From: Desulfovibrio sp. JY
GTDB taxonomy: Bacteria; Desulfobacterota; Desulfovibrionia; Desulfovibrionales; Desulfovibrionaceae
Assembly (NCBI GenBank): GCA_021730285.1
Contig: CP082962.1
Coordinates: forward strand, 4,349,501 to 4,413,500
Length of the DNA: 64,000 nt
Direction of reading: 5' to 3'
In this document: positions 1-64,000 of the stretch, piece by piece
Numbering within the stretch: the stretch's first letter is position 1
Layout: each line of letters begins with the position of its first letter
The notes under the pieces: generated by a model
Told to the model about the DNA's origin: nothing
The model's input: the letters and a program-made list of their open reading frames with translations, nothing else
Databases searched by the model: none
Made by a program: the position numbers and the translations under genes

Positions 1-1722
1 CGTAGGACGTCTTTCTTCCGTCATCGTAAGAGCCGTGCGCTCTATGTATTCCGCCACAGCCAGAAGTCGCCCGTACAGGTAGTCTCGGGATGTACGATCC
101 TTATCAAGAGCCATACCGTATTCCTCTTTTTGAAGATGCCTGGCGTAATACCCTTTATAGACGCCGCAGGCCACGCCGAGCACTTCCGGCCATTCCCATT
201 TTTCCAGCGCGACACGGTTGCAGGCCCGGCGCACGCAGCACTCCACGATGTCGCGCGGCAGAGGCGCGGCATCCACAACGCAGGGCAGCAGGCGCTCCAC
301 CGTGGCCTTGCGCAGCTTGTCGTCGATACGCCTGCCGTAGGCCACCCGGGCGATGGTTTCCGGCGTCGGCGCGCAGACGGCAAAGACCGTTCGCAAACGC
401 TTTTTACCACGCCCCGTATCTTCTTCCGGCAGACGCACCGGCAGCACCCAGGCGCAATCTTCCTGCCATTTTTCCAGATTGCCCAAATACTGTTCCAGCA
501 TCTGTTCGCGGTAGAAGGTCACGGCAAGACGGCCGGGGCTGGCGGCATCCAGCGCCATGATCGCAATGCCGTCCGTGTCTCGCAGGTCGGCCCGGTAGCC
601 CGCCAGGGCCTTGCGTAGCCTTTCGGCGAACACCAGCCCCATATTCGGCGGCGGCGTTTTGGGCTGCGCGCCGGCGTCCGCGTCCGCCGACAACTCCGGC
701 GCATCATCCCGCAACAAATCCTCGTCAGCCATGTTTAAGAAGTCTTCGCAAGGATTGGGCACGCGCGCGCCGCTCACGGCCCAGGCCACAACCGCCTGCT
801 CCCCGTTGCGGTAGCCTTGGCGGGCGATGAGCCAACGCAGAGCGTTATGGGCCTTGTGGCTTGTTTCATACCCCACGGTGCAGGCCTCATCCGCCTCGAT
901 AAATCGCCCCCTGAAGGTGAAGTTGGCGGCATCATTGGACGAGATGAGCTTGGCTCCGTCACCGGGGCGACGGATATTGCGGGGATGGTTCTGGGCGCAC
1001 GCCACAACCTCGCCGGCAGCCATACAAAGTGCGCTGTTCTTTACCAGCTGCGCATCGAAAAGCATCCACTGCTTTTGCAGTTCCTTGTTTCTCCACGTGC
1101 GGTCTTCCAGTTCCTTACCGACAACTTTCCAGCATACGATGGCATCACCCTGATCAAAGAGTTTTGTCTTCTGATCCTTGGTGATATATTTAAAAATTCC
1201 GTCGATCTCCCCTTCCTTCGGGTTTGTCAGCAAATTTCCCGACGTATCGACACGAAGGATTCCTTCCTCAACAAGCTTTGAAACCAGCTCTCCCTTGGCA
1301 ATGAATGCGCGAACAGCCTGAACCATGGGATGTGTAAATTCTGACTCGCTCCACTTCGTCAAAAGCTCAAAATATGCTTCAAACCCACCCTTGAATGTTT
1401 CCGCCTTTTTCCCCTTGTAGTCCCTGGCGCAATAATGGATCTTATCAATCAAAGGGTGCGGGGCGACTTTTGCGCCAGCTCTTCCAGCGGAACCTTCCGT
1501 CGCGGGAATGATGAGTTGCGCCTTAAGCGGCATGAGTTCGGCGCGTTTGAAATTGCCCTCGCTGTCAAGCGTAACGCAAATGTGCGCCTGCTGGCTGGTG
1601 TGGCTCACGGGCATGAGCGTCGGGGCTTCCTTGCCGCCGTCCTCCGCCTGCGGTGGCTCCGTGTAGTCTGAGTTGCTGGCGCAGGCCTCATAGGTTTCAA
1701 AAAGCTTCTGCATCCAGCTCAC
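1..1722 (-). CDS. cas8c: Type I-C Cascade large subunit Cas8c (Csd1), 3' end beyond window
   Basis: The minus-strand frame is open for 574 codons from a GTG at 1722 to the window edge without a stop, so the C-terminus is missing. Residues about 255-274 read DGAKLISSNDAANFTFRGRF, which matches the conserved KLIS-ND-FTFRGRF signature of the Csd1/Cas8c family, the large subunit that recognises the PAM and holds the type I-C effector together. The start GTG overlaps the cas5c stop (GTGA), and the N-terminus MSWMQKLFETYE is typical of the family. It is co-transcribed with cas3 and cas5c upstream; cas7c, cas4, cas1 and cas2 would be expected further left, outside the window. Confidence 0.9.
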   Translation of the reverse strand, partial: MSWMQKLFETYEACASNSDYTEPPQAEDGGKEAPTLMPVSHTSQQAHICVTLDSEGNFKRAELMPLKAQLIIPATEGSAGRAGAKVAPHPLIDKIHYCARDYKGKKAETFKGGFEAYFELLTKWSESEFTHPMVQAVRAFIAKGELVSKLVEEGILRVDTSGNLLTNPKEGEIDGIFKYITKDQKTKLFDQGDAIVCWKVVGKELEDRTWRNKELQKQWMLFDAQLVKNSALCMAAGEVVACAQNHPRNIRRPGDGAKLISSNDAANFTFRGRFIEADEACTVGYETSHKAHNALRWLIARQGYRNGEQAVVAWAVSGARVPNPCEDFLNMADEDLLRDDAPELSADADAGAQPKTPPPNMGLVFAERLRKALAGYRADLRDTDGIAIMALDAASPGRLAVTFYREQMLEQYLGNLEKWQEDCAWVLPVRLPEEDTGRGKKRLRTVFAVCAPTPETIARVAYGRRIDDKLRKATVERLLPCVVDAAPLPRDIVECCVRRACNRVALEKWEWPEVLGVACGVYKGYYARHLQKEEYGMALDKDRTSRDYLYGRLLAVAEYIERTALTMTEERRPT

Positions 1723-2510
1723 AGCGCGCCCCCTTGCGACCCGTCTTCCCCAAGCAGGGTTCGCGCGTCCGGGTAGGCCACGGTTTCCGGCTCCTGGACA
1801 AGGCGCGTCAACTCCGCTTCCTCATATCCCGCATGGTTCTTGCCTGGCGTGAAAACCTTGGCTTCCATGGCGCGAATATCCTTGCGCAAAAGCGAAGCAT
1901 CGTCCGGGGCGGGAAATTCTATGATCCCACGCCGCATGACAGGCTTCCAGAACCGCGCCCCGAAACGCGTTTCGCCGGTTTCATCCGGGTAGTCGAAGCC
2001 ATGAAACGTGAGGCCGAAGGCCAGTTCCTCCAGATCGTCATAGGCTCCCTGCCCTTCCCCAAAAACGCAGGGCTCCACATAGCCCTGACAGTCGCGTGTG
2101 CCCAAAAAAATATCCTGCCGACCGCCGCGCGCCAGCATGCGCTTGGCGATTTCGTAATGCTTGCCGTCAATCCGGTCCCGCTCCAGTTCCGGCCTGTGCT
2201 CGTTCCAGACAAAGCGGGCCGTGACTTGATAGGCCACATCCGCCAGATACGTGTAGATGGAAAGATCGTTGCCGCCCGTGGTGGGCCGGATGGGTTTGAT
2301 GCCCTTGGTCTGGGTGCGGAAGGGACGCAACACGCGCACCTTTTCGATGATCCAGATGAAGGTGGGTTTCCAGTAGATCGACTTGGCGATGCCCTTGAGG
2401 GCCTCGTAGGTGGGGATGTGGTAGGAACATTTCTCGCCCCCCACACGGGTGACCGGATCGGAAAACAAGGCATAACGCCCGTAGACGGTAAAAGATATGT
2501 CGTTTTTCAC
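1719..2510 (-). CDS. cas5c: Type I-C Cas5c (Cas5d), crRNA-processing endoribonuclease
   Basis: The 263-residue product is the Cas5 variant that replaces Cas6 in type I-C systems: it cuts pre-crRNA and stays on the 5' handle in Cascade. The family catalytic triad described for the Bacillus halodurans enzyme (Tyr46, Lys116, His117) has clear counterparts here: Y46 in SIYWKP and K117-H118 in DGKHYE. The start is a GTG at 2508-2510 behind a strong AGGAGG. It lies 13 bp after the cas3 stop and overlaps the cas8c start by 4 bp, so translation is probably coupled. Confidence 0.93.
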   Translation of the reverse strand: MKNDISFTVYGRYALFSDPVTRVGGEKCSYHIPTYEALKGIAKSIYWKPTFIWIIEKVRVLRPFRTQTKGIKPIRPTTGGNDLSIYTYLADVAYQVTARFVWNEHRPELERDRIDGKHYEIAKRMLARGGRQDIFLGTRDCQGYVEPCVFGEGQGAYDDLEELAFGLTFHGFDYPDETGETRFGARFWKPVMRRGIIEFPAPDDASLLRKDIRAMEAKVFTPGKNHAGYEEAELTRLVQEPETVAYPDARTLLGEDGSQGGAL

Positions 2511-2523
2511 TCAAGCCTCCTGG

Positions 2524-5025
2524 CTACATTTGCAAAGAAGCGAGATTGGCCAGCGGTTGCGTAACAACCCCCATTTCATCGCAATAAAAATTCTTTTTCA
2601 ATGCATAGATGCCACTGTCTTGAATAGGATACAAGGCTTCCTTTCTGTCAAGTTGTGTTTTGATATTCGGAAAAATATTCACGGAATAACGCTGTGCCTG
2701 GCGCAACAGTTCCTTTTTTTTGTACAGAATATCCATTGAACAAAGATCGGCAATGATCCTTTTCCCTTCTCCATACGGCACCAAAATACTTGTCGCCGCC
2801 GATTCTATGGCCTGGAACTTCTTTGCCGCCGTGCCAAAGGACTGGCCCAGCATGGGGGCACAACTTTTTTCTCCAGTGGCATGCTTGTTACTGCCGAGCA
2901 AATCCAGCAGGTTTTTTTTACCTCCGTCAACAGCATAGAACATGACGGCGGCCCTGCGGTGAAAATAATGTTTGAAATAGGCTGCTGTCAGTTGCGGCAG
3001 GGTCAGGTCATCGTTCGAGGCCTGCAATATATCCGCGAACGTTACCCGTATCACATCCAAAAAGATATCCCGACCATCCTTAATGTCTTGTAGCCGCGTG
3101 AGATTTTCCGCATCGCCGTCCACGCGCACCACATGCACCCGCCCTGCGGCCCCCTCGCCGTGACGGTTGCAGCGCCCCGCCGCTTGCAAAATGGAATCCA
3201 GCCCCGCCGCCAGACGGATGACGGAGCGAAAACTGATGTCCACGCCGCATTCGATAAGCTGGGTGCTTATGCACAGCACAGGCTTTCCGGCATCCAGATC
3301 CTTGCGCATGGCTTCAAGCTTTTCCAGGCGATGCGCCGGACACAGGTTTGTGCTGAGGTAATAGCGGCTCAGGTCCTCTCGCGCGGCGCAGAGCGCATAG
3401 AGGTTTTCAGCCATTTTCTTGGTGTTGCACACCACAAGACAGGAACCGTTCCCGGCCAGTTCTTCCTGGGCCAGGGCGGCCACCGCTTCGGCGCTCATAC
3501 TTTCCTGACAGTGATCGAAAAACTCCGTGCGTCGAAGCTCCTCAAAATAGCGCGGCACGTCGGGCATGATTTCCTGCTCCGGCCCCAGGGACAGGCTGCC
3601 AAGCAGCGGCCTGGGCAGGTCACCGAGGCGGGGCTGGGTGGCGGTGCAAAGCACAGCGGAGGAACCGCACTGGCCGACCAAAAACTCCACGGCGTTGCAG
3701 AACATGCGCAGACAGCGCACCGGCACGGTCTGGACTTCGTCAAAGACAATGACGCTGCGGGCAAGATTATGCATGCGGCGGGCATGGCGCGCGCCGGAAC
3801 CGAACAGGCTTTCCAAAAATTGCACCATCGTGGTGAAAACCACCGGGGCATCCCAGTTTTCCGCCAACTTTTCCCACCGCTTGACCGCGTTTTCGTCGGT
3901 GGTGTCTTTGTCCGGCAAGAAGTTGGAGTGGTGCTCCAGCACCATGGAACCGGGCGTCTCGCCCTCTTCCAAAATTTTGCGCGCCACATCGGCGTTCTGG
4001 TCGATGATGGAGGTATACGGGATAACGTAGATCACCCGATCCAGATCGTGCTTTTGCGCATGCAGCAGAGCGAACCGCAGGCTCGACAGAGTCTTGCCTC
4101 CACCCGTAGGCACGGTGAGAGTAAAAATGCCCTGATCATCCGTGGCCCGACGGGCACAGTGGTCGGAAATATCACACCGCAGGTGGTCAATGGGATGTTT
4201 TGGTTTTTTCGCTGCCAGGGCCGCCTCCAGACGCGGCACAAGCCTCTCCCACGGGCGACGTGGCATAGCGGCACGCAGCTTTTGTAACGCCGGCTCTTCA
4301 AATTCGGCGCTGTCCGTTCGGTCCGCGTCCACGAGGCAACTGAACAAAAAACGCGCCAGCAAACCCTGCTGGAAATCGCGGCTGTTCTCGTTATCCAGCT
4401 GATCATCCGTGCTCGCATCGTGGTGCAGCCGTTTCCGTAGCCGCGCATGCAGTTTTTTAAGGACGCCGCAGACTTCTCGCACCAAGTTATCCGAAATCAT
4501 TGAATGTAGTTCAGCGGTCAAGGGAGGATCGCAAGCCCGCTCGCATTGATTGTGATGGGTTTTCTCCTCGCTTCGCGTCATGTAGTCGTCAAGAAAGGCA
4601 TTTTCACCCTCAGGCGTCATGCAGTCCTTGAGGCCAGAATGGTGTGAGAGCACACACAGGGCCAACATTTGCGCTATGGCCTGCTTATAAATATTGCCTT
4701 TCAAGTGCCGCCAGAGGTGTTGCTCACCTGCGAAAGCGTGATTGATCTTGCCCTTGTGCGCGACCGGATCGACATAGTGCGGTTCTCCAGGCTGGATGCA
4801 GCCCGCCGCTGACAGGATGTAATACTGAAATGCTTCGGAGTACTTTCCGAAATCGTGTAGGAGCCCCACAAGGTGGCCAGCCAACGGTATGCCCGCCTTG
4901 CCCGCGAATATTTCCGTCAACATCGCCACATTGCGCAGATGCTCTTCCAGCGGTTGCACCCTGGCACAGGGAGTGCCTTTCAGGCTGGATACATGAGCAA
5001 TATAAGATTTTCGAGCGTCGACCAT
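2524..5025 (-). CDS. cas3: CRISPR-associated nuclease-helicase Cas3 (type I-C)
   Basis: This is a single-chain HD nuclease plus superfamily 2 helicase that degrades the target strand recruited by Cascade. The HD motif is at residues 57-58 (GLLHDFGK), the Walker A at PTGGGKTLSS, the Walker B/DExx-type motif at VFDEVQT, and a helicase C-terminal motif in QAAGRCNRHGEG. I chose the ATG at 5025 because the protein then begins MVDARKSYIAHVSS, as Cas3 proteins normally do; an in-frame GTG at 5088 would add 21 residues of no recognisable character. First gene of the cas operon. About 260 bp of upstream DNA separates it from the Mu-like prophage. Confidence 0.93.
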   Translation of the reverse strand: MVDARKSYIAHVSSLKGTPCARVQPLEEHLRNVAMLTEIFAGKAGIPLAGHLVGLLHDFGKYSEAFQYYILSAAGCIQPGEPHYVDPVAHKGKINHAFAGEQHLWRHLKGNIYKQAIAQMLALCVLSHHSGLKDCMTPEGENAFLDDYMTRSEEKTHHNQCERACDPPLTAELHSMISDNLVREVCGVLKKLHARLRKRLHHDASTDDQLDNENSRDFQQGLLARFLFSCLVDADRTDSAEFEEPALQKLRAAMPRRPWERLVPRLEAALAAKKPKHPIDHLRCDISDHCARRATDDQGIFTLTVPTGGGKTLSSLRFALLHAQKHDLDRVIYVIPYTSIIDQNADVARKILEEGETPGSMVLEHHSNFLPDKDTTDENAVKRWEKLAENWDAPVVFTTMVQFLESLFGSGARHARRMHNLARSVIVFDEVQTVPVRCLRMFCNAVEFLVGQCGSSAVLCTATQPRLGDLPRPLLGSLSLGPEQEIMPDVPRYFEELRRTEFFDHCQESMSAEAVAALAQEELAGNGSCLVVCNTKKMAENLYALCAAREDLSRYYLSTNLCPAHRLEKLEAMRKDLDAGKPVLCISTQLIECGVDISFRSVIRLAAGLDSILQAAGRCNRHGEGAAGRVHVVRVDGDAENLTRLQDIKDGRDIFLDVIRVTFADILQASNDDLTLPQLTAAYFKHYFHRRAAVMFYAVDGGKKNLLDLLGSNKHATGEKSCAPMLGQSFGTAAKKFQAIESAATSILVPYGEGKRIIADLCSMDILYKKKELLRQAQRYSVNIFPNIKTQLDRKEALYPIQDSGIYALKKNFYCDEMGVVTQPLANLASLQM

Positions 5026-5282
5026 AAATATTCTATTTCCAATTCGTTGCAACTTATCACACTGCGCAATATGGATATACCTCACCACACCCGCTTGTGG
5101 ATCTGCGAATATTACCCCTATAGAAATTATAAATCACTACAAACATAAAAATATCGATACAATCTACTTAAAACCTGCGTCAGCCCATTTTTATGGGCTA
5201 GAAGCACCGACGCCTGCCAGGGGGCAGTCGCGGCCGTGCCGGTCGGTCCCATCTTTCGCTTCACGACCGGGGAGGCGATCAG
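5026..5282. other. Intergenic junction between cas3 and the Mu-like prophage
   Basis: This stretch holds no gene that I can support. It must contain the cas3 promoter and the host-side flank of the prophage left end. A 7-bp hairpin, AGCCCAT-TTTT-ATGGGCT, lies at 5182-5199; it has no T tract on either strand typical of a terminator and is not repeated, so it is not a CRISPR repeat. The exact phage/host boundary cannot be fixed from this sequence alone. Confidence 0.5.
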
Positions 5283-5416
5283 TTTGGCACTAGAAAGAAA
5301 GGGAGGTGAACGGCCGAAAATGCCCGCCGTGCCTAGGTTTTAGGGCGACGCCAAGCACGAAGGAGTTTTGGCACTGATTGACAGAAAATGACGGAAAAAT
5401 GCGCGCCTTTTGGCAC
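5283..5416 (+). repeat. Left-end transposase binding-site-like repeats (three TTTGGCAC copies)
   Basis: The octamer TTTGGCAC occurs in the same orientation at 5283-5290, 5367-5374 and 5409-5416. The same octamer occurs twice on the opposite strand at the right end of the prophage. The uneven spacing (84 then 42 bp on the left, 22 bp on the right) recalls the L1-L2-L3 and R1-R2 arrangement of MuA sites. L2 and the outer right site share the longer string TTTGGCACTGATT. Function as att-end sites is inferred from position and symmetry. Confidence 0.65.
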
Positions 5417-5439
5417 GGAATTGAACGGCTTTTGACGGG

Positions 5440-6231
5440 CTAGCGCACGTACTCGCGGCAGCTCCAGACAACGCGCCCGATAATGCGCACCGTGCCGGCC
5501 AAGTCGCCGTTCATATCCACTTCTATGGGCGCATAGCGTTCGTTACGGCTTTGCAAAACAAGCTTCCCAGGCACACGAAGCAGGGACTTCACAAAAACTT
5601 CCTGCTCTATGCCCACCGCAAACATCGCACCGGCTATTATCTCTCGTTGACTTTCATCTATTAAAACCGTGTCACCGTCCAAAAGCATCGGCTCCATGCT
5701 GTCGCCGGCGACATCCATAAGCACCATTTTCTTTGGGTGCCCCTTCCGCTGCAAGAAATCCAACTTGAACGCGTAGTACCCGATTACTTTTCCTTCCGTT
5801 TCCAGACTTCCCGTCCCGGCCGCCAATCGCGCCATCACCTTGGGAACAAGGGCATACCCCATGCTCGGCGCGGCATCCGGGGCCATCCACTGCGGCTCGC
5901 CAGGCGGAATTGGGCACTTTGTCTGTGCTTCCGCAGACGCTACTTGGGCGTTCCCGCGATACTTGGGGGACTCTCCAGTGACAAGCCAATCAATTGAAAT
6001 ATTAGTCTTTTTTCCTACGGCGAGAAACCAGGCTGGAGGAATTTTGGCAGCCCTTCCAGCTTTATAGATGGCGTCTTTGCTGATTTCGAGAAACGAGGCG
6101 AGGTCTTCCTGACATTTGCCTTCAATGGCCTGCAACATTCTGGAAATCGTTGCTTCGAATTCCTTCCGACTTTCGGAGTGAAAGTCGGAAGAAAAGTCGG
6201 AAGTGGACGAATTTCTATCTTTATTATTCAT
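5440..6231 (-). CDS. Prophage repressor, HTH plus S24 (LexA/CI-type) self-cleaving domain
   Basis: The 263-residue protein has an N-terminal CI-type helix-turn-helix (about residues 28-92, including the DAIYKAGR and ISIDWLVTGE segments) and a C-terminal S24 peptidase fold. The presumed nucleophile is S178 in GDSMEPML and the general base K215 in FVKSLL. A likely Ala-Gly cleavage bond is A138-G139. It should hold the Mu-like prophage silent and be inactivated by the RecA/SOS response, unlike Mu's own c repressor. It is transcribed leftward, divergently from the early operon, as in Mu. Operator-like repeats lie both upstream and inside its first 25 codons. Confidence 0.88.
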   Translation of the reverse strand: MNNKDRNSSTSDFSSDFHSESRKEFEATISRMLQAIEGKCQEDLASFLEISKDAIYKAGRAAKIPPAWFLAVGKKTNISIDWLVTGESPKYRGNAQVASAEAQTKCPIPPGEPQWMAPDAAPSMGYALVPKVMARLAAGTGSLETEGKVIGYYAFKLDFLQRKGHPKKMVLMDVAGDSMEPMLLDGDTVLIDESQREIIAGAMFAVGIEQEVFVKSLLRVPGKLVLQSRNERYAPIEVDMNGDLAGTVRIIGRVVWSCREYVR

Positions 6232-6327
6232 TTTAATTAGTTACAAGAATTTTTGAAGCCGTTAATCGGAACAAAAGTCGGAAGAGTCAAAACACTAGTT
6301 GACGACTTTTCTTCCAAACTGTAGAGC
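6163..6327. promoter_or_regulatory. Operator/promoter region between repressor and early operon
   Basis: The motif AAAGTCGGAAG recurs: CTTCCGACTTTC at 6163-6174 pairs with GAAAGTCGGAAG at 6180-6191 as a perfect 12-bp inverted repeat, followed directly by GAAAAGTCGGAAG (6191-6203) and AAAAGTCGGAAG (6273-6284); a degenerate inverse, GACTTTTCTTCC, is at 6304-6315. A rightward promoter with -35 TTGACG (6299-6304), 17-bp spacer and weak -10 TAGAGC (6322-6327) overlaps that last copy. Repressor binding here would switch off the early operon. Two copies fall inside the repressor reading frame. Confidence 0.65.
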
Positions 6328-6434
6328 TTTGGTCGTGGGCGACGGTTAACCCGCTACAAACGTAGCTATCAGGGGCGACACCGTTACACAATGTCCGACG
6401 CCTGGGAATTTTCGGATCAAGGATCACGCGTTCG

Positions 6435-6864
6435 ATGCAAAGCGCCCGACATCTCAGCCCGCTGGAACCGCCCAGCCTCAACGTGGATGCGCAAATCGCG
6501 GCATCCATGAACCGGATCGGGGAAAGCTCCGGGCTTTCACGGGCAAAGGCTGTCAACCGGCCCAACAGGACGGCGTGGTGCTACGGGGTGATCCTTTGTG
6601 GCGGCAACGCCGAAGCCCTCGCACCGGCGACTCTCGAAAAATGGCTCCGTCCCAGCGACCCCAGAAACGTGCCGCGCACGCGGGTCTTGAACATTTTTTG
6701 CCGCGTGTTTGCCAGCGGGACCTCTGGACTGCGGGCTCGGCCGCATGGGCAAGGGCTGGCGGGTCATCGACGGCGACGACGCCCGGCTCCTGGAATGGGC
6801 GCGGACGGAACAGGAAATCAAGCGTCTGAAGGCGCGCAAACGCAAAATCGAGACGGAATTATGA
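6435..6864 (+). pseudogene. Early regulatory protein gene split by a frameshift
   Basis: From the ATG at 6435 one frame encodes a plausible DNA-binding-type protein (SLNVDAQIAASMNRIGESSG, then ATLEKWLRPSDPRNVPRTRV) up to about 6715. The sensible continuation, PLDCGLGRMGKGWRVIDG and a charged helical tail EQEIKRLKARKRKIETEL, is in the next frame (codons starting at positions equal to 1 modulo 3), which is open only from 6691 and stops at 6862-6864. The two halves together would make about 143 residues. One extra base near 6700-6740 explains it. It could be a true mutation, a sequencing error or, less likely, programmed frameshifting. First gene of the early operon; its end overlaps the Ner-like start. 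Confidence 0.6.
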
Positions 6865-7079
6865 AGCGTGAAGGCAGGAAAGTCCGGGCCTGGATGGTGG
6901 AAAGAGACATTTCGGTATCCGACGTCGCCCGTCGGGCCGGCATCGCCCGCTCCATCGTCTCGGAAACCGTCCACGGCAGGCGCAACAACAGAAAGGCGCT
7001 TCGGGCGCTGCTTGCTGTGGGTTGCCCGGGGCGGCTGTTGGCGTTGCCGGAAGACATGAGAGGAAAGGAAGCGGCCTAA
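6861..7079 (+). CDS. Small HTH regulator, Ner-like
   Basis: This 72-residue protein has a helix-turn-helix at about residues 16-40 (SVSDVARRAGIARSIVSETV) and basic ends. In Mu-like phages the gene between the repressor and the transposase is Ner, a small early repressor that limits both transcription directions. The ATG overlaps the stop of the preceding frame (ATTATGA) and the stop is 10 bp before the transposase start, so it is part of the early operon. Assignment as Ner rests on position and HTH, not on clear sequence identity. Confidence 0.65.
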   Translation: MKREGRKVRAWMVERDISVSDVARRAGIARSIVSETVHGRRNNRKALRALLAVGCPGRLLALPEDMRGKEAA

Positions 7080-7089
7080 GGCGGTTGTG

Positions 7090-9210
7090 ATGATGCAAGA
7101 TACGGTCACGGTAAAAGAGATTGCGCAGGCGCTTGGTAAATCCGAGCGCGCGATCCAGCTGAGAGCGGGCAAGGAATCCTGGCCCTTTGAACAATCCACC
7201 TGCCGTGGCGGCAAGCGCCGCCTCTACCCTGTGCGTTCCCTCCCCGAGAACGTGCGCCAAGCTCTTGCCGCCGCCATGCTGGCCGGCAGTCCCGGACCGG
7301 ACACCCCGCCCGCCGTTTCCTCCCTCTCTGTACCCGCGACGCCGGCTCAGGCCCGCGTGCCGTCTCCCCTCTCCAGGCTGACCAGGCACCAACGCGAGAC
7401 CGCCCTGGCCCGGCTGGCCTTTGTGCGCGAGATCGAACACGCCATGCCGCTCGTCGGCAAGGAGAAGGCCATTCGCAACCTGCTCGCTGCGGCCACGGAC
7501 AAGACCCTGCCCACCCGGCTGGCGGCATTGATCCAGGTGGCCAACGACCGCATGACCGTCGGGCGCGGCCTGTCCCGACGCCGGCTTTACGACTGGTGCT
7601 CGAAGTTCGCCGAAGGCGGCGAAGCGGCGCTGGCTCCTCGCCGTCAGGGCCAGGACATGGGCGTGCCCGATTGGGCTCCGGCCTTCCTGGCCATCTGGCA
7701 GCGGCCGCAAAAGCCCACCGTGGCCGATGCCTACAAGCGGTTCGCGGAGGCCTGGGAAGGCACGCCGCCCTCCATTTTCGCCGTGCGGCGGTTTTTGGCC
7801 AAGATGGCCGATCCCGACCGCGAGGCCGGCCGCGACACGGGCAACGCGCTGCTCAAGCGCCGCCCCCACAAACGCCGCAGCACCACCGAACTGTGGCCCG
7901 CCGACGTCTACACCGCCGACGGCACCACCTTTGACGCCGAAATCCAGCACCCGATCCACGGCCAACCTTTCAAGGCCGAGGTGACCTTCGTGCTCGACGT
8001 GGCCACGCGCCGCTGCGTGGGCATGTCCATCGGCGAGGCCGAAAGCGCCGGCACGGTGCTGGACGCCCTGCGCATGGCCTGCCTGTTCGGCGGCATCCCG
8101 GCGCTTTTCTACACCGACAACGGCCCGGGCTACGTCAATAACATCATGCTCACCCCGGGCTCGGGCATGCTCGACCGGCTAGGCATCGAGGCGGTCCGCG
8201 CCATCCCCGGCCGACCCCAGGGCAAGGGGCTCATGGAGCGCGCGGTCAAGACGCTGTGCGAGCCCCTGTCCAAGCGCCTGCCGTCCTGTTCCCATGCCGA
8301 CATGGACGGCGACGCCGCCCACAAAATTTTCAAGATCACCCGGGCGGACCTGAAAAAGCACGCCGCCTCACGGCTGCTCCCCACCTGGGAGGCGTTCAAG
8401 GCGGCGCTTCTCGCCCGTGTGGAAGAATACAACGCCACGCCGCATCGCGGCCTGCCCCGGATCGAGGACCAGACCACCGGCCGGCGGCGGCACCTTTCGC
8501 CCAATGAAGCCTGGCAACGCTTCGTCGAACGTGGCTTCGAGCCTTTTCGGGTTCCCGAGGCCGTCCGCGACGAGCTTTTCATGCCCGGCATCCCCCGCAA
8601 GGTGCGAAACGGCGAGGTGCGGCTTTTCAACAACACCTATTTTTCCGAAGTGTTGGCCGACTTTCACGGCGATTTCGTGGACGTGCGCTACGACATTTGG
8701 GACGCGTCCAAGGTCTATTGCTGGACCACCCGGGGCGAGATGATTTGCACGGCCCGGCTCGACGGCAACAGCATCGACTATTTCCCGAAAAACCAGGTGG
8801 AAGCCGCCCGCGAGCGGCGCGCCAAGGGGCAGGTGGCCAGGCTCGCCGGCAAGATCGCCCGGATCGCGCCCGGGGCCACGGTGAAACTCGCCGAAGCGCC
8901 GCAAGACATCACGCTTGTGGCCGACGCGGTCACGCCGCCCGCGCCCGAGCTGCCCAATCTGCCCGACCTGCCGGCTCCCGAGCCCCAGGCTGTCGTCCCG
9001 GCGGCCTCCGGGAAGCGGCCCCTCTTTTTGTCCGAACAGGAGCGCTACACCTGGCTCATGCGCCACCGCGACGGGTGGACCGAAGGCGATCAGGCCTGGA
9101 TGGACGCCTATGTCCGGTCGCCGGCCTACGCCGACCTCCACGATTTCTACCGCTACGAAGGCATCGCCTGGGACGGCGGCAACGTCCTGCCCAGGGCGCA
9201 AACCAAATAG
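7090..9210 (+). CDS. Mu-type transposase A (DDE)
   Basis: The protein of about 706 residues has a Mu-type N-terminal winged-helix DNA-binding domain (TVTVKEIAQALGKSERAIQL), an integrase-like core and a Mu C-terminal domain. The catalytic triad is visible as D277 (TADGT), D343 (TDNGPG) and E383 (LMERAV), counted from the ATG at 7090. It cuts the phage ends and joins them to target DNA for integration and replicative transposition. The start could be GTG 7087, ATG 7090 or ATG 7093. The next gene, the MuB-like ATPase, is its expected partner. Confidence 0.95.
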   Translation: MMQDTVTVKEIAQALGKSERAIQLRAGKESWPFEQSTCRGGKRRLYPVRSLPENVRQALAAAMLAGSPGPDTPPAVSSLSVPATPAQARVPSPLSRLTRHQRETALARLAFVREIEHAMPLVGKEKAIRNLLAAATDKTLPTRLAALIQVANDRMTVGRGLSRRRLYDWCSKFAEGGEAALAPRRQGQDMGVPDWAPAFLAIWQRPQKPTVADAYKRFAEAWEGTPPSIFAVRRFLAKMADPDREAGRDTGNALLKRRPHKRRSTTELWPADVYTADGTTFDAEIQHPIHGQPFKAEVTFVLDVATRRCVGMSIGEAESAGTVLDALRMACLFGGIPALFYTDNGPGYVNNIMLTPGSGMLDRLGIEAVRAIPGRPQGKGLMERAVKTLCEPLSKRLPSCSHADMDGDAAHKIFKITRADLKKHAASRLLPTWEAFKAALLARVEEYNATPHRGLPRIEDQTTGRRRHLSPNEAWQRFVERGFEPFRVPEAVRDELFMPGIPRKVRNGEVRLFNNTYFSEVLADFHGDFVDVRYDIWDASKVYCWTTRGEMICTARLDGNSIDYFPKNQVEAARERRAKGQVARLAGKIARIAPGATVKLAEAPQDITLVADAVTPPAPELPNLPDLPAPEPQAVVPAASGKRPLFLSEQERYTWLMRHRDGWTEGDQAWMDAYVRSPAYADLHDFYRYEGIAWDGGNVLPRAQTK

Positions 9211-9227
9211 ACCGACAGGGAGAAGGC

Positions 9228-10004
9228 ATGCGCAAGCAGTTTGTCAAAACGGAGAACTATTCGCGCTTCACGGCCGGCATCGCCGCCGTGGAGCAGCGCG
9301 GCGCGGCCGAGGCCGGCATGATGCTGGTGCACGGCGCGCCGGGACTCGGCAAGTCCCATATCGTCGGGCATTGGGCGGCCGAGACCGGGGCCGTGTTCTT
9401 GCGGGCCAATGTGGATTGGACGCCCAAGTATTTCCTGGTGGAGCTGGCCAAGGCCATCAAGGTGGACCCTTCGGGCACGGCGCAGCAGCTTTTCGGCCGC
9501 CTGCTGGAGCGGGTGGTGGAGACGCAGCTGCCCATCGTCATCGACGAAGCCGAGTTCACGCTCCACAACAAGGCCGTGGTCCTGGAGAAAATCCGGGACC
9601 TATCCGACCGGGCCGAGGTGACGGTGGTGCTGATCGGCATGGACCGCATCCAGCAGCAAATCGGCAAATGCAAGCAGATTCACGGTCGCATCGCCCAGGT
9701 GTTGGAGTTTCAGCCCGCGAGCCTCGCCGACGTGGCCCATGCCTGCGAGCAGCTTTCCGAGGTGCGCATGGCCCCGGCGCTCATGGCCGAGGTGCACCGC
9801 ATTTCCGGCGGTCGCATGCGCGAGGCCTTAAACGTCATCGCGGCCGTCGAACGCCTGGCCAGACTCAACGGCCTGGACACGGTGGACGTGGCCGACCTGG
9901 AAGGCGCGCCACTGGCTTTCGACTGGCAAAGCCGCACGCCCAAGATGGTCCGCATCGGCGTCGCCGGTCCGAACCGCGCCACCCGCGCCGCCGGAGGCCG
10001 TTAG
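9228..10004 (+). CDS. Mu-type transposition target protein B (AAA ATPase)
   Basis: The 258-residue ATPase has Walker A GAPGLGKS at residues 36-43 and Walker B PIVIDEAEF. MuB-family proteins bind DNA in the ATP form, choose target sites and activate the transposase. The ATG at 9228 follows AGGGAGAAGG, and begins 17 bp after the transposase stop; the frame is open further upstream but that part lies inside the transposase gene. The C-terminal 60 residues are typical AAA lid sequence. Confidence 0.9.
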   Translation: MRKQFVKTENYSRFTAGIAAVEQRGAAEAGMMLVHGAPGLGKSHIVGHWAAETGAVFLRANVDWTPKYFLVELAKAIKVDPSGTAQQLFGRLLERVVETQLPIVIDEAEFTLHNKAVVLEKIRDLSDRAEVTVVLIGMDRIQQQIGKCKQIHGRIAQVLEFQPASLADVAHACEQLSEVRMAPALMAEVHRISGGRMREALNVIAAVERLARLNGLDTVDVADLEGAPLAFDWQSRTPKMVRIGVAGPNRATRAAGGR

Positions 10005-10583
10005 ATGGGCTGGTCAGGGCTGGCGATCCTTAACGCTTTGGCGGAAGGGCCGAAGCTGACGCGGCAGATCGCTGCCAGCCTCGGGAAAACCCGCGATGCC
10101 GCGCGGCTGTGCCTGGAAAGCCTATGTCGCAAGGGGCTTATCCTCTCCGCCGAAGGCGCGCACCAGATCACGGACAAGGGGCGGCAATTCCTGGCCGAGG
10201 GGCGCGAGATTACTTCCGGTCCCTGCGGCAATGCGGCCCCGAGCCGACGCGCGTTATCCCTGCGCCAAAAGGCCTGGCGCGCCATGAGCATACGCGACGG
10301 CTTTAGCCTCGACGACCTGCTCACCATGCTGTGCGACGGCAGCGAGAAGGAACCGGAGCGCAACCTGACGCGCTACCTCGCCGCGCTGGAGACGGCCGGC
10401 TATCTGCTGCCGCTTGCCCGTCGCGGCGAAGGCGGCGTCCAGCGCTGGCGGCTGCGCCGCGACCGCATCAGCGGCCCCGAAGCCCCGGCCTTCAACACCC
10501 AAACCCGACGCTTGACGGATTGCAACACCGGCCAGGTCTTCGAGCTTGGCCGCTCATCCCGGAGGGCCGCCCATGTCCGCTGA
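10005..10583 (+). CDS. Winged-helix DNA-binding protein of the early operon
   Basis: The 192-residue protein appears to carry two winged-helix units: residues 1-70 (LAILNALAEGPKLTRQIAAS ... GLILSAEGAHQITDKGRQFL) resemble MarR/ArsR-like domains, and residues 90-150 form a second one (ISIR-like SIRDGFSLDDLLTMLCDG). It begins directly after the MuB stop. It may regulate early transcription or take part in replication; no specific Mu homologue is recognised. Confidence 0.7.
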   Translation: MGWSGLAILNALAEGPKLTRQIAASLGKTRDAARLCLESLCRKGLILSAEGAHQITDKGRQFLAEGREITSGPCGNAAPSRRALSLRQKAWRAMSIRDGFSLDDLLTMLCDGSEKEPERNLTRYLAALETAGYLLPLARRGEGGVQRWRLRRDRISGPEAPAFNTQTRRLTDCNTGQVFELGRSSRRAAHVR

Positions 10584-10932
10584 CTGGCTGGCGCTGCTGG
10601 CCGCCGAAGCGGCGCGAACGTCCATTGCGGCCACTGGCCGGCGGCTGGGCTACTCGCGCACCTCCATCAGCCTGGCCCTGGCCGGCAAGTATCCGGGAGG
10701 CACGGACAAGCTGGCCGCCAAGGTCCTGGCCACTCTCGGACATCGGGTCTGTCCGCATCTCGGCCGGGAAGTGACGCCGGCCGAATGCGCGGACAACGGC
10801 GACAAAATGCCCACGTCCAGCCCGGCGGCCCTGCGCCTGTGGCGGGCCTGCCAGACCTGCCCGCACCGGACAGCCCCCCAAACCAACGCCAACGCCCGGC
10901 CCCGGGAGGCCGGAAAGGAGCAAACGGCATGA
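10573..10932 (+). CDS. Small HTH/Cys-rich early protein
   Basis: The product is 119 residues long. Residues 10-40 look like an HTH that recognises repeated units (SIAATGRRLGYSRTSISLAL), and the second half contains four cysteines plus histidines (VCPHLGREVTPAEC, then CQTCPHR), suggesting a zinc site. I start it at the ATG 10573 because GGAGGG lies 6 bp upstream; an earlier in-frame ATG at 10546 has no such site. It overlaps the previous gene by 11 bp and ends in ATGA with the next. Confidence 0.65.
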   Translation: MSADWLALLAAEAARTSIAATGRRLGYSRTSISLALAGKYPGGTDKLAAKVLATLGHRVCPHLGREVTPAECADNGDKMPTSSPAALRLWRACQTCPHRTAPQTNANARPREAGKEQTA

Positions 10933-11546
10933 TGACGGCTACGGCAATTCCCGACGGCTACATGGAAGACGCCAAGGGACGGCTTATTCCCACCGCTAAG
11001 GTCAAGGAAGTGGACAAGCTGCGCGACGAGCTGACGCGCAACATCGTGGCCACCGCCAAGGGCGTGCAGACGGCCATGCGCGATTTCCGCGCCAACACCC
11101 TGGGCGACATCCAGGCCTTCGCCGACCTCTCGGCCGAGAAGTACGGGGCCAGGCGCGGCGGCCTCAAGGGCAATCTTTCGCTTTTGAGCTTCGACGGCCG
11201 CTACAAGGTGCAGGTGCAGATCAGCGAACACCTGGCCTTTGACGAGCGCTTGCAGGCGGCCAAGGCGCTTATCGACGAGTGCCTGACCGAATGGACCCAG
11301 GGCAGCCCCGACGAGATCAAGGCCATCATCAACCAGGCCTTTGCCGTGGACAAGGAAGGCCGGGTCAACACCGGCGCGATCCTGGGCTTGCGGCGGCTCG
11401 ACATCCAGGACACGCGCTGGACCGGGGCCATGACGGCCATTGCCGACAGCTTGCAGGTGGTGGGCAGCAAGAAGCTCCTGCGCGTCTACGAACGCCAGGA
11501 CGACGGTGCCTACGCCCCCATCGCCCTGGACCTGGCGGCGCTGTGA
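10929..11546 (+). CDS. DUF3164 family phage protein
   Basis: The 205-residue protein matches the DUF3164 family found in the early region of Mu-like and other transposable phages (N-terminal IPDGYMEDAKGRLIPTAKVK followed by helical regions and a domain about residues 75-150). Its molecular role is unknown; its place between transposition genes and GemA suggests an early DNA-metabolism function. The ATG overlaps the preceding stop (ATGA). Confidence 0.75.
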   Translation: MMTATAIPDGYMEDAKGRLIPTAKVKEVDKLRDELTRNIVATAKGVQTAMRDFRANTLGDIQAFADLSAEKYGARRGGLKGNLSLLSFDGRYKVQVQISEHLAFDERLQAAKALIDECLTEWTQGSPDEIKAIINQAFAVDKEGRVNTGAILGLRRLDIQDTRWTGAMTAIADSLQVVGSKKLLRVYERQDDGAYAPIALDLAAL

Positions 11547-11758
11547 TGGACGCGCTGCCCAGGAATGAACCGGGGGCGGCCCCGCCGGTGGGCCGCCCGG
11601 TCCCCCTGCGGGTGCTGCGTAGCGCCGAAGCGCAAGCGCTGCGCTGGAAGAAACAGGCCGAAGCCCTGTCCCAGCTGCTGAACCAGGCCATCAAGGACGG
11701 GCAGCTGGGCGAGGCCTACACCCTCCAGGCCAAACGCATCATTGCGAGGACCGTTTAA
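11546..11758 (+). CDS. Small early phage protein of unknown function
   Basis: This 70-residue, largely helical basic protein starts in a TGATG overlap with the DUF3164 gene and is therefore probably translated in the same operon. The first 30 residues are Pro/Arg-rich, the rest form one amphipathic helix (EAQALRWKKQAEALSQLLNQ). No family is recognised. It is the last early gene before the antisense AT-rich insertion. Confidence 0.6.
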   Translation: MDALPRNEPGAAPPVGRPVPLRVLRSAEAQALRWKKQAEALSQLLNQAIKDGQLGEAYTLQAKRIIARTV

Positions 11759-11763
11759 GCGAA

Positions 11764-11782
11764 ACCGCCCCGCGTGGGCGGT
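11764..11782. terminator. GC hairpin after the early operon
   Basis: ACCGCCC (11764-11770) pairs with GGGCGGT (11776-11782) around a 5-base loop, six bases after the preceding stop. No T tract follows, so an intrinsic terminator is only a guess. It separates the early operon from the antisense membrane gene. Confidence 0.35.
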
Positions 11783-11822
11783 CGTCCGGGCGTGGCGGCC
11801 CTGGCCTGACGAGCAGCCAATA

Positions 11823-12482
11823 TCAAAGAAAAAATATTAAGAAACTCTTTGACATGAGAACATACGAGATCATTCCCCAAATATATATACCAATATAGCC
11901 GTAAAAAAAGACAGACATAATTCCCGACATACTCGTTGGTGCTGAATAATAGATATATAGTGTTGTACCAACTATCACGATATACTCGGTAAAGAAAAAA
12001 ATAAATCTAACCATTGAAGGATAGCTCTTTCCTTTTGTTCTCGCATAGCTAAACAAGAATGAAAAATTAATATTGCTGATTAAATACCTATGAAACCCAT
12101 TTTGATACAATATTGGATCTAGAACTTTGCTTATATTATCATATAGGTATAAGTTTTTAGCACAAAAATAAATATTCTTTTTGTAGATACTTTCTACAAA
12201 AAATGTAACTATTGGAAAAATAATTATGACAATATCATTATTTTTTATACTTAAAACTGTCACGGAATTAATTTCTATAGCACCGCAAACAAGCAGTGAA
12301 TACGAAAGCATCAAAATAAGACGAAATATAAATAATTTTTCTATTTTTGTGGAGGTGGTATTAATTTGGTCAACAAGTCCAGCATAGTATTTATCAAGTA
12401 AGTTTTTATTGTTTAAACTGTTGACAACATCTTTGATGCGATCTTCTAGCCGCATGCTTTTTTGTGCATATGTGAAATCCAT
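11823..12482 (-). CDS. AT-rich four-helix membrane protein, antisense accessory gene
   Basis: The 219-residue product has a soluble helical N-terminus of about 50 residues and four hydrophobic segments (about 51-71, 84-100, 159-180 and 189-219). Base composition is strikingly AT-rich compared with the GC-rich phage genes on both sides, and it is the only gene in the early region read leftward. Such lysogenically expressed membrane proteins in temperate phages often block superinfection or act in defence, but nothing in the sequence proves this here. No known family is recognised. Confidence 0.7.
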   Translation of the reverse strand: MDFTYAQKSMRLEDRIKDVVNSLNNKNLLDKYYAGLVDQINTTSTKIEKLFIFRLILMLSYSLLVCGAIEINSVTVLSIKNNDIVIIIFPIVTFFVESIYKKNIYFCAKNLYLYDNISKVLDPILYQNGFHRYLISNINFSFLFSYARTKGKSYPSMVRFIFFFTEYIVIVGTTLYIYYSAPTSMSGIMSVFFYGYIGIYIWGMISYVLMSKSFLIFFL

Positions 12483-12549
12483 TTTATACTTTTCCTACAT
12501 GGTGCTTTGTTAAGATGAAATACAACTACAACTACAGGATAAAATCACA

Positions 12550-12975
12550 ATGCTAAATTATAACTCCCACAAGTTGCGCAGGTCAATGCTGGCCAAAATC
12601 CATATCGCCAAGAAAGACTTGGGATTGGATGACGCCAGCTATCGCGCCGTCCTGGAACGGCTGACCGACCACGAAAGCGCCGGCGACTGCACCGTGCCGC
12701 AGCTGGTGCGGGTGGTCGCCTACCTGCGTACCCTCGGCTGGCAGGAGCCGGCCAAGAAGCCCTCGCGCCGCAAGCCGGCCGTCCCCGGCGCGGCCGGGTA
12801 TATCGACAAGATGGAAGCCTTGTTGGCCGAGGCCAAGCGGCCCTGGAGCTATGCCGGGGGCATCGCCAAGCGCATGTTCGGCGTGGAAAAGCTGGAATGG
12901 CTTACGCCCGAGCAGGCGCGCGGCGTGCTGGCGGCGCTTTCCCGCGACGCCAAGCGCCATGGGAGGCCGGCATGA
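12550..12975 (+). CDS. GemA-like protein (Mu gp16, DUF1018)
   Basis: The 141-residue protein carries the N-terminal family signature LAKIHIAKKDLGLDDASYRA and the C-terminal block EKLEWLTPEQARGVLAAL of GemA/gp16, a Mu early protein reported to affect host gene expression and DNA supercoiling. Start at ATG 12550 (AGGA upstream) gives a 12-residue leader before the usual beginning; ATG 12586 is an alternative. Its end overlaps the next gene. Confidence 0.85.
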   Translation: MLNYNSHKLRRSMLAKIHIAKKDLGLDDASYRAVLERLTDHESAGDCTVPQLVRVVAYLRTLGWQEPAKKPSRRKPAVPGAAGYIDKMEALLAEAKRPWSYAGGIAKRMFGVEKLEWLTPEQARGVLAALSRDAKRHGRPA

Positions 12976-13394
12976 GCGAGCGGCACAACCTTCCGGCGTC
13001 CGTGCAGGAGCTTGTGGACCTCATCGGCCTGCCAAAGGCCATGAAGCTGGTGCGGTCCCTGGGCGGCACCACCTTCCCCGTGCCCAAACGGCAAACCAAG
13101 CTGGGCGAGCTGCGCTACAACATGCTGGCCGACGTGGTGGGCGTGGACGCGGCGGATGCGCTGGTGCGGCATTTCGGCGGCGACGAGCTGTACGTGCCAC
13201 GGTGCGCGGCGGCCTTGCAGGCGGCGCGTGATGCCGAGATCAATGAATATTTCGTGGCCGAGACCAGCAAGGGCCGGTCGTCGGCCGAGGTTGTTTTCCA
13301 TTTGGCCAGACGGTATAAACTTTCCGATAGGCGTATTTGGCTCATTCTCAAGACCGTTCCGGTCAAGCCAGATGACCAATTCCGGTTAGTTTAA
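12972..13394 (+). CDS. Mor/C-type middle-late transcription activator
   Basis: The 140-residue protein belongs to the Mor transcription activator family: an N-terminal dimerisation part (VQELVDLIGLPKAMKLVRSL) and a C-terminal HTH (about residues 100-135, SSAEVVFHLARRYKLSDRRI). Mu Mor and C bind dyad-symmetric sites and recruit RNA polymerase to middle and late promoters. As the only such gene in the prophage it is the best candidate to act on the three repeated promoter elements at 13929, 23800 and 36358. The ATG overlaps the gemA stop (ATGAG). Confidence 0.82.
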   Translation: MSERHNLPASVQELVDLIGLPKAMKLVRSLGGTTFPVPKRQTKLGELRYNMLADVVGVDAADALVRHFGGDELYVPRCAAALQAARDAEINEYFVAETSKGRSSAEVVFHLARRYKLSDRRIWLILKTVPVKPDDQFRLV

Positions 13395-13406
13395 CGGAGG
13401 AGAAGC

Positions 13407-13922
13407 ATGAAACGGGTGATGGTGTTGGCGGTTGCATGGTTGCTTTTAACCGGCTCAGCTTGGGCTGCGTCCAAAAAAGCCTTCGACATCAATCCGGTGG
13501 GCTGTGTTGATGGTTTTGCCACGTCAGCCGAAAAGGTCGGTGCAATCAATCCCGAATCATGGCAGTTGGGTATAAAGGGAAAGACGCCTATGTTGGGCGG
13601 TCAAAGCGGCAAATCTATCGTGACCTTTGTCCTGGATAGAAAATCCGCTAAACCAACCGGCATTATCGTTGCGGCTTCTCATGTCGCAGGCGCAAACAAG
13701 GACACCATGGCCCAAGCATCCAGTATCATGGCCATGCATGCCGTGGTTGATATGACAGCCTCACTTTCTTTGAAGCAACGGACTAAGCTTGTAACAGAAT
13801 TGGTCGACACGGCAAGTCAAGGGAAAGAAGCGCAATATAAAGTTGGTTCTATTGCTTACACATTGAGCTTGGTTGATGACACCCTTATGTTTATGGCCAC
13901 ACCTGCTGAAAACTTAAAATAA
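13407..13922 (+). CDS. Secreted protein of unknown function, probable prophage cargo
   Basis: The 171-residue product begins with a clear Sec signal peptide (MKRVMVLAVAWLLLTGSAWA, cleavage after AWA at about residue 20). The mature part has no recognised family. A strong GGAGGAG precedes the ATG. It lies between the Mor-type activator and the first late-promoter element, a position that no Mu core gene occupies, and its codon use is less GC-extreme than that of the phage genes around it. Probably a periplasmic lysogenic-conversion protein. Confidence 0.65.
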   Translation: MKRVMVLAVAWLLLTGSAWAASKKAFDINPVGCVDGFATSAEKVGAINPESWQLGIKGKTPMLGGQSGKSIVTFVLDRKSAKPTGIIVAASHVAGANKDTMAQASSIMAMHAVVDMTASLSLKQRTKLVTELVDTASQGKEAQYKVGSIAYTLSLVDDTLMFMATPAENLK

Positions 13923-13928
13923 TATCGT

Positions 13929-13980
13929 CTGAATCCCTTCACCTATCACCGCCCCTGGTGCGCCGCCTAGCATAGGCGGC
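13929..13980 (+). promoter_or_regulatory. Late promoter element, copy 1 (lysis module)
   Basis: CTGAATCCCTTCACCTATC (13929-13947) is followed after 14 bp by the inverted repeat GCCGCCTA-gca-TAGGCGGC (13962-13980). Two near-identical copies precede the protease/head and the baseplate modules. This position is equivalent to Mu Plys. A role as activator-dependent late promoter is inferred from repetition, spacing and location. Confidence 0.65.
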
Positions 13981-14032
13981 GTCCGGGGGCGGTTCCATTT
14001 CCGCCTCCCAACCGCAATGCAAGGAGGCGTCC

Positions 14033-14383
14033 ATGTTCCACAAATTCCATTCCCCGCGTCTGCTCGCCTGTTCCGTGGCGGCCGCGTTGCTGGTGGCGGC
14101 GCTGGCCGTTGTGTCGCCGGTGCAGCTGCCGGTCATGCTCTACAAGCTCACCCTGGTCTTGCTCGCCGGCTATGTGGGCTACTGGCTCGACCGCTGGCTG
14201 TTCCCCTACGCCAGACCCGACGGATACCTGGCCCGCGAATGGCGCGCCCACGACACCGCTTTCCCCGACGACGAAGCCGATTACGCCGTGGTGCCGGGCT
14301 ACGCATCCATCTTCGCCGCCGCGCTGCTGCGCCGCGCCTTGATCGTGCTCGGCGTCATGCTGGCCGTGTGCCTGGGGCTGTAG
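14033..14383 (+). CDS. Putative holin (2-3 membrane segments)
   Basis: The 116-residue protein has hydrophobic helices at about residues 10-28, 32-50 and 92-114, with a polar loop YLAREWRAHDTAFPDDEADY between them, typical of the putative 2/3-TM holins of Mu-like phages. It opens the inner membrane at the end of infection. First gene of the lysis operon behind late promoter copy 1, with GGAGG upstream. Confidence 0.78.
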   Translation: MFHKFHSPRLLACSVAAALLVAALAVVSPVQLPVMLYKLTLVLLAGYVGYWLDRWLFPYARPDGYLAREWRAHDTAFPDDEADYAVVPGYASIFAAALLRRALIVLGVMLAVCLGL

Positions 14384-14385
14384 CC

Positions 14386-15126
14386 ATGCGCCGGTTCCTG
14401 GCCGACGTGCTCGGCCGCATCCCCGACGCCTGGCTCGCCCGGGCGGAAGCGGCCTCGGGCTTTGTCTGCAAACACTTTTTCACGGGCTTTCTGTGGGGCG
14501 CGGGCTTCGCCGCCGGGGCGTTGGCCGTGCTCCTGTTCACCCTTGTGGCGGCCCGGGCCGAGACCATCCCGGCCAATGCCCTGCGCCACCGGGCCGAGCT
14601 GACCCGGTGCGGCCGCTACGCCTTCGGCCTGGAAGCGCCGGTCGCGACGCTCGCCGCGCAGGTGCACCAGGAAAGCCGCTGGCGGGAAAACGCCGTCTCC
14701 CCGGTGGGGGCGCGTGGCCTGGCGCAGTTCATGCCGTCCACGTCCAAGTGGATCGCCGGACTTGTGCCCGAGCTGGCCGCCAATGATCCCTTCAACCCCG
14801 GCTGGGCGCTTCGCGCCCTGGCCACCTACGACAAGTGGCTGTGGGACCGGGTGACGGCCCGGGACGGCTGCCAGCGCATGGGCATGGCCCTTTCCGGCTA
14901 CAACGGCGGCCTGGGCTGGGTGCGGCGCGACAAGGCGCTTGCCGGGCGAAACGGTGCGGACGGGCTCGTCTGGTTCGGGCAGGTGGAGCGCTACAACGCT
15001 GGCCGCAATGCCGCCGCCTGGAAAGAAAACCGGGGCTATCCCCGCCGCATCCTGGGGACGCTCGAACCGCTCTATATCCGGGCCGGCTGGGGCCAGGGGG
15101 TGTGCCATGTCACTGCTGCTCAATAA
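14386..15126 (+). CDS. Phage endolysin, lytic transglycosylase (SLT fold), membrane-anchored
   Basis: The 246-residue protein has a hydrophobic segment at about residues 35-56, possibly a signal-anchor, followed by an SLT-type lysozyme-like domain: the catalytic Glu lies in VHQESRW, followed by GLAQFMPSTSKW and ALSGYNGG. It cleaves peptidoglycan. It starts 2 bp after the holin stop and its end overlaps Rz. A membrane-anchored endolysin next to a holin suggests a pinholin/SAR-type release, which is not proved. Confidence 0.83.
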   Translation: MRRFLADVLGRIPDAWLARAEAASGFVCKHFFTGFLWGAGFAAGALAVLLFTLVAARAETIPANALRHRAELTRCGRYAFGLEAPVATLAAQVHQESRWRENAVSPVGARGLAQFMPSTSKWIAGLVPELAANDPFNPGWALRALATYDKWLWDRVTARDGCQRMGMALSGYNGGLGWVRRDKALAGRNGADGLVWFGQVERYNAGRNAAAWKENRGYPRRILGTLEPLYIRAGWGQGVCHVTAAQ

Positions 15127-15718
15127 GTGGGTGCTGGGGGCCGTGGCCGGGGTGCTCGCCTGCATCCTGGCCTTTGGGGCCGGCTACCGCACCGGCTTCG
15201 GCCGGGCCGACGCCGCGCGCCGGGCCGAGGTGGCGGAGCTTTCCGCCCGGGCCGAGACCTGGAAGGCCGAGCAGGCCCAAGCCTGGGCCGAGGCGGAACG
15301 CAAGGCCCGCCAGGAGCTGGAAGCGGCCCAAAGCCGGGCCAACGCCCTTGCCGCGAGGCTGGACCGGAGCAAGCGCCAAAGCGCGGCCAAGATCAGAAGC
15401 ATCACAAGGAGAATCCCCCATGCGACTGCCGGCCTTGATTGTGTTTTCGGCCCTGAGTTTGTGCGCCTGTACAACGAGGCCATCGGTGCCGCCGCCCCTG
15501 GTCCCGGTGACGGTGCCGTGCCCCAAGCCGCAGGTCCCGCCCCAGTTGCTGGAGCGCCCGACGCCGCCCCGGCCGCTCACCCCGGATTACGACCGCGCCG
15601 CGCCGTGACCCCGGCCGACATCCTGGCCCACATCCGCGACTATGGCGCACGCTCGCAAGCCATGGAAGCGCAGCTTGACGCCCTGATCGACCTGGCCACG
15701 GACGGCGGGAATCGCTGA
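15107..15718 (+). CDS. Rz-like inner-membrane i-spanin
   Basis: The 203-residue protein has one N-terminal membrane segment (about residues 6-26) and an Ala/Glu-rich coiled coil (about 30-100) in the periplasm, as in i-spanins that fuse inner and outer membranes with Rz1. It overlaps the endolysin end by 20 bp. The Rz1 gene is nested in another frame in its second half. Confidence 0.75.
   Translation: MSLLLNKWVLGAVAGVLACILAFGAGYRTGFGRADAARRAEVAELSARAETWKAEQAQAWAEAERKARQELEAAQSRANALAARLDRSKRQSAAKIRSITRRIPHATAGLDCVFGPEFVRLYNEAIGAAAPGPGDGAVPQAAGPAPVAGAPDAAPAAHPGLRPRRAVTPADILAHIRDYGARSQAMEAQLDALIDLATDGGNR
15420..15608 (+). CDS. Rz1-like outer-membrane lipoprotein (o-spanin), nested in Rz
   Basis: Only 62 residues, encoded entirely inside the Rz gene in the +1 frame. 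It has a lipoprotein signal (MRLPALIVFSALSLCAC, lipid-modified Cys about residue 17) and a Pro-rich mature part (PPLVPVTVPCPKPQVPPQ), the hallmark of Rz1 proteins. AAGGAG lies 9 bp before the ATG. It would pair with the i-spanin for the last step of lysis. Confidence 0.82.
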   Translation: MRLPALIVFSALSLCACTTRPSVPPPLVPVTVPCPKPQVPPQLLERPTPPRPLTPDYDRAAP

Positions 15719-15978
15719 TGGACGCCGCCGTGTGGGTGCCCATGGCCGTCAACGTGCTGCTGGGCCTGATCGCCTTTTTCGGCGGCCTGTGGGTCAAGCA
15801 CTTGCAGGATGCGCTCAAGCGCCACGAGGCCGACGTGGCGGCCTTGCGGGAAAAGGTGGCGGACGGCTGCGTGCGCCGCGACGATTATATCCTGATGCGG
15901 TCGGAAATGCTGGAACGCCTGGCCGTTATCGAAAGCAAGCTGGATCGTCTCATCGAGAGGCCGGGAGGAAAAGCATGA
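15718..15978 (+). CDS. Small membrane protein with coiled coil, lysis cassette
   Basis: The 86-residue product has one hydrophobic helix (about residues 5-25) followed by a charged coiled coil (LKRHEADVAALREKVADG). This is the layout of haemolysin-XhlA-like and other accessory phage lysis proteins. Its ATG overlaps the Rz stop (TGATG). Confidence 0.6.
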   Translation: MDAAVWVPMAVNVLLGLIAFFGGLWVKHLQDALKRHEADVAALREKVADGCVRRDDYILMRSEMLERLAVIESKLDRLIERPGGKA

Positions 15979-16169
15979 CACAGGAACGGGAAAGCGAATC
16001 CGCCGAGCTGGCGCTCCTGCGTCGCATCGACGGCAAGGTGGACTGTCTGACGACGCGCCTGGACGCCGTGGACAAGAGAGCGGCCGTCGCCGGGGCCGTG
16101 TCCGGCTCCGTGGCCGGCGGCGTGGTGGCGGTCGCCATCAACTATATCCGGGTCAAGATGGGCTGGTAG
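15975..16169 (+). CDS. XhlA-like small membrane-associated protein
   Basis: The 64-residue protein has an N-terminal coiled coil (ELALLRRIDGKVDCLTTRLD) and a C-terminal hydrophobic helix (AGAVSGSVAGGVVAVAINYI), the reverse topology of the preceding protein. The two probably act together in the lysis cassette. It overlaps the preceding gene by 4 bp and lies 2 bp before the small terminase. Confidence 0.6.
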   Translation: MTQERESESAELALLRRIDGKVDCLTTRLDAVDKRAAVAGAVSGSVAGGVVAVAINYIRVKMGW

Positions 16170-16171
16170 CC

Positions 16172-16669
16172 ATGGCCCACGGCAAGGACAAGGTCGCGGC
16201 CGTGCGGGCGGCCTACGTGCATGAGCGGCTGCCCCTGGAGATGGCGGCGGCCAAAGCCGGCGTGTCCACGGCCACGGCCGGCCGCTGGAAGCGCGCGGCG
16301 CGCGAGGCCGGCGAGGATTGGGACAAGCTGCGGGCCGCCTGCCTGCTCGCCGGCGACGGCGTGGAGGCGGTGGCCCGGCAGATGCTGGCCGACTACGTGG
16401 TGCAGCACAAAGCCATGATGGACGCCATCGCCACGGGCGACATGCCGGCGGCGGCCAAGGTCGATATGCTGGCCAGCCTGGCCGACAGCTTCAACAAGAC
16501 CATCGCCGCCAGCAAGCGCGTGCTGCCCGAGACGTCCGAGCTGGCCACGGCGCTGGCCGTTCTGGACAAACTCGGCAACTTCATCCGCGACCGCTACCCG
16601 CAGCACGGACCGGCGTTCCTGGAGATTCTGGAACCGTTCGGGGCGGAGATTGCCAAGGCCTTCGGTTAG
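16172..16669 (+). CDS. Small terminase subunit (Mu gp27-like, DUF1804)
   Basis: The 165-residue protein has an N-terminal HTH (LEMAAAKAGVSTATAGRWKR) and a helical body, matching the DUF1804 family that supplies the DNA-recognition subunit of the packaging motor in Mu-like phages. It precedes the large subunit by 3 bp. Confidence 0.85.
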   Translation: MAHGKDKVAAVRAAYVHERLPLEMAAAKAGVSTATAGRWKRAAREAGEDWDKLRAACLLAGDGVEAVARQMLADYVVQHKAMMDAIATGDMPAAAKVDMLASLADSFNKTIAASKRVLPETSELATALAVLDKLGNFIRDRYPQHGPAFLEILEPFGAEIAKAFG

Positions 16670-16672
16670 CCC

Positions 16673-18316
16673 ATGGCGCGCAAACTCAAGCAAAAGGATT
16701 TCCTGGCCGAGCTGGCGCGGCTGGCCGAAAGCATGCGCCGCACCATCGAGGCCGAATGCGACGGCTTCGCCTCGGACCCGGACGCCTCGCGCGAGCGCCG
16801 CGACCGCGTGCAAGGCGATTTTTCCTTTTTTCGCCACACCTATTTCCCGCATTACTGCCGCTACGGCGATTCCGTGCTCCACGCCTGGCTGGACGACACC
16901 CTGCCGGCGCTGGTGGACCGCCCGGACGGCCAGCGGTTGGCCTGCGCCGCCCCGCGCGGCGAAGCCAAGTCCACCATCGTGGCCATGATCTTCGTGTTGT
17001 GGTGCTTGGCGACCGGCCGCAAACGCTACGTGATCCTCATCGCCGACGCCTTCGAGCAGGCCGCCGCGCTTCTCGAAGCGGTCAAGGCGGAGCTGGAAGC
17101 CAACCCGCGCCTGGCCATGGATTTTCCCGAAGCCGTGGGCCTGGGGCGCGTCTGGAACGTGGGCGTGGCCATCACGGCCACGGACGCCAAAATCCAGGCC
17201 TTCGGCTCGGGCAAGCGCATGCGCGGCCTGCGCCACGGCCCGCACCGGCCGGACCTGGTCATTTGCGACGACCTGGAGAACGACGAGAACGTCAAAAGCC
17301 CGGAGCAGCGCGACAAGCTCCTCGGCTGGCTGCAAAAAACCGTGCTTTCGCTTGGCGAGGCCGGGGACACCATGGACGTGATCCTGGTCGGCACGGTGCT
17401 GCATTACGATTCCGTGCTGGCCCGGCTGCTCGGCAACCGGCTTTGGCGCTCGCGCAAGTTCAAGGCCGTGATCCAGTGGCCGGACCGGCTCGACCTGTGG
17501 GACCGCTGGGAGGAAATCCTGCTTTCCCTGGGCGAGGACGCGGCCCATGCCTTTTACGAGAAGGCCCGGGCGGCCATGGAAAAGGGGGCGGTGGTCTCCT
17601 GGCCGTCGGCCCGGCCGCTCTACAAGCTCATGGTGAAGCGCGCCCGGGACGGCCACGCCGCCTTTGACAGCGAGCAGCAAAACGACCCGCTGGCCGGCGA
17701 GGACGCGCCCTTTGCCGCCTGCCTCACCTTCTGGGTCGAACACCGCGACGACTGGCGCTATTTCGGGGCCGTGGACCCGAGCCTGGGCAAGGCCGGCTCC
17801 AGCCGCGACCCGTCGGCCATCCTCATCGGCGGCTATTCCCGGGAGCGCGGCGTGCTGGACGTGGTCGAGGCCGCCATCCGCAAGCGCGTGCCCGACCGCA
17901 TCATCGAAGACGTCATCGCCTTCCACGAGCGCTACCGCTGCCTGCTGTGGGTGGTGGAGGCGGTGCAGTTCCAAGAGTTCCTGCGCACCGAACTGATCCG
18001 CCGGGCCATGCTGCGGGGCCTTGCCATTCCGGCCCGGGGCGTCGTGCCCATCGCCGACAAGGCGCTTCGCATCGAGGCCATGCAACCCTATTTTGCCCAG
18101 GGCCGCATCCGTCTGCATCCTTCCCAGCGCGCGCTCATCGAGCAGCTGCGCCATTTCCCGAAAGCCGACCACGACGATGGCCCGGACGCCCTGGAAATGC
18201 TGTGGCAGGCCGCCGTCAAAGGCTTTGCCGCCATGGCCTTCACCCGCGTGCCCAAGGCCGGCGGCCGCAACCTGATCCGCAAAGGACGCCACGATCATGA
18301 CGACGACGATGCTTGA
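16673..18316 (+). CDS. Large terminase subunit (Mu gp28-like)
   Basis: The 547-residue packaging ATPase/nuclease shows a Walker A-like APRGEAKST at about residue 100, Walker B LVICDDLEND, and RNase H-like nuclease residues in GAVDPSLG and DDGPDALEM. It pumps DNA into proheads and cuts host DNA by headful. The last 20 bp overlap the portal gene. Confidence 0.93.
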   Translation: MARKLKQKDFLAELARLAESMRRTIEAECDGFASDPDASRERRDRVQGDFSFFRHTYFPHYCRYGDSVLHAWLDDTLPALVDRPDGQRLACAAPRGEAKSTIVAMIFVLWCLATGRKRYVILIADAFEQAAALLEAVKAELEANPRLAMDFPEAVGLGRVWNVGVAITATDAKIQAFGSGKRMRGLRHGPHRPDLVICDDLENDENVKSPEQRDKLLGWLQKTVLSLGEAGDTMDVILVGTVLHYDSVLARLLGNRLWRSRKFKAVIQWPDRLDLWDRWEEILLSLGEDAAHAFYEKARAAMEKGAVVSWPSARPLYKLMVKRARDGHAAFDSEQQNDPLAGEDAPFAACLTFWVEHRDDWRYFGAVDPSLGKAGSSRDPSAILIGGYSRERGVLDVVEAAIRKRVPDRIIEDVIAFHERYRCLLWVVEAVQFQEFLRTELIRRAMLRGLAIPARGVVPIADKALRIEAMQPYFAQGRIRLHPSQRALIEQLRHFPKADHDDGPDALEMLWQAAVKGFAAMAFTRVPKAGGRNLIRKGRHDHDDDDA

Positions 18317-19865
18317 TCGCCTGCGGGCGGCGCTGGCCGCCTTCAAGGGCCAGGCCCGCAAGGGCATGCAAACGGCCGCGCTCGGCGCGCTCCACAACGA
18401 CTACATCGCCAGCCTGACCGGCGGGCTGACGCCCAGGCGTCTGGAAGCCTTGCTGCGCGCCGCCGATGCCGGCGACATCGTGGGCCAGCACACCCTTTTC
18501 GCCGAGATCGAGGACCGGGACGAGCATATCCACGCCGAGCTGTCCAAGCGCCGCCGGGCGCTCCTTTCCATCCCCTGGCGCATCGACCCGGGCAAGGCCG
18601 GCGGCAAGCGGGCCGAGGCCGTGGCCGGGGCCGTGCGCGAACAGGTGGAGGCCATCCCGGACTTCGAGGACGTGATCCTGGACATGGCCGACGCCATCGG
18701 CCACGGCTTCGCCTGCCTGGAGTTCGAGTGGACCTTCGACGGCGCGCAGCACCTTCCCGCCGCCTTGCACCATCGGCCGCAAAATTGGTTCATGCTGGCC
18801 GACGACCTGGCCACCTTGCGCCTGCGCGACGACACGCCCGAGGGACAGGAACTGTGGGAGCTGGGCTGGATCATCCACAAGCACCGCTCCAAGTCGGGCA
18901 TGTTCGCCCGGGCCGGGCTGTTCCGCGTGCTGTGCTGGACCTACCTGCTCAAGCAGTATTGCCGGGGCGACTTCTCGCAATTCCTGGAAATCCACGGCCT
19001 GCCCATGCGCCTGGGCAAGTATCCGTCCACGTCCAGCGACGAGGAGCAAAAGACCTTGCTCGCCGCCTTGCAGGCGCTTGGGTCCGACGCCGCCGGCATC
19101 ATCCCGGAAGGCATGGACATCGAGTTCAAGGAGGCGGCCCGGGGAAGCGAAAAGCCCTTTGTCGCCATGCACGACCTGTGCGAGACCGGCCAGTCCAAGG
19201 CCATCTTGGGCAGTACGCTGACCACCGACACCAAGGGCGTGGGCTCCCAGGCGCTGGGGGAAATCCACAACGAGGTGCGCCTGGACATCCTGGCCAGTGA
19301 CGCGCGCCAGATCGCCGGCTCGCTCACCCGGCAGCTCTTGGCCCCGCTGGCCTTTCTCAACGAAGGGGTCAGCGACCCGGCCTTGCTGCCGCGCTTCATC
19401 TTCGACCCGTCGCGCCCCGAAGACCTGGAAAAGCTGGCCAAATCCTTGCCCGAGCTGGCCACGGTCATGGACATCCCCATCCGCTGGGCGCACGAGCGCG
19501 CCGGCATTCCCCTGCCCGAGAAGGGCGAGGCGGTGCTGGCCCGCAAGGATGGAGTCACGAAAAATGACCCGGCCGAGGCCACTGCTGCCTTGGCAGCCGC
19601 AGGCAGCGACGCGCCGCGCTTTCCCGACCAGGACGCCGTGGACGCGACCACGGTGCCGGACAGCACCTTGACCGCCCTGGCCAGGGACCTGCTGGCCCCG
19701 GTCTTTGCCGAGGCGGCAAACGGCGTCGCCCCGGAGGCGCTCCTCGGCAAGCTGGCCGAGCTGTACCCGAAGATGGACACGACCGCCCTGGAGGAGCTGA
19801 CCGCCCGGGTGCTGTTCGTGGGCGAGCTGTGGGGGCGACTCTCGGCCCAGGCCGAGGCCGAATAG
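18297..19865 (+). CDS. Portal protein (Mu gp29-like, DUF935)
   Basis: The 522-residue protein matches the DUF935 portal family: N-terminal LTPRRLEALLRAADAGD, central EIEDRDEHIHAELSKRR and HRPQNWFML. It forms the dodecameric ring at the packaging vertex. ATG 18297 lies within the terminase end; ATG 18309 is an equally possible start. Confidence 0.92.
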   Translation: MTTTMLDRLRAALAAFKGQARKGMQTAALGALHNDYIASLTGGLTPRRLEALLRAADAGDIVGQHTLFAEIEDRDEHIHAELSKRRRALLSIPWRIDPGKAGGKRAEAVAGAVREQVEAIPDFEDVILDMADAIGHGFACLEFEWTFDGAQHLPAALHHRPQNWFMLADDLATLRLRDDTPEGQELWELGWIIHKHRSKSGMFARAGLFRVLCWTYLLKQYCRGDFSQFLEIHGLPMRLGKYPSTSSDEEQKTLLAALQALGSDAAGIIPEGMDIEFKEAARGSEKPFVAMHDLCETGQSKAILGSTLTTDTKGVGSQALGEIHNEVRLDILASDARQIAGSLTRQLLAPLAFLNEGVSDPALLPRFIFDPSRPEDLEKLAKSLPELATVMDIPIRWAHERAGIPLPEKGEAVLARKDGVTKNDPAEATAALAAAGSDAPRFPDQDAVDATTVPDSTLTALARDLLAPVFAEAANGVAPEALLGKLAELYPKMDTTALEELTARVLFVGELWGRLSAQAEAE

Positions 19866-19868
19866 CTC

Positions 19869-21110
19869 ATGCCCAAACCCGTTTCCCTGTCCTTCGCCCT
19901 GGGGCTGCCGCCCGCCGACGCCGTGGCCTACTTCGAGTCCAAGGGCTACACGATCACCTTCGACTGGCACGAGCTGGACCAGGCCGCCCATGCCCAAGCC
20001 TTTACCGTGGCCAAGGCGGCCAGCCTCGACGTGCTGGCCGACATCCGCGCCGCGCTCAAGACCGCCCTGGCCGAGGGCAAGACCGAAGCCTGGTTCCGCA
20101 AGGACTTGGAACCCAAGCTCCGCGAAAAGGGCTGGTGGGGCAAGAAAAAGATGGTCGCGCCCCGAACCGGCGAGGAGCGGCGCGTCCAGCTCGGCAGCCC
20201 GGCCCGGCTGCGGCTTATCTATCGCCAGAACCTGCAAACCGCCTTCATGGCCGGCCGCTACAAGCAGATGCTCGCCAACGCCGACGCCCGGCCCTGGTGG
20301 CAATACGTGGCCGTGCTGGACGGCAGGACACGCCCCTCCCACAAGGTGCTCGCCGACCGCACCTTCCGCTTCGACGATCCTTTTTGGAGTTCGCATTATC
20401 CGCCCAACGGCTTCAACTGCCGTTGCCGCGTGCGGGCGCTGTCGGACAGCCGCATGCAGGCCGAAAACGTCACGCCCGAATCCGGCGTGGGCAACATGGT
20501 CACCGAGCGGGTGACCGTACCCGCCGCCGATGGCCAACGGCTCACGCGGCCGGTCACGGGCTACAAGGTCCCGCAGTCCGGCTACGTGGCTTTCACCGAT
20601 CCGGGCTTTTCGGCCAACCCCGGCGCGTCCTGGCTGGGCGGGGCGCTGGATGAGCTGGTGCGCAAGCTCGACGCCGCGCCGCCGGACCTGGCCCGGGCGA
20701 CCGTGGACGCCATGACGCGCGGCCCGGTGCTGGGCCGATGGCTGGCCAAGCCCGTGGGCAACTTCCCCCTGGCCGTGCTGCCGGCCGAGGACGCCGGGCT
20801 TATCGGCGCACGCGCGCAAGTGGCCCGGCTTTCGCCCCAGACCGCCGGCAAGCAGGCGGCAAAGCACCCGGAGCTTGGCCCCGAGGATTACCGGCTGGTC
20901 CAGGAAGCCGTGGACCATGGCGAGCGGGTCCAAGAGAGTGCGCGAAAGCTGGATTACGTGCTGGATCGGCCCGGCGGCGTGCTGGTCGTGGTGAAGGCCA
21001 CCGTCGCAGGCGAGGAAGTGTACGTGCAAAGCCTGCTGCGCCTGAGCGGCGACGCGGCCAAGCGGGAGCGGGAATTGCGGCGGCTCAAAAAGCGAAGCGC
21101 CCCGCACTAG
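19869..21110 (+). CDS. Head morphogenesis protein (Mu gpF/gp30-like) with C-terminal nuclease-like domain
   Basis: The 413-residue protein contains the F-protein signature HYPPNGFNCRCRV at about residue 177. The last roughly 75 residues (from GPEDYRLVQEAV to the end) resemble the small PBECR-type (phage barnase-EndoU-ColicinE5/D-RelE-like) domains that are often fused to gpF; this second assignment is tentative. Gene position between portal and gpG is that of Mu F. Confidence 0.85.
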   Translation: MPKPVSLSFALGLPPADAVAYFESKGYTITFDWHELDQAAHAQAFTVAKAASLDVLADIRAALKTALAEGKTEAWFRKDLEPKLREKGWWGKKKMVAPRTGEERRVQLGSPARLRLIYRQNLQTAFMAGRYKQMLANADARPWWQYVAVLDGRTRPSHKVLADRTFRFDDPFWSSHYPPNGFNCRCRVRALSDSRMQAENVTPESGVGNMVTERVTVPAADGQRLTRPVTGYKVPQSGYVAFTDPGFSANPGASWLGGALDELVRKLDAAPPDLARATVDAMTRGPVLGRWLAKPVGNFPLAVLPAEDAGLIGARAQVARLSPQTAGKQAAKHPELGPEDYRLVQEAVDHGERVQESARKLDYVLDRPGGVLVVVKATVAGEEVYVQSLLRLSGDAAKRERELRRLKKRSAPH

Positions 21111-21245
21111 GCAGGGCGCTTTGAACCGTGGATGGCGAGGCCTCCCACCCGCTTTTCGCGGAAACCTCGCATTGCGCTCCGGGCGGCTGCCCGTGCTACG
21201 GCAGGGAGAGTGTCACCGTGTCGCATCCACAAGGATAAAATAAGC

Positions 21246-21725
21246 ATGATCGAGATCGAAGTCCATATCGACCAGGCGCAAAGCCTGCTGGCCACCATCA
21301 TCGCCACCGGCCGGGACATGACGCCCGTGACCCGCGCTCTGGCCGGGGTGCTGGCCGACATCCCCGAGCGGGCCTTCGCCAGCCAGTCCGACCCGGTCAC
21401 CGGGGAGCCCTGGGCGGCTCTGTCGCCGGCGACCGTGGCTAAGCGTGGCAGCGCCCAGCCCATCTTGCAGGTCAGCGGCATCCTGGCCGGCTCCATCCAG
21501 AGCGAGGCCGGCCCGGACTTCGCCCGGGTGGGAACGGCCGACGTGAAGGCCCCCACGCACCAGTTCGGGGCCAAGAAAGGCCAGTACGGCAGCACGCGCC
21601 GGGGAACGCCCATCCCCTGGGGCGACATCCCGGCGAGGCGCTTTTTCGGCATCGGTCCCGAGGACGAGGCGGAAATCGAGGGAACGGCGTTAGAAGCGCT
21701 GCAAAGGGTGCTGGAGGGCAGGTGA
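21246..21725 (+). CDS. Phage virion morphogenesis protein (Mu gpG-like)
   Basis: The 159-residue protein has the family pattern FASQSDPVTGEPWAALSPATVAKR and the C-terminal IPWGDIPARRFFGIGPEDEAEI. It is needed for head/tail assembly in Mu. I start it at ATG 21246 with AAGGA upstream; the frame is open back to 21132 but that extension is Arg-rich and unlike the family. About 135 bp of non-coding DNA precedes it. Confidence 0.85.
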   Translation: MIEIEVHIDQAQSLLATIIATGRDMTPVTRALAGVLADIPERAFASQSDPVTGEPWAALSPATVAKRGSAQPILQVSGILAGSIQSEAGPDFARVGTADVKAPTHQFGAKKGQYGSTRRGTPIPWGDIPARRFFGIGPEDEAEIEGTALEALQRVLEGR

Positions 21726-21906
21726 GGACTTTGGCCCTTGCGTGGGCACAATGTATGGGTATAGAATTTAATATAGATTCTAACGGGGAACTAACGGCCA
21801 TTCCGCCCGCCTTAATGAGCAATGCCATGCACGAAAGGCAATGATGCCGCCTCGTTCGGTATAATAAAATTGTAGAAAACATCTAATATCTAACTAGGTG
21901 AATTTT

Positions 21907-23727
21907 ATGAAAATATCAGAATATTCCAAGCAGTTGAAAGCTTTGTTGGAACAAAAAGATGGTTGCGTCATTCTATTGAATGGATCTTGGGGTGTTGGAA
22001 AAACGCATTTCTGGAATGAATTCATAAAAAATGAATTTAATTATAATGATGCATATAAAGATGGTAGCCAGAGTAATATTTTTAAAAAGCTTTGGGACTA
22101 TACATGTTCTTCAATAAACAAATTGTGTGACAGTAAATCTTCCATCAATATAGTAGATAGTCAAAGTGTACAACATAATAAAGTTGCTTATGTTTCGCTC
22201 TTTGGTAAAAAAGATATAAATGAAATACAATCTGAGGCCTTGGTTCAATTGTTCACCCGTAATAAGCTTATTGATAAATATACTAAAATTGCAAATTTAA
22301 TAACAGGAAAATTCAATCTAGGCAGGTTGAATTTAGGAATTTCTAGCAATTCATTAGGAATTCTATTGTCTTTGATAAAAGCAAAGGAATTAAATGATAA
22401 ATACATCTGTCTTGATGATTTTGAAAGAAAATGTGATGAACTAAAAATTGTAGAAATAATCGGCTATGCCTCTATTTTGTCTGAGCGATATGCGTGCAAA
22501 GTAATTATTGTTATGGATGAGCGTGAAGTCCTGAAAAGCAGTGAAGGAGATATCTATAAAGCATATAAGGAAAAAATGGTTGATTTTGAAATAAAATTCA
22601 TTCCTGATCATGTGGAGATAATTGGCAGTATTCTCAAGGATGTCAGTGAGAAATACAAGCCTGGCATCATTGAAGCTATTAAGTTTGCAGAAATTAATAA
22701 TTTGAGGACTATAAAAAGAATTGAACATTGGATAATACTTTTTGATAACTTCATAAACGAAAAATATACTAGCGAGTTTTACTTTGAAATAGCCTATGAT
22801 ATTTCGTTGCTTGTCGTTATATACTTTGAATATGGGAAAGATGGGCTTGGAAAATTGTCTAAAACGGAACCTATAAAGGAAGGCCACTCCGCAATAAAGG
22901 ACGAAGCTTTGGTAAAAATGGACTCAAGGATTCAACATCGAGTTTCATTATATTCTGAGCTAGATCAATTGCTCTGGAACTTTCTGGACACCATGACTAT
23001 CGATGCACAAGCCGTGACCAATATATTTAACGAAAACAAAGACAAATCGGAGAGAAATAAAATTAGAGAATCTGTTCATGAAATGCTAAGCAGGTATACA
23101 TTCGACTTGAGTTATAGTGACACAGAATATGTTTCCGACATTAAAAACATATTTGAAAAGCATATGAATGATTTGATTGGGATTTTTTCACTAGATGACT
23201 TGTTTTATATAATAGGATCTCTTTTGGATGTCTCAAAAGATGAGGCATATTTGAATGGGTTGAAAAATCATGTTTTAGATTCATATGTGGAAAAATGTTT
23301 GAGCAAGATAAAAACACTTGATGATTTAAATAATGCCAAAAGAAACGAAACTCTTAAAACTATTCTAGAGCAAAATAGTAATATTAAAAATAAATTTGAA
23401 AAGAGAATATCGTTGTCGGAAAATGAACTAAAAAATACAAAAAACATCCAGGATATGTTGGGTAAAATTCAAAAAGGGGCAGGATGGAATCCGGAGGATT
23501 CAGCTATGCTCGATTCTATGCCTATCGATTTTATTAAAGAAAGTATTTTGAACAATCATGGTTTTCTAGAGGCGTTAGTAGATTTCCTCCGTTGGAGAAA
23601 TCACATTACTGGCACAAGCTCGTTTGATGAATTTTGTAAGAAATCAAAAGATGCTCTTATAAGCTTGGGCGAGGACAAGCTTGGTTCTTTTCGTTATAAA
23701 AGAATAACTCATCTTTTGAATTTCTAA
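21907..23727 (+). CDS. KAP-like P-loop NTPase, AT-rich prophage cargo
   Basis: The 606-residue protein has Walker A GSWGVGKT at residues 26-33 near the very N-terminus, Walker B ICLDDFE at about 167-173 and a third hydrophobic strand with KVIIVMDEREV, the arrangement of KAP-family NTPases. The remaining 350 residues are mostly helical with no transmembrane segment. It is strongly AT-rich against GC-rich neighbours and splits the head operon between G and the protease, directly upstream of late promoter copy 2. A TATAAT at 21860-21865 could give it its own promoter. Many KAP NTPases act in anti-phage defence; that role here is inference. Confidence 0.7.
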   Translation: MKISEYSKQLKALLEQKDGCVILLNGSWGVGKTHFWNEFIKNEFNYNDAYKDGSQSNIFKKLWDYTCSSINKLCDSKSSINIVDSQSVQHNKVAYVSLFGKKDINEIQSEALVQLFTRNKLIDKYTKIANLITGKFNLGRLNLGISSNSLGILLSLIKAKELNDKYICLDDFERKCDELKIVEIIGYASILSERYACKVIIVMDEREVLKSSEGDIYKAYKEKMVDFEIKFIPDHVEIIGSILKDVSEKYKPGIIEAIKFAEINNLRTIKRIEHWIILFDNFINEKYTSEFYFEIAYDISLLVVIYFEYGKDGLGKLSKTEPIKEGHSAIKDEALVKMDSRIQHRVSLYSELDQLLWNFLDTMTIDAQAVTNIFNENKDKSERNKIRESVHEMLSRYTFDLSYSDTEYVSDIKNIFEKHMNDLIGIFSLDDLFYIIGSLLDVSKDEAYLNGLKNHVLDSYVEKCLSKIKTLDDLNNAKRNETLKTILEQNSNIKNKFEKRISLSENELKNTKNIQDMLGKIQKGAGWNPEDSAMLDSMPIDFIKESILNNHGFLEALVDFLRWRNHITGTSSFDEFCKKSKDALISLGEDKLGSFRYKRITHLLNF

Positions 23728-23799
23728 ATTCAGCTCTCACAGCTTGCTAGCAGGACAAGGATAGTTCAGAATTAATATTATGTGTTATTTATCCAGCTC

Positions 23800-23850
23800 C
23801 TGAACCCCTTCACCTATCGCGCATAGCCCTTCCGCCACTAGCGTGGCGGA
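23800..23850 (+). promoter_or_regulatory. Late promoter element, copy 2 (protease/head module)
   Basis: CTGAACCCCTTCACCTATC (23800-23818) is followed after 12 bp by TCCGCCAC-TAGC-GTGGCGGA (23831-23850). The right arm contains the GTG from which the protease frame can start. Location is that of Mu promoter PI. Confidence 0.7.
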
Positions 23851-25006
23851 CATGCGCAACGCGACCCACTCTCCCATAATCCACGCCACGGCCGCCCTGG
23901 CCGTGGCGCTGGCCCCGGCGGCCGACGCCGCATCCCTTCCCGATGGCTGCAACGTCCAGCTGTTCCCGGACGGCAGTTTCGACGCCCGGGACGGCCGGCC
24001 GGGCAGCATCGAGGGCTGCACCGCCAAGACCTGGCAGCTCGACGCCGCCATTGCCACCGCGCTCATCGCCCGCGCCAACCAGCGCGAGACGCCGCTTTGC
24101 ATCGACTACGAGCACCACACCCTGACCGCCAAGGACGCCGGCCACAAGGCCGTGGCCGCTGGTTGGATCGAGGCGCTTGCCTACGTGCCCGGCCGGGGGC
24201 TCTTTGCCCGCGTGGCCTGGACCGAGGCCGCCCGCGCCCACATCCAGGCCGACGAATACCGCTACATCTCGCCGCTTTTCACCTTCGACCCCGCCACCGG
24301 GGCGGTGCTGTCGCTCGTCAACGCCGCGCTCACCAACAACCCGGCCCTGGACGGCATGGCCGCCGTGGCCGCCGCGCGGCAGGTCGCCGCATCCCAAACA
24401 CAGAAACCTCAACCGGAGGATCGCATGGACGAACTGCTCAAGCGCCTGCGCTTTCTGCTCAACCTGCCGGTGGCCGCCACCGCCGAGGAGGTGACGGCCC
24501 AACTGGACAAGCTCAAGGGCCAGGTCGCGCCCGAGGCCGACGCCGCCACGAGCGTGGACCTGCTCGGCATCCTGGCCGGCAAGGACGCCGCCATCGCCGA
24601 CTTGCGCGCCAAAGTGGCCGCGCCGGACCCGGCCAAGTTCGCGCCCGCTCCCGCCGTGGCCGCGCTGACGGCCGAAAACGCCGACCTCAAAAAGCGCCTG
24701 GCTGAAGTCGAGTCGCAAAACGGCGCCGCCGCCTTGTCGGCGGAGATCAAGGCCGCCGTGGCCGACGGCCGCGTGCACAAGACCCTCGAAGGCTGGCTCA
24801 CCGACCTGGCGGCCAAGGACCCGGACGCCGCCCGGGACTACCTGGCCAAGGCCGCGCCCGTGGCCGCGCTCACCACCATGCAGACCACCACCGTGACGCC
24901 GCCGGCCGGGGGCGGCACGGCCGCGCTGTCGGCCGACGAAAAAGAGGCCGCGCGCCTCTTGGGTAAAACCGAAGCCGACTATCTGGCGTTTAAGGAGGGC
25001 AAGTAA
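23843..25006 (+). CDS. Prohead protease/scaffold (Mu gpI-like)
   Basis: The 387-residue protein has the N-terminal Mu I protease domain (LCIDYEHHTL, AGWIEALAYVPGRGLFARVAWT, YRYISPLFTF) and an Ala-rich coiled C-terminal scaffold part after a cluster near residue 190. The inner ATG near 24425 (MDELLKRLRFLLNLP) may give a separate scaffold protein, as Z does in Mu. It cleaves itself and head proteins during maturation. Start GTG 23843 or ATG 23852. Confidence 0.88.
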   Translation: MADMRNATHSPIIHATAALAVALAPAADAASLPDGCNVQLFPDGSFDARDGRPGSIEGCTAKTWQLDAAIATALIARANQRETPLCIDYEHHTLTAKDAGHKAVAAGWIEALAYVPGRGLFARVAWTEAARAHIQADEYRYISPLFTFDPATGAVLSLVNAALTNNPALDGMAAVAAARQVAASQTQKPQPEDRMDELLKRLRFLLNLPVAATAEEVTAQLDKLKGQVAPEADAATSVDLLGILAGKDAAIADLRAKVAAPDPAKFAPAPAVAALTAENADLKKRLAEVESQNGAAALSAEIKAAVADGRVHKTLEGWLTDLAAKDPDAARDYLAKAAPVAALTTMQTTTVTPPAGGGTAALSADEKEAARLLGKTEADYLAFKEGK

Positions 25007-25912
25007 ATGGCCATTCTCACCCCGGCGCTCATCAGCGCCCTGTTTACCGGCTTCCGGGGGGATTTCCGCAAGGCTCTGGCCGCCGCGCCGAGCGCTTGGA
25101 AAAACGTGGCCACGCTGATCCCCTCCACCTCGGCGTCCAATACCTATGGCTGGCTCGGCCAGTTCCCCAAGTTCCGGGAATGGGTTGGCCCCCGTGCGGT
25201 CAAGGACATGGCCGCCCATGGCTACAGCATCACCAACAAAAAGTTTGAAGATACGGTCGGTGTGCCCCGTGAGGCCATCGAGGACGACACCGTGGGCGTT
25301 TACTCGCCGATCTTCGAGGAGATGGGCCGGGCTGCCGGCGTCTTCCCGGACGAGCTGGTCTTTGCGCTGCTGGCCCTTGGGGGGGCGACCGCCTGTTACG
25401 ACGGCCAGAACTTCTTCGACACCGACCACCCGGTCTTTCCGGGCGTGGACGGCACCGGCGAGGCGGCCACCGTGGCCAACTACGCCGACGGCACGGACCC
25501 GGCCTGGTATCTGGTCGATACCTCCCGGGCCATCAAACCCATCATCTTCCAGGAGCGCACCAAGCCGGAAATCACGTCCATGACCAAGCTCGACGACGAG
25601 ACGGTCTTTTCCACGGACGTCTTCCGCTTCGGCATCCGCTACCGCTGCAACGTGGGCTTCGGCTTCTGGCAGTTCGCTTACTGCTCGAAAAAGCCGCTGA
25701 CCGACGCCAACTTCAATGCCGCCTACGACGCCATGACCGCTTTCAAGGCCGACGGCGGCCGTCCCCTCGGCATCAAGGCCACGCAGTTGGTGGTGCCCAC
25801 CAACCTGCGCACCGCCGCCGCCGAGGTGGTGCAGGTGGCGCGCCGGGCCGACGGCTCGGACAACCCCAACGCGGGCATCGTGGACGTGCTGGTCACGCCC
25901 TGGCTGAACTAG
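25007..25912 (+). CDS. Major head subunit (Mu gpT-like)
   Basis: The 301-residue protein matches the Mu T family (MAILTPALISALFTGFRGDF, YGWLGQFPKFREWVG, NFFDTDHP) and forms the capsid shell, HK97-like fold. It follows the protease without a gap, as expected. Confidence 0.93.
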   Translation: MAILTPALISALFTGFRGDFRKALAAAPSAWKNVATLIPSTSASNTYGWLGQFPKFREWVGPRAVKDMAAHGYSITNKKFEDTVGVPREAIEDDTVGVYSPIFEEMGRAAGVFPDELVFALLALGGATACYDGQNFFDTDHPVFPGVDGTGEAATVANYADGTDPAWYLVDTSRAIKPIIFQERTKPEITSMTKLDDETVFSTDVFRFGIRYRCNVGFGFWQFAYCSKKPLTDANFNAAYDAMTAFKADGGRPLGIKATQLVVPTNLRTAAAEVVQVARRADGSDNPNAGIVDVLVTPWLN

Positions 25913-25924
25913 CAGGAGGCCGTC

Positions 25925-26227
25925 ATGAGCAAGAAAATCGACGCCACCGTGCGCACGCGCAGTATGCGCGGCGGCCATTACCGGGCCGGGCGCAAGCATG
26001 AGGAGACCGTGGGCGACTTCCCGCCCGGCACCTTCACCGAGGAGCAGCTGGCCCAGCTTCAGGCCGATCCCGACCTGAAGGTGGAAGTTCTCGAAGCGCC
26101 GCGCAAGAAAAAGCAGCCGGCCGAGGGCGAGGAGAAGTCCCCGGAAGCCCCAGACACGGCGGACGAGGCGGACGAGGATTTCGCCTTCGATGAGGCGGCG
26201 AAAGCCCCCGAAGCCAAGGCCAAGTAA
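25925..26227 (+). CDS. Small head-region protein (Mu gp35 position)
   Basis: The 100-residue protein starts with a conserved-looking segment (RTRSMRGGHYRAGRKHEE then FTEEQLAQLQADPDLKV), which resembles the N-terminal domain of FluMu HI1506-type proteins. The tail is acidic and Ala/Glu/Lys-rich. Function is unknown. Confidence 0.7.
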   Translation: MSKKIDATVRTRSMRGGHYRAGRKHEETVGDFPPGTFTEEQLAQLQADPDLKVEVLEAPRKKKQPAEGEEKSPEAPDTADEADEDFAFDEAAKAPEAKAK

Positions 26228-26656
26228 ATGTACGCCAGCCTGGACGACTTGCGCGCCGCTTTTGGCGAGGACGAGCTGCTGGCCATCACCGACCGGGACA
26301 ATGCCGGCGCGGTGGACGCGGGGCTGGCCGAGGAAGCCCTGGTCCGCGCCGCTTCCGAGGCGGACAGCTACCTGGCCCGGCGCTACGCCGTGCCCGTGGC
26401 CGCTCCCGCGCCGCCGGTGCTGGTCGCCGCCGTGTGCGACATCGCCCGCTATCGTCTGACCGGCGGCCCGGCCAGCGAGACGGACCCGATCCTGGAGCGC
26501 TACCGCCAGGCGGTAAAGTGGCTTGAGCGCATCGCCGCCGGCACGGCCGATTTACCCGGCCAGTCCCTGCCCGGCGAGGGCAGCGCGGCCGGGGTGGCCT
26601 TTTCCACCGGCCGCCGCGTCTTCGACCGGCGGCCGAGGCAAGGGGATGCGGCGTGA
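26228..26656 (+). CDS. Mu gp36-like protein (DUF1320)
   Basis: The 142-residue protein begins MYASLDDLRAAFGEDELLAI and has ADSYLARRYAVPV, both typical of DUF1320, a head-tail connector protein. It starts directly after the previous stop and overlaps gp37. Confidence 0.85.
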   Translation: MYASLDDLRAAFGEDELLAITDRDNAGAVDAGLAEEALVRAASEADSYLARRYAVPVAAPAPPVLVAAVCDIARYRLTGGPASETDPILERYRQAVKWLERIAAGTADLPGQSLPGEGSAAGVAFSTGRRVFDRRPRQGDAA

Positions 26657-27231
26657 TTGCGGTCATCGAGGAGGCCATAAAGCACTGCCTCGCGGCGGCG
26701 GCCCTGCCGTACAAGCCGGCCATCGCCACCTACGGCGGCGAGTTCGACGAAGGGCTTGAGCAGGTGGTGCGCCGCTTTCCGGCCCTGTGGGTCACCTTTG
26801 CCCACGACGGCCCGGGCAAGCCGGTCGGCACCAGCCGCGACGTCTGGCATATCCCGGCCACCTTCGTGGTGCTGGTTGGGGCGCGAAACCTGCGCTGCGA
26901 GGCTTCCACCCGCCAGGGCGACGGCAGGCAGGTCGGCACCTACCGCATGATCGCGGACGTGCGCCGGCTGCTGACCGGCCAGGACCTGGGGCTCGAAATC
27001 GACCCCTTCACCCCGGGCCGCGCCCGCACCGTCGTGAGCGCCAGCTTGCGCGGCCAGGCCGTGTCCGCCTTCGCCCTGGAATGGCACACCATCTATCCGC
27101 TGCGCCTGCGCGAACCCGAGGCCCCGGAGCCGCCCCTGCTGGAGCGCGTGGGGCTCAACTATCACCTGCTGCCGGACGACGGCGTGCCCGACGCCGCCGA
27201 CCTGGTCGAGCTGCAAGGAGAAAAGCCGTGA
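26653..27231 (+). CDS. Mu gp37-like protein
   Basis: The 192-residue protein matches the gp37 family by order and by the segments FDEGLEQVVRRFPALWVTF and ALEWHTIYPL; a tail terminator/connector function is likely. GTG start overlapping the gp36 stop. Confidence 0.8.
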   Translation: MIAVIEEAIKHCLAAAALPYKPAIATYGGEFDEGLEQVVRRFPALWVTFAHDGPGKPVGTSRDVWHIPATFVVLVGARNLRCEASTRQGDGRQVGTYRMIADVRRLLTGQDLGLEIDPFTPGRARTVVSASLRGQAVSAFALEWHTIYPLRLREPEAPEPPLLERVGLNYHLLPDDGVPDAADLVELQGEKP

Positions 27232-27455
27232 CCACCATCACCGTGCGCGCCGCGCCCGGCCTGCGCGTGCCCATGGAGGGCATGCCGCGCCGCCACATCA
27301 CCGGGGACGCCGCCGTGGCCGTGCCGGACAGCGCCTATTACCGCCGCCGCATTGCGGACGGCGACCTGCTTCCGGCGTCCGACAAGACGCCCGACAAGGC
27401 CGCCGCGCTCAAGCCCGCGCCCGAGGCCGCGCCGCAAAAGCCCAAGGAGGAATGA
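27228..27455 (+). CDS. Mu gp38-like protein (DUF2635)
   Basis: The 75-residue protein (VRAAPGLRVPMEGMPRRHIT, then VPDSAYYRRRIADGDLLP) fits DUF2635, the small protein before the sheath in Mu-like phages. GTG start overlapping the gp37 stop; ends in a TGATG overlap with the sheath gene. Confidence 0.8.
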   Translation: MTTITVRAAPGLRVPMEGMPRRHITGDAAVAVPDSAYYRRRIADGDLLPASDKTPDKAAALKPAPEAAPQKPKEE

Positions 27456-28876
27456 TGGCCAGCCCCAACATCAGCTTCGACACCTTGCCGGCCTCCATCC
27501 GCAAGCCGGGCAAGTATTTCGAGTTCAACACCAAGCTGGCGGTGCGCACCCTGCCGGCCAACGTGCAGCGCGTGCTGATCGTGGCCCAAGGCACGGCCGA
27601 GGGCACGCAGCCCATCCTCACGCCCGTGGAGGTCTTCTCCGACGAGGAGGCGCGCACGCTTTTCGGCACCGGCTCCCTGGCCCACTTGATGGTGCGCGCG
27701 GCCATCACCGCCAACCCGTACCTGCGCCTGACGGTTGTCACCGTGCCAGGCGACGAAGCCGGCATCGCCGCCGCCGGCACGGTGACACTGACCGGCACGT
27801 CCGCCGGCATCGGCGTGGTCAACCTGACCATCGGCGCACAGCTCCTCCAGGTCGCGGCCGCCCTGGGCGACACCGCCGCCGCCGTGGCCGACGCCCTGGC
27901 CGCAAAGGTCAACGCCAACCGCACGCTGCCCGTGACGGCCGCCGCCGCAAACGGCGTGGTGACCCTGACCGCGCGCAACAAGGGCGAAACGGGCAACGGC
28001 ATCACGCTGGCCTGCTCCCTGGCCGTGGACGGCCTGGCCATGGAGCTTTCGGCCATGGCCGGCGGCGCGGTGGACCCGGACATTGCCCCGGCCCTTGCCG
28101 CCGTATTCGCCGACGGCCACGACATCATCGCCGTGCCCTATAGCGGCCAGGCCCAGCTGACCGCCTTGCGGTCGCACCTGGACGCGGTCAGCCACGCCCT
28201 GGAGCAGCGCGGGGCCATCGGCGTCTATGCCCACACCGGCACCCTGGCCCAGGCCACGACCCTGGCCGGGCAGATCAACAGCGGTCGCATCACCTGCGCG
28301 CTGTTGCCCGGCACGACCTCGCCGGCCTGGGTGGTGGCCGCCGCCTATGCCGCCGTCATCGCCAGCGAGGAAGACCCGGCCCGGCCGCTCAACACCTTGG
28401 CGCTTACGCCCGTGGCCGTGCCGCCCGTGCCCAAGCGCCTGGGCCGCATGGAGCAGGAGTCCGCCCTCTACAACGGCGTGACGCCCTTGGAAGTCGGCCC
28501 CGGCGAGGTGGTGCAGATCGTGCGGGCCATCACCACCTACACCCGCGACCCGCAAGGCATCGAGGACATCGCGCTTTTGGACCTGACCACCATTCGCACC
28601 CTGGACTACGTGCGCACGGCCTGCCGCGAACGCATCAGCCTGCGCTTTCCGCGCGAAAAGCTGACCAACCGCACGGCGGCCAAGGTCAGAAGCGAGCTTA
28701 TCGACGTGCTCTACAAGCTGGAGGAGCTGGAGATCGTAGAGGAGGTCAAGGCCAACCTGCCGGCGCTCATCGTGGAGCGCGACAGCCAGGACCCCAACCG
28801 GCTGGACGCCGCCATCCCGGCCGACGTGGTCAACGGCCTGCACGTCTTTGCCGGCCGCATCGACCTGCTGCTCTAA
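27455..28876 (+). CDS. Contractile tail sheath protein (Mu gpL-like)
   Basis: The 473-residue protein shows the N-terminal FDTLPASIRKPGKYFEFNTK and the C-terminal ERDSQDPNRLDAAIPADVVN-like block of Mu sheath proteins. It forms the contractile outer tube. The ATG at 27455 has AAGGAGGA 3-4 bp before it; ATG 27452 is less well placed. Confidence 0.92.
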   Translation: MASPNISFDTLPASIRKPGKYFEFNTKLAVRTLPANVQRVLIVAQGTAEGTQPILTPVEVFSDEEARTLFGTGSLAHLMVRAAITANPYLRLTVVTVPGDEAGIAAAGTVTLTGTSAGIGVVNLTIGAQLLQVAAALGDTAAAVADALAAKVNANRTLPVTAAAANGVVTLTARNKGETGNGITLACSLAVDGLAMELSAMAGGAVDPDIAPALAAVFADGHDIIAVPYSGQAQLTALRSHLDAVSHALEQRGAIGVYAHTGTLAQATTLAGQINSGRITCALLPGTTSPAWVVAAAYAAVIASEEDPARPLNTLALTPVAVPPVPKRLGRMEQESALYNGVTPLEVGPGEVVQIVRAITTYTRDPQGIEDIALLDLTTIRTLDYVRTACRERISLRFPREKLTNRTAAKVRSELIDVLYKLEELEIVEEVKANLPALIVERDSQDPNRLDAAIPADVVNGLHVFAGRIDLLL

Positions 28877-28891
28877 CGGAGGGAAATCACC

Positions 28892-29266
28892 ATGGCGTTA
28901 AAGGAATACCTCGGGGCCGTCGTGCTGGAAATCGACGGCCGGGAATACGAGGTCATCGAGTTCGGCGAACAGCACGACGCCGGCCGCAAGGTCGTCAAGA
29001 CCATGAACCGCACCGGCCGCGCCCTGGGCTACCACCAGGGCGTCAAAACCTGGGAACTGTCCATCACCGCCGCCGTGCCCAAGGACGACGCCCTGGACTG
29101 GTCGGGCGTGGAAGGGGCCAAGCTGACCATTTATCCCGTCACCGACGGCGGCAAGCGCGAAACCTACCAGGACTGCGCCGTGGTCAGCGTCGGCGGCAAA
29201 TACACCGTGGACAACGAGGCGCGCATCGACGCCAAGTTGCTCTCCCTCAACAAGGTGGAGGAATAG
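28892..29266 (+). CDS. Tail tube protein (Mu gpM-like)
   Basis: The 124-residue protein has the tail-tube family pattern (GREYEVIEFGEQHDAGRKVV ... TMNRTGRALGYHQGV). It polymerises into the inner tube. It is directly after the sheath with GGAGGG upstream. Confidence 0.88.
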   Translation: MALKEYLGAVVLEIDGREYEVIEFGEQHDAGRKVVKTMNRTGRALGYHQGVKTWELSITAAVPKDDALDWSGVEGAKLTIYPVTDGGKRETYQDCAVVSVGGKYTVDNEARIDAKLLSLNKVEE

Positions 29267-29269
29267 CCC

Positions 29270-29602
29270 ATGCTGACCGTTACCGGGCAATTGTCCGTCG
29301 GCTACAAGGACGCCGCCGGCGCGCTGCACAAGGACTTCGAGATGCGGGTGCCCACCATCGAGGACATGGAGTGGGCCATTGAAAACGCCCCGGAAAACGC
29401 CTGTTCGGCGCGCCTGTCCCGCTACATCTGGTCCCGGGCGCTCACCCGCCTGGGGACGCTTGCGCCCGGGGACATCACCCCCGAGCTTTTGGCCGGGCTG
29501 CATTACAGCGACTACACGCCCCTTGCCGCGGCCGAGGAGTCCCTGCGGGGAAAGCTCGCGCCCGCGAGCGCCGACTCCGGGACTTCCGGCTCCTCGAAGT
29601 AG
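29270..29602 (+). CDS. Tail assembly chaperone (Mu gp41-like), zero-frame product
   Basis: The 110-residue protein belongs to the gp41 tail assembly family (GALHKDFEMRVPTIEDMEWA). It is made by normal translation; a GGGAAAG heptamer at 29548 lets a fraction of ribosomes shift to the -1 frame and add the gp42-type extension before the tape measure gene. Confidence 0.85.
   Translation: MLTVTGQLSVGYKDAAGALHKDFEMRVPTIEDMEWAIENAPENACSARLSRYIWSRALTRLGTLAPGDITPELLAGLHYSDYTPLAAAEESLRGKLAPASADSGTSGSSK
29548..29554 (+). promoter_or_regulatory. Slippery heptamer for programmed -1 frameshift
   Basis: The zero frame reads CGG-GGA-AAG, so the heptamer is G-GGA-AAG (X-XXY-YYZ), the same site that phage lambda uses in G/GT. 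The -1 frame (codons GGG-AAA) is open from here to the stop at 29743-29745. Confidence 0.75.
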
Positions 29603-29745
29603 CGCTGGCGGGCAAATTTACCTTGGGAGACATCCGCGCCATGACCATGCCGCAGGCGGAAGCCTATCTGGCCATCCTGACCGGCCGCGCCGGTTCCGGC
29701 AACGGTCGGCGCATCGTGCCGCGCCGTCGCAAGGGAGGGGCGTAG
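29551..29745 (+). CDS. -1 frame extension of the tail assembly chaperone (gp41-42 fusion)
   Basis: After the heptamer the -1 frame encodes about 64 residues, ARARERRLRDFRLLEVALAG, then FTLGDIRAMTMPQAEAYLAI and a basic tail, ending at TAG 29743-29745, four bases before the tape-measure ATG. It has no good start of its own until an ATG at 29641. In Mu, gp41 and gp42-type proteins are joined in this way, and the long form is thought to help tape-measure folding. Confidence 0.7.
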   Translation, partial: KARARERRLRDFRLLEVALAGKFTLGDIRAMTMPQAEAYLAILTGRAGSGNGRRIVPRRRKGGA

Positions 29746-29748
29746 GCC

Positions 29749-31863
29749 ATGGGCAAGTCCACGGAAATCGCCATTGTCCTGCGCCTGCGCGACGAGATGG
29801 CCGGCCGGGCGGCCAAGTCCCTGGAGACGCTGACCCGGGCCGCCAAGGGCGTGGGCCAGGGAGCCGGGGCCGCCGCCCGGCAGTTGGGCCGGCTGGACCG
29901 CGCCGGCGACGGCGTGCGCGCGGTCGGCATCGCGGCCGCCGATACGGACAAGCTCATGGGCGGCCTGGGGCAAACCGCGCGCCGGGCGGCTCGGGAAGTC
30001 TCGGACGTCGGCCGGGCGGGAAGCGCGGTCAAGTCCGTGGGCACCATGGCCTACGAGGCCCTGCACGGGCTCAACGAAGCGGCCCGGGCCGGCAATCGTC
30101 TGCGCGACGCCCTGCGCGGCGTGGGCGCGGCCGGTCGGGCGGCCCTGGGCGCGGTCAAGGGCATTGGCCAAGTCGGCGCGGGCGCAACCGCCGGGGCCAT
30201 GGTCGCCGGCCGGGCGCTGGCTAGGCCGATTTCCTTCGAGAAGCGCCTGGCGCTCATGGCCAACACCGCTTACGCCGACCGCGACGTGGCCGGCCGCATC
30301 GCCGGCATGCAGGGCCTGGAGAAGGCGGTCAACACGGCCGTGCGCCAGGGCGGCGGCGGGCGCGACCAGGCGGCCGAAGCCCTGGACGCCATGCTGGCCT
30401 CGGGAGCCGTCAAGGCCGACGCGGCAACCAAGCTCCTGCCCACCATCCAGAAGTTCGCCACCGCTTCCGGGGCCGGCTCGAACGAGATCGCCGAGATCGT
30501 CATCCGGGGCATTCAGCAGAAATTTTTCACCGAAGGGCAGGCCGGCCAAGCCCTGGACAAGGCCATGGCCGCCGGACAGGCCGGCGGCTTCGAGCTGCGG
30601 GACATGGCCAAGTGGCTGCCCAAGATGATGGCCCTTGGCTCGGGCATGAAGTCCATGGCCGGCTTCGAGCAGCTTTTGGCCTATGCCCAGGCGGCGGCCG
30701 TCACCGCCGGCAGCCGCGACGAGGCCGGCAACAACCTGGTCAACCTGCTGCAAAAGCTCAATAGCCAGGACACGCGCAAGGATTTCGCCAAGCTCGGCAT
30801 CGACCTGACCGGCACGCTCACCCGGGCGCGGGAACAGGGCATGCTGCCCTTGGAAGCCTTCGCCAAGCTCGTGGACAAGGAGATCGTCGGCAAGGACAAG
30901 CGCTACGCCAAGCTCCAGGCGCGCCTCGGCAAGGCCCAGGGGGCCGAGCGCCAGCAGATCCTTTCCGACATGGCCGACCTGGCCAATGCCTCGGCCGTGG
31001 GCAAGGTGGTCCAGGACCGGCAGGCCTTGCTGGCCTTGATCGCGGCTACCAGCCAGAAAGCCTACATCGCGGACGTGGCCGGGCAGATACGAAGCGCCCA
31101 GGGCACGGGCGAGAAAGCCTATCAGGTGTACCGCTCCACCACGGCCGCGCACATGGAAAGCACGGCCAACGAGGCCGATATCGCGCGCTCCCGCATGCTC
31201 GGCGACGTGGGCGGGCCGATGCGGGCGGTGGCGGACGCGGCCACCGACCTGGCCCGGCGTTTTCCCACCCTGGCCACGGTGGCCACCGAGGCGGCCACGG
31301 CCATTGGCACCATGAGCGCGGCGGCCGCCGCCTTCGGGGCCATGCGGCTTTTTACCGGCGGTGCCGGTGGCGGGGCCGCCGCCGCTGCCGGAAGTGGCGG
31401 CCTGCTCGGCATGTTTGGCGGCAAGGGCGGACTTTTGGCCACGGCCGGGCTGGCCGCCTGGGACATCTACGCCACCGAGAGCAACGACGCCCTGACCCGG
31501 GCGCAAAAAAACGTGCGCCATAGCGAAAACGCCGGCGGACTGGCCGGAGCCATCGCCGGCATGAAGCTGGGGGCTGTCGGCGGCGCGGCCCTGGGGTCCG
31601 TGGTGCCCGGGCTCGGCACGGCCGCCGGCGGCATTGTGGGCGGTCTGGCCGGCGGGGCCGCCGGCTGGTGGGCCGGCAGCGACCTGGGCCGATGGGCCGG
31701 GGAAAAGCTATGGGGGCCGTCCACCCAGGCCAAGGCCGACGCCCAAAAGGTGGTGGTCGAGGACAAGAGCACCTTGCACGTGGAATCCGTGCTCCACCTG
31801 GACGGCCGCGAAGTGGCCCGGGCCGTCAACGACTACAACACGGCCGACGCCAAACGGGAGTAG
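29749..31863 (+). CDS. Tail tape measure protein
   Basis: The 704-residue protein is Ala/Gly-rich and helical, with the N-terminal TEIAIVLRLRDEMAGRAAKS and hydrophobic stretches at about 515-570 and 600-640. It sets tail length and is ejected at DNA entry. Position after gp41/42 and before the N-protein is diagnostic. Confidence 0.9.
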   Translation: MGKSTEIAIVLRLRDEMAGRAAKSLETLTRAAKGVGQGAGAAARQLGRLDRAGDGVRAVGIAAADTDKLMGGLGQTARRAAREVSDVGRAGSAVKSVGTMAYEALHGLNEAARAGNRLRDALRGVGAAGRAALGAVKGIGQVGAGATAGAMVAGRALARPISFEKRLALMANTAYADRDVAGRIAGMQGLEKAVNTAVRQGGGGRDQAAEALDAMLASGAVKADAATKLLPTIQKFATASGAGSNEIAEIVIRGIQQKFFTEGQAGQALDKAMAAGQAGGFELRDMAKWLPKMMALGSGMKSMAGFEQLLAYAQAAAVTAGSRDEAGNNLVNLLQKLNSQDTRKDFAKLGIDLTGTLTRAREQGMLPLEAFAKLVDKEIVGKDKRYAKLQARLGKAQGAERQQILSDMADLANASAVGKVVQDRQALLALIAATSQKAYIADVAGQIRSAQGTGEKAYQVYRSTTAAHMESTANEADIARSRMLGDVGGPMRAVADAATDLARRFPTLATVATEAATAIGTMSAAAAAFGAMRLFTGGAGGGAAAAAGSGGLLGMFGGKGGLLATAGLAAWDIYATESNDALTRAQKNVRHSENAGGLAGAIAGMKLGAVGGAALGSVVPGLGTAAGGIVGGLAGGAAGWWAGSDLGRWAGEKLWGPSTQAKADAQKVVVEDKSTLHVESVLHLDGREVARAVNDYNTADAKRE

Positions 31864-31865
31864 CC

Positions 31866-33224
31866 ATGGCCTGGCGCGATTCGCTTTTGCCCGCCTCCTT
31901 TCGCGGCGTGCCCTTCGACGTCATCGCCGCGCGCGACGACGTGGAGCGGGCGCTGGTGCAGCACGAATACCCGTACCGCGACGGCGCGGAAATCGAGGAC
32001 ATGGGCCGCCGGCCGCGCAAGGTCACCTTCCGGGCCGTCTTTTGGGGCGACGACTACGAGGAGGCCGTGACCCGCCTCATTGCCGCCCTGGACACGCCCG
32101 GCAAGGGCGAACTCATCCACCCGGTGTTCGGCTCCCTGACCATGGCCTGCCCCAGCTACCGTGTGGACCACCACGAGGACCACCCGGACTATGCCGAGAT
32201 GGAGCTGGTCTTCATGGAGGCAAGCCCGGACATTCCCTTTTTCGACAAGCCGGCCACGGCCACGGCCCAAGCGGCGAGCCTGGCCGGCGACCAGCAAAGC
32301 GCCTTGTCCCTGGCCACCCTGGCCTCCTGGGTCGGTTATGCCGCCTGGGCCGCCGCCGTGCCGGCCAGGCTCGCGGCTTACGTCCGGGGCGAGGTGCTGG
32401 GCGCGGTCCGTTTCGTCACCAACCTGGCCAGGGACCTGGCCGGGCTCCCCCGGGTGGTGGCCTCCGACTTTTTGGCCATCCCGCAAGCCCTGGCTTCCGA
32501 TGCCCGGGCCGTGACCGCCGCCGTGACCGACCTGGCCGACCTTCCGGCGGAAACCTTCGGCCGTTTCGCCCGGTTGGCGGCCATCTCGGACAAGCTGCCG
32601 CGCCTGCCCCTGACGGCCGCCGGGAGCCCCTCGGCCTATCGCCTGGACCCGGCGCTTTATGCCGGGGGCGTGGTCACCGGGCCGCTGACCGGCGCGGCCA
32701 TAGCCCGGCCAAGCGTGGTCGTGGCCGCGACCGGCACGAAAAACGCCGCGCCCGAGGCGGACCTTTCCAGCGCCACCGGCCAGGCCTGGGCCATGGCGGC
32801 GGCCGTGTGCAACCTGGAGCGGGCCGTGGCCATGGGCAATGCCGCCGGCGAGGCCCTGGCCGGGGACGCGGCCGAGCCGACCCTCACTCCGGCCGAGGTG
32901 GAGGCCATCGTCGGCGCGACGCGCCAGCGCTACCAGGACTGCATGGACGAGCACCGGCTGGTGCTGCCCACCGAGCAGGCCTACCCGGTGGTCGAGCGGC
33001 TGCGCACGGCGGCGCTTTCCGTCCAGGAGCTTGGGGCCACGGTCATTCACCTGCACCCGCCGCTGGTGACGCATGCCGCCCCGAGCCTGTGCAACCTGCG
33101 GCTGCTCGCCCACTGGCTCTACGGCGACCACACGCGCGCCGCCGAGCTGGCCCGGCTCAATCCGGGCCTGCGCAATCCTAATTTCGTGGCCCAAGGCCAG
33201 GTGCTGTATGGCTTCGCCAGCTAA
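31866..33224 (+). CDS. DNA circularisation protein (Mu gpN-like)
   Basis: The 452-residue protein starts MAWRDSLLPASFRGVPFDVI, and has RRPRKVTFRAVFWGDDYEEA, the DNA-circulation N-terminal domain of Mu N and P2-like proteins. In tails it is a baseplate/tail-tip component. The last 17 bp overlap the P gene. Confidence 0.88.
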   Translation: MAWRDSLLPASFRGVPFDVIAARDDVERALVQHEYPYRDGAEIEDMGRRPRKVTFRAVFWGDDYEEAVTRLIAALDTPGKGELIHPVFGSLTMACPSYRVDHHEDHPDYAEMELVFMEASPDIPFFDKPATATAQAASLAGDQQSALSLATLASWVGYAAWAAAVPARLAAYVRGEVLGAVRFVTNLARDLAGLPRVVASDFLAIPQALASDARAVTAAVTDLADLPAETFGRFARLAAISDKLPRLPLTAAGSPSAYRLDPALYAGGVVTGPLTGAAIARPSVVVAATGTKNAAPEADLSSATGQAWAMAAAVCNLERAVAMGNAAGEALAGDAAEPTLTPAEVEAIVGATRQRYQDCMDEHRLVLPTEQAYPVVERLRTAALSVQELGATVIHLHPPLVTHAAPSLCNLRLLAHWLYGDHTRAAELARLNPGLRNPNFVAQGQVLYGFAS

Positions 33225-34308
33225 CGCCGCCGACGAGCGCATCACTCTCCGCGTGGCCGGCCGGGAGCACCGGGACTGGACCAGCTACCGCATCGAGTCG
33301 CATCTGATCACCCCGGCCGACGCCTGGCGCGTGACGCTCGGCATTCCGGCGGACAGGATTCCGGCCACGGTGCGGCCCTGGGCGGCAATGGAGGCCTGCC
33401 TGGGCCAGGACGTGGTCCTGACCGGCCGCATCGACCGCATCGAGCGCGAGGTGGCCAAGGGCCAACACGCCCTGACGCTTTCCGGCCGCGACGGCGCTTC
33501 CGTGCTGGTGGACTGCTCGGCCCCCGTTTTCACCCGCCGCAAGGTCACGCTCACCGAAGTGGTGGATCTGGCCGTGCGGCCGCTCGGCGTCTCGAAGGTC
33601 CGGGTGGACGTCACGAACGCGCGGGAGAAGGTGGAGATCGAGCCGGGCATGACCGCCTGGGACGCCTTGGGGCAGGCCTGCGAGGCCAACGGCTGCTGGG
33701 CCTGGTTCGAGCCGGGCGGCGTCCTCGTGGTCGGCGGCCCGGACTACGCCGCCGCGCCCGTGGCCACGCTGGTCATGCGCTTCGACGGCACAGGCAACAA
33801 CGTCCTGTCCCTGGCCGTCACCGAGGACGTTTCCGGCCGCTACAGCGAGGTCACGGTGCTGGGCCAATCGCACGGCACCGAGACGACGGACGGCAAGCAT
33901 GACATCCAGCACCGCGAGACCGACCCGGACGTGCCGGGCTACCGGCCGCTGATCCTCGTCGCGGGCGACTGCGATGGCGCGGCCGAGGCCAAGCGCCGGG
34001 CGCAAAAGGCGCTCATGGATTCGCGCCTGGAGGGGCTGACCCTCACCGCCCTGGTGCGCGGCCATCGCATTGCCCTGGGCGGCAAGCCCTGGACGCCCGG
34101 CCAGCGTGTGCGGCTGGTCAGCGAGCCCCACGGCCTGGACGCCACCTATTTCCTGATGGGCCGCACGTTCCTGGGCGGCCGCGACAAGGGGGGCGTCACC
34201 GAGCTGACGCTCAAAGAGGACGGCGTCTGGCTGCCCGCGCTGGCCAAGACCGGCGGCACGAGCAAAGGCAAGACGGCAAGCGTCGGGAAGGTGGTGGACT
34301 TGTCATGA
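33208..34308 (+). CDS. Baseplate hub protein (Mu gpP/gp44-like)
   Basis: The 366-residue protein (ITLRVAGREHRDWTSYRIES; MTAWDALGQACEANGCWAWF) matches Mu P, the gp27-like hub. The ATG 33208 overlaps the N stop. Confidence 0.87.
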   Translation: MASPANAADERITLRVAGREHRDWTSYRIESHLITPADAWRVTLGIPADRIPATVRPWAAMEACLGQDVVLTGRIDRIEREVAKGQHALTLSGRDGASVLVDCSAPVFTRRKVTLTEVVDLAVRPLGVSKVRVDVTNAREKVEIEPGMTAWDALGQACEANGCWAWFEPGGVLVVGGPDYAAAPVATLVMRFDGTGNNVLSLAVTEDVSGRYSEVTVLGQSHGTETTDGKHDIQHRETDPDVPGYRPLILVAGDCDGAAEAKRRAQKALMDSRLEGLTLTALVRGHRIALGGKPWTPGQRVRLVSEPHGLDATYFLMGRTFLGGRDKGGVTELTLKEDGVWLPALAKTGGTSKGKTASVGKVVDLS

Positions 34309-34952
34309 GCAACGATTTTCTGCGGCGTGTGGACGCCAAGATCACGCGCGCCTTGTCCCGGGTGCGCCTGGGGTTTCGGGCCGTTCTCACGGCGCTGGAC
34401 ACCACGCCCGGCGTGCAACTCCTCCAGGCCAACGGCCTGGCCGGCGAGCAGTTGCAGGCCTCGGAAGTCTTCCAGCAGTTCGGCTTTACGTCGGCCCCGC
34501 CGGCCGGCAGCCAGTGCATCGTGCTGCCGCTTGGCGGCAAGAGCGCGCACAGCGTCATCGTGGCCACCGAGCACGGCAATTACCGGGTGCAGGCGCTCAA
34601 AAGCGGCGAGGTCTGCGTCTACAACCAGGCCGGGGCCAAGATCACCCTGAAGCAGGACAAGGTCGTGGCCATCGAATGCGACAAGCTGGAGGTCCGGGCC
34701 AAGGACGAAATCGACATGACGGCGGCGCGCATCCGCCTGCGCGCCAGCCAGCGCATGGGGCTTTATGCGCCTGTTTGGGATTTAGGCGGCGATGAGGATG
34801 GGGCGGACTGCGACGGCGTCTGGCGCGGGAATCTGCATATCACCGGGACGTCCCGGGCGGACGTGGATCACATTACGGGCGGGGTGTCGCTGGTGCACCA
34901 CGTGCACCCCGAAAATGATGGTGGCGGGCCGACGGATGAGCCTATTGTCTAA
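34305..34952 (+). CDS. Baseplate spike protein (Mu gp45-like)
   Basis: The 215-residue protein has the gp45 N-terminus (LRRVDAKITRALSRVRLGFR), an OB-fold middle, a beta-helical segment and a C-terminal HVHPENDGGGPTDEP, the His-x-His motif that binds iron at the tip of Mu and P2 spikes. It punctures the outer membrane. Last gene before the AT-richer XRE/ImmA insertion. Confidence 0.9.
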   Translation: MSNDFLRRVDAKITRALSRVRLGFRAVLTALDTTPGVQLLQANGLAGEQLQASEVFQQFGFTSAPPAGSQCIVLPLGGKSAHSVIVATEHGNYRVQALKSGEVCVYNQAGAKITLKQDKVVAIECDKLEVRAKDEIDMTAARIRLRASQRMGLYAPVWDLGGDEDGADCDGVWRGNLHITGTSRADVDHITGGVSLVHHVHPENDGGGPTDEPIV

Positions 34953-34987
34953 TAAATTTAATGTGTTAAAAAATTCTAAACTATTTC

Positions 34988-35019
34988 TTGACTCGTTAAG
35001 CTAATATGCTTATTAGCTT
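34988..35019 (+). promoter_or_regulatory. Promoter with overlapping operator for the XRE/ImmA module
   Basis: A promoter TTGACT-17 bp-TATTAG (34988-35016) overlaps the inverted repeat AAGCTAATA (34998-35006) / TTATTAGCTT (35010-35019). This suggests autorepression by the XRE protein. The region is more AT-rich than the phage genes. Confidence 0.6.
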
Positions 35020-35052
35020 CCCATGAACATCACCACAAAACCGGGGGAAGCC

Positions 35053-35406
35053 ATGAACACCTTTGGGGAGCGTTTACGCCTTCTCAGGGAACAAGCGGAC
35101 AAGAAAATGAGAGATGTGGCTGAAGCGCTAGGTTGTTCAGTCGTCTATATTTCTGATATTGAAAGAGGACGGCGCAATCCTCCTTCCGCTGATAAGATTA
35201 AGAAAATTGCGCAAGTCATTTCTACTCCTGCTACAGAACTTCTTGACTTAGCCACTAAGGAGAAGGGTCGCATCGAACTTGATCTTGATGGTGCAAGCCC
35301 GAGCCTTGAAGAAGCTGGATTGGTATTGGCTCGTTCATGGAAAGACTTGTCAGAAGAACAAGCAAAAAAGATTCTTGCTATTATCGAAAAGCGAGGTGAA
35401 CATTGA
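35053..35406 (+). CDS. XRE-family HTH regulator
   Basis: The 117-residue protein has a classic XRE HTH at residues 4-60 (FGERLRLLREQADKKMRDVA; VVYISDIERGRRNPP). GGGGGAA precedes the ATG 35053; an in-frame ATG at 35023 is less well supported. Its stop overlaps the metallopeptidase start. It presumably represses its own promoter and is cleaved by the partner. Confidence 0.85.
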   Translation: MNTFGERLRLLREQADKKMRDVAEALGCSVVYISDIERGRRNPPSADKIKKIAQVISTPATELLDLATKEKGRIELDLDGASPSLEEAGLVLARSWKDLSEEQAKKILAIIEKRGEH

Positions 35407-35993
35407 ACAGCTTGGCAGATGCAAGAGTAGTTGCCGTTCCGGGCTTGAGTTGGGCAGAAGTACAAAAGTCTGCTCGTGACTTGTTAGAATTAGTTTGCCC
35501 GGAACGGCTAAATTCTCCTGGACCTACTCCAGTTGCAGAACTATTTGAAGGTGGTTTACGCGAAGTCCTAGGTGTAGAGTATCGGATTGACGACTTGTAT
35601 GACGGAGAAGCCGAATATGACCCTAAGAAACGTGAACTAACACTTGACGAAGGTGTGTACCTTGGGCTTCTCGACGAGAATGGCCGCGACCGCTTTACGG
35701 TAGCGCATGAAATAGGACATGCGCATCTCCATGGCCCATACTATCGAGGTGTCATTAGGGGCAAACGTAAAGCGATTGTTCTTCAACGTTCGCAAGTTCC
35801 CGTTTATCAAAACCCTGAAAAGCAAGCGGATGTATATGCGTCGGAACTTTTGATGCCGTCACCTTTGGTGGCGCAAATGATCCGCGATGACGCCTCGTTA
35901 ATCGACCTCAGCAGAACTTTTAAGGTTTCGCATGATGCCGCACGAGTGAAGCAGGAACGGGTGCTGCGGTCGATGAGGGCAGGAAAGCTATGA
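35403..35993 (+). CDS. ImmA/IrrE-type zinc metallopeptidase
   Basis: The 196-residue protein has the HEIGH zinc motif (VAHEIGHAHLHGPYY) and downstream KQADVYASELLMP. ImmA enzymes cleave the adjacent XRE repressor on a stress signal. Translation starts at a TTG that overlaps the XRE stop (TTGA), with AGGTGA upstream. Together with the XRE gene it forms a switch module that is not part of the Mu core. Confidence 0.85.
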   Translation: MNSLADARVVAVPGLSWAEVQKSARDLLELVCPERLNSPGPTPVAELFEGGLREVLGVEYRIDDLYDGEAEYDPKKRELTLDEGVYLGLLDENGRDRFTVAHEIGHAHLHGPYYRGVIRGKRKAIVLQRSQVPVYQNPEKQADVYASELLMPSPLVAQMIRDDASLIDLSRTFKVSHDAARVKQERVLRSMRAGKL

Positions 35994-36223
35994 ACCAATC
36001 AAGATCGGAACGGCATCAAGCCGTAAACATGGGCAAAGGCCGCTACCCCCCGAAATTCGACGAGCGCGGCCCTTGGCGCATGCTGTGCAAAGAAGCTAAC
36101 GTTGTGGTGACGACTAGCCTAATGCACAACATCGACGGCGTCAAGTCTGCTCGTCAAACGAGGAGGTCCAAACATGGGCAACCTGGTTTGGAGGAACGGA
36201 CGCCTTTACCGCGCGGTGGCTAG
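35990..36223 (+). CDS. Small hypothetical protein after ImmA
   Basis: The 77-codon frame starts in an ATGA overlap with the ImmA gene. Residues 15-45 look coding (KGRYPPKFDERGPWRMLCKE), the last third is basic and may overlap the next gene in another frame. No family is recognised. Confidence 0.4.
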   Translation: MNQSRSERHQAVNMGKGRYPPKFDERGPWRMLCKEANVVVTTSLMHNIDGVKSARQTRRSKHGQPGLEERTPLPRGG

Positions 36224-36302
36224 CTTTTACCACTGGCGGGCGAAGAAAGTCCTGTACGCCGCCGATTACGGGAAGAAGTGTTTTTTGATCCCCGTACGCT
36301 AG
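36174..36302 (+). CDS. 42-residue basic aromatic protein
   Basis: This short gene is preceded by AGGAGG seven bases before the ATG and ends 19 bp before a strong terminator. The product, MGNLVWRNGRLYRAVASFYH and then basic residues with a hydrophobic end, is rich in Arg, Lys, Trp and Tyr. It may be the effector regulated by the XRE/ImmA pair; no family is recognised. Confidence 0.55.
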   Translation: MGNLVWRNGRLYRAVASFYHWRAKKVLYAADYGKKCFLIPVR

Positions 36303-36321
36303 GCTGATTCTGCCAAAACAT

Positions 36322-36351
36322 GGGCCGCTTCGTCGAGCGGCCCTTTTATTT
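36322..36351 (+). terminator. Rho-independent terminator
   Basis: GGGCCGCT (36322-36329) and AGCGGCCC (36336-36343) form an 8-bp stem with a 6-base loop, followed by TTTTATTT. It insulates the XRE/ImmA module from the late promoter just downstream. Confidence 0.85.
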
Positions 36352-36357
36352 CGTCTC

Positions 36358-36407
36358 CTGAACCCCTTCACCTATCCCACCACCCCGCACCGCCACTAAG
36401 GTGGCGG
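36358..36407 (+). promoter_or_regulatory. Late promoter element, copy 3 (baseplate/fibre module)
   Basis: CTGAACCCCTTCACCTATC (36358-36376) is followed after 13 bp by CCGCCAC-TAAG-GTGGCGG (36390-36407). The 19-mer is identical to copy 2 and differs by one base from copy 1. It begins seven bases after the terminator T tract. Confidence 0.7.
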
Positions 36408-36409
36408 CC

Positions 36410-36766
36410 ATGGGCATCGACCGAGGCATTGATCCATATACCGGCGAATATTTGCAAACCAGGATAAACCACCTGGGCAACGCCGTCTATATTCGTTTGG
36501 CGACACCGCTCAGCTCCTGGTGGGCGGACCCGTCGATCGGGTCGCGTTTGCATGAGCTGGCGCGCTCCAAGGACCTGCCCCGCATCGGCGTATTGGCCCG
36601 CCAATATGCCGCCGCAGCCCTGCAACCGCTCCTGGACGACGGCCGGGCGCGCTCCATCGACGTAGCCAGTGAACAGCCGCATGACGGCCGCTGTCTGCTC
36701 CGCATCACCGTTGTGGACGCCCTGGGCCGCCAAGCCACCTTTCAACATCCGGTGCGGGTGGCCTGA
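36410..36766 (+). CDS. Baseplate protein (Mu gp46-like)
   Basis: The 118-residue protein matches the GP46 family (GNAVYIRLATPLSSWWADPS ... GSRLHELARSKDLP), a gp25-like wedge component. ATG 36410; an in-frame GTG at 36401 is inside the late-promoter repeat. Confidence 0.87.
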   Translation: MGIDRGIDPYTGEYLQTRINHLGNAVYIRLATPLSSWWADPSIGSRLHELARSKDLPRIGVLARQYAAAALQPLLDDGRARSIDVASEQPHDGRCLLRITVVDALGRQATFQHPVRVA

Positions 36767-36768
36767 CC

Positions 36769-37833
36769 ATGTACGCCATCCCCAGCTTCGAGGACATCCG
36801 CGCCGCGTATCTGCGCGACATCAAGAACCAGCTTCCCGACGCGGCCACGGACGCGGACAGCGACTATGCCATCCGGGCCACGGCCGTGGCCGCCGCCGTG
36901 GACGGCCTCTATCAGCACCAGCTGTGGATCGCCCGGCAGGTGCTGCCCGACACCGCCGACCCGGAATACCTGGAGCGCCATGCCGCGCTTCGCGGCATCA
37001 CCCGCAAGCCGGCCATCGCCGCCGGCGGCGACTTGGTTGTCCAAGGCACGCCCGGCGCGGTCATCGCCTCGGGCGAATCCGTGCGCCATGTGGCCACGGG
37101 CCTGACGTTTTTAACGACCGCCCAGGCCGTCATCGGCGCGGACGGCCGCGTGGTCGTTGCGGTCGCCGCCGCCAAGGCCGGCGTCATGCCCACCTTTGCC
37201 GGCGAGCCGGTGCTGTTCGTCCAGGCCCCGGAAGGCGTGCTGTCCCAGGCCGGGCTCACCCTTTCCGGCGGCTTGGCCGCCGAGACCGACGCCGAGCTGC
37301 TGGCCCGGCTGCTGGACTACATGCGGCACCCGCCAGGCGGCGGCAACGCCTACGATTACCGGCGTTGGGCGCTGACCGTGGCCGGCATCTCCCGGGCCTG
37401 GACCTTTCCGAACAGGCGCGACCTGGGTTCGGTGGACGTGGCTGTGCTCGGCCCGGACGGCCCGGCCACGCCCTCGGCCATCGCCGCCGCCCAGGCCGTG
37501 GTGGACGAAAAGCGGCCGGCCGCCTGCAAGGACGCCTGGGTGCTGTCGCCAACGCCCGTCAATGTCACCGTGAAGGTGGCCGTGCGCCTGGACGCATCGG
37601 TCACCACCCTGGCCCTGTATACCGCCCAGCTTCAGGACGCGCTGGAGGCCGCCCTGGCCGATCTTTCCCCCGGCGGCGTGGTCTACCGCTCCAAGATCGA
37701 GGCCGTGTCCTCCAGCCTGCCCGGCGTCATCGACCGACAGGTGAAGGTGCCGCAGGCCAACTTCGTGGCCGTGGTGGACGCCACGCGCCTGGAATGGCCG
37801 CGCCTGGGCCTGGTCGAAGCGGAGGCGCTGTGA
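36769..37833 (+). CDS. Baseplate J-like protein (Mu gp47)
   Basis: The 354-residue protein has the J-like pattern (FEDIRAAYLRDIKNQLPDAA; PGGGNAYDYRRWALTVAGIS). It forms the baseplate wedge with gp46 and gp48. Confidence 0.92.
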   Translation: MYAIPSFEDIRAAYLRDIKNQLPDAATDADSDYAIRATAVAAAVDGLYQHQLWIARQVLPDTADPEYLERHAALRGITRKPAIAAGGDLVVQGTPGAVIASGESVRHVATGLTFLTTAQAVIGADGRVVVAVAAAKAGVMPTFAGEPVLFVQAPEGVLSQAGLTLSGGLAAETDAELLARLLDYMRHPPGGGNAYDYRRWALTVAGISRAWTFPNRRDLGSVDVAVLGPDGPATPSAIAAAQAVVDEKRPAACKDAWVLSPTPVNVTVKVAVRLDASVTTLALYTAQLQDALEAALADLSPGGVVYRSKIEAVSSSLPGVIDRQVKVPQANFVAVVDATRLEWPRLGLVEAEAL

Positions 37834-38453
37834 TGGCTGGGCATGCGGCGCTCCTCCAGGCGCTTTTGCCGGAAAGCTACGCCCCGACCGGGCTCATCGA
37901 GCCGGAATTGGCGGCCGAGGGCGTGGCGCTGGATACGGCCTTGCTGGTCAGTCTCGACCCGTTGCGGGGGCTTACGCCGCTGGCGGCGCTGGAATGGCTG
38001 GAGGATTACGAGCGCGTCTATGGCCTGCCCGGCGACTGCCGCCAACAGGGGTTGCTCCTGCAAGAGCGCCTGGCCTTGCTGGCCATCGCCCTGACCGAGC
38101 GGGCGGCCATCAACCGGGCCTATTTCATCTGGCTGGCCGACCAGCTCGGCTATGCCGTCACCATTGAGGAGTTCGACCAGTTTCGGGCCGGCTTCTCCCG
38201 CGCCGGGGAGCGCATCAGCAACTACGAGGCGCTTTTCGCCGCCGGTTGGCGCGCCGGGCAGTCGCTGGCCCAGGGCGCGCCCTGGCAATTCGTCTGGATG
38301 GTCCACGCCTCGGGCGAGCCGACAACGCTTTTTCGCGCCGGCGTCAGCGGCGCGGGCGAGCCGTTGGTCAGCTGGAGCAACCAGCTCCTGGAATGCGCCA
38401 TCCGCAACGCCGCCCCGGCCCACACCATGGTCCACTTTGCCTACGGAGGATAA
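37833..38453 (+). CDS. Tail protein (Mu gp48-like, DUF2313)
   Basis: The 206-residue protein has the family segments (LEWLEDYERVYGLPGDC; AINRAYFIWLADQLGYAVTI) and connects the wedge to tail fibres. TGATG overlap with gp47. Confidence 0.87.
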   Translation: MAGHAALLQALLPESYAPTGLIEPELAAEGVALDTALLVSLDPLRGLTPLAALEWLEDYERVYGLPGDCRQQGLLLQERLALLAIALTERAAINRAYFIWLADQLGYAVTIEEFDQFRAGFSRAGERISNYEALFAAGWRAGQSLAQGAPWQFVWMVHASGEPTTLFRAGVSGAGEPLVSWSNQLLECAIRNAAPAHTMVHFAYGG

Positions 38454-38458
38454 CCGCG

Positions 38459-39163
38459 ATGCACCGCATAGACGGCCCCGGAGCCGTGAACAGTCTTTTC
38501 ACCGAGGGCGACCCCACCGTCCCGCAGATGGCCACGGTCGTTTCCGCCGCCTGGCTCAACGACGTCCAGGAGAACCTGACGCGCACCATCGAGGCCGCTG
38601 GCATCGCGCCGGTCAAGGGCGACTTCGACCAGCTGCGCCAAGCCATAAACCTGCTGTCCGGCGCGGGCGAGGTGGGCGAGATACGGGTCTGGCCCAGCGA
38701 AACCTTGCCGGCCAGCGGCGACTGGCTGGAATGCGACGGCCCGTCGCTGCTCATCGTCGATTACCCGGCCCTCTACGCCGTCCTCGGCACCGCCTGGGGC
38801 ACGGCTCCCACCGGCTATTTCAGGGGGCCGGATTTGCGTGGCCTAGCCCTTCGCGGCTGGGACCACGGACGTGGCCTGGACCCGGACGCGGGTCTTCGCA
38901 CCGGCGGCGACCATGTCGGTTCCACCCAGGACGACGCCGTCAAAAAACACAACCACCCCTTGGGCGGCGCGGTCGGCACGGCCGCCGGCCAGACCGGCGT
39001 GGTGGACGTGCAGGCCTGGGATAACGGCCCGTACAACTACTATTCCAAGGATTTTCAGGTGACGAGCGACAAAAACGGCGCGTCGGCCCTGGCCAACGTG
39101 CCCACCGCGTCGGAAACCCGCATGAAAAACGCGAACGTCATGTTCATCATACGCTGGAGGTAG
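38459..39163 (+). CDS. Tail fibre protein with phage tail-collar domain
   Basis: The 234-residue protein has an N-terminal attachment segment (DPTVPQMATVVSAAWLNDVQ) and a collar domain with GEIRVWPSETLPASGDWLEC and YFRGPDLRGLALRGWDHG. It is shorter than Mu S. Adjacent genes probably supply further fibre parts and the chaperone. Confidence 0.83.
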   Translation: MHRIDGPGAVNSLFTEGDPTVPQMATVVSAAWLNDVQENLTRTIEAAGIAPVKGDFDQLRQAINLLSGAGEVGEIRVWPSETLPASGDWLECDGPSLLIVDYPALYAVLGTAWGTAPTGYFRGPDLRGLALRGWDHGRGLDPDAGLRTGGDHVGSTQDDAVKKHNHPLGGAVGTAAGQTGVVDVQAWDNGPYNYYSKDFQVTSDKNGASALANVPTASETRMKNANVMFIIRWR

Positions 39164-39166
39164 GCC

Positions 39167-39892
39167 GTGAAACTGTATCTGTGCGACGCCCGGGGCGTGC
39201 TCCTGGGCGAAACCGAGGCCCGCGTGTCCCCGGCCCGGCCGCAAAACCCGGACGGCAGCCCCAATTACCTGTTCCCGGCCGGGAGCACGGCCACGCCGCC
39301 GCCCGCGACCGGCGACGGCCAGGTGGCGGTCTTCGACGGCCAGACCTGGCGCGTGGAAGAGGATCACCGGGGACAAACCGCCTACGCCACCGCCGATGGC
39401 AGCGCCCTGGCCATCCGGGCCGTGGGGCCGATTCCCGATGGCTACACACTCACGCCGCCGCCCGGCCGGGCCTACAATTGGGACGCCGCCTCGGCTTCCT
39501 GGCAACCGGACATGGCCGCGATCCGCGCCGCCGCCGAGGACGCCATCGACGCCCAGGCCGATGCGCTCCTTGCCCCCTACATGAGCCTCACCCCGGGCCG
39601 GGCCATGACCTACCTGGCCAAGGAGGAACAGGCCCGGCAGTTCCTGGCGGCGGAAAGTCCCGACCCGGCCGCCTATCCGCTCATTTCCGGCGAGGTGGGT
39701 ATCACCGCCGACACGGGGCAAGCCGTGGCCGAGACGATCCTGGCCATGTCGCAAGCCTGGCATGCCATGGGCGCGGCCATCGAATCCGCGCGCCTGGCCG
39801 CCAAGAAAAAGGTCCGGGAGGCCGCGACGCCCGAAGCCGTCCAGGCCGTGTGCGACGCCATCGTCTGGCCCAAGGCCGAGGCCACGGCATGA
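39167..39892 (+). CDS. Tail fibre-associated protein, possible assembly chaperone
   Basis: The 241-residue protein follows the fibre gene by 3 bp with a GTG start. The C-terminal half is helical and rich in Ala, like DUF4376/fibre assembly proteins; the centre has YTLTPPPGRAYNWDAASASW. Assignment is by position and general character. Confidence 0.55.
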   Translation: MKLYLCDARGVLLGETEARVSPARPQNPDGSPNYLFPAGSTATPPPATGDGQVAVFDGQTWRVEEDHRGQTAYATADGSALAIRAVGPIPDGYTLTPPPGRAYNWDAASASWQPDMAAIRAAAEDAIDAQADALLAPYMSLTPGRAMTYLAKEEQARQFLAAESPDPAAYPLISGEVGITADTGQAVAETILAMSQAWHAMGAAIESARLAAKKKVREAATPEAVQAVCDAIVWPKAEATA

Positions 39893-40347
39893 GCGCCATC
39901 CCCACCGTGCCTGTCACGGTCCATTATCAGGACACAAAAGGCCAGGGCGTGCCCGGCGCGGCGGTCAAGGCCGTCCTGACCTGCCAGGAACGCTACCAGG
40001 GCCAGGACGTGGCCCTCGGCCCGGCCGAGGCCGCAACCGACGCCCAGGGCGAAGCGGTCCTGGAGCTGTTCCCCAACACGCTCGGCAGCGAGGGCAGCGC
40101 CTACAGCCTGACCGTGACCGACCCCTACGGCGGCAGCATTGTGCGCTTCGTGGCCATCCCCAATTCGCCTTGCGACGTGGTCCTCGGCCTGCGCGTGGCC
40201 ACGGCCGTGACCGGCCCGCAAGGGGCCACCGGCCAGAAAGGCGAAAAGGGAGACAAGGGCGACAAAGGGGACAAAGGCGACCGGGGCGAGGCCGGCCCGG
40301 CCGGCGATATGTCCAAGGCCAGGCGGCTGGCCATCATTTTCGGGTAG
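39889..40347 (+). CDS. Collagen-like repeat tail protein
   Basis: The 152-residue protein has an N-terminal beta domain of about 108 residues followed by a Gly-X-Y stretch (40213-40308; ten or so triplets, mostly GDK/GEK) and a short C-terminus. Such collagen-like rods occur in phage fibres and make trimers. ATG overlaps the preceding stop (ATGA). Confidence 0.65.
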   Translation: MSAIPTVPVTVHYQDTKGQGVPGAAVKAVLTCQERYQGQDVALGPAEAATDAQGEAVLELFPNTLGSEGSAYSLTVTDPYGGSIVRFVAIPNSPCDVVLGLRVATAVTGPQGATGQKGEKGDKGDKGDKGDRGEAGPAGDMSKARRLAIIFG

Positions 40348-40359
40348 GAGGATGGGAGT

Positions 40360-40683
40360 ATGGCGCTGAAACCCTGGCCGTTAGCGAGCGTGGAGGCCGG
40401 CGTGGCCACCGACCTGGTCGTGCCGACGCCAAGCCTTGAGGTGGCCGTGATCGGCCTGATCGTCTGCAACACCGACCCGGCGGCAACCGCCGACGTGGTC
40501 GTGACGCTCACCGATGCCGCAGACGCGATCCTGGCCACCATCCTCATGGCGTCGCTGGCTCCCGGCGAATCCATCCATATCGACACCAAGGTCTGCATCG
40601 CCGCGAGCGTTGCCCCGGACAAGCTGCGGGCGCTCTCCAACGTGGCGGCGGTGTCGTTTCTGGCCTCGGGAGACGAGGGGTAG
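40360..40683 (+). CDS. Small tail-region protein
   Basis: The 107-residue, mostly beta protein (VVVTLTDAADAILATILMAS; LAPGESIHIDTKVCIAAS) looks like a jelly-roll-type domain of a fibre or capsid-decoration protein. No family is recognised. Confidence 0.6.
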   Translation: MALKPWPLASVEAGVATDLVVPTPSLEVAVIGLIVCNTDPAATADVVVTLTDAADAILATILMASLAPGESIHIDTKVCIAASVAPDKLRALSNVAAVSFLASGDEG

Positions 40684-40685
40684 CC

Positions 40686-41696
40686 ATGGGCGTCACCAGA
40701 ATCACCGCGCCGACGTCCTGGACCCGGCGCATGCCCGTCGCGCCGGCCGGCGACGGGTTGCGAACACTCTACGGCATGTACGACGTGCGCCCCGAAACGG
40801 ACATAGCCGGGACGCTGACCCTGCCGACCGAGCAAAACGGTCCCATGAAGGTCTTTGCCTTCGGCGACGTGACCTTAGATGGAGCCACCATTGTTCCGGC
40901 CTACGCCTGCCGCACGCTCATCTTGCTTTTTAAATCCCTGACCGTGGCCGGGGCGGCCAGCACGATCAGCATGGCCGGGATGGGAGCCATCGAGTCAACG
41001 AGCTGGCCGGTCTACGACCTTTCCTTTCCGCAAAGCGTCGACCTGGCTTCCGAGGCCATGACGTACAGGGAGATACAGCGCCAAATACGGGCGAACGGCT
41101 TTTTCCCGGGCGACCCAGTGCTGTGGCGGGAATGGCGCTCGCTGGTCGCCGCCGACATCAATCCCGGGACGGCCATCATCACCGCCGCCGGCTGCGGTGC
41201 CGCCGGCTCACGTCCCCATGCGCGGGATAACGACATAGGGAGCTATCCCGGCGGGGCGGGAGCGAAGGGGCCGGGTGGCGGCGCGAGCGGCAGCGCCACT
41301 CACGGCTACATGACGGACAGTTGGGGCGGCCTGGGGGAAAAAGGTTTCCCCTGGCGTGGAGGGTTCGGGGGCCAGTCCGCAGGCGCTGGGGCTGCCGGTT
41401 TAAGCGCCCAGGCGCTCAAGGCGACAACCAGCGATCCCACGCTTTTGTTGGGGCATCCCGGTGGGGTGCTCATCGTGGGGGGGCTGGGCGACGTGGTCGT
41501 CGGGCCTGGCCTGACAATAACCGCCAGCGCGGACGCCACCGGCCTCGCTGGCGGCTACGGCGGTCCCGGGGGCGGCCGGGCCGCACTCTATTACGGCGGG
41601 GCGCTGACCGGCACGCCGACACTGGCGGCGGCCGGCGTCAGCAATGGCGGGGCGGGCTACTGCGACGTGGCGACGTTCGCCGCGATGGGGTTGTAG
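40686..41696 (+). CDS. Glycine-rich tail fibre/adhesin-like protein
   Basis: The 336-residue protein has a beta-rich N-terminus (KVFAFGDVTLDGATIVPAYA) and a Gly-rich second half with many GG/GxG clusters, reminiscent of polyglycine-sandwich receptor tips. It probably determines host range, together with the fibre genes. Confidence 0.6.
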   Translation: MGVTRITAPTSWTRRMPVAPAGDGLRTLYGMYDVRPETDIAGTLTLPTEQNGPMKVFAFGDVTLDGATIVPAYACRTLILLFKSLTVAGAASTISMAGMGAIESTSWPVYDLSFPQSVDLASEAMTYREIQRQIRANGFFPGDPVLWREWRSLVAADINPGTAIITAAGCGAAGSRPHARDNDIGSYPGGAGAKGPGGGASGSATHGYMTDSWGGLGEKGFPWRGGFGGQSAGAGAAGLSAQALKATTSDPTLLLGHPGGVLIVGGLGDVVVGPGLTITASADATGLAGGYGGPGGGRAALYYGGALTGTPTLAAAGVSNGGAGYCDVATFAAMGL

Positions 41697-41697
41697 T

Positions 41698-42228
41698 ATG
41701 AGCAATATCACCATCCTGCATTCAATCTTTTCCCCGACTTCCCGGGCGTTCGTGGCCTCCCTTGGCGTGGAGGTCCCGGCGGGCGACGACGTGACCGTGG
41801 CCGTGGGCGACGACACTGTTCGGATCATCTCTGACCACGCCAAAGCGGTGGCCGTCTGCCCGGCATTCCCCGGTTATCCAACGGCCGTTGTCGGCGAAGG
41901 GGACGCGCAACGCATCTTACCTTTTCCGGCTGCGTGGGAAGAGGTGGCGACCTGGGCCGCTACGCCGCCGGCGGTGGCCGATGCGCCGAACCGTTTCACC
42001 GAAGCTGGGTTCATGCGCCTGTTTACCCAGGAGGAGTTTGACGCGCTCTTGGCTGTCGAAACCACGGACGCCGACGTGCGCCGCATGTGGGCCTTCATCC
42101 GGGCCGTCGGCTACGCGGACATGCACGATTCCCTGACCGTCAACTCCCTCGCCATCCTGCGCGCGAAAAACTTCATCCCCACAGACGAACGCCTCCAGGA
42201 AATCAAAGCCGGCGTGGCCAAGATGTAG
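41698..42228 (+). CDS. Hypothetical phage tail-end protein
   Basis: The 176-residue protein follows the Gly-rich protein by 1 bp. Segments AWEEVATWAATPPAVADAPN and MRLFTQEEFDALLAVETTDA suggest a helical C-terminal part. No family is recognised; it may be a fibre chaperone. Confidence 0.6.
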   Translation: MSNITILHSIFSPTSRAFVASLGVEVPAGDDVTVAVGDDTVRIISDHAKAVAVCPAFPGYPTAVVGEGDAQRILPFPAAWEEVATWAATPPAVADAPNRFTEAGFMRLFTQEEFDALLAVETTDADVRRMWAFIRAVGYADMHDSLTVNSLAILRAKNFIPTDERLQEIKAGVAKM

Positions 42229-42237
42229 GAGTATCCC

Positions 42238-42465
42238 ATGAAACAATACATTTGGAACGTCCTGCTCGGCCTGGATCAATTTCTTTCCGTCCTGACCGGC
42301 GGCGATCCCGACGAAACGGTTTCCAGCCGGGTGGGCAAGGCATCCGCCGCCGGCAGCCGCATAGGACGCATGTTGGAAATCTGCCTGGACGCCGTCTTCG
42401 GAGCCGGCCATTGCCGGAGGTCCATCGAGGCGGACGAAGGAGGGCAACGGGTCGCACGTTATTAG
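42238..42465 (+). CDS. Small phage protein of a family common in Desulfovibrio prophages
   Basis: The 75-residue protein (WNVLLGLDQFLSVLTGGDPD, then ETVSSRVGK) resembles small proteins frequently placed near lysis or tail genes of phages, with the conserved LDQ-LTGGDPDET-S-R-GK pattern. Function is unknown. Preceded by GGAG. Confidence 0.6.
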   Translation: MKQYIWNVLLGLDQFLSVLTGGDPDETVSSRVGKASAAGSRIGRMLEICLDAVFGAGHCRRSIEADEGGQRVARY

Positions 42466-42502
42466 AAGAGGAGCGGCAGGGCGGCAGCAACCGCCCCACC
42501 GA

Positions 42503-42559
42503 CGCGATGTGGGGACATCGCGCCACGGCCGAAGCCGCGCTCCAAGCTCGTGCACGAGC
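42503..42559. promoter_or_regulatory. Two inverted repeats upstream of com
   Basis: CGCGATGT-GGGG-ACATCGCG (42503-42522) and the perfect palindrome GCTCGTG/CACGAGC (42546-42559) lie in the otherwise gene-free stretch 42466-42602. Mu controls its com-mom operon by several regulators here; these repeats could be operator, attenuator or RNA structure. Confidence 0.4.
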
Positions 42560-42602
42560 GTTAGAGGGCTACAGCTTCCGGCCCAACCTTGTAAAGGCAA
42601 GC

Positions 42603-42776
42603 ATGGAGATACGTTGCGGCAAATGCGGACGTCTTTTGGCCAAGGGCACTGGGACCATCGAAATCAAATGTCCCCGTTGCCATACCCTCAACCACGTGAG
42701 GGCCGCGAGCCCCGACAAAGAGAGCCTGAGAGCCCCGAAAAAGGAGCACTTGGGTGTCACCTCAAACGGTCTTTGA
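42603..42776 (+). CDS. com: Com-like zinc-finger translational regulator
   Basis: The 57-residue protein starts MEIRCGKCGRLLAKGTGTIE, and continues IKCPRCHTLN, i.e. two CxxC pairs, like Mu Com. In Mu, Com binds the mom mRNA and opens its start site. Here the downstream gene, a DNA methyltransferase, overlaps by 23 bp, suggesting the same type of control. Confidence 0.82.
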   Translation: MEIRCGKCGRLLAKGTGTIEIKCPRCHTLNHVRAASPDKESLRAPKKEHLGVTSNGL

Positions 42777-43494
42777 CAACGGCGTCCTCTACACAGGCGA
42801 CGCCCTGGCGGTTTTGAAAGAGCTTCCGGCGGATTCGGTGGACATGGTGCTCACCGACCCGCCGTATTCGAGCGGCGGGCTGCACTTGTCCGCGCGCCAG
42901 GCGACCCCGGCCTCAAAGTACCAACGCAGTGGGACCAAGAAGGTCTATCCACCGATGCTCGGCGACCTGAAGGACCAACGCTCTTTCGTCATGTGGGCGG
43001 CGCTGTGGCTGGGGGAATGTTGGCGGCTGGCCAAGTCGGGCGCGTCCTGCCTGGTCTTTTGCGACTGGCGGCAACTGCCGGCTATGACCGACGCGATCCA
43101 GGCCGCCGGCTGGCTCTGGAAGGGGATAGTGGTCTGGCACAAACCGAACGCCCGGCCGACCATGGGGGCTTTCCGACACGACGCGGAGTTCGTGATCCAC
43201 GCCGTGAAGGAAAAGATGCGGACGCACACGCGACAATGCTTCCCCGGCGTGTTCCATTGTGGCGTGGACCCGAGGAAAAAGGTCCACCTCACAGGGAAGC
43301 CCGTGGCCCTGGTCAAGGACCTGCTGGCGGTGGCCGCTACGGGGGCAAACGTGCTCGACCCGTTCCTCGGTGGCGGCACCACCGCCCTGGCATGTGTGGA
43401 GACCGGCAGGCGCTTCATCGGCGTGGAGCTTTCGCCCGAATATGCAGCTCTGGCCGCCGAGCGCATCCATGCCGCCGAGGCCGCGTTAAAGTAG
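42754..43494 (+). CDS. Beta-class DNA methyltransferase (N6-adenine or N4-cytosine)
   Basis: The 246-residue protein has motif IV DPPY at about residue 35 and the C-terminal motif I DPFLGGGTT, so catalytic then SAM-binding order, which defines the beta class. It takes the place of Mu mom and would protect phage DNA from restriction. The GTG start follows AAGGAG by 8 bases and lies inside com. Confidence 0.85.
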   Translation: MSPQTVFDNGVLYTGDALAVLKELPADSVDMVLTDPPYSSGGLHLSARQATPASKYQRSGTKKVYPPMLGDLKDQRSFVMWAALWLGECWRLAKSGASCLVFCDWRQLPAMTDAIQAAGWLWKGIVVWHKPNARPTMGAFRHDAEFVIHAVKEKMRTHTRQCFPGVFHCGVDPRKKVHLTGKPVALVKDLLAVAATGANVLDPFLGGGTTALACVETGRRFIGVELSPEYAALAAERIHAAEAALK

Positions 43495-43513
43495 ATTCCA
43501 ACCACATGGCGGC

Positions 43514-43543
43514 GTGCCAAACCGCGCGCAAATCAGTGCCAAA
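43514..43543 (-). repeat. Right-end transposase binding-site-like repeats (two copies)
   Basis: GTGCCAAA at 43514-43521 and 43536-43543, inverted with respect to the three left-end TTTGGCAC copies and spaced by 22 bp, as Mu R1 and R2 are. The phage end is probably at or near TTACA (43556-43560), which would read TGTAA on the other strand, matching the 5'-TG of Mu ends. Confidence 0.65.
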
Positions 43544-43673
43544 TCGCGCGCCGCCTTACATCACGCTCCTTTAATCCAACCACTATCCGCCTAACCGCTT
43601 CAACTGCCGCTAATGAACGCTCACAACCTTGGACCGGGGACCCATAGCGGACCCAAGCACCCCTCCAACGCAA

Positions 43674-43711
43674 AAGGGGTTGGACCGTATTAGTCCAACC
43701 CCTTAATTTTT
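43674..43711. terminator. Bidirectional terminator between prophage and tRNA fragment
   Basis: AAGGGGTTGGAC (43674-43685) pairs with GTCCAACCCCTT (43693-43704) in a 12-bp stem, followed on the plus strand by AATTTTT. On the minus strand the stem is followed by TTTT, so it would also end tRNA-Arg transcription. Confidence 0.8.
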
Positions 43712-43712
43712 A

Positions 43713-43762
43713 TGGTGCTCCCGATGCGATTCGAACGCATGGCCTATCGCTTAGGAGGCGAT
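43713..43762 (-). tRNA. 3' half of tRNA-Arg(CCT), island attachment site
   Basis: Read on the minus strand, the sequence gives an anticodon arm ATCGC-CTCCTAA-GCGAT (anticodon CCT), variable region, T arm ATGCG-TTCGAAT-CGCAT and acceptor 3' strand CGGGAGC-A-CCA. The D arm and 5' acceptor strand are missing, replaced by AT-rich DNA leading to the integrase. This is the usual duplicated 3' tRNA segment at one end of an integrated element; the intact tRNA should be at the other end. Confidence 0.85.
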
Positions 43763-43889
43763 TTTTTATCTTTCAGCTAATTTCAGAAGACTTCACAACT
43801 TCATTGACTTTCAGTATGTTAAGCCATATCCATCTTCACAACTCTTCACGCTTTTGCCCCTTGCTTCAGACTAAAAGGATGGACAGGGG

Positions 43890-45137
43890 ATGGACAAAAT
43901 CCGGGAGATGGACATGGCAACAAAATGGATTGGCACGAATTATCCTGGAGTTCGGTACAGAGAACACCCCTCCCGGAAGCACGGCATCCAAAAGGACCGC
44001 TATTTTTCCATCTACTATAAGGTCGGCGGCAAACGCCGCGAGGAAGCCCTTGGCTGGGCCTCGGAAGGTTGGACCGCCGCCAAGGCCGCTCAGACTTTGG
44101 CAGAACTCAAAAAGGCCCATACCATCGGGGAAGGACCATGCTCCCTGGCGGAAAAGCGCAAGCTAGCCGAGGAGAAGCGTCAGGCCGAGGAGACGGCACG
44201 CGTTATCGAGGCACGCGAAAACATCACCCTCTCCCAAGTCTGGAAGAAATACCTTCCTGTGGCCCAGGCCAACAAGGCCACCCATACGGCCTATGCTGAA
44301 GAAGCCGCTTACCGGCTCTGGCTCTCCCCTACCCTGGCCGACAAACCTCTACGTGACATCAAGCCCATACACTTAGAGCGCATTAAGAAGACCATGACCG
44401 AAGCCGGCCGTTCCGCTCAAACAGTCCGGCATGTCCTGGCCGCCTTGCGGCAGGTATTCAACTTCGCCAAGCGCCATGGCCTCTATGCCGGCGACAACCC
44501 GGTTTCTTTGGTAAAGAAGCCCATGACCGATTCCCGCCGTCTCCGCTTCCTGACCCACGACGAAGCCGACCGATTGCTTGCCGCCCTGGCCGAACGGGAA
44601 TCCAACGTCCATGACATGGCCCTGCTCGCCCTGCATTGCGGCCTGAGGGCCGGTGAAATCTTTTCCCTGACCTGGGGCGACGTGGACATGGAACGTGGCG
44701 TCCTCATCCTGCGCGACACCAAAAGCGGCAAGACCCGGGCGGCCTACATGACCGAGGCCGTGGCAGCAATGCTCGCGGACATGGAACGCCGAGGTCCCGA
44801 CGATCTCGTGTTTCCCTCCGCCAATGGTGGCCGTATCGTCCAAATTTCCGAGACGTTCAACCGCGTGGTTGCCGCCCAGGGGCTCAACAATGGTGTTACC
44901 GATCCACGCCAGAAGGTCGTCTTCCATACCCTGCGCCACACCTTCGCCTCTTGGTTGGTCGAGCAAGGCATCGATTTGTATTCGGTCAAAGAGCTTATGG
45001 GACATGGCACACTGGCCATGACGGAGCGCTACAGCCACCTTTCCCCGGACAAACTGCGCCGGGCGGTCAAAACTCTTGAAACCAGCATGAATACGATAAA
45101 GAGAGACGAACGCATTATGCACATGAGGGATAACTAG
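43890..45137 (+). CDS. Tyrosine recombinase integrase of the tRNA-Arg island
   Basis: The 415-residue protein has a P4-type N-terminal DUF4102-like domain (YFSIYYKVGGKRREEALGWA), a SAM-like core-binding domain and a catalytic domain with R (GLRAGE), H-x-x-R (HTLRHTFA), H (MGHGTL) and the Tyr nucleophile (ERYSHL). It integrates at the adjacent tRNA-Arg. The start may be ATG 43890 or ATG 43911. Confidence 0.93.
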   Translation: MDKIREMDMATKWIGTNYPGVRYREHPSRKHGIQKDRYFSIYYKVGGKRREEALGWASEGWTAAKAAQTLAELKKAHTIGEGPCSLAEKRKLAEEKRQAEETARVIEARENITLSQVWKKYLPVAQANKATHTAYAEEAAYRLWLSPTLADKPLRDIKPIHLERIKKTMTEAGRSAQTVRHVLAALRQVFNFAKRHGLYAGDNPVSLVKKPMTDSRRLRFLTHDEADRLLAALAERESNVHDMALLALHCGLRAGEIFSLTWGDVDMERGVLILRDTKSGKTRAAYMTEAVAAMLADMERRGPDDLVFPSANGGRIVQISETFNRVVAAQGLNNGVTDPRQKVVFHTLRHTFASWLVEQGIDLYSVKELMGHGTLAMTERYSHLSPDKLRRAVKTLETSMNTIKRDERIMHMRDN

Positions 45138-45228
45138 CCGAACAAATGCAGATTCCCTCATATCCACAACGTATATTTGACACACAACACAAGCAACAAA
45201 AAAATAAAAAACAAAGCAGAGCTTGCGC

Positions 45229-46128
45229 ATGTCAAAAAACAAAAAACCACAAAAGCGACATAAAGAGCAACCCAAATCATCATTTAATCAGCACAATGAA
45301 TTACTATACCCTGACAACGAAGAATCCAACCCGATAACATCATTTATAAACATGATATTATTTGAAACCTCGGCTGTAAATGCAAGATCAGCTGCAACCA
45401 ATCTTTTTCCAATAGGAACAGACGCAACAATTAAATCATTAAAAATTTTCCAACAAGAAATTATAAATTGCATATCGACAAACAACGTATTGTCTTTTGA
45501 GCTTTGCCTCCTTTGTTGTGGACACAATAAAGATTTTATTAAAAATAGACAGTCTGGCTATATGTTAGATTACGATTCTCTAAAGAATCTAAACACAGAG
45601 ACTGAAGAAGCATTTATCGATATGGCATCAGACGGAGAAGACCTTATACGCCGGTACAAGATTTTAGCATTCGCCGAGGCAATAAACGGAATTGATAGAA
45701 TCATATGCGCATTAAATGGAAACAATCCCTCTGTAATCGTTTACGAAACCTTGCTATTCGCGAGAAACTTAGTACAATTTTCTAATGAGATAAAATTTTA
45801 TAGATCATTTAAAACTTTAGCAGGCGCAAAAGACGGGGGAGGGAAGCACACTCCGAGAAAAGAATTAATAGCAATTTTCATTGATTCACTAAGCAAAAAC
45901 AAAGAAATTACGTTCAAAGAAGAGTGGAAACGCATATCACACTATAATGAATCAAACAAACTTTGCCATGGAAAATATTCTTTCTACATAGACGAAGCAA
46001 CCGAATCACTTATATACTCTTGGACTATACATAACAAATCCGGGGGTAGAGAGAAAGAAGAAAAGGAATCCTCAATCCTAAAAGCAACTGCCCAAATTTA
46101 TTTTTCCGAAGCGAAAAAAACACTTTAA
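45229..46128 (+). CDS. AT-rich hypothetical protein next to the integrase
   Basis: The 299-residue soluble protein starts with a basic, polar stretch and has no recognised domain. Residues 45-200 are helical (KSLKIFQQEIINCISTNNVL ...), the C-terminus contains KHTPRKELIAIFIDSL. It is strongly AT-rich compared with the integrase. Position next to the integrase is where islands often carry accessory or defence genes. Confidence 0.6.
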   Translation: MSKNKKPQKRHKEQPKSSFNQHNELLYPDNEESNPITSFINMILFETSAVNARSAATNLFPIGTDATIKSLKIFQQEIINCISTNNVLSFELCLLCCGHNKDFIKNRQSGYMLDYDSLKNLNTETEEAFIDMASDGEDLIRRYKILAFAEAINGIDRIICALNGNNPSVIVYETLLFARNLVQFSNEIKFYRSFKTLAGAKDGGGKHTPRKELIAIFIDSLSKNKEITFKEEWKRISHYNESNKLCHGKYSFYIDEATESLIYSWTIHNKSGGREKEEKESSILKATAQIYFSEAKKTL

Positions 46129-46199
46129 ACAACCCCCTTGCTTTAAACTCTGGTCTGCTACTTCTTCGCAACTTCACTTAGTACGAGGAGGTAGCTCTT

Positions 46200-46442
46200 A
46201 TGTCTTTTTCTAAAAAAAACGCCCGCCCTGTTGATCTCTCCACCCTCCGGGAAACTCTCCCGCCGATCTTGGCCCGTAAAAAGATTGACCGTTATCTCGG
46301 CGGCATCATCTCACAGGGATATTTAGCCAACCTCGATAGCGAAGGAACTGGGCCGAGGCGGGTACGCGTCGGTGGGACGGTCGGCTACCTTCGTGAGGAT
46401 CTCATTGCCTGGCTTGAAGAAAGATCCTCCATGATTGACTAG
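46200..46442 (+). CDS. AlpA-like excisionase/regulator
   Basis: The 80-residue protein has a MerR-like HTH with a beta-wing (ILARKKIDRYLGGIISQGYL ... GPRRVRVGGTVGYLREDLIA), the layout of AlpA/Xis proteins that direct excision. GAGGAGG is 7 bp before the ATG. Confidence 0.75.
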   Translation: MSFSKKNARPVDLSTLRETLPPILARKKIDRYLGGIISQGYLANLDSEGTGPRRVRVGGTVGYLREDLIAWLEERSSMID

Positions 46443-46455
46443 GGCTGGGATTGCC

Positions 46456-46977
46456 ATGAGTAACCCAGTTCTCGAATTTCAGGATGTGCTTAAACGTACT
46501 GGTCTCGATCCTGACGAGATTATCGCCGGAGGCAATCTCCATCAGTGCGGGCTCACTACTTGTAAGGAGCGTGGAGAAGATGGAGCGTATACGTTCCATC
46601 CTGCCCCGCCTGCTTCCGGTTGGTGGCAAAACTTCCAAACAAGCCAGGAAGACACCTGGACCGCACGTTCGTACCCAAAACTGCCCCCCAAAGAACGACA
46701 CAAGCTCGACAAGTCAAAGCACAAAACAGAAGAGACTCTTCGTTCTGCCAATGGTCGTAACATAGCTGAACGCATAGTCTTTGTCTGTCTGCCTGCAGCA
46801 ATGCCCCCCCTTACCGAGTGCAACTCCTTTCTCTCGGTTTACATCTTGCCCCAGGCGGCAAGGACAACAATCATCTTCATAGGTTTCTTTCTTTGCCGCG
46901 ACCTAAGGCATGAACGCGTTGTGTCTTCAGGATTGGCTGATTCGGCGCGCGATTCGTCTTACTCGAAGCAACGATAG
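46456..46977 (+). pseudogene. Truncated plasmid/phage-type primase N-terminus
   Basis: Residues 1-85 (EFQDVLKRTGLDPDEIIAGG; DGAYTFHPAPPASGWWQNFQ; LPPKERHKLDK) resemble the N-terminal zinc/DNA-binding part of large primases of mobile elements. After about 46760 the frame loses any such character and ends at 46977; the catalytic toprim and helicase parts are absent. It is a remnant. Confidence 0.55.
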
Positions 46978-47035
46978 ACAACGACCAAGGCGAGGAAATT
47001 CACTTTTCTGCTTCAGGTTAGCCACGAGAGCTCAA

Positions 47036-48160
47036 ATGAACATAAAAAGAAAGGCAACAAAACTAGCAGGCCGCTTGGCAGCCAAGCCAACATCCGCCTC
47101 AACAGCCTCCACCTCAACCTCCCAAGCAGACAGGCGGCAAAGCAGGCGAGTAAACATCCTGCCCAACACCCAAGCACAAAATACCAAGAAGGCACGGAAC
47201 CATCAACAGCCTGATATCTCAGAACTATCAACGAGCGACCTCCTGGCAGGCCTCAACAGCAACCAAATCTTAGTACTGAAGTTCATCATTATGAACTTGA
47301 AAAGGATAATTTCATATGACCAAATATCTATCCAAGTAAAAATCCCAAGAGGAACAGTAAGGGGAAACGTAAAAACGCTCTCACATCTTGGATTTATTAG
47401 GCCATATCCGAAAAGAACAGGGAAGATACAGGGATTGTCCTTCAAATTTAACATTAAACTTTGCACATTATTCTGCGAAGTTCATGGATTAGAATTCCCC
47501 CTTTCGCTCATCGACACTCCGCATGTCCAGACGATCTCGACACCCACCCCATCACCCTGTGACCAGATAGAAAGAAGTACATACACTATCAAAGAAAAAA
47601 TCATGACCTTAACGCCTGATGACATTTCTCGCAGATATCCAAAACTAGCGGCGCACGGACTTTGTCCAAATCAAATCCGACAATTCGTCTCGACTCTTGA
47701 GAAACATGACTTCCCTTTGACCAATCTTCTTCTATCACTTGACCATCTCAATTGGGAACTTGAGCACGGGACTCTTATTGATGGAACTGGGAAAATTGTC
47801 GCGAAACCTCTTGGATATTTTTATAATTCTATTGCACAAAATGGATACTATCGCTCTCCCAATGGGTATGTCTCATCGGAAGATCAAATCATATTTGACC
47901 AAAAACACTCGGCTCACGCAGCCAAACAAGCCTACGACTCTGCTGCCAACGATTTATTCCAATTATGGGTGAACTCTCTTGAGCCATCAGAAAAAGAAAA
48001 ACTTCTCGAGAAGAAGTTTGGTCCCGAAGTGCAATATCTAAGACACTATTGGAATGAAAACCACAAAGAGTCGATGCTGTTGAACCACAAAAAAATCCTC
48101 TCTAAAATTATTTCGGAATTTTCGGAACTAAAACGAAAGGCAGAAACACCCAAGACGTAG
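47036..48160 (+). CDS. Winged-helix, replication-initiator-like protein of the mobile element
   Basis: The 374-residue protein has a Ser/Ala/Thr-rich N-terminus, a winged helix at about residues 75-130 (LNSNQILVLKFIIMNLKRII; GTVRGNVKTLSHLGFIRPYP) and a helical C-terminal domain with LAAHGLCPNQIRQFVSTLEK. Similar proteins precede TraA-type relaxases in mobilizable elements. An open frame upstream of 47036 overlaps the primase remnant and is not included. Confidence 0.6.
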   Translation: MNIKRKATKLAGRLAAKPTSASTASTSTSQADRRQSRRVNILPNTQAQNTKKARNHQQPDISELSTSDLLAGLNSNQILVLKFIIMNLKRIISYDQISIQVKIPRGTVRGNVKTLSHLGFIRPYPKRTGKIQGLSFKFNIKLCTLFCEVHGLEFPLSLIDTPHVQTISTPTPSPCDQIERSTYTIKEKIMTLTPDDISRRYPKLAAHGLCPNQIRQFVSTLEKHDFPLTNLLLSLDHLNWELEHGTLIDGTGKIVAKPLGYFYNSIAQNGYYRSPNGYVSSEDQIIFDQKHSAHAAKQAYDSAANDLFQLWVNSLEPSEKEKLLEKKFGPEVQYLRHYWNENHKESMLLNHKKILSKIISEFSELKRKAETPKT

Positions 48161-48236
48161 CGGCAGCAGACGCAATATACATTTTATCCTTCGGAAAAAT
48201 GATTGCGCTCTGCGAGGCAGAAAGGGGAAACGGAAA

Positions 48237-50507
48237 ATGGCGATAGCCTTTGCCAGAATGGAGATCATTTCCACCCGCAACGGCGGATCGGCGGTTGGGC
48301 TTTCCTCGTACCTGAACCGGGATCGAAAAATACAAAACTCAACCGGCAGGCAATTCGACTTCACGGAAAAGCTCGCTGACGAGCCCAACGAGTTTGTTCA
48401 TTCTGAACTTCTTGTCCCTGAACAACTCAAGGAGAAATGGGTTTCAAGTGAAACGCTCTGGAACGCCGCTGAGGCGGCTGACCTGAAAAAGGACGGAACG
48501 ATCAAGACAAACGCTCAGCTCGCCAAGCACATGGTTTTGGCCCTTCCAGCGGATGAGGGCCTCTCACGTGAACACGTGCTTGAACTGGCCCGGCAATTCG
48601 CCCGCGAGCATTTCACTAAACATGGCTTGGTCGTCGAGATGGTCTTCCACGACAAAGGGGACGGCAACCCACACGCCCATCTTCTCATCTCGACCCGAAC
48701 TCTTGGCGAAAGCGGCTTTGGCCCCAAGGCGAGGCACCTGAACCCTGGCTTCGCCAAAGGAAAGTTTGTCCTCCAGAAGGACGATTGGGGCCAGGAATGG
48801 GCAAATTTTCAGAATGGTTATTTCAAGTCCCATGGTCTGGATCTCGAAGTGGATTCGATCGGCAAGATCAGCCAGAAGCATGTTGGCCCAGCCTGGCATC
48901 AAAAAGGCGGGCAGGCGGTCAAGCGGGAAATCAATGAAGGCATCCAGGCGGAAAACGCCGAACTCCCCCCCGAGGAAATGCTTACCCAACTGACCCGGAA
49001 CAAATCCATCTTTAGCGAACGCGACATCTCCCGTCTGGTTTCCAAGGTCACCAGCACGCCCGAAGGCAACGCCAATCTCAAGAAAGAGATCCTTTCCCAG
49101 GAGAACCTCATCCGGCTCTACGACCATGATCCCGGCAAATTCGTGGGATTCACCACTCGGGACGTACTTGAACAAGAAAAGCGGGTCATGGACATGGCCA
49201 GGTGCAGGAATCAGGACGCCGCGCCTATGCCTCAGCCGAGAGCCATCCAACGCGCCTTGCACTCTAGAACCATGGACCCAGAGCAGGAACAGGCCTTCCG
49301 CCATGCCATAGCACCTGGGGGGCTAAAAATCATCGAAGGCCGAGCCGGAGCCGGCAAGTCCTACACCATGGGTGCCATCCGTGAGGCCTACGAGAAGTCC
49401 GGCTTTCGTGTCGTGGGGCTCTCCCCAACCAACACCGTGGCCCAGGACATGAAAACAGATGGCTTTGCCGAGGCCAGTACCGCCCATTCTGCCGTCTGGC
49501 ATCAGGAGAATAACGCCAGATCGCAAAAGTGGGACCAGAGGACCGTCCTTCTCGTTGACGAGGCGGCCATGCTCGACACGGAAATCATGGAGAAAATTTT
49601 TAGCAACGCCACAAGAGCAGACTCCAAGGTGATCCTGATTGGCGACGACAGGCAGCTTGCCTCCGTTGCCAGAGGCGGCATGTTCACAGAATTTCGCCAC
49701 AGATTCGGTTCGGCAGAGATCACCAAAGTTCGCAGGCAAGAGTCCGACTGGCAGAAAGAGGCCAGCGCCAACTTCTCCGAAGGCCGGTTCCTCGATGGCC
49801 TCAAGCGATACCAGGAACGCAAAGGCTTCCTTCATTGGCTACCAAATGCCTCAAGCCAGAAAGAAGCCCTCGTCAGGGAATGGACCAAGGACATGTCATG
49901 CGATCCGACCCAGGCGAGATTTGTCTACGCGGGGACCAACGCCGAGGTGAACGAGTTGAACATGCACCTGCGGGACATCCTGGCGAAGCGTGGCGACATC
50001 GTCGGCAACCATGAATTCGAGACCTGCAAGGGCACGCAGACCTTCGGCATCGGCGACAGAATTCAATTCCATGGAACGGACAAAAAGGCTGACATCTTTA
50101 ACGGCTCACTTGGGACGATCAAATGGATCGACGGCGACAAAGTCAACGTACTCACCGACGCCGGCCAGGAAGTCGCCTTCAATGCCAAGGAGTTCCGGGA
50201 CTTCGCCCTAGGCTACGCCGGAACGGTTTATCGTGGCCAAGGAAAGACCCAGACGACCGTCTACTGCCTGCATGGCCGCAACTGGGAATCCCGCACGAGC
50301 TATGTCGGCCTGACCCGCCACAAGGAACAGCTCAAATTCTTCATCGACCAATCCAACACCAGGGACTTACGTGCCTTGGCGATCCAGATGGGCCAAAAAC
50401 GAGTTGCCAGGGCCAGCATCGGTTTTAGACCTGAGTTTTCAATGAAACGAGCTCCCAATCACGAACGCGTGAGGACCAAAGGACGAGAGTTTGATTTAGG
50501 CCGTTAA
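48237..50507 (+). CDS. traA: MobQ/TraA-type relaxase-helicase
   Basis: The 756-residue protein has an N-terminal relaxase domain with the histidine motif GNPHAHLLISTR (about residue 140) and a C-terminal RecD-like helicase with Walker A GRAGAGKSY, VDEAAMLD and TVYRGQGKTQTTVYCL. It nicks oriT and unwinds the strand for transfer. Together with TraD- and ParA-like genes it makes the element mobilizable; no mating-pair genes are seen. Confidence 0.9.
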   Translation: MAIAFARMEIISTRNGGSAVGLSSYLNRDRKIQNSTGRQFDFTEKLADEPNEFVHSELLVPEQLKEKWVSSETLWNAAEAADLKKDGTIKTNAQLAKHMVLALPADEGLSREHVLELARQFAREHFTKHGLVVEMVFHDKGDGNPHAHLLISTRTLGESGFGPKARHLNPGFAKGKFVLQKDDWGQEWANFQNGYFKSHGLDLEVDSIGKISQKHVGPAWHQKGGQAVKREINEGIQAENAELPPEEMLTQLTRNKSIFSERDISRLVSKVTSTPEGNANLKKEILSQENLIRLYDHDPGKFVGFTTRDVLEQEKRVMDMARCRNQDAAPMPQPRAIQRALHSRTMDPEQEQAFRHAIAPGGLKIIEGRAGAGKSYTMGAIREAYEKSGFRVVGLSPTNTVAQDMKTDGFAEASTAHSAVWHQENNARSQKWDQRTVLLVDEAAMLDTEIMEKIFSNATRADSKVILIGDDRQLASVARGGMFTEFRHRFGSAEITKVRRQESDWQKEASANFSEGRFLDGLKRYQERKGFLHWLPNASSQKEALVREWTKDMSCDPTQARFVYAGTNAEVNELNMHLRDILAKRGDIVGNHEFETCKGTQTFGIGDRIQFHGTDKKADIFNGSLGTIKWIDGDKVNVLTDAGQEVAFNAKEFRDFALGYAGTVYRGQGKTQTTVYCLHGRNWESRTSYVGLTRHKEQLKFFIDQSNTRDLRALAIQMGQKRVARASIGFRPEFSMKRAPNHERVRTKGREFDLGR

Positions 50508-50518
50508 GGAGGAAGAAT

Positions 50519-51058
50519 ATGGAGAAAAACAAACTCACACCAGAAGAACAGCTCAAGCGCGCCTTGGAGCGGAAAAATCGCGCCATAGCGGCGGAAAACA
50601 GAGCAAAGGCCCAACTTCGCAAAGCGGAACAGCGAATCAAATACGAGCTTGGCGGATTGGCTGTCAAAGCAGGCTTCAAAGGCCTTTCCCTCAAGACGGT
50701 CTTTGGCTCTCTGTGCTTTGCCAGCGCAATGCTTCGTGTCCATTCCGCCGGAAAGGAAGTCGAAGACTATTTCCAGCGCCTTGGCTTGGCCGCATGGGAG
50801 CGGTTTGAAGTGGCGAAGGACCTCAAGTTTTTGAAAGATCTTTCGGAACAGGAACGTACGACAATTCTGTCAGAGCTGTTTGAGCTGATCCAGAGGCATC
50901 CTTTCCCCGGCAACGACCACACAGCCAGGCCAATGCCCGCGAGACCTTCTCTTCAGCCCCAGACGCAGAACCAGACGCCGGAGGTCGAATACAAGCAACC
51001 GGCAGGTCCTCCACTCACCCCTTCGGCAACACACGCCGGATTCGACGAGGAGACGTAA
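50519..51058 (+). CDS. TraD-like mobilization accessory protein
   Basis: The 179-residue protein has a basic N-terminal helix (EEQLKRALERKNRAIAAENR) and the ELGGLAVKAGFKGL motif of the small Agrobacterium-type TraD family that accompanies TraA. The C-terminus is Pro/Gln-rich. It begins 11 bp after the relaxase with GGAGGAA. Confidence 0.72.
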   Translation: MEKNKLTPEEQLKRALERKNRAIAAENRAKAQLRKAEQRIKYELGGLAVKAGFKGLSLKTVFGSLCFASAMLRVHSAGKEVEDYFQRLGLAAWERFEVAKDLKFLKDLSEQERTTILSELFELIQRHPFPGNDHTARPMPARPSLQPQTQNQTPEVEYKQPAGPPLTPSATHAGFDEET

Positions 51059-51855
51059 TGCGACGCGCAATCTTCGTACTCAGCCAGAAAGGCGGCCCCG
51101 GCAAGTCCACCTTCTCCCGTGCCCTTCTCGATGTGCTCAGGTTTGACCGGAATATGACCGTTGGCGCCTTCGATGCAGATGGAAACGTCGGCCAACTTCT
51201 CCAATATTATGGAGAGCGAGGCGAGAATGGCAGGCTCATTCCGGATCAAGACCCCGTCCGAGGCGTTTTCCCCTTCGACATCCGGGACAAGGTGGGGCGA
51301 GATAACGTTGTCAACGCCCTGGACCTTGATGCCGACGTCCTCCTTTTCGACCTGCCGGGCGGCGCGGTTGATACTCTCACGACTATCATCAGGGCTGAAA
51401 ATGGCATTCAGGCACTCGTCCAGGAATACCGGAACGCAGGCGTTGCCATCACTGTCGTCATCGTCATGTCCATCGTACACGCCTCGGCGAGCAATGTTGT
51501 CAAGACTATCAACATGTTCGGACCGGATGTCGATTATGTGGCCGTGAAAAACCTCTTCTTCGGCGCGCCAGAGGACTTCCTTTTCTTCGATGGTTTTACC
51601 GACGTTCAAGGGAACACGGTAGGTGGTCGAGGCAAGGCACTGCTCCATCAACATCAGGGTGCGCTTATAGCCATGCCGCAGCTACGTGGTCGGGAATACG
51701 CCCTCCTGGACCTTTACAACCTCGGATTTACCCCGGCCTTGAAATCCTCTCTGCTTCGCCGGGCAGAACGAAGCAACATCTTCCACTTTCTTGAAGGATT
51801 CAAACATGCCGTGACAACCGCTGGTATTTCTCTGGGCGTGGAGGAGAGCATATGA
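51058..51855 (+). CDS. ParA/StbB-like P-loop ATPase
   Basis: The 265-residue protein begins with a deviant Walker A QKGGPGKST and has the Walker A' FDADGN and Walker B LLFDLPGG. It resembles StbB/MobD-like ATPases that aid stability or transfer. The start overlaps the TraD-like stop (TAATG). Confidence 0.85.
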   Translation: MRRAIFVLSQKGGPGKSTFSRALLDVLRFDRNMTVGAFDADGNVGQLLQYYGERGENGRLIPDQDPVRGVFPFDIRDKVGRDNVVNALDLDADVLLFDLPGGAVDTLTTIIRAENGIQALVQEYRNAGVAITVVIVMSIVHASASNVVKTINMFGPDVDYVAVKNLFFGAPEDFLFFDGFTDVQGNTVGGRGKALLHQHQGALIAMPQLRGREYALLDLYNLGFTPALKSSLLRRAERSNIFHFLEGFKHAVTTAGISLGVEESI

Positions 51856-52529
51856 CTTTACTGGATAAGCTGCTTCAAGGGCTCCCTGATGACGTGAAGA
51901 ATCATGTCCAGCGCGTTGTCATCAATTACGAGCTCGACCCGAACAACCCAGAAATTCTGTTGGCCGTCCTATGCGGACATATTGAGTCCCTCGCTGGCAA
52001 AATTCCCGGCAAAATCGCCGAGCAAATCAACCGCTCAGCCAAGATCGCGGGCGACATTGCGGAGAAAAATATCGAACAACGCGAACGGGAGATTCAAGCA
52101 CGGCTTGTCGATTTCGTGGTCGAAAACTCTGAGAAAGTCTTGAACGCAAGGATTCAAACGAGCCGTTTCAGATGGTTCTGCGTCGCTTGCGTCTTCACCG
52201 TTATCCTCGCGATAGGATCTCTCTATGGCGGGTACAAATGGGGGTTCGAGATTCGCGACGCGGATTATCGAGTTGAGCTTGAAAGACTCCCGGAAGTTGC
52301 ATCCTGGACTGCTAAGGCTATTAAATCTCCAAGTGACATGGCCCTGGTCAAATGGTCCTTGTCGGAGGATGGGAAACTTGCCAATCGCTTTTCAAGGCTT
52401 AATGGCGGCATCAATAAATTCTTCGACTGCTATTCAGATGGGTCTACTGAGTGGAGAAGTAATCGCAAATTCTGCTTCCCTCAAGACAAAAAAGGAAGCA
52501 TTTATGGATGGATTATTGACGAAAAATAG
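51852..52529 (+). CDS. Mobilization-associated membrane protein
   Basis: The 225-residue protein has a helical N-terminus (VKNHVQRVVINYELDPNNPE; IAEKNIEQREREIQARL) and one membrane segment (about residues 110-130). It follows the ParA-like gene with a 4-bp overlap, as StbC/TraM-like partners do. Last gene before the convergent defence operon. Confidence 0.65.
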   Translation: MTLLDKLLQGLPDDVKNHVQRVVINYELDPNNPEILLAVLCGHIESLAGKIPGKIAEQINRSAKIAGDIAEKNIEQREREIQARLVDFVVENSEKVLNARIQTSRFRWFCVACVFTVILAIGSLYGGYKWGFEIRDADYRVELERLPEVASWTAKAIKSPSDMALVKWSLSEDGKLANRFSRLNGGINKFFDCYSDGSTEWRSNRKFCFPQDKKGSIYGWIIDEK

Positions 52530-52645
52530 ATTAATAGCATTATATAAAATCAAAAACAACGCCTGTCACACAAATTCACAACGCCAAATCTACACAAAAC
52601 AAATAAATTTACTTTACACAAAGCATTAGACAGGCTATACGACGG

Positions 52646-53665
52646 TTATCCCTCGCCGCCGCCATCAATGGCTTCCGGCACGTAGACGCGCTTCAACGGG
52701 AATAGCCCTTTATACCTGGAATCGAATTGGTCGTAGTGTTGCAAGATCAAATCAACGAGTTCGTTCCCGTCAATGAGACGAAAGTTGCTTTTGGCCTTGG
52801 CAAAATTCCGCGCCTGATTCGTAAATCCGCCGAGCGTGACAAGGAGTCCGAATTCGCCTTGTGCGACCTTGCCATAGAGCGCTGACACGATGGGGTCGCC
52901 GATATTGCCCTCGGTGCTTTTCACTTGCACTTTGATGATAGGCGGTTCGAAGCCCAGTTCGTCCTTGTGGGCAACTATGTCCACGCCGCCGTCAGGCCCC
53001 TCGGGTGATACACGTGTGCGGTACCCCATCGTACCAAGCAGGTGGCCGACAAATTTCGCCAGTGGATGCCCCTTCAACTCCTGGGCAAGACGTTTGAGGA
53101 TAAAGTCACGAGTGGTCTGCTCGATCTCTTCGGCCACCACTGCCACACTCTCGTCCTGATCGACCGGCGGGGAAGCGGTCTTGCCTTCCAGGGCGGCACG
53201 GAATTCCTCGGCGTAGTTTTTGATCTGAAAGAGACTCATGGCCGAGCCGATCTCGTAGAGCGCCCCCTGGCTGAAGCTCGTGCGGGGAACGGCCTTGAGC
53301 CATTTGACCGGGCGTAGATTGGGATATCCCGGCTCCAGTTTGGCGTCGAAGCGGTACTCCCCTTCCACGCGGCCAAGGTGAATCTGGCGGTCGCGCTTGG
53401 AGGGATAGGCCACCAAATCCCCGGTCTTCATCTCGTGGACAAAACGAAAAAGCTGCCCGGCATTGTTCGGGATGGCCCCGGGCTTTTTTTCCGGGTATGC
53501 CTTGGCCACGGCCGCCTTGTAGGCTTCACGATCCGGCGGGAGTTTGGCCAAATCGCCCAGATGGTGCCAGCCGATGGCGATGACGTTTTTCTTGAGAAAA
53601 AGCGTGTCGGCATCACCCGTCTTGCCAGCATGTATGCCCCACAACGTAATTTCGCCGTTGGCCAT
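52646..53665 (-). CDS. Mrr-type restriction endonuclease
   Basis: The 339-residue protein has a C-terminal PD-(D/E)xK Mrr-like domain: D229 in GPDGGVDI and Q247-x-K249 in KVQVKS. The N-terminal 130 residues (LVAYPSKRDRQIHLGRVEGE) resemble EVE/PUA-like modified-base readers. It would cut modified or foreign DNA. Start 2 bp after the hsdM stop; last gene of the defence operon. Confidence 0.83.
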   Translation of the reverse strand: MANGEITLWGIHAGKTGDADTLFLKKNVIAIGWHHLGDLAKLPPDREAYKAAVAKAYPEKKPGAIPNNAGQLFRFVHEMKTGDLVAYPSKRDRQIHLGRVEGEYRFDAKLEPGYPNLRPVKWLKAVPRTSFSQGALYEIGSAMSLFQIKNYAEEFRAALEGKTASPPVDQDESVAVVAEEIEQTTRDFILKRLAQELKGHPLAKFVGHLLGTMGYRTRVSPEGPDGGVDIVAHKDELGFEPPIIKVQVKSTEGNIGDPIVSALYGKVAQGEFGLLVTLGGFTNQARNFAKAKSNFRLIDGNELVDLILQHYDQFDSRYKGLFPLKRVYVPEAIDGGGEG

Positions 53666-53667
53666 GG

Positions 53668-55128
53668 CTACACATCCTCTTGTTGATTCAACTCTTCCGC
53701 CACTGCCCGAAACTGCTCCAGAGCCGCTTCCAGATTTTCGACGATTTCGGCCGCGAGGATGGCCGGCGCGGGCAGGTTGTCCAGGTCTTCCAGGCCTTCA
53801 TCCTTGAGCCAAAAGATGTCAAGATTCAGCTTGTCCCGGCTGACAAGCTCCTCATACGCGACGCACTTGAAGCGTTCCGTTTCTTTACGGGCGGCACGGT
53901 TATCGGTGCTGTAGCTGTCGATGAAATCGACCATGTCCGCGAGCTTCAAGGGGCGTTCGACCAACGTGAAATGGATGTTGGTACGGAAGTCGTAAATCCA
54001 AAGATTCTTGGTCCAAGGCACTTTGGCAGCGGGCTTCTTGTCGAAAAATAGCACGTTCGCTTTGACGCCCTGCTTGTAGAAAATACCCGTTGGCAGACGC
54101 AGCAGTGTGTGAAAATCAAAGGCGTCGAGGAGGCGTTTGCGCAAGCCTTCTCCGGCGCTGCCGGCCTCGAAAAGCACATTGTCCGGCAACACCACGGCCG
54201 CCTTTCCGTTTATGGCAAGGATGCTCATGACGTGCTGCAAAAAATTGAGCTGTTTGTTCGAGGTGGTGAATTTGAAGTCGTCGCGCTCGTAGCTGTCCTT
54301 TTGGGTCTTGATGTTCCCGTCTTCACCGACGATCTTGTAACTTGATTTCTTGCCGAAGGGCGGGTTGGTCAGGACCATATCATAGGACATGTTCGGCTTG
54401 CTTGCCAGAGCGTCGCCCTGATGGACGGGGCTTTCCCCATTGCCTATGCCATGCAGATACAGGTTCATGGCGCACAGGCGCACGACCTCGCCCACGATGT
54501 CCACACCGAAAAAAGTGTCTTCCCGAAGCTTGCGTTGCATCCCTTTGTCCCGGGATTGCTCCTTCATGTGCTCATAAGCGGCGAGCAGAAAGCCGCCCGT
54601 GCCGCAAGCGGGATCGCACAGGGTCTGCCCAATTTTCGGGCGCATGACCTCGACCATGGCCTGTATGACCGGGCGCGGCGTGAAGTACTGCCCTGCCCCG
54701 GATTTGACCTCGGCGGCATTGCGCTCCAACAGTCCTTCGTAGATCGCGCCTTTCACGTCCATTTGCATGCCGATCCAGGTCTCCTCGTTTATGAGGGAGA
54801 CAACGCGCTTGAGCTTTGAGGGATCGGTCAGCTTGTTTTGGGCCTTGTGAAAAATCGTGCCGATGATGCCGTTTTTTTTCGCCAGACTTTCCAGTACATG
54901 CCGGTAATGCAATTCCAGTTCGTCGCCATCCTTGACGATGAGCGTCCCCCAGCGCAAATCTGTGGGTATGATCGACGGCTCATCCAGATAGTCGAAGCGT
55001 TCCTGATCCATTTTGAGGAACAGGAGATAGGTGATCTGCTCGACGTAATCGCCGTAGGATATGCCCTGGTCGCGCAATACATGGGCATAGCTCCAGACTT
55101 TGGAAACAAGGGAAGAATTCTCGGCCAT
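53668..55128 (-). CDS. hsdM: Type I restriction-modification methyltransferase HsdM
   Basis: The 486-residue protein has an N-terminal HsdM helical domain, SAM motif I DPACGTGGF (172-180) and catalytic NPPF (255-258). It methylates adenine within the site chosen by HsdS. It is separated from hsdS by the zeta remnant and a small gene. Confidence 0.95.
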   Translation of the reverse strand: MAENSSLVSKVWSYAHVLRDQGISYGDYVEQITYLLFLKMDQERFDYLDEPSIIPTDLRWGTLIVKDGDELELHYRHVLESLAKKNGIIGTIFHKAQNKLTDPSKLKRVVSLINEETWIGMQMDVKGAIYEGLLERNAAEVKSGAGQYFTPRPVIQAMVEVMRPKIGQTLCDPACGTGGFLLAAYEHMKEQSRDKGMQRKLREDTFFGVDIVGEVVRLCAMNLYLHGIGNGESPVHQGDALASKPNMSYDMVLTNPPFGKKSSYKIVGEDGNIKTQKDSYERDDFKFTTSNKQLNFLQHVMSILAINGKAAVVLPDNVLFEAGSAGEGLRKRLLDAFDFHTLLRLPTGIFYKQGVKANVLFFDKKPAAKVPWTKNLWIYDFRTNIHFTLVERPLKLADMVDFIDSYSTDNRAARKETERFKCVAYEELVSRDKLNLDIFWLKDEGLEDLDNLPAPAILAAEIVENLEAALEQFRAVAEELNQQEDV

Positions 55129-55130
55129 GG

Positions 55131-55337
55131 CTATTTCGTCGTCCTAGATGCCGCTTGCGGCTCACAGCAGGCGTTCACGGATTGTATGGGCTGGGTTTCC
55201 ACAACGCGGCCATCCTCCCACAAGACGAGGGGAGTTCTCATCTCGCGGGCGATTTTCTCGGCGCGGCCGGAGGCGCGCGTCAGGGCGATTTTGATATTGC
55301 GCCTGTGTTGATCGGATTCGGAGCCGTTAGGCTGCAT
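55131..55337 (-). CDS. Small protein, neighbour of zeta-type ATPases
   Basis: The 68-residue protein (ESDQHRRNIKIALTRASGRA; MRTPLVLWEDGRVVE) resembles the short proteins encoded right after zeta-toxin-like ATPase (COG4185) genes in many bacteria. Its ATG overlaps the end of the remnant at 55327-55425; its stop is 2 bp before hsdM. Role as antitoxin is speculative. Confidence 0.6.
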   Translation of the reverse strand: MQPNGSESDQHRRNIKIALTRASGRAEKIAREMRTPLVLWEDGRVVETQPIQSVNACCEPQAASRTTK

Positions 55338-55425
55338 GTGTTCGTCCCTCGTTGGGCAGATATTCCCGGGCGAAGGTGGTCTTGCCCGCGCCATCGGGGC
55401 CGGTGATGATGCATATGGACGGCAT
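55327..55425 (-). pseudogene. N-terminal remnant of a zeta-toxin-like ATPase
   Basis: A 32-codon frame starting at ATG 55425 encodes MPSICIITGPDGAGKTTFAR-EYLPNEG, a typical zeta/COG4185 Walker A start, then stops at 55327 within the next gene. About 150-180 residues of catalytic body are missing. It lies 4 bp after the hsdS stop. Confidence 0.65.
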
Positions 55426-55429
55426 AGCG

Positions 55430-57274
55430 TTACAGCAGAGCATCCGGGCCGACGCCGAGCGCCTTGGCCAGGGCCTGCCGCTGCTCCTCGGTCACGGCGC
55501 GTTTTCCGGTTTCCATCTGCGATATATAGGCTTGGTTGAGGCCGACCGCCTTGGCAAGGGCCGCCTGGGACAGGCTGGCGGCCTTACGAAGTTGGGCCAA
55601 AGTCTGAATGGACCTTTTCGGGACAGCCGGAACAGGAGCAAAGGGCGTTGCCGGCACTGCCGCCGGGGCTGCTACTTGCACTGTCGGCTTGGACTGGGTT
55701 GTTTTCTTCCAGGGGCCGGTTGCACGGCGCGGGCGGGAATCCGCCTGGGCGGCCTTTTGCGCCGCTATACGCTTGAGCAGCTCCGAGGCAGGCTCGTCAT
55801 TGGGGTCTTGCGGGACGAGTTTGCCGGTGAAAGCGGATTTGAGGATGGATTGGCGAAGAGAATCATTAATCCTCAAAATGCTACTAAATTCATTCGCGCT
55901 ACGAACGCTCAACTCGTTTGACATTACAATCCGCTGAGCGATCACTTTCTGTTCATCAAGAGGTGGGATTGGGATAACAATAGACATGACTTGCGCTTGA
56001 GAAATTTTATATATACCCGCAGTCGTTTTAGCCATTAATTTTATCTGTTTTCTGACAAACATGCTTTCCCAAATATTTTGCACAAACTGACTAGAATTTG
56101 CAGCACTCAAAAATCTTAATCGTATCATAATATCTGGATATATAAAAAAACCATTCACATTTTGCGCCGTCGCACCTCTCCCCACAAGATCAACAGAACC
56201 ATTCCCCCTCGCTATAAAGAAATCACCTTCTCGTACCTGAATATCCAAGACAGTATCTTCTGGGACTTGTAAATACTTTACTTTTGAAAAATCAATTCTA
56301 CTATCACCAATAGCGTTTAACTTTAACGAAGGGACTCCGGGTGGAACAGTTGTCCCCTTAATTGAAAATCCCGTTTTCAATGGCTCTGAAAGTAACTGCC
56401 CCAAGCTTGCCCACGTCCACCCCTCCGGCAACTCCGGCAACCCCGCCGCAACCGGCCCCGCCGGCTCCACATACCGGGCCTCCCACGAGTCGTCTTTGGG
56501 CTTTTTCCCCTTGGCCTTCATCTTCGCCAACTCGGCCTTTTCCCAGGCCTCGCGGCGAGCTTTCAAGATACGCTTAAGAAGGGCTTCCCCACTCTCCAGG
56601 CGGTCCTTATTCTTCTCGCGCCATTCGCGGGTCAGTTCGCCCGTCACTGCCGCCTTGAGAACGGACTGACGGTACTTCTTGAGCAACGCCTGCGCTCGGC
56701 GCAAGGACTCTTCGCCCTTGTCCAGGTCGGTAAAGAGTTCTTTTATTTTGGAGACGATGCGGACTTGTTCGTTCGCTGGCGCTATCGGGACTGGCAGGGC
56801 CTTAAGCTTTGAGAGACTAATTGAAGCAAGATTCGTTGTTTGCTTTCCTTCATCAAAAAAATACTTCTTACCAAACGCATTTGTGTAAAACGATAAAAAT
56901 TTAGAAGACAAATCCCCTAAAAAAGGCCGCGCACGAAATACATGATTTTGATGAATGCACACGGGCAACTGCCCTTGCCATACCCATCCTCTCCCGAGCT
57001 TATCTCTATCCCCGCCTTCATTCAAAAGAATGTCTCCAGGCATCAACTTTAATCTATCAACGATATCCGTTGTGACAACAATGCTTTTAACCTCACCAAG
57101 GTCAATATAGCCATCTTGAACATTAGCGACTCGAAGATAAGGGACTTCAACACCACCAACAACCGACCTTTTCTTATCAACCGTCACGCCACCTTTGATA
57201 TCTACTACTTGTGCAAGCGACGCCACAATCCATCCTGGAGGCAAAGCACCTCCATCATTTAATTCCCAAATCAC
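55430..57274 (-). CDS. hsdS: Type I specificity subunit HsdS with C-terminal XRE HTH domain
   Basis: The 614-residue protein has two target recognition domains (about 1-200 and 260-450), each ending in conserved helices (LLKKYRQSVLKAAVTGELTR; SLRQSILKSAFTGKLVP), then a Pro/Ala-rich linker (about 510-552) and a complete XRE HTH (553-614: LAQLRKAASLSQAALAKAVG; YISQMETGKRAVT). The fusion is unusual. The GTG start is immediately after the hsdR stop. Confidence 0.9.
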   Translation of the reverse strand: MIWELNDGGALPPGWIVASLAQVVDIKGGVTVDKKRSVVGGVEVPYLRVANVQDGYIDLGEVKSIVVTTDIVDRLKLMPGDILLNEGGDRDKLGRGWVWQGQLPVCIHQNHVFRARPFLGDLSSKFLSFYTNAFGKKYFFDEGKQTTNLASISLSKLKALPVPIAPANEQVRIVSKIKELFTDLDKGEESLRRAQALLKKYRQSVLKAAVTGELTREWREKNKDRLESGEALLKRILKARREAWEKAELAKMKAKGKKPKDDSWEARYVEPAGPVAAGLPELPEGWTWASLGQLLSEPLKTGFSIKGTTVPPGVPSLKLNAIGDSRIDFSKVKYLQVPEDTVLDIQVREGDFFIARGNGSVDLVGRGATAQNVNGFFIYPDIMIRLRFLSAANSSQFVQNIWESMFVRKQIKLMAKTTAGIYKISQAQVMSIVIPIPPLDEQKVIAQRIVMSNELSVRSANEFSSILRINDSLRQSILKSAFTGKLVPQDPNDEPASELLKRIAAQKAAQADSRPRRATGPWKKTTQSKPTVQVAAPAAVPATPFAPVPAVPKRSIQTLAQLRKAASLSQAALAKAVGLNQAYISQMETGKRAVTEEQRQALAKALGVGPDALL

Positions 57275-60052
57275 TTAAGCAACCAAAGCATCAGTCAAAT
57301 CGTTCAAAATCCCCTCCAGCTCACCATCGAACGCTCGCCGCGCCGCCACCAGCCCGCCCTGGCCGTTGAGGCTCGGCGATTCCAGGAAATCCCGAGGCGC
57401 TATCTCCACGTTGGCGGACAGGTGGTCGCGGATCAGCCGCAGCCATCCCATCTGCTCCTCGGAGTATTCCTTGCCGGCCTTTTTCTGGCGGCCGATCCAC
57501 AGATTGAAGCGCTGCTCCACCTTGACGCCGAAGGGCTCCAGCTCGGTGTCGCGGCCGAGGGCGAACCTGACGAGGGAAATGATATCCGTCAAGACCTTAT
57601 CCGACGGCGCGCCCCGGACCCGGCTGGCCTCCAGCCGCTTATAGGCCTGCCAGACGTCGGCCGTGGTCAGATGAAACGGGCGGTCGCTGATCCGGTCGGC
57701 CAACTCCTTGACCGAGGCATAGGTCAACTGGCGCTTGGCATAGGGCTGATTGTAAAGCACTTGTAGGGCGAGCAGCTCGTCCTTGCGCTGCTCCATGAAC
57801 TCCCGGAAACTCGTGATCTTTCCCCGGGCGATGTTGAGGTCATAGCCGGCCGACAAGACCTCGTCCGTAGCCGTCTCATGAATGATGAGCTGCGATTTCT
57901 GCCACAGGTCGATCAGCAGATTGCGCACCGTCGGATTATCGAAAACCGCGCAAGCCTCGTCCTTGAGCTGCTCCTCAATCTCCTGCCGCTGTGCTTCGGT
58001 CGCCTGGGCCGGGTCGCCATGCGTGTCCCGAACTGCTTGTTCAAGCCTGTCCGGGTCGATGGCACTCAAAAGGCCGGCCGCCATGCCGTGCAGCGAAAGC
58101 CCGCCCGTGGCGGCGGCAACACGCTGCGCGTCCTCAGGGTCGATCTTACGCTCCAACTGCGCCAGCCGCCCGACCAGACTCGAAATCCCGTCCGCATCGC
58201 GCCGCCCCTGGGCAACTTGGGTCAGGAGTTTGTCGAAGGCGACGGCCCGGACGCGTTCCAACGGCTGGGAAGCGGTCTTCTCGCTTTCCGTGACGCCGAC
58301 TGCATCCACAAGCACAAAGCGCGTCTTGGTCCGGGCGTCCGGGGTCACGGCCTGCAAATCCGCAGCCTCAATGGAGCGCACGCCCCGGCCCTTCATCTGC
58401 TCGAAATAGCCAAGGGAGCGCACGTCGCGCATGAAAAGCAAAACCTCAATGGGTTTGACGTCTGTGCCCGTGGCGATCATGTCCACGGTCACGGCGATTC
58501 TGGGCATGGGATCGACCCGGAAGCCTTTAATCAACGCCTTAGGCTTGTCCGAGGTGTTCCGATAGGTGATCTTGCGGCAAAACTCGTTGCCCTCGCCAAA
58601 GACCTCCCGGACGATATGCACGATCTCTTCGGCGTGGTTGTCGTCCTTGGCGAAAATGAGCGTCTTGGGAACCCATTCCCCAGACCGGTCCGGGAAAAGC
58701 TCGGTAAACAGGGCATCCTTGAAGCTCCGAATGACGGTGCGAATCTGGTTCGGGACAGTGACCGACCGATCCAGCTCCTGCCCGGAGTAATCCATGTCCT
58801 CGTCAAGCTGCCGGTAACGAAGCGCCCGGGTCCGCTTGTCGCGCACAGGCACGGCATACCCCGCCTCCACCGTGTCGCCCTGCTCGGTAATCCGGGTTCT
58901 AATCCGAAAGACCTCGTAGCCGACGTTGACCCCGTCCACCACCGACCGCTCATACGGATATTCGGACACAAGATTTTGATTGAAAAAACCCAGCGTTTGC
59001 CGTGAAGGCGTGGCCGTCAGACCGATGATGTACGCATCGAAATATTCCAACACCTGCCGCCAAAGCCCATAAATCGAGCGGTGGCATTCGTCAGTTATGA
59101 TAAAATCAAAAGTCTCAATAGGGATGTCGGGATTATATCTGACCGGAGGAATGCCCCCCTCCTGGCCGTTCCACGTCTCGAACGCCGACCCCTCCTCGGC
59201 CTCGTCGTCCAATTCCTTTCCCTGAAGCAGGGAGTACAGCCGCTGAATGGTCGTAATGACCACTTTGGCGTCCGGGTCGATACGATTGGAGTGCAAGTGC
59301 TGGACGATGTACGTGTCCGTAAAGCGGTTGGCAGCCCCGACAGGATGGTAATCCTGATATTCGCGCAACGTCTGGTCGCCCAGGTTCTTGCGGTCCACCA
59401 GAAAGAGAATGCGCCGCGCCCCAGCGTGCTTGATGAGCCGATAACTGAACGTGCAGGCGGTAAACGTCTTGCCCGCCCCCGTGGCCATCTGGATGAGCGA
59501 GCGGGGTTCGTCCCTGGCCAGGGACCGTTCCAGACCGTCTATAGCCTCTATCTGACAGTCCCGAAGCCGGGCCGGTTCAATCGGCGGCAGCGAAGCAAGT
59601 TTAGCCCGTAACGATGCGTCCTGCCGCAGCCAGGCAAGCAGGATTTCGGGGGTATGAAAGGCAAAAATGCGCCGGGAACGTGGCCTGGGGTCGCGCATGT
59701 CCTTGAATTGGACTTCCTCGCCGTTAGACTCGTAATCAAAAACGAGGGTGTCGGACCACTTGGCAAAATGTGATGGAACAGACCCCATATACCGATCAGA
59801 CTGCTCGGCCACGCCGCTGAGCGTCGCGCCGGCCGCCTTGGCCTCAACAACGCCAGCCGCCTTGCCATCTACAAAGAGAAGATAGTCGCAAGGACCGGAA
59901 GAAAGCTGCACCTCGCGAACGGCAACACCAAGCGAAGCCTTGCGGTTCATATCCCCGGCATTCTGGATGACCCAACCCGCCGACGCCAGAAGCGCATCGA
60001 TTTTTATCCGGGCAAGCTGCTCCGGTGTCTGGGCCGAGGCGGTGTTGGTCAT
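57275..60052 (-). CDS. hsdR: Type I restriction endonuclease subunit HsdR
   Basis: The 925-residue protein has an N-terminal PD-(D/E)xK nuclease (LLFVDGKAAGVVEAKA), SF2 translocase motifs MATGAGKTFTACTF and ITDECHRSIYG, and the HsdR C-terminal helical domain. It translocates DNA and cuts at a distance from unmethylated sites. I start it at ATG 60052; an upstream in-frame GTG (60178) would overlap rdrB by 109 bp and adds a Arg/Pro-rich segment. Confidence 0.93.
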   Translation of the reverse strand: MTNTASAQTPEQLARIKIDALLASAGWVIQNAGDMNRKASLGVAVREVQLSSGPCDYLLFVDGKAAGVVEAKAAGATLSGVAEQSDRYMGSVPSHFAKWSDTLVFDYESNGEEVQFKDMRDPRPRSRRIFAFHTPEILLAWLRQDASLRAKLASLPPIEPARLRDCQIEAIDGLERSLARDEPRSLIQMATGAGKTFTACTFSYRLIKHAGARRILFLVDRKNLGDQTLREYQDYHPVGAANRFTDTYIVQHLHSNRIDPDAKVVITTIQRLYSLLQGKELDDEAEEGSAFETWNGQEGGIPPVRYNPDIPIETFDFIITDECHRSIYGLWRQVLEYFDAYIIGLTATPSRQTLGFFNQNLVSEYPYERSVVDGVNVGYEVFRIRTRITEQGDTVEAGYAVPVRDKRTRALRYRQLDEDMDYSGQELDRSVTVPNQIRTVIRSFKDALFTELFPDRSGEWVPKTLIFAKDDNHAEEIVHIVREVFGEGNEFCRKITYRNTSDKPKALIKGFRVDPMPRIAVTVDMIATGTDVKPIEVLLFMRDVRSLGYFEQMKGRGVRSIEAADLQAVTPDARTKTRFVLVDAVGVTESEKTASQPLERVRAVAFDKLLTQVAQGRRDADGISSLVGRLAQLERKIDPEDAQRVAAATGGLSLHGMAAGLLSAIDPDRLEQAVRDTHGDPAQATEAQRQEIEEQLKDEACAVFDNPTVRNLLIDLWQKSQLIIHETATDEVLSAGYDLNIARGKITSFREFMEQRKDELLALQVLYNQPYAKRQLTYASVKELADRISDRPFHLTTADVWQAYKRLEASRVRGAPSDKVLTDIISLVRFALGRDTELEPFGVKVEQRFNLWIGRQKKAGKEYSEEQMGWLRLIRDHLSANVEIAPRDFLESPSLNGQGGLVAARRAFDGELEGILNDLTDALVA

Positions 60053-60069
60053 AGTGGTGGCTTCACGAG

Positions 60070-62589
60070 TTAAATTTTCCTGGGAAGGCCCAGCCCGAAA
60101 CGGTACCTGCGAGCGGTATCGTGGAGATCTTGAAGGATGTTGTTGGCCCTGGTCTCGTCCAGGCCTTCCATCTGACACAGCCCCTTGTGGATGAGTCCCA
60201 TTTCGTTGCGCAGGTTGGTGGCGAAAATGCCCGGGTCGTCGGAGGCGATGACGACCGTAGGGACAGGGCGTCCACCCTTATTGTTGAGCCAACGGAATAC
60301 GTGATGATCGTAGATGTGTTCATAGTCGCTGATGCGTAAATTACTGGTAGGCATCACCTCCACGGCGATGCATTTCTGGCATGTCATCTTTATCACAGCA
60401 TCCTGGAGCACCTGTAGCACGGGGACGGTGAAAGGATGCTTGGAAACCGGTATGATTTCATTCCATTTTTTCTGCGGTTTGGTGTGGTAACGCTTGAAGA
60501 TGTCGAAAGCCTCGGGGAGATTTCTCTTGCTTTGCCGAACCCTGTCGGCCTCGACATCCCAGCCGCCCAAGGACGGCATGTCTCCATCCAGACTGAGCGC
60601 AGCCAGGGGATCAAGGTGACGCAATTGCCAAGCTTCGATCAGCAGATCCACATCAGGGGCTGCCGTACCCCAGAGTTCGCGATACCCGGCTCGTATATCG
60701 TCGCGCAGTTGTTGGCAGGCGGACAAACAGTGCCCCTTGTACCGAAGGAGGCCGTAGGCCCAGATCAAATTGTCGAGCCACTCGCCCCGGGCGCAGTGGA
60801 GGGTATTGTTACGGCATCTCAACCAGTATCCAGGGTCCATGCCCAAGGCTGTGCCATGACCGATGCGATCGCCTGCTTGGAGTTCCAGAAAGTCGATGGC
60901 CTCATGCACGGCCCGTAGGCCCGAGGGAAGCGTGATGAAATCCTCCCCCACGTGGTAGGTGAACTTGCAGAGCCCCCCCCGGCGCAGCAGGCGGAACAGC
61001 GGAGCAAAGACTTCTGGAGGTGCGTCTAGTTCATTGTTGGCAGCGTCCGCACCGACGAGGCGTTTGGCGAACTCAGGGTGAAGTTGGCGCGTACGCAACA
61101 ACGCTCTCCCCTTTTTCATTAAGCTTTGGCGGAGCTTATAGTGACGGCAAACTCCATCATCCTTTCCAGATTGCTGAGTTTTGATGAAATGTGCCACAAG
61201 GGCCAGATCGAAGGGTCGAGACGGAGTGCGCTCGGATAGCACCGTAACGGGTGGGCGGCATCGCGGACAAGAGGACGACCTTTCAGGAGTACGGAAGGCC
61301 TTGTCATATCCCTCACGAATGCCCTTCAACAAAAGAAAATTGCTTTTCCGTGTATCCTTTGGAGCAAATCGTCCCTCAACATAGCCCATAGTCGGGCCAT
61401 GCATACCATGTAACTGGTGGAAACGGTCTTCGTATCTTTGTTCTACGCCACAACGTAGGTCATTTTCCGGTATTTTTTGAAACTGATCGAATCCGAATTG
61501 CTCGGCCTGCTGCACAATGAGCCGTTGGCAACGACTCTGTAAAAGCAGATAGATATGCAGCGCCCGATCAAACACATCATGGCCCCGGCCCAGATGGCGA
61601 AAGGCCCGGGCCAACATCAAAGCTTCAAGACGGACCAGCCGAACGGATTTACCCCCGCCGCAGGGAAACTGACAAGGGTAGGCCACAGCCATTGGATGAT
61701 CCATGCCGCCCAACAAGGCGATCCAGGACGAGTCCATCGCGCCGGCTGCCGTAAGGGCATACTTGAGTGCTGCCCGACTGGAATAGCTATGTTCCGAATC
61801 GTCGCTCTGCCGCTCCTGGCCTTGACCGTTGCGGTACCTCCCTGGCCGATTGAGCAGGATACGGACGATAAAGTCGCGCAGACGACGGGCTTTCAACAAT
61901 AGAAGGTAGTAGTCCCAGACACTGGTCAACTGGTGTTGGGCCAGAAATTCCTGAACGCGAAACTTTCCGTTGGCTGCCTTCCTGAGGTTCCAGGCCATCA
62001 GCTTGGGGCGGCTCAAGGCGAATTGCCATACGAAGTCGGCCTCGGTGGTGCCGTTGAGGTGCATATGCAGTTCGACAAGCCCCTCCCGGACGGCAAGGTC
62101 TTCCAAAAACGCGTTTTGCCCAGGGGGCAAAGTGGCATGAGAGAACGTCTGTAGCAGCATCTGTTCCCAGGTCGCGTATTCGCCGTCCCAGCGGGCACGA
62201 GGCCTCACTGTGTCGCTGGCAGCCTGAGAGACTCCAAATTGCAGCCAAGCGGCCACGCTGGCCAAAACTACTGGGGACATTGTCGTCAGCAAATTTTGCC
62301 AGTCAGCGAGACGCTCCTCGCGGACATACAGCTTGTCCCCACGAAACCTGAGATGGCCCTCGGCCAAATTCTGCAGACTGACGCGCACGGCCTGCCCTAC
62401 GGAAGGGACATCATCCAGGGCAGCTTGCAAGCGATGCCTAATGGCGTGATCAGGCTGCCGTGTCTCAATGCGGCGTTCCGCCAGCAAGACACTGGTCTTA
62501 AACGCATCCAGGCGAGAGAATACATTCCGAAGGTAGATCGCCAGAATGTATTGATCAGTCAAGAAAATGCGATGAATACGTTCCGGCAT
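60070..62589 (-). CDS. rdrB: RADAR adenosine deaminase RdrB-like
   Basis: The 839-residue protein has every adenosine-deaminase active-site motif, widely spaced: H175-x-H177 (LHMHLNG), H546 and E549 (HVGED), H578 (RIGHG) and D784-D785 (SDDPG). Large size and an upstream non-homologous partner identify it as RdrB-like, the RADAR effector that deaminates adenosine nucleotides during phage infection. The ATG is 2 bp after the rdrA-like stop; hsdR follows after 17 bp. Confidence 0.82.
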   Translation of the reverse strand: MPERIHRIFLTDQYILAIYLRNVFSRLDAFKTSVLLAERRIETRQPDHAIRHRLQAALDDVPSVGQAVRVSLQNLAEGHLRFRGDKLYVREERLADWQNLLTTMSPVVLASVAAWLQFGVSQAASDTVRPRARWDGEYATWEQMLLQTFSHATLPPGQNAFLEDLAVREGLVELHMHLNGTTEADFVWQFALSRPKLMAWNLRKAANGKFRVQEFLAQHQLTSVWDYYLLLLKARRLRDFIVRILLNRPGRYRNGQGQERQSDDSEHSYSSRAALKYALTAAGAMDSSWIALLGGMDHPMAVAYPCQFPCGGGKSVRLVRLEALMLARAFRHLGRGHDVFDRALHIYLLLQSRCQRLIVQQAEQFGFDQFQKIPENDLRCGVEQRYEDRFHQLHGMHGPTMGYVEGRFAPKDTRKSNFLLLKGIREGYDKAFRTPERSSSCPRCRPPVTVLSERTPSRPFDLALVAHFIKTQQSGKDDGVCRHYKLRQSLMKKGRALLRTRQLHPEFAKRLVGADAANNELDAPPEVFAPLFRLLRRGGLCKFTYHVGEDFITLPSGLRAVHEAIDFLELQAGDRIGHGTALGMDPGYWLRCRNNTLHCARGEWLDNLIWAYGLLRYKGHCLSACQQLRDDIRAGYRELWGTAAPDVDLLIEAWQLRHLDPLAALSLDGDMPSLGGWDVEADRVRQSKRNLPEAFDIFKRYHTKPQKKWNEIIPVSKHPFTVPVLQVLQDAVIKMTCQKCIAVEVMPTSNLRISDYEHIYDHHVFRWLNNKGGRPVPTVVIASDDPGIFATNLRNEMGLIHKGLCQMEGLDETRANNILQDLHDTARRYRFGLGLPRKI

Positions 62590-62591
62590 GG

Positions 62592-64000
62592 CTACGCAGG
62601 AAGCTGATTGGGTTCTCGATTCATCTTAGGAAGAATGATGCTAGCGAAATTCGGAAGCAACTGTTTCACAAACCGGGAAGATGTGGGCTTAAGCCTGCTA
62701 CTAGGATAATACAATTTTTCCAAAGGCATCCATAAATCATATATTTTATACTTATCGACCTCCGACTCAATGCCCTTTACGTCGAGTATTTTCGCGTATG
62801 CACATATGTCTGTGCTATAGTCCTTCAACATCTTTTTGTATGTGTCAGACCAAGAATTTTCCTCAAAGTAACTCAATTGCGCAGTAGATGGCCCGGCATA
62901 TGAGTATGACAAGATACCCCCCCTCATAGTTGTATCTGACAAACCATCTCCCTCAACCGCACGACCACACATCATGTTCAAAGGCTTGTACATATTAATA
63001 GATCGGCATCTATCTTTCGACGAGTCCGCATAAACAACTTCAAGAGACTTGATGCATTTAACGTATGGTAGCTTTCCACCACAGCACTGACTTGAATGGA
63101 TAATGTGTTGATTAAAAACATTGTAAGTATATCCATGCATGATTTTAGTGGGAGCCCGCAAAAACAGCCCCCACAGGGGACAACTAAAAAGCATTCTAAA
63201 CAACCTAAAATCCTCTGAGTATTCAGTTGTGCCCTCTCTTATTTCCTCATTCTGCTCTTGCTCATAGGGATCTTCATTTTCGTCATAAGCAATGTCACAA
63301 GTAATTATGGGATCTTCCGACTCAAATTCAAAAGGCTTAGCCAAACCAAGCACGGCAAGATTTCGGGAAAAAATTCGATCAGAAGTAACTGGATTAGCCA
63401 GAGTCACACGCTCGGTCCCGGTGTCAACGCCCAGATGAAGATATTCCTCAACTAGCACGGCATTAAAAAAAGCAATTATACATCTATGCAGATATCGGCC
63501 AACAGGCGCTTTATCTATCGGGATGGCATTGTCGATGGACACTAGGGTGTAACAAAATCGAGTCATCGCCTTGGACCAAACTGCGACTGGCACCGGTCGC
63601 ACCTGCTTTTTCCAATAGTTACCCCACAAAACTAAGTTCTTAATGAAATTTTCTGCCTCCTCGGCATATCCCATATCATAAAATATATCATCAACATCTT
63701 CTGCGACGATTGCACTAAGCGTTTGTTTTATTCTTGCCGATTTCTCTCCAGAAACTGGAGCGAAACCGAATACAGGATAAGATCGCAGCTGAGCCATATC
63801 TTCTATTTTATTACGAAATACCTTCACTTGTTCGTCAAACGACAAAGGTCCTGAACCACCAAGCGACAACAACTCAACCACTGCACCTATAATACTAAAT
63901 ATAGACACAAAAGTAAATTCACCACCGGAAGCAACAACCTTAGAGAATGGCAATCTTGCGTATTTTTTTTGCCATGATTTTATATAGTTCCTATAAGAAG
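62592..64000 (-). CDS. rdrA: RdrA-like protein, C-terminal part; 5' end beyond window
   Basis: The frame is open from 62592 to the window edge, at least 468 codons, so the visible part is C-terminal and the P-loop ATPase domain expected in RdrA would be outside. The visible segment has no recognised motif; it is AT-richer than rdrB. Identification rests on coupling to rdrB (2 bp gap, same strand) and on the size expected for RdrA (about 900 residues). Confidence 0.55.
   Translation of the reverse strand, partial: SYRNYIKSWQKKYARLPFSKVVASGGEFTFVSIFSIIGAVVELLSLGGSGPLSFDEQVKVFRNKIEDMAQLRSYPVFGFAPVSGEKSARIKQTLSAIVAEDVDDIFYDMGYAEEAENFIKNLVLWGNYWKKQVRPVPVAVWSKAMTRFCYTLVSIDNAIPIDKAPVGRYLHRCIIAFFNAVLVEEYLHLGVDTGTERVTLANPVTSDRIFSRNLAVLGLAKPFEFESEDPIITCDIAYDENEDPYEQEQNEEIREGTTEYSEDFRLFRMLFSCPLWGLFLRAPTKIMHGYTYNVFNQHIIHSSQCCGGKLPYVKCIKSLEVVYADSSKDRCRSINMYKPLNMMCGRAVEGDGLSDTTMRGGILSYSYAGPSTAQLSYFEENSWSDTYKKMLKDYSTDICAYAKILDVKGIESEVDKYKIYDLWMPLEKLYYPSSRLKPTSSRFVKQLLPNFASIILPKMNREPNQLPA

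Follow-up and report, generated by a model that had tools for sequence, protein, structure and literature searches.

RADAR and type I restriction are separately known anti-phage systems, and in RADAR the two proteins RdrA and RdrB form a giant assembly. In the available part of the published account, RADAR converts (d)ATP to (d)ITP, plasmid-expressed RADAR operons protect E. coli, the authors describe RdrA and RdrB as both needed, and on sensing the text says only that RdrA may control it (PMC9994260). A described link between a type I enzyme and a cell-halting effector is EcoprrI-PrrC. As described in the accessible portion of the source, the prrC gene is embedded in a type IC operon, its product is sequestered by the enzyme, and it is released upon infection by T4, which is resistant to type I enzymes (PMC3874165).

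The locus studied here lies at the right end of the window, i.e. the whole analysed stretch of 64,000 nucleotides. As the original prediction had it, rdrA, rdrB, hsdR, hsdS, hsdM and mrr run leftward in one strand-contiguous array; all six are intact ORFs, and all match their respective families. The start of rdrA lies 1.8 kb beyond the window edge; extension past the edge recovered an intact gene reaching to 65762. The features of the array are as follows (all on the minus strand).

62592..65762 (window part 62592..64000), minus: rdrA, 1056 aa, ATG start, AGGAG ribosome site
60070..62589, minus: rdrB, RADAR adenosine deaminase, 839 aa, matched by Pfam/PADLOC and PDB 8fnw
60053..60069, minus: rdrB-hsdR junction, 17 bp from the rdrB stop to the hsdR ATG, with no strong ribosome site
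57275..60052, minus: hsdR, EcoEI-like type I restriction subunit, 925 aa (ResIII 2.1e-36, EcoEI_R_C 5.5e-34)
55430..57274, minus: hsdS, 614 aa with a C-terminal HTH domain (Methylase_S 1.7e-12, HTH_3 7.8e-13)
55327..55425, minus: stub of 32 aa that keeps only the N-terminus of a P-loop protein, the remainder being missing
55131..55337, minus: 68-aa small protein, overlapping the stub ORF in a different frame
53668..55128, minus: hsdM, type I DNA methyltransferase, 486 aa (N6_Mtase 1.8e-64, HsdM_N 1.7e-14)
52646..53665, minus: mrr, Mrr-type endonuclease, 339 aa (Mrr_cat 3.4e-25, PADLOC PDC-S02 6.9e-144)

Six large tandem ORFs over 13.1 kb, all with family matches, led us to reject chance ORFs.

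The RADAR genes resemble the systems with solved structures (8fnt, 8fnw, 8hr7) in that rdrA directly precedes rdrB (2-bp gap), RdrA carries AAA+ Walker motifs and RdrB the deaminase residues. The profile search on the full-length RdrA ORF gave a PADLOC match (2.2e-23) and PDB 8hr7 was matched at 4.5e-35, so that an RdrA devoid of ATPase, the outcome that the original prediction had named as its own refutation, is ruled out; the Pfam AAA matches stay below the Pfam cut-offs. The Walker A motif reads GQRGVGKST, and the Walker B residue D236 is present in 84 out of 84 aligned RdrA proteins. RdrB matches PDB 8fnw at 3.3e-71; its residues H175, H177, H546, E549 and H578 are present in 91 out of 91 aligned RdrB proteins, and H175/H177/E549 align with H152/H154/E501 of E. 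coli (incomplete or short proteins were left out of both alignments, and duplicate loci were not merged). The RdrA described here is longer than usual: its 1056 aa compare with a median of 944 aa in 83 complete relatives, only 4 of which are at least as long. The other difference is that hsd genes begin 17 bp past rdrB. The statement that RADAR works through nucleotide deamination was right, given the published (d)ATP-to-(d)ITP conversion (PMC9994260, available part).

HsdR, a motor-nuclease, HsdM, a methylase, and HsdS, a specificity subunit, occur together and constitute a type I restriction-modification system, with the reservation that the HSDR_N domain scores 25.0 bits, slightly under the 25.1-bit cut-off. 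The Mrr catalytic domain of the Mrr/type IV restriction family is also present. The hsdR-hsdS-x-hsdM order is shared with EcoEI-like systems, and was seen in 17 of the 19 related loci that yielded a full hsdM (24 loci in all). The nearest relatives of HsdR are 72-73% identical; L201 and L202, which are at this distance and have HsdM proteins 78% identical to the present one, show the same order, including the HTH domain of HsdS, without RADAR. Other genes stand between S and M in the relatives L138-L140 and L201-L203, whereas here the slot holds the stub and the small protein, RADAR precedes hsdR and an Mrr-type gene follows hsdM.

The intergenic gaps had been predicted correctly for rdrA-rdrB (2 bp), rdrB-hsdR (17 bp), hsdR-hsdS (0 bp) and hsdM-mrr (2 bp), but not for a "small gene" thought to lie 4 and 2 bp from its neighbours, which turned out to be two ORFs that overlap but are read in different frames. 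Counting from the ATG 4 bp past hsdS through the stop 2 bp short of hsdM gives 295 bases, which is no multiple of three, so the slot is not a single ORF. Relatives of the 68-aa protein at E 0.01 or better occur in 13 of 297 genomes (own genome included), and in 7 of these 13 loci a match to the stub precedes the relative, the P-loop open frames being 167-170 aa long in five of them, and 125 and 79 aa in the other two. Among the five loci with both the 68-aa relative and the P-loop frame that were fetched with flanks, only L160 has hsd matches, and these are weak. We therefore rejected the small gene as an hsd-linked gene in its own right: there is no single ORF, and 7 of 13 relatives follow a P-loop frame. 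The P-loop protein is presumably a zeta-like kinase. The truncation of this gene to a 32-aa stub could be taken to mean that the junction is recent and possibly decaying, i.e. that rdrAB or hsd are unexpressed and that cargo exchange has left the array behind as a fossil. With six large genes all intact and their motifs conserved, this is very improbable.

The array is the cargo of a 22.4-kb element with an integrase and a relaxase, bounded by direct repeats of the 3' end of a tRNA-Arg gene. Its other features are given below.

43667..43762, plus: left end, where the tRNA-Arg 3' end with its terminator (65946-66040) recurs as a direct repeat (90.6%)
43890..45137, plus: tyrosine integrase (Phage_integrase 1.6e-34)
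48237..50507, plus: MobA/MobL relaxase fused to a helicase (MobA_MobL 2.5e-31, AAA_30 4.9e-48)
50519..51058, plus: TraD-like transfer protein (5.3e-8)
51058..51855, plus: ParA-like ATPase (7e-7)

An integrase together with tRNA-end direct repeats identifies an integrative element. Six of 13 other genomes of the genus have an 81-85% identical integrase next to the same tRNA-derived repeat, and in one of them (G698) the interval holds type I-C CRISPR-Cas genes instead (Cas3c, Cas1c). The fetched sister-element stretches, several of which are partial, gave no match to MobA, TraD or ParA, while the integrase is common to them; the term "mobilizable" thus rests on the present copy. The element is integrative and probably mobilizable, and is inserted at the tRNA-Arg 3' end. 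The integrase, the tRNA-end repeats, the relaxase and the swapped defence cargo are all shared with defence islands on tRNA-site integrative elements, and we saw no essential difference from these.

We consider it likely that this tRNA-Arg-site element carries the array as defence cargo and that the array comprises two complete, independent systems plus a third nuclease which act as layers. It seems to be a one-off assembly of defence genes rather than a new linked system. The type I enzyme would methylate the host DNA and cut unmodified incoming DNA, the Mrr-type enzyme would probably target foreign modified DNA, and upon infection RADAR would convert (d)ATP to (d)ITP and stop the cell. Working as layers in one cell, the systems would not need RADAR to sense a failure of restriction. 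All these activities are presumed for the present host from the family matches.

The two modules are found apart elsewhere. None of 93 distinct related RADAR loci has hsd genes after rdrB (past the RdrB match, 82 of them have at least 500 and 75 at least 3000 bases; 11 have fewer than 500 bases after rdrB). These loci include the best 80 of 86 relatives taken from the RdrB search, and the pairs L016/L182, L036/L184 and L079/L176, each being the same DNA, were counted once. Conversely, neither RdrA nor RdrB was found beside the related hsdR in any of 33 loci (20 of 23 other places, 4 of 9 plasmid records and all 9 others), the DNA before hsdR covering 3 kb or more in 26 of them and less than 1 kb in 5. 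In G449, RADAR and a related hsdR are on separate contigs, and the 9 kb past the RdrB match are free of hsd. The RADAR-hsd adjacency is thus not kept as a unit across the genomes covered, as it would be in an EcoprrI-PrrC-like system.

This bears on the central claim of the original prediction, namely that the array is a two-tier unit in which the failure of restriction is coupled to RADAR. In such a unit the type I enzyme would hold RADAR inactive, or its failure would fire RADAR, as with the PrrC tRNase and EcoprrI. The tight same-strand junction and the PrrC precedent, in which effector genes likewise adjoin a type I operon (PMC3874165, accessible portion), speak for it, as does L051, an independent same-strand neighbourhood of RADAR with a different type I system. 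However, the gene order recurs in none of the 93 RADAR and 33 hsdR loci, and plasmid-borne RADAR protects E. coli in an RdrA- and RdrB-dependent manner according to the available part of the report (PMC9994260). Moreover, rdrAB lies outside the hsd genes and occurs without them elsewhere, in contrast to the embedded prrC, and no Pfam domain is peculiar to the RADAR-hsd pair: the only domain beyond the usual set in the array proteins is the HTH of HsdS, which is also present in the stand-alone L201 and L202. The coupled unit is therefore not supported, and we regard it as quite unlikely. One version of it, in which RADAR is a built-in second line, the Hsd subunits or the resulting DNA state set the threshold of RdrA, and restriction-disarming phages trigger ATP deamination, seems very unlikely.

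Among the 93 other RADAR loci, three (L051, L085 and L181) have type I genes within the available flanks (at most 10 kb a side), and in the distant L051 a different type I system precedes RADAR on the same strand; the pairing is therefore not wholly singular. If RADAR were a built-in second line, the pairing would have arisen a second time, independently, in the reversed same-strand neighbourhood of L051. Some term-based literature searches for RADAR with type I systems or hsdR matched no publication, others matched a few or many, and PMC10121019 contains both terms once; we claim absence no further than these searches.

If the array is an assembly only, it is a clean case of a tRNA-site element collecting complete defence systems, in which one system may come under the promoter of another. 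If the two systems were coupled, PrrC would be joined by a second kind of restriction-failure alarm, one with a nucleotide-pool weapon, and the array would provide a handle on what RdrA senses.

In the assembly that we favour, rdrAB would have been placed directly before a cassette of the order hsdR-hsdS-x-hsdM, in which hsdR is preceded by different DNA elsewhere, and transcription of the genes would therefore probably come, at least partly, from one promoter before rdrA. One transcript across the array is plausible but unproven. The ribosome site of rdrA is AGGAG, rdrB has none and hsdR has a weak one only; since the site of the L202 hsdR is likewise weak, this is no proof that hsdR depends on rdrB. 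The G+C content changes along the array, from 44.7% in rdrA to 56.0% in rdrB, 60.2% in hsdR and 50.2% in hsdS, which speaks for an assembly. Speaking against it, a junction of 17 bp is closer than mere neighbours in an island would require. Tight junctions after rdrB are not rare, as in 7 of 70 RADAR loci (those of the 80 with at least 500 bases downstream) the mechanically called next ORF of at least 80 aa is on the same strand and begins no more than 20 bases from the rdrB stop or overlaps with it.

A possible, if doubtful, reading that is compatible with independent layers is that the coupling is one of expression only: the hsd cassette would stand under the RADAR promoter, so that restriction and RADAR rise and fall together, perhaps under the HTH of HsdS, with no protein contact. 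The DNA that precedes hsdR in L201/L202 is replaced by rdrB here, and a consensus scan of the coding strand found nothing promoter-like within rdrB; both favour this reading. The same scan found no terminator-like site at the gene junctions and three inside rdrB on the coding strand. Its totals are close to chance (12 promoter-like sites vs 9.7 expected, 19 terminator-like sites vs 17.2 expected), so that it weighs little and proves little here. Against expression coupling, no 10- to 13-mer is common to the leader of rdrA and those of hsdR in L201/L202, a weak test since at most 0.4 would be expected by chance. An HsdS-HTH operator shared with the rdrA leader was rejected on the same comparison, and palindromes were uninformative.

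Two sets of loci stand outside the 93. The RADAR loci of the phylum search (L006-L010) are short stretches with no hsd match, and of seven plasmid records the three that were fetched (L011-L013) have no type I match; L011 is the plasmid of L065. As to single matches, a weak HsdM match in L057 about 8 kb after rdrB (4.5e-4) failed the 1e-6 threshold and was not counted. In L189-L191 the RADAR match is weak or partial. RdrB had no match in phage records, and viral contigs contained five RADAR loci, one of which is the same DNA as L079.

The gene content of the array and the ends of the element that carries it were observed directly in the host genome, a single contig of 4.69 Mb (positions above 64000 lie outside the window):

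43667-43762: left direct repeat (90.6%) of the tRNA-Arg 3' end and terminator
43890-45137: tyrosine integrase, beside the left repeat
65946-66040: tRNA-Arg 3' end and terminator
65992-66068: tRNA-Arg (CCT)
(-) strand, leftward: rdrA, rdrB, hsdR, hsdS, two small overlapping ORFs, hsdM, mrr

Completed from the adjoining sequence, rdrA encodes 1056 aa and its ATG is at 65762, i.e. 1.8 kb beyond the window. The full-length protein is recognised both by the PADLOC RdrA profiles (2.2e-23) and in comparison with the RdrA structure 8hr7 (4.5e-35), so the original prediction of an rdrA-like gene holds for the extended frame; RdrB matches 8fnw (3.3e-71). The motifs are likewise read directly. In the alignment of 91 RdrB sequences (90 relatives and the window's own, with three locus pairs of identical DNA among them) H175, H177, H546, E549 and H578 are invariant, D784 is kept in 90, with a gap in one, and D785 in 86, with N in four and a gap in one. 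The Walker B residue D236 of RdrA is kept in 84 of 84 aligned sequences. H175/H177 and E549 align with H152/H154 and E501 of E. coli RdrB, given as active-site residues in an excerpt of PMC9994260, where RADAR is reported to convert (d)ATP to (d)ITP, abortive infection is proposed, and strong evidence for RNA editing was not obtained.

The RADAR locus L027 has a 257-aa ORF (12391-13164) 30 bp past rdrB that by eye looks like a NERD-type nuclease, and L025 has a membrane-protein-like 231-aa ORF 2 bp past rdrB. In L011 (14001-19039, Rhizobium leguminosarum pRLN3) a gene annotated as adenylosuccinate synthetase, which acts in the pathway from inosine to adenine, lies 0.9 kb past the RADAR genes.

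HsdR is EcoEI-like (ResIII and EcoEI_R_C domains), HsdM has the N6_Mtase and HsdM_N domains, and HsdS has a C-terminal HTH, one Pfam specificity-domain match and long PADLOC specificity matches. The Mrr protein has the Mrr catalytic domain. Its relatives matched 10 plasmid records and adjoin type I genes in three of the four neighbourhoods inspected, which makes the Mrr neighbour in the window ordinary. The 24 related hsdR loci compared (20 of 23 other places matched across 395 phylum genomes, plus four of nine plasmid records) include 19 with a full hsdM; of these, 17 read R-S-M, with S and M separated by further DNA, and two read R-M-S. Differing genes occupy the S-M slot in the loci whose genes were inspected (L138-L140, L201-L203). 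In the window the slot (55131-55425) holds a 32-aa stub with a P-loop-protein-like start, presumably zeta-like, overlapping a 68-aa protein, and therefore the single small gene originally described is in fact two ORFs. The stub match precedes a relative of the 68-aa protein on the same strand in seven of the 13 loci having such a relative, with open frames of 167-170 aa (five loci), 125 aa (one) and 79 aa (one). We note that the P-loop gene of the window looks cut down, with its partner ORF intact, next to these longer frames elsewhere.

The rarity of the gene order is itself an observation. Among the best 80 of 86 RdrB relatives from a scan of genome contigs, taken as loci, RdrA was matched at 74, HsdM at three (none adjoining rdrB), and HsdR, HsdS and Mrr relatives at none. 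RdrB was matched in 12 of 348 genomes of the host's order, own included, and hsd follows rdrB in none of the other 11; G476, of the host's family, also has RADAR. With five viral loci these make 96 RADAR loci (93 of distinct DNA), and the sequence past the RdrB match is at least 500 bases long in 82 of the 93 and at least 3000 bases in 75. Seven HsdR/HsdM queries of several types found type I genes in the fetched DNA of three of the 96. In L181 and L085 they lie beyond rdrA on the opposite strand. In L051 (2886-12529, Phaeovulum veldkampii) hsdR, a 251-aa ORF, 118 bp and rdrA-rdrB follow on one strand, i.e. in the reverse of the window's order. RdrA or RdrB was matched at none of 33 hsdR loci (the 24 and nine others), where the DNA upstream of hsdR is at least 3 kb in 26 and below 1 kb in five. 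The nearest relatives, L201 and L202 (HsdR 72-73%, HsdM 78% identity), read hsdR-hsdS(HTH)-x-hsdM, with unrelated DNA ahead of hsdR. RADAR and a related hsdR coexist on separate contigs of one genome, G449, where the 9 kb past the RdrB match contain no hsd. The rdrAB-hsd order of the original prediction did not recur at any of these other RADAR and hsdR loci.

Since AGGAG stands ahead of rdrA, no ribosome site ahead of rdrB and a weak one ahead of hsdR (start set at ATG 60052, 17 bp past the rdrB stop), and since a scan, itself weak, gave no promoter-like site on the coding strand within rdrB, we infer that one promoter ahead of rdrA would drive at least the first genes. RADAR, the type I system and Mrr would then act as layers. 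The idea that a single transcript couples failure of restriction to RADAR is reasonable, and EcoprrI-PrrC offers a precedent (excerpt of PMC3874165), but elsewhere both RADAR and the hsd cassette occur without the other and the pair has no domain peculiar to it, so we regard such coupling as very improbable.

Besides the defence array, the stretch between the repeats holds a MobA relaxase-helicase, a TraD-like gene and a ParA-like gene. The tRNA-Arg was matched in all 14 genomes of the genus, and seven, own included, have a second, partial repeat, which an integrase adjoins in every case (81-85% identity in the six others). The element spans 14.0 to 22.4 kb in the four of the seven where one contig has both ends. 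In the sister stretches fetched, some partial, the integrase was the sole backbone match, and the G698 interval encodes Cas3c and Cas1c. The tRNA-Arg (CCT) is a hot spot where one integrase family inserts and the cargo is swapped, as seen at 43667-66040 and in six sister genomes, with type I-C Cas genes in G698. A CRISPR-like repeat array was seen by eye in G704.

A prophage may lie next to the left end of the element; phage-tail-like and DNA-methylase ORFs were seen by eye at 36669-43494, stopping just left of the left repeat. Farther left, the G+C content of 22001-24000 is 35.6%, against 65.1% and 68.2% in the adjoining 2-kb stretches.
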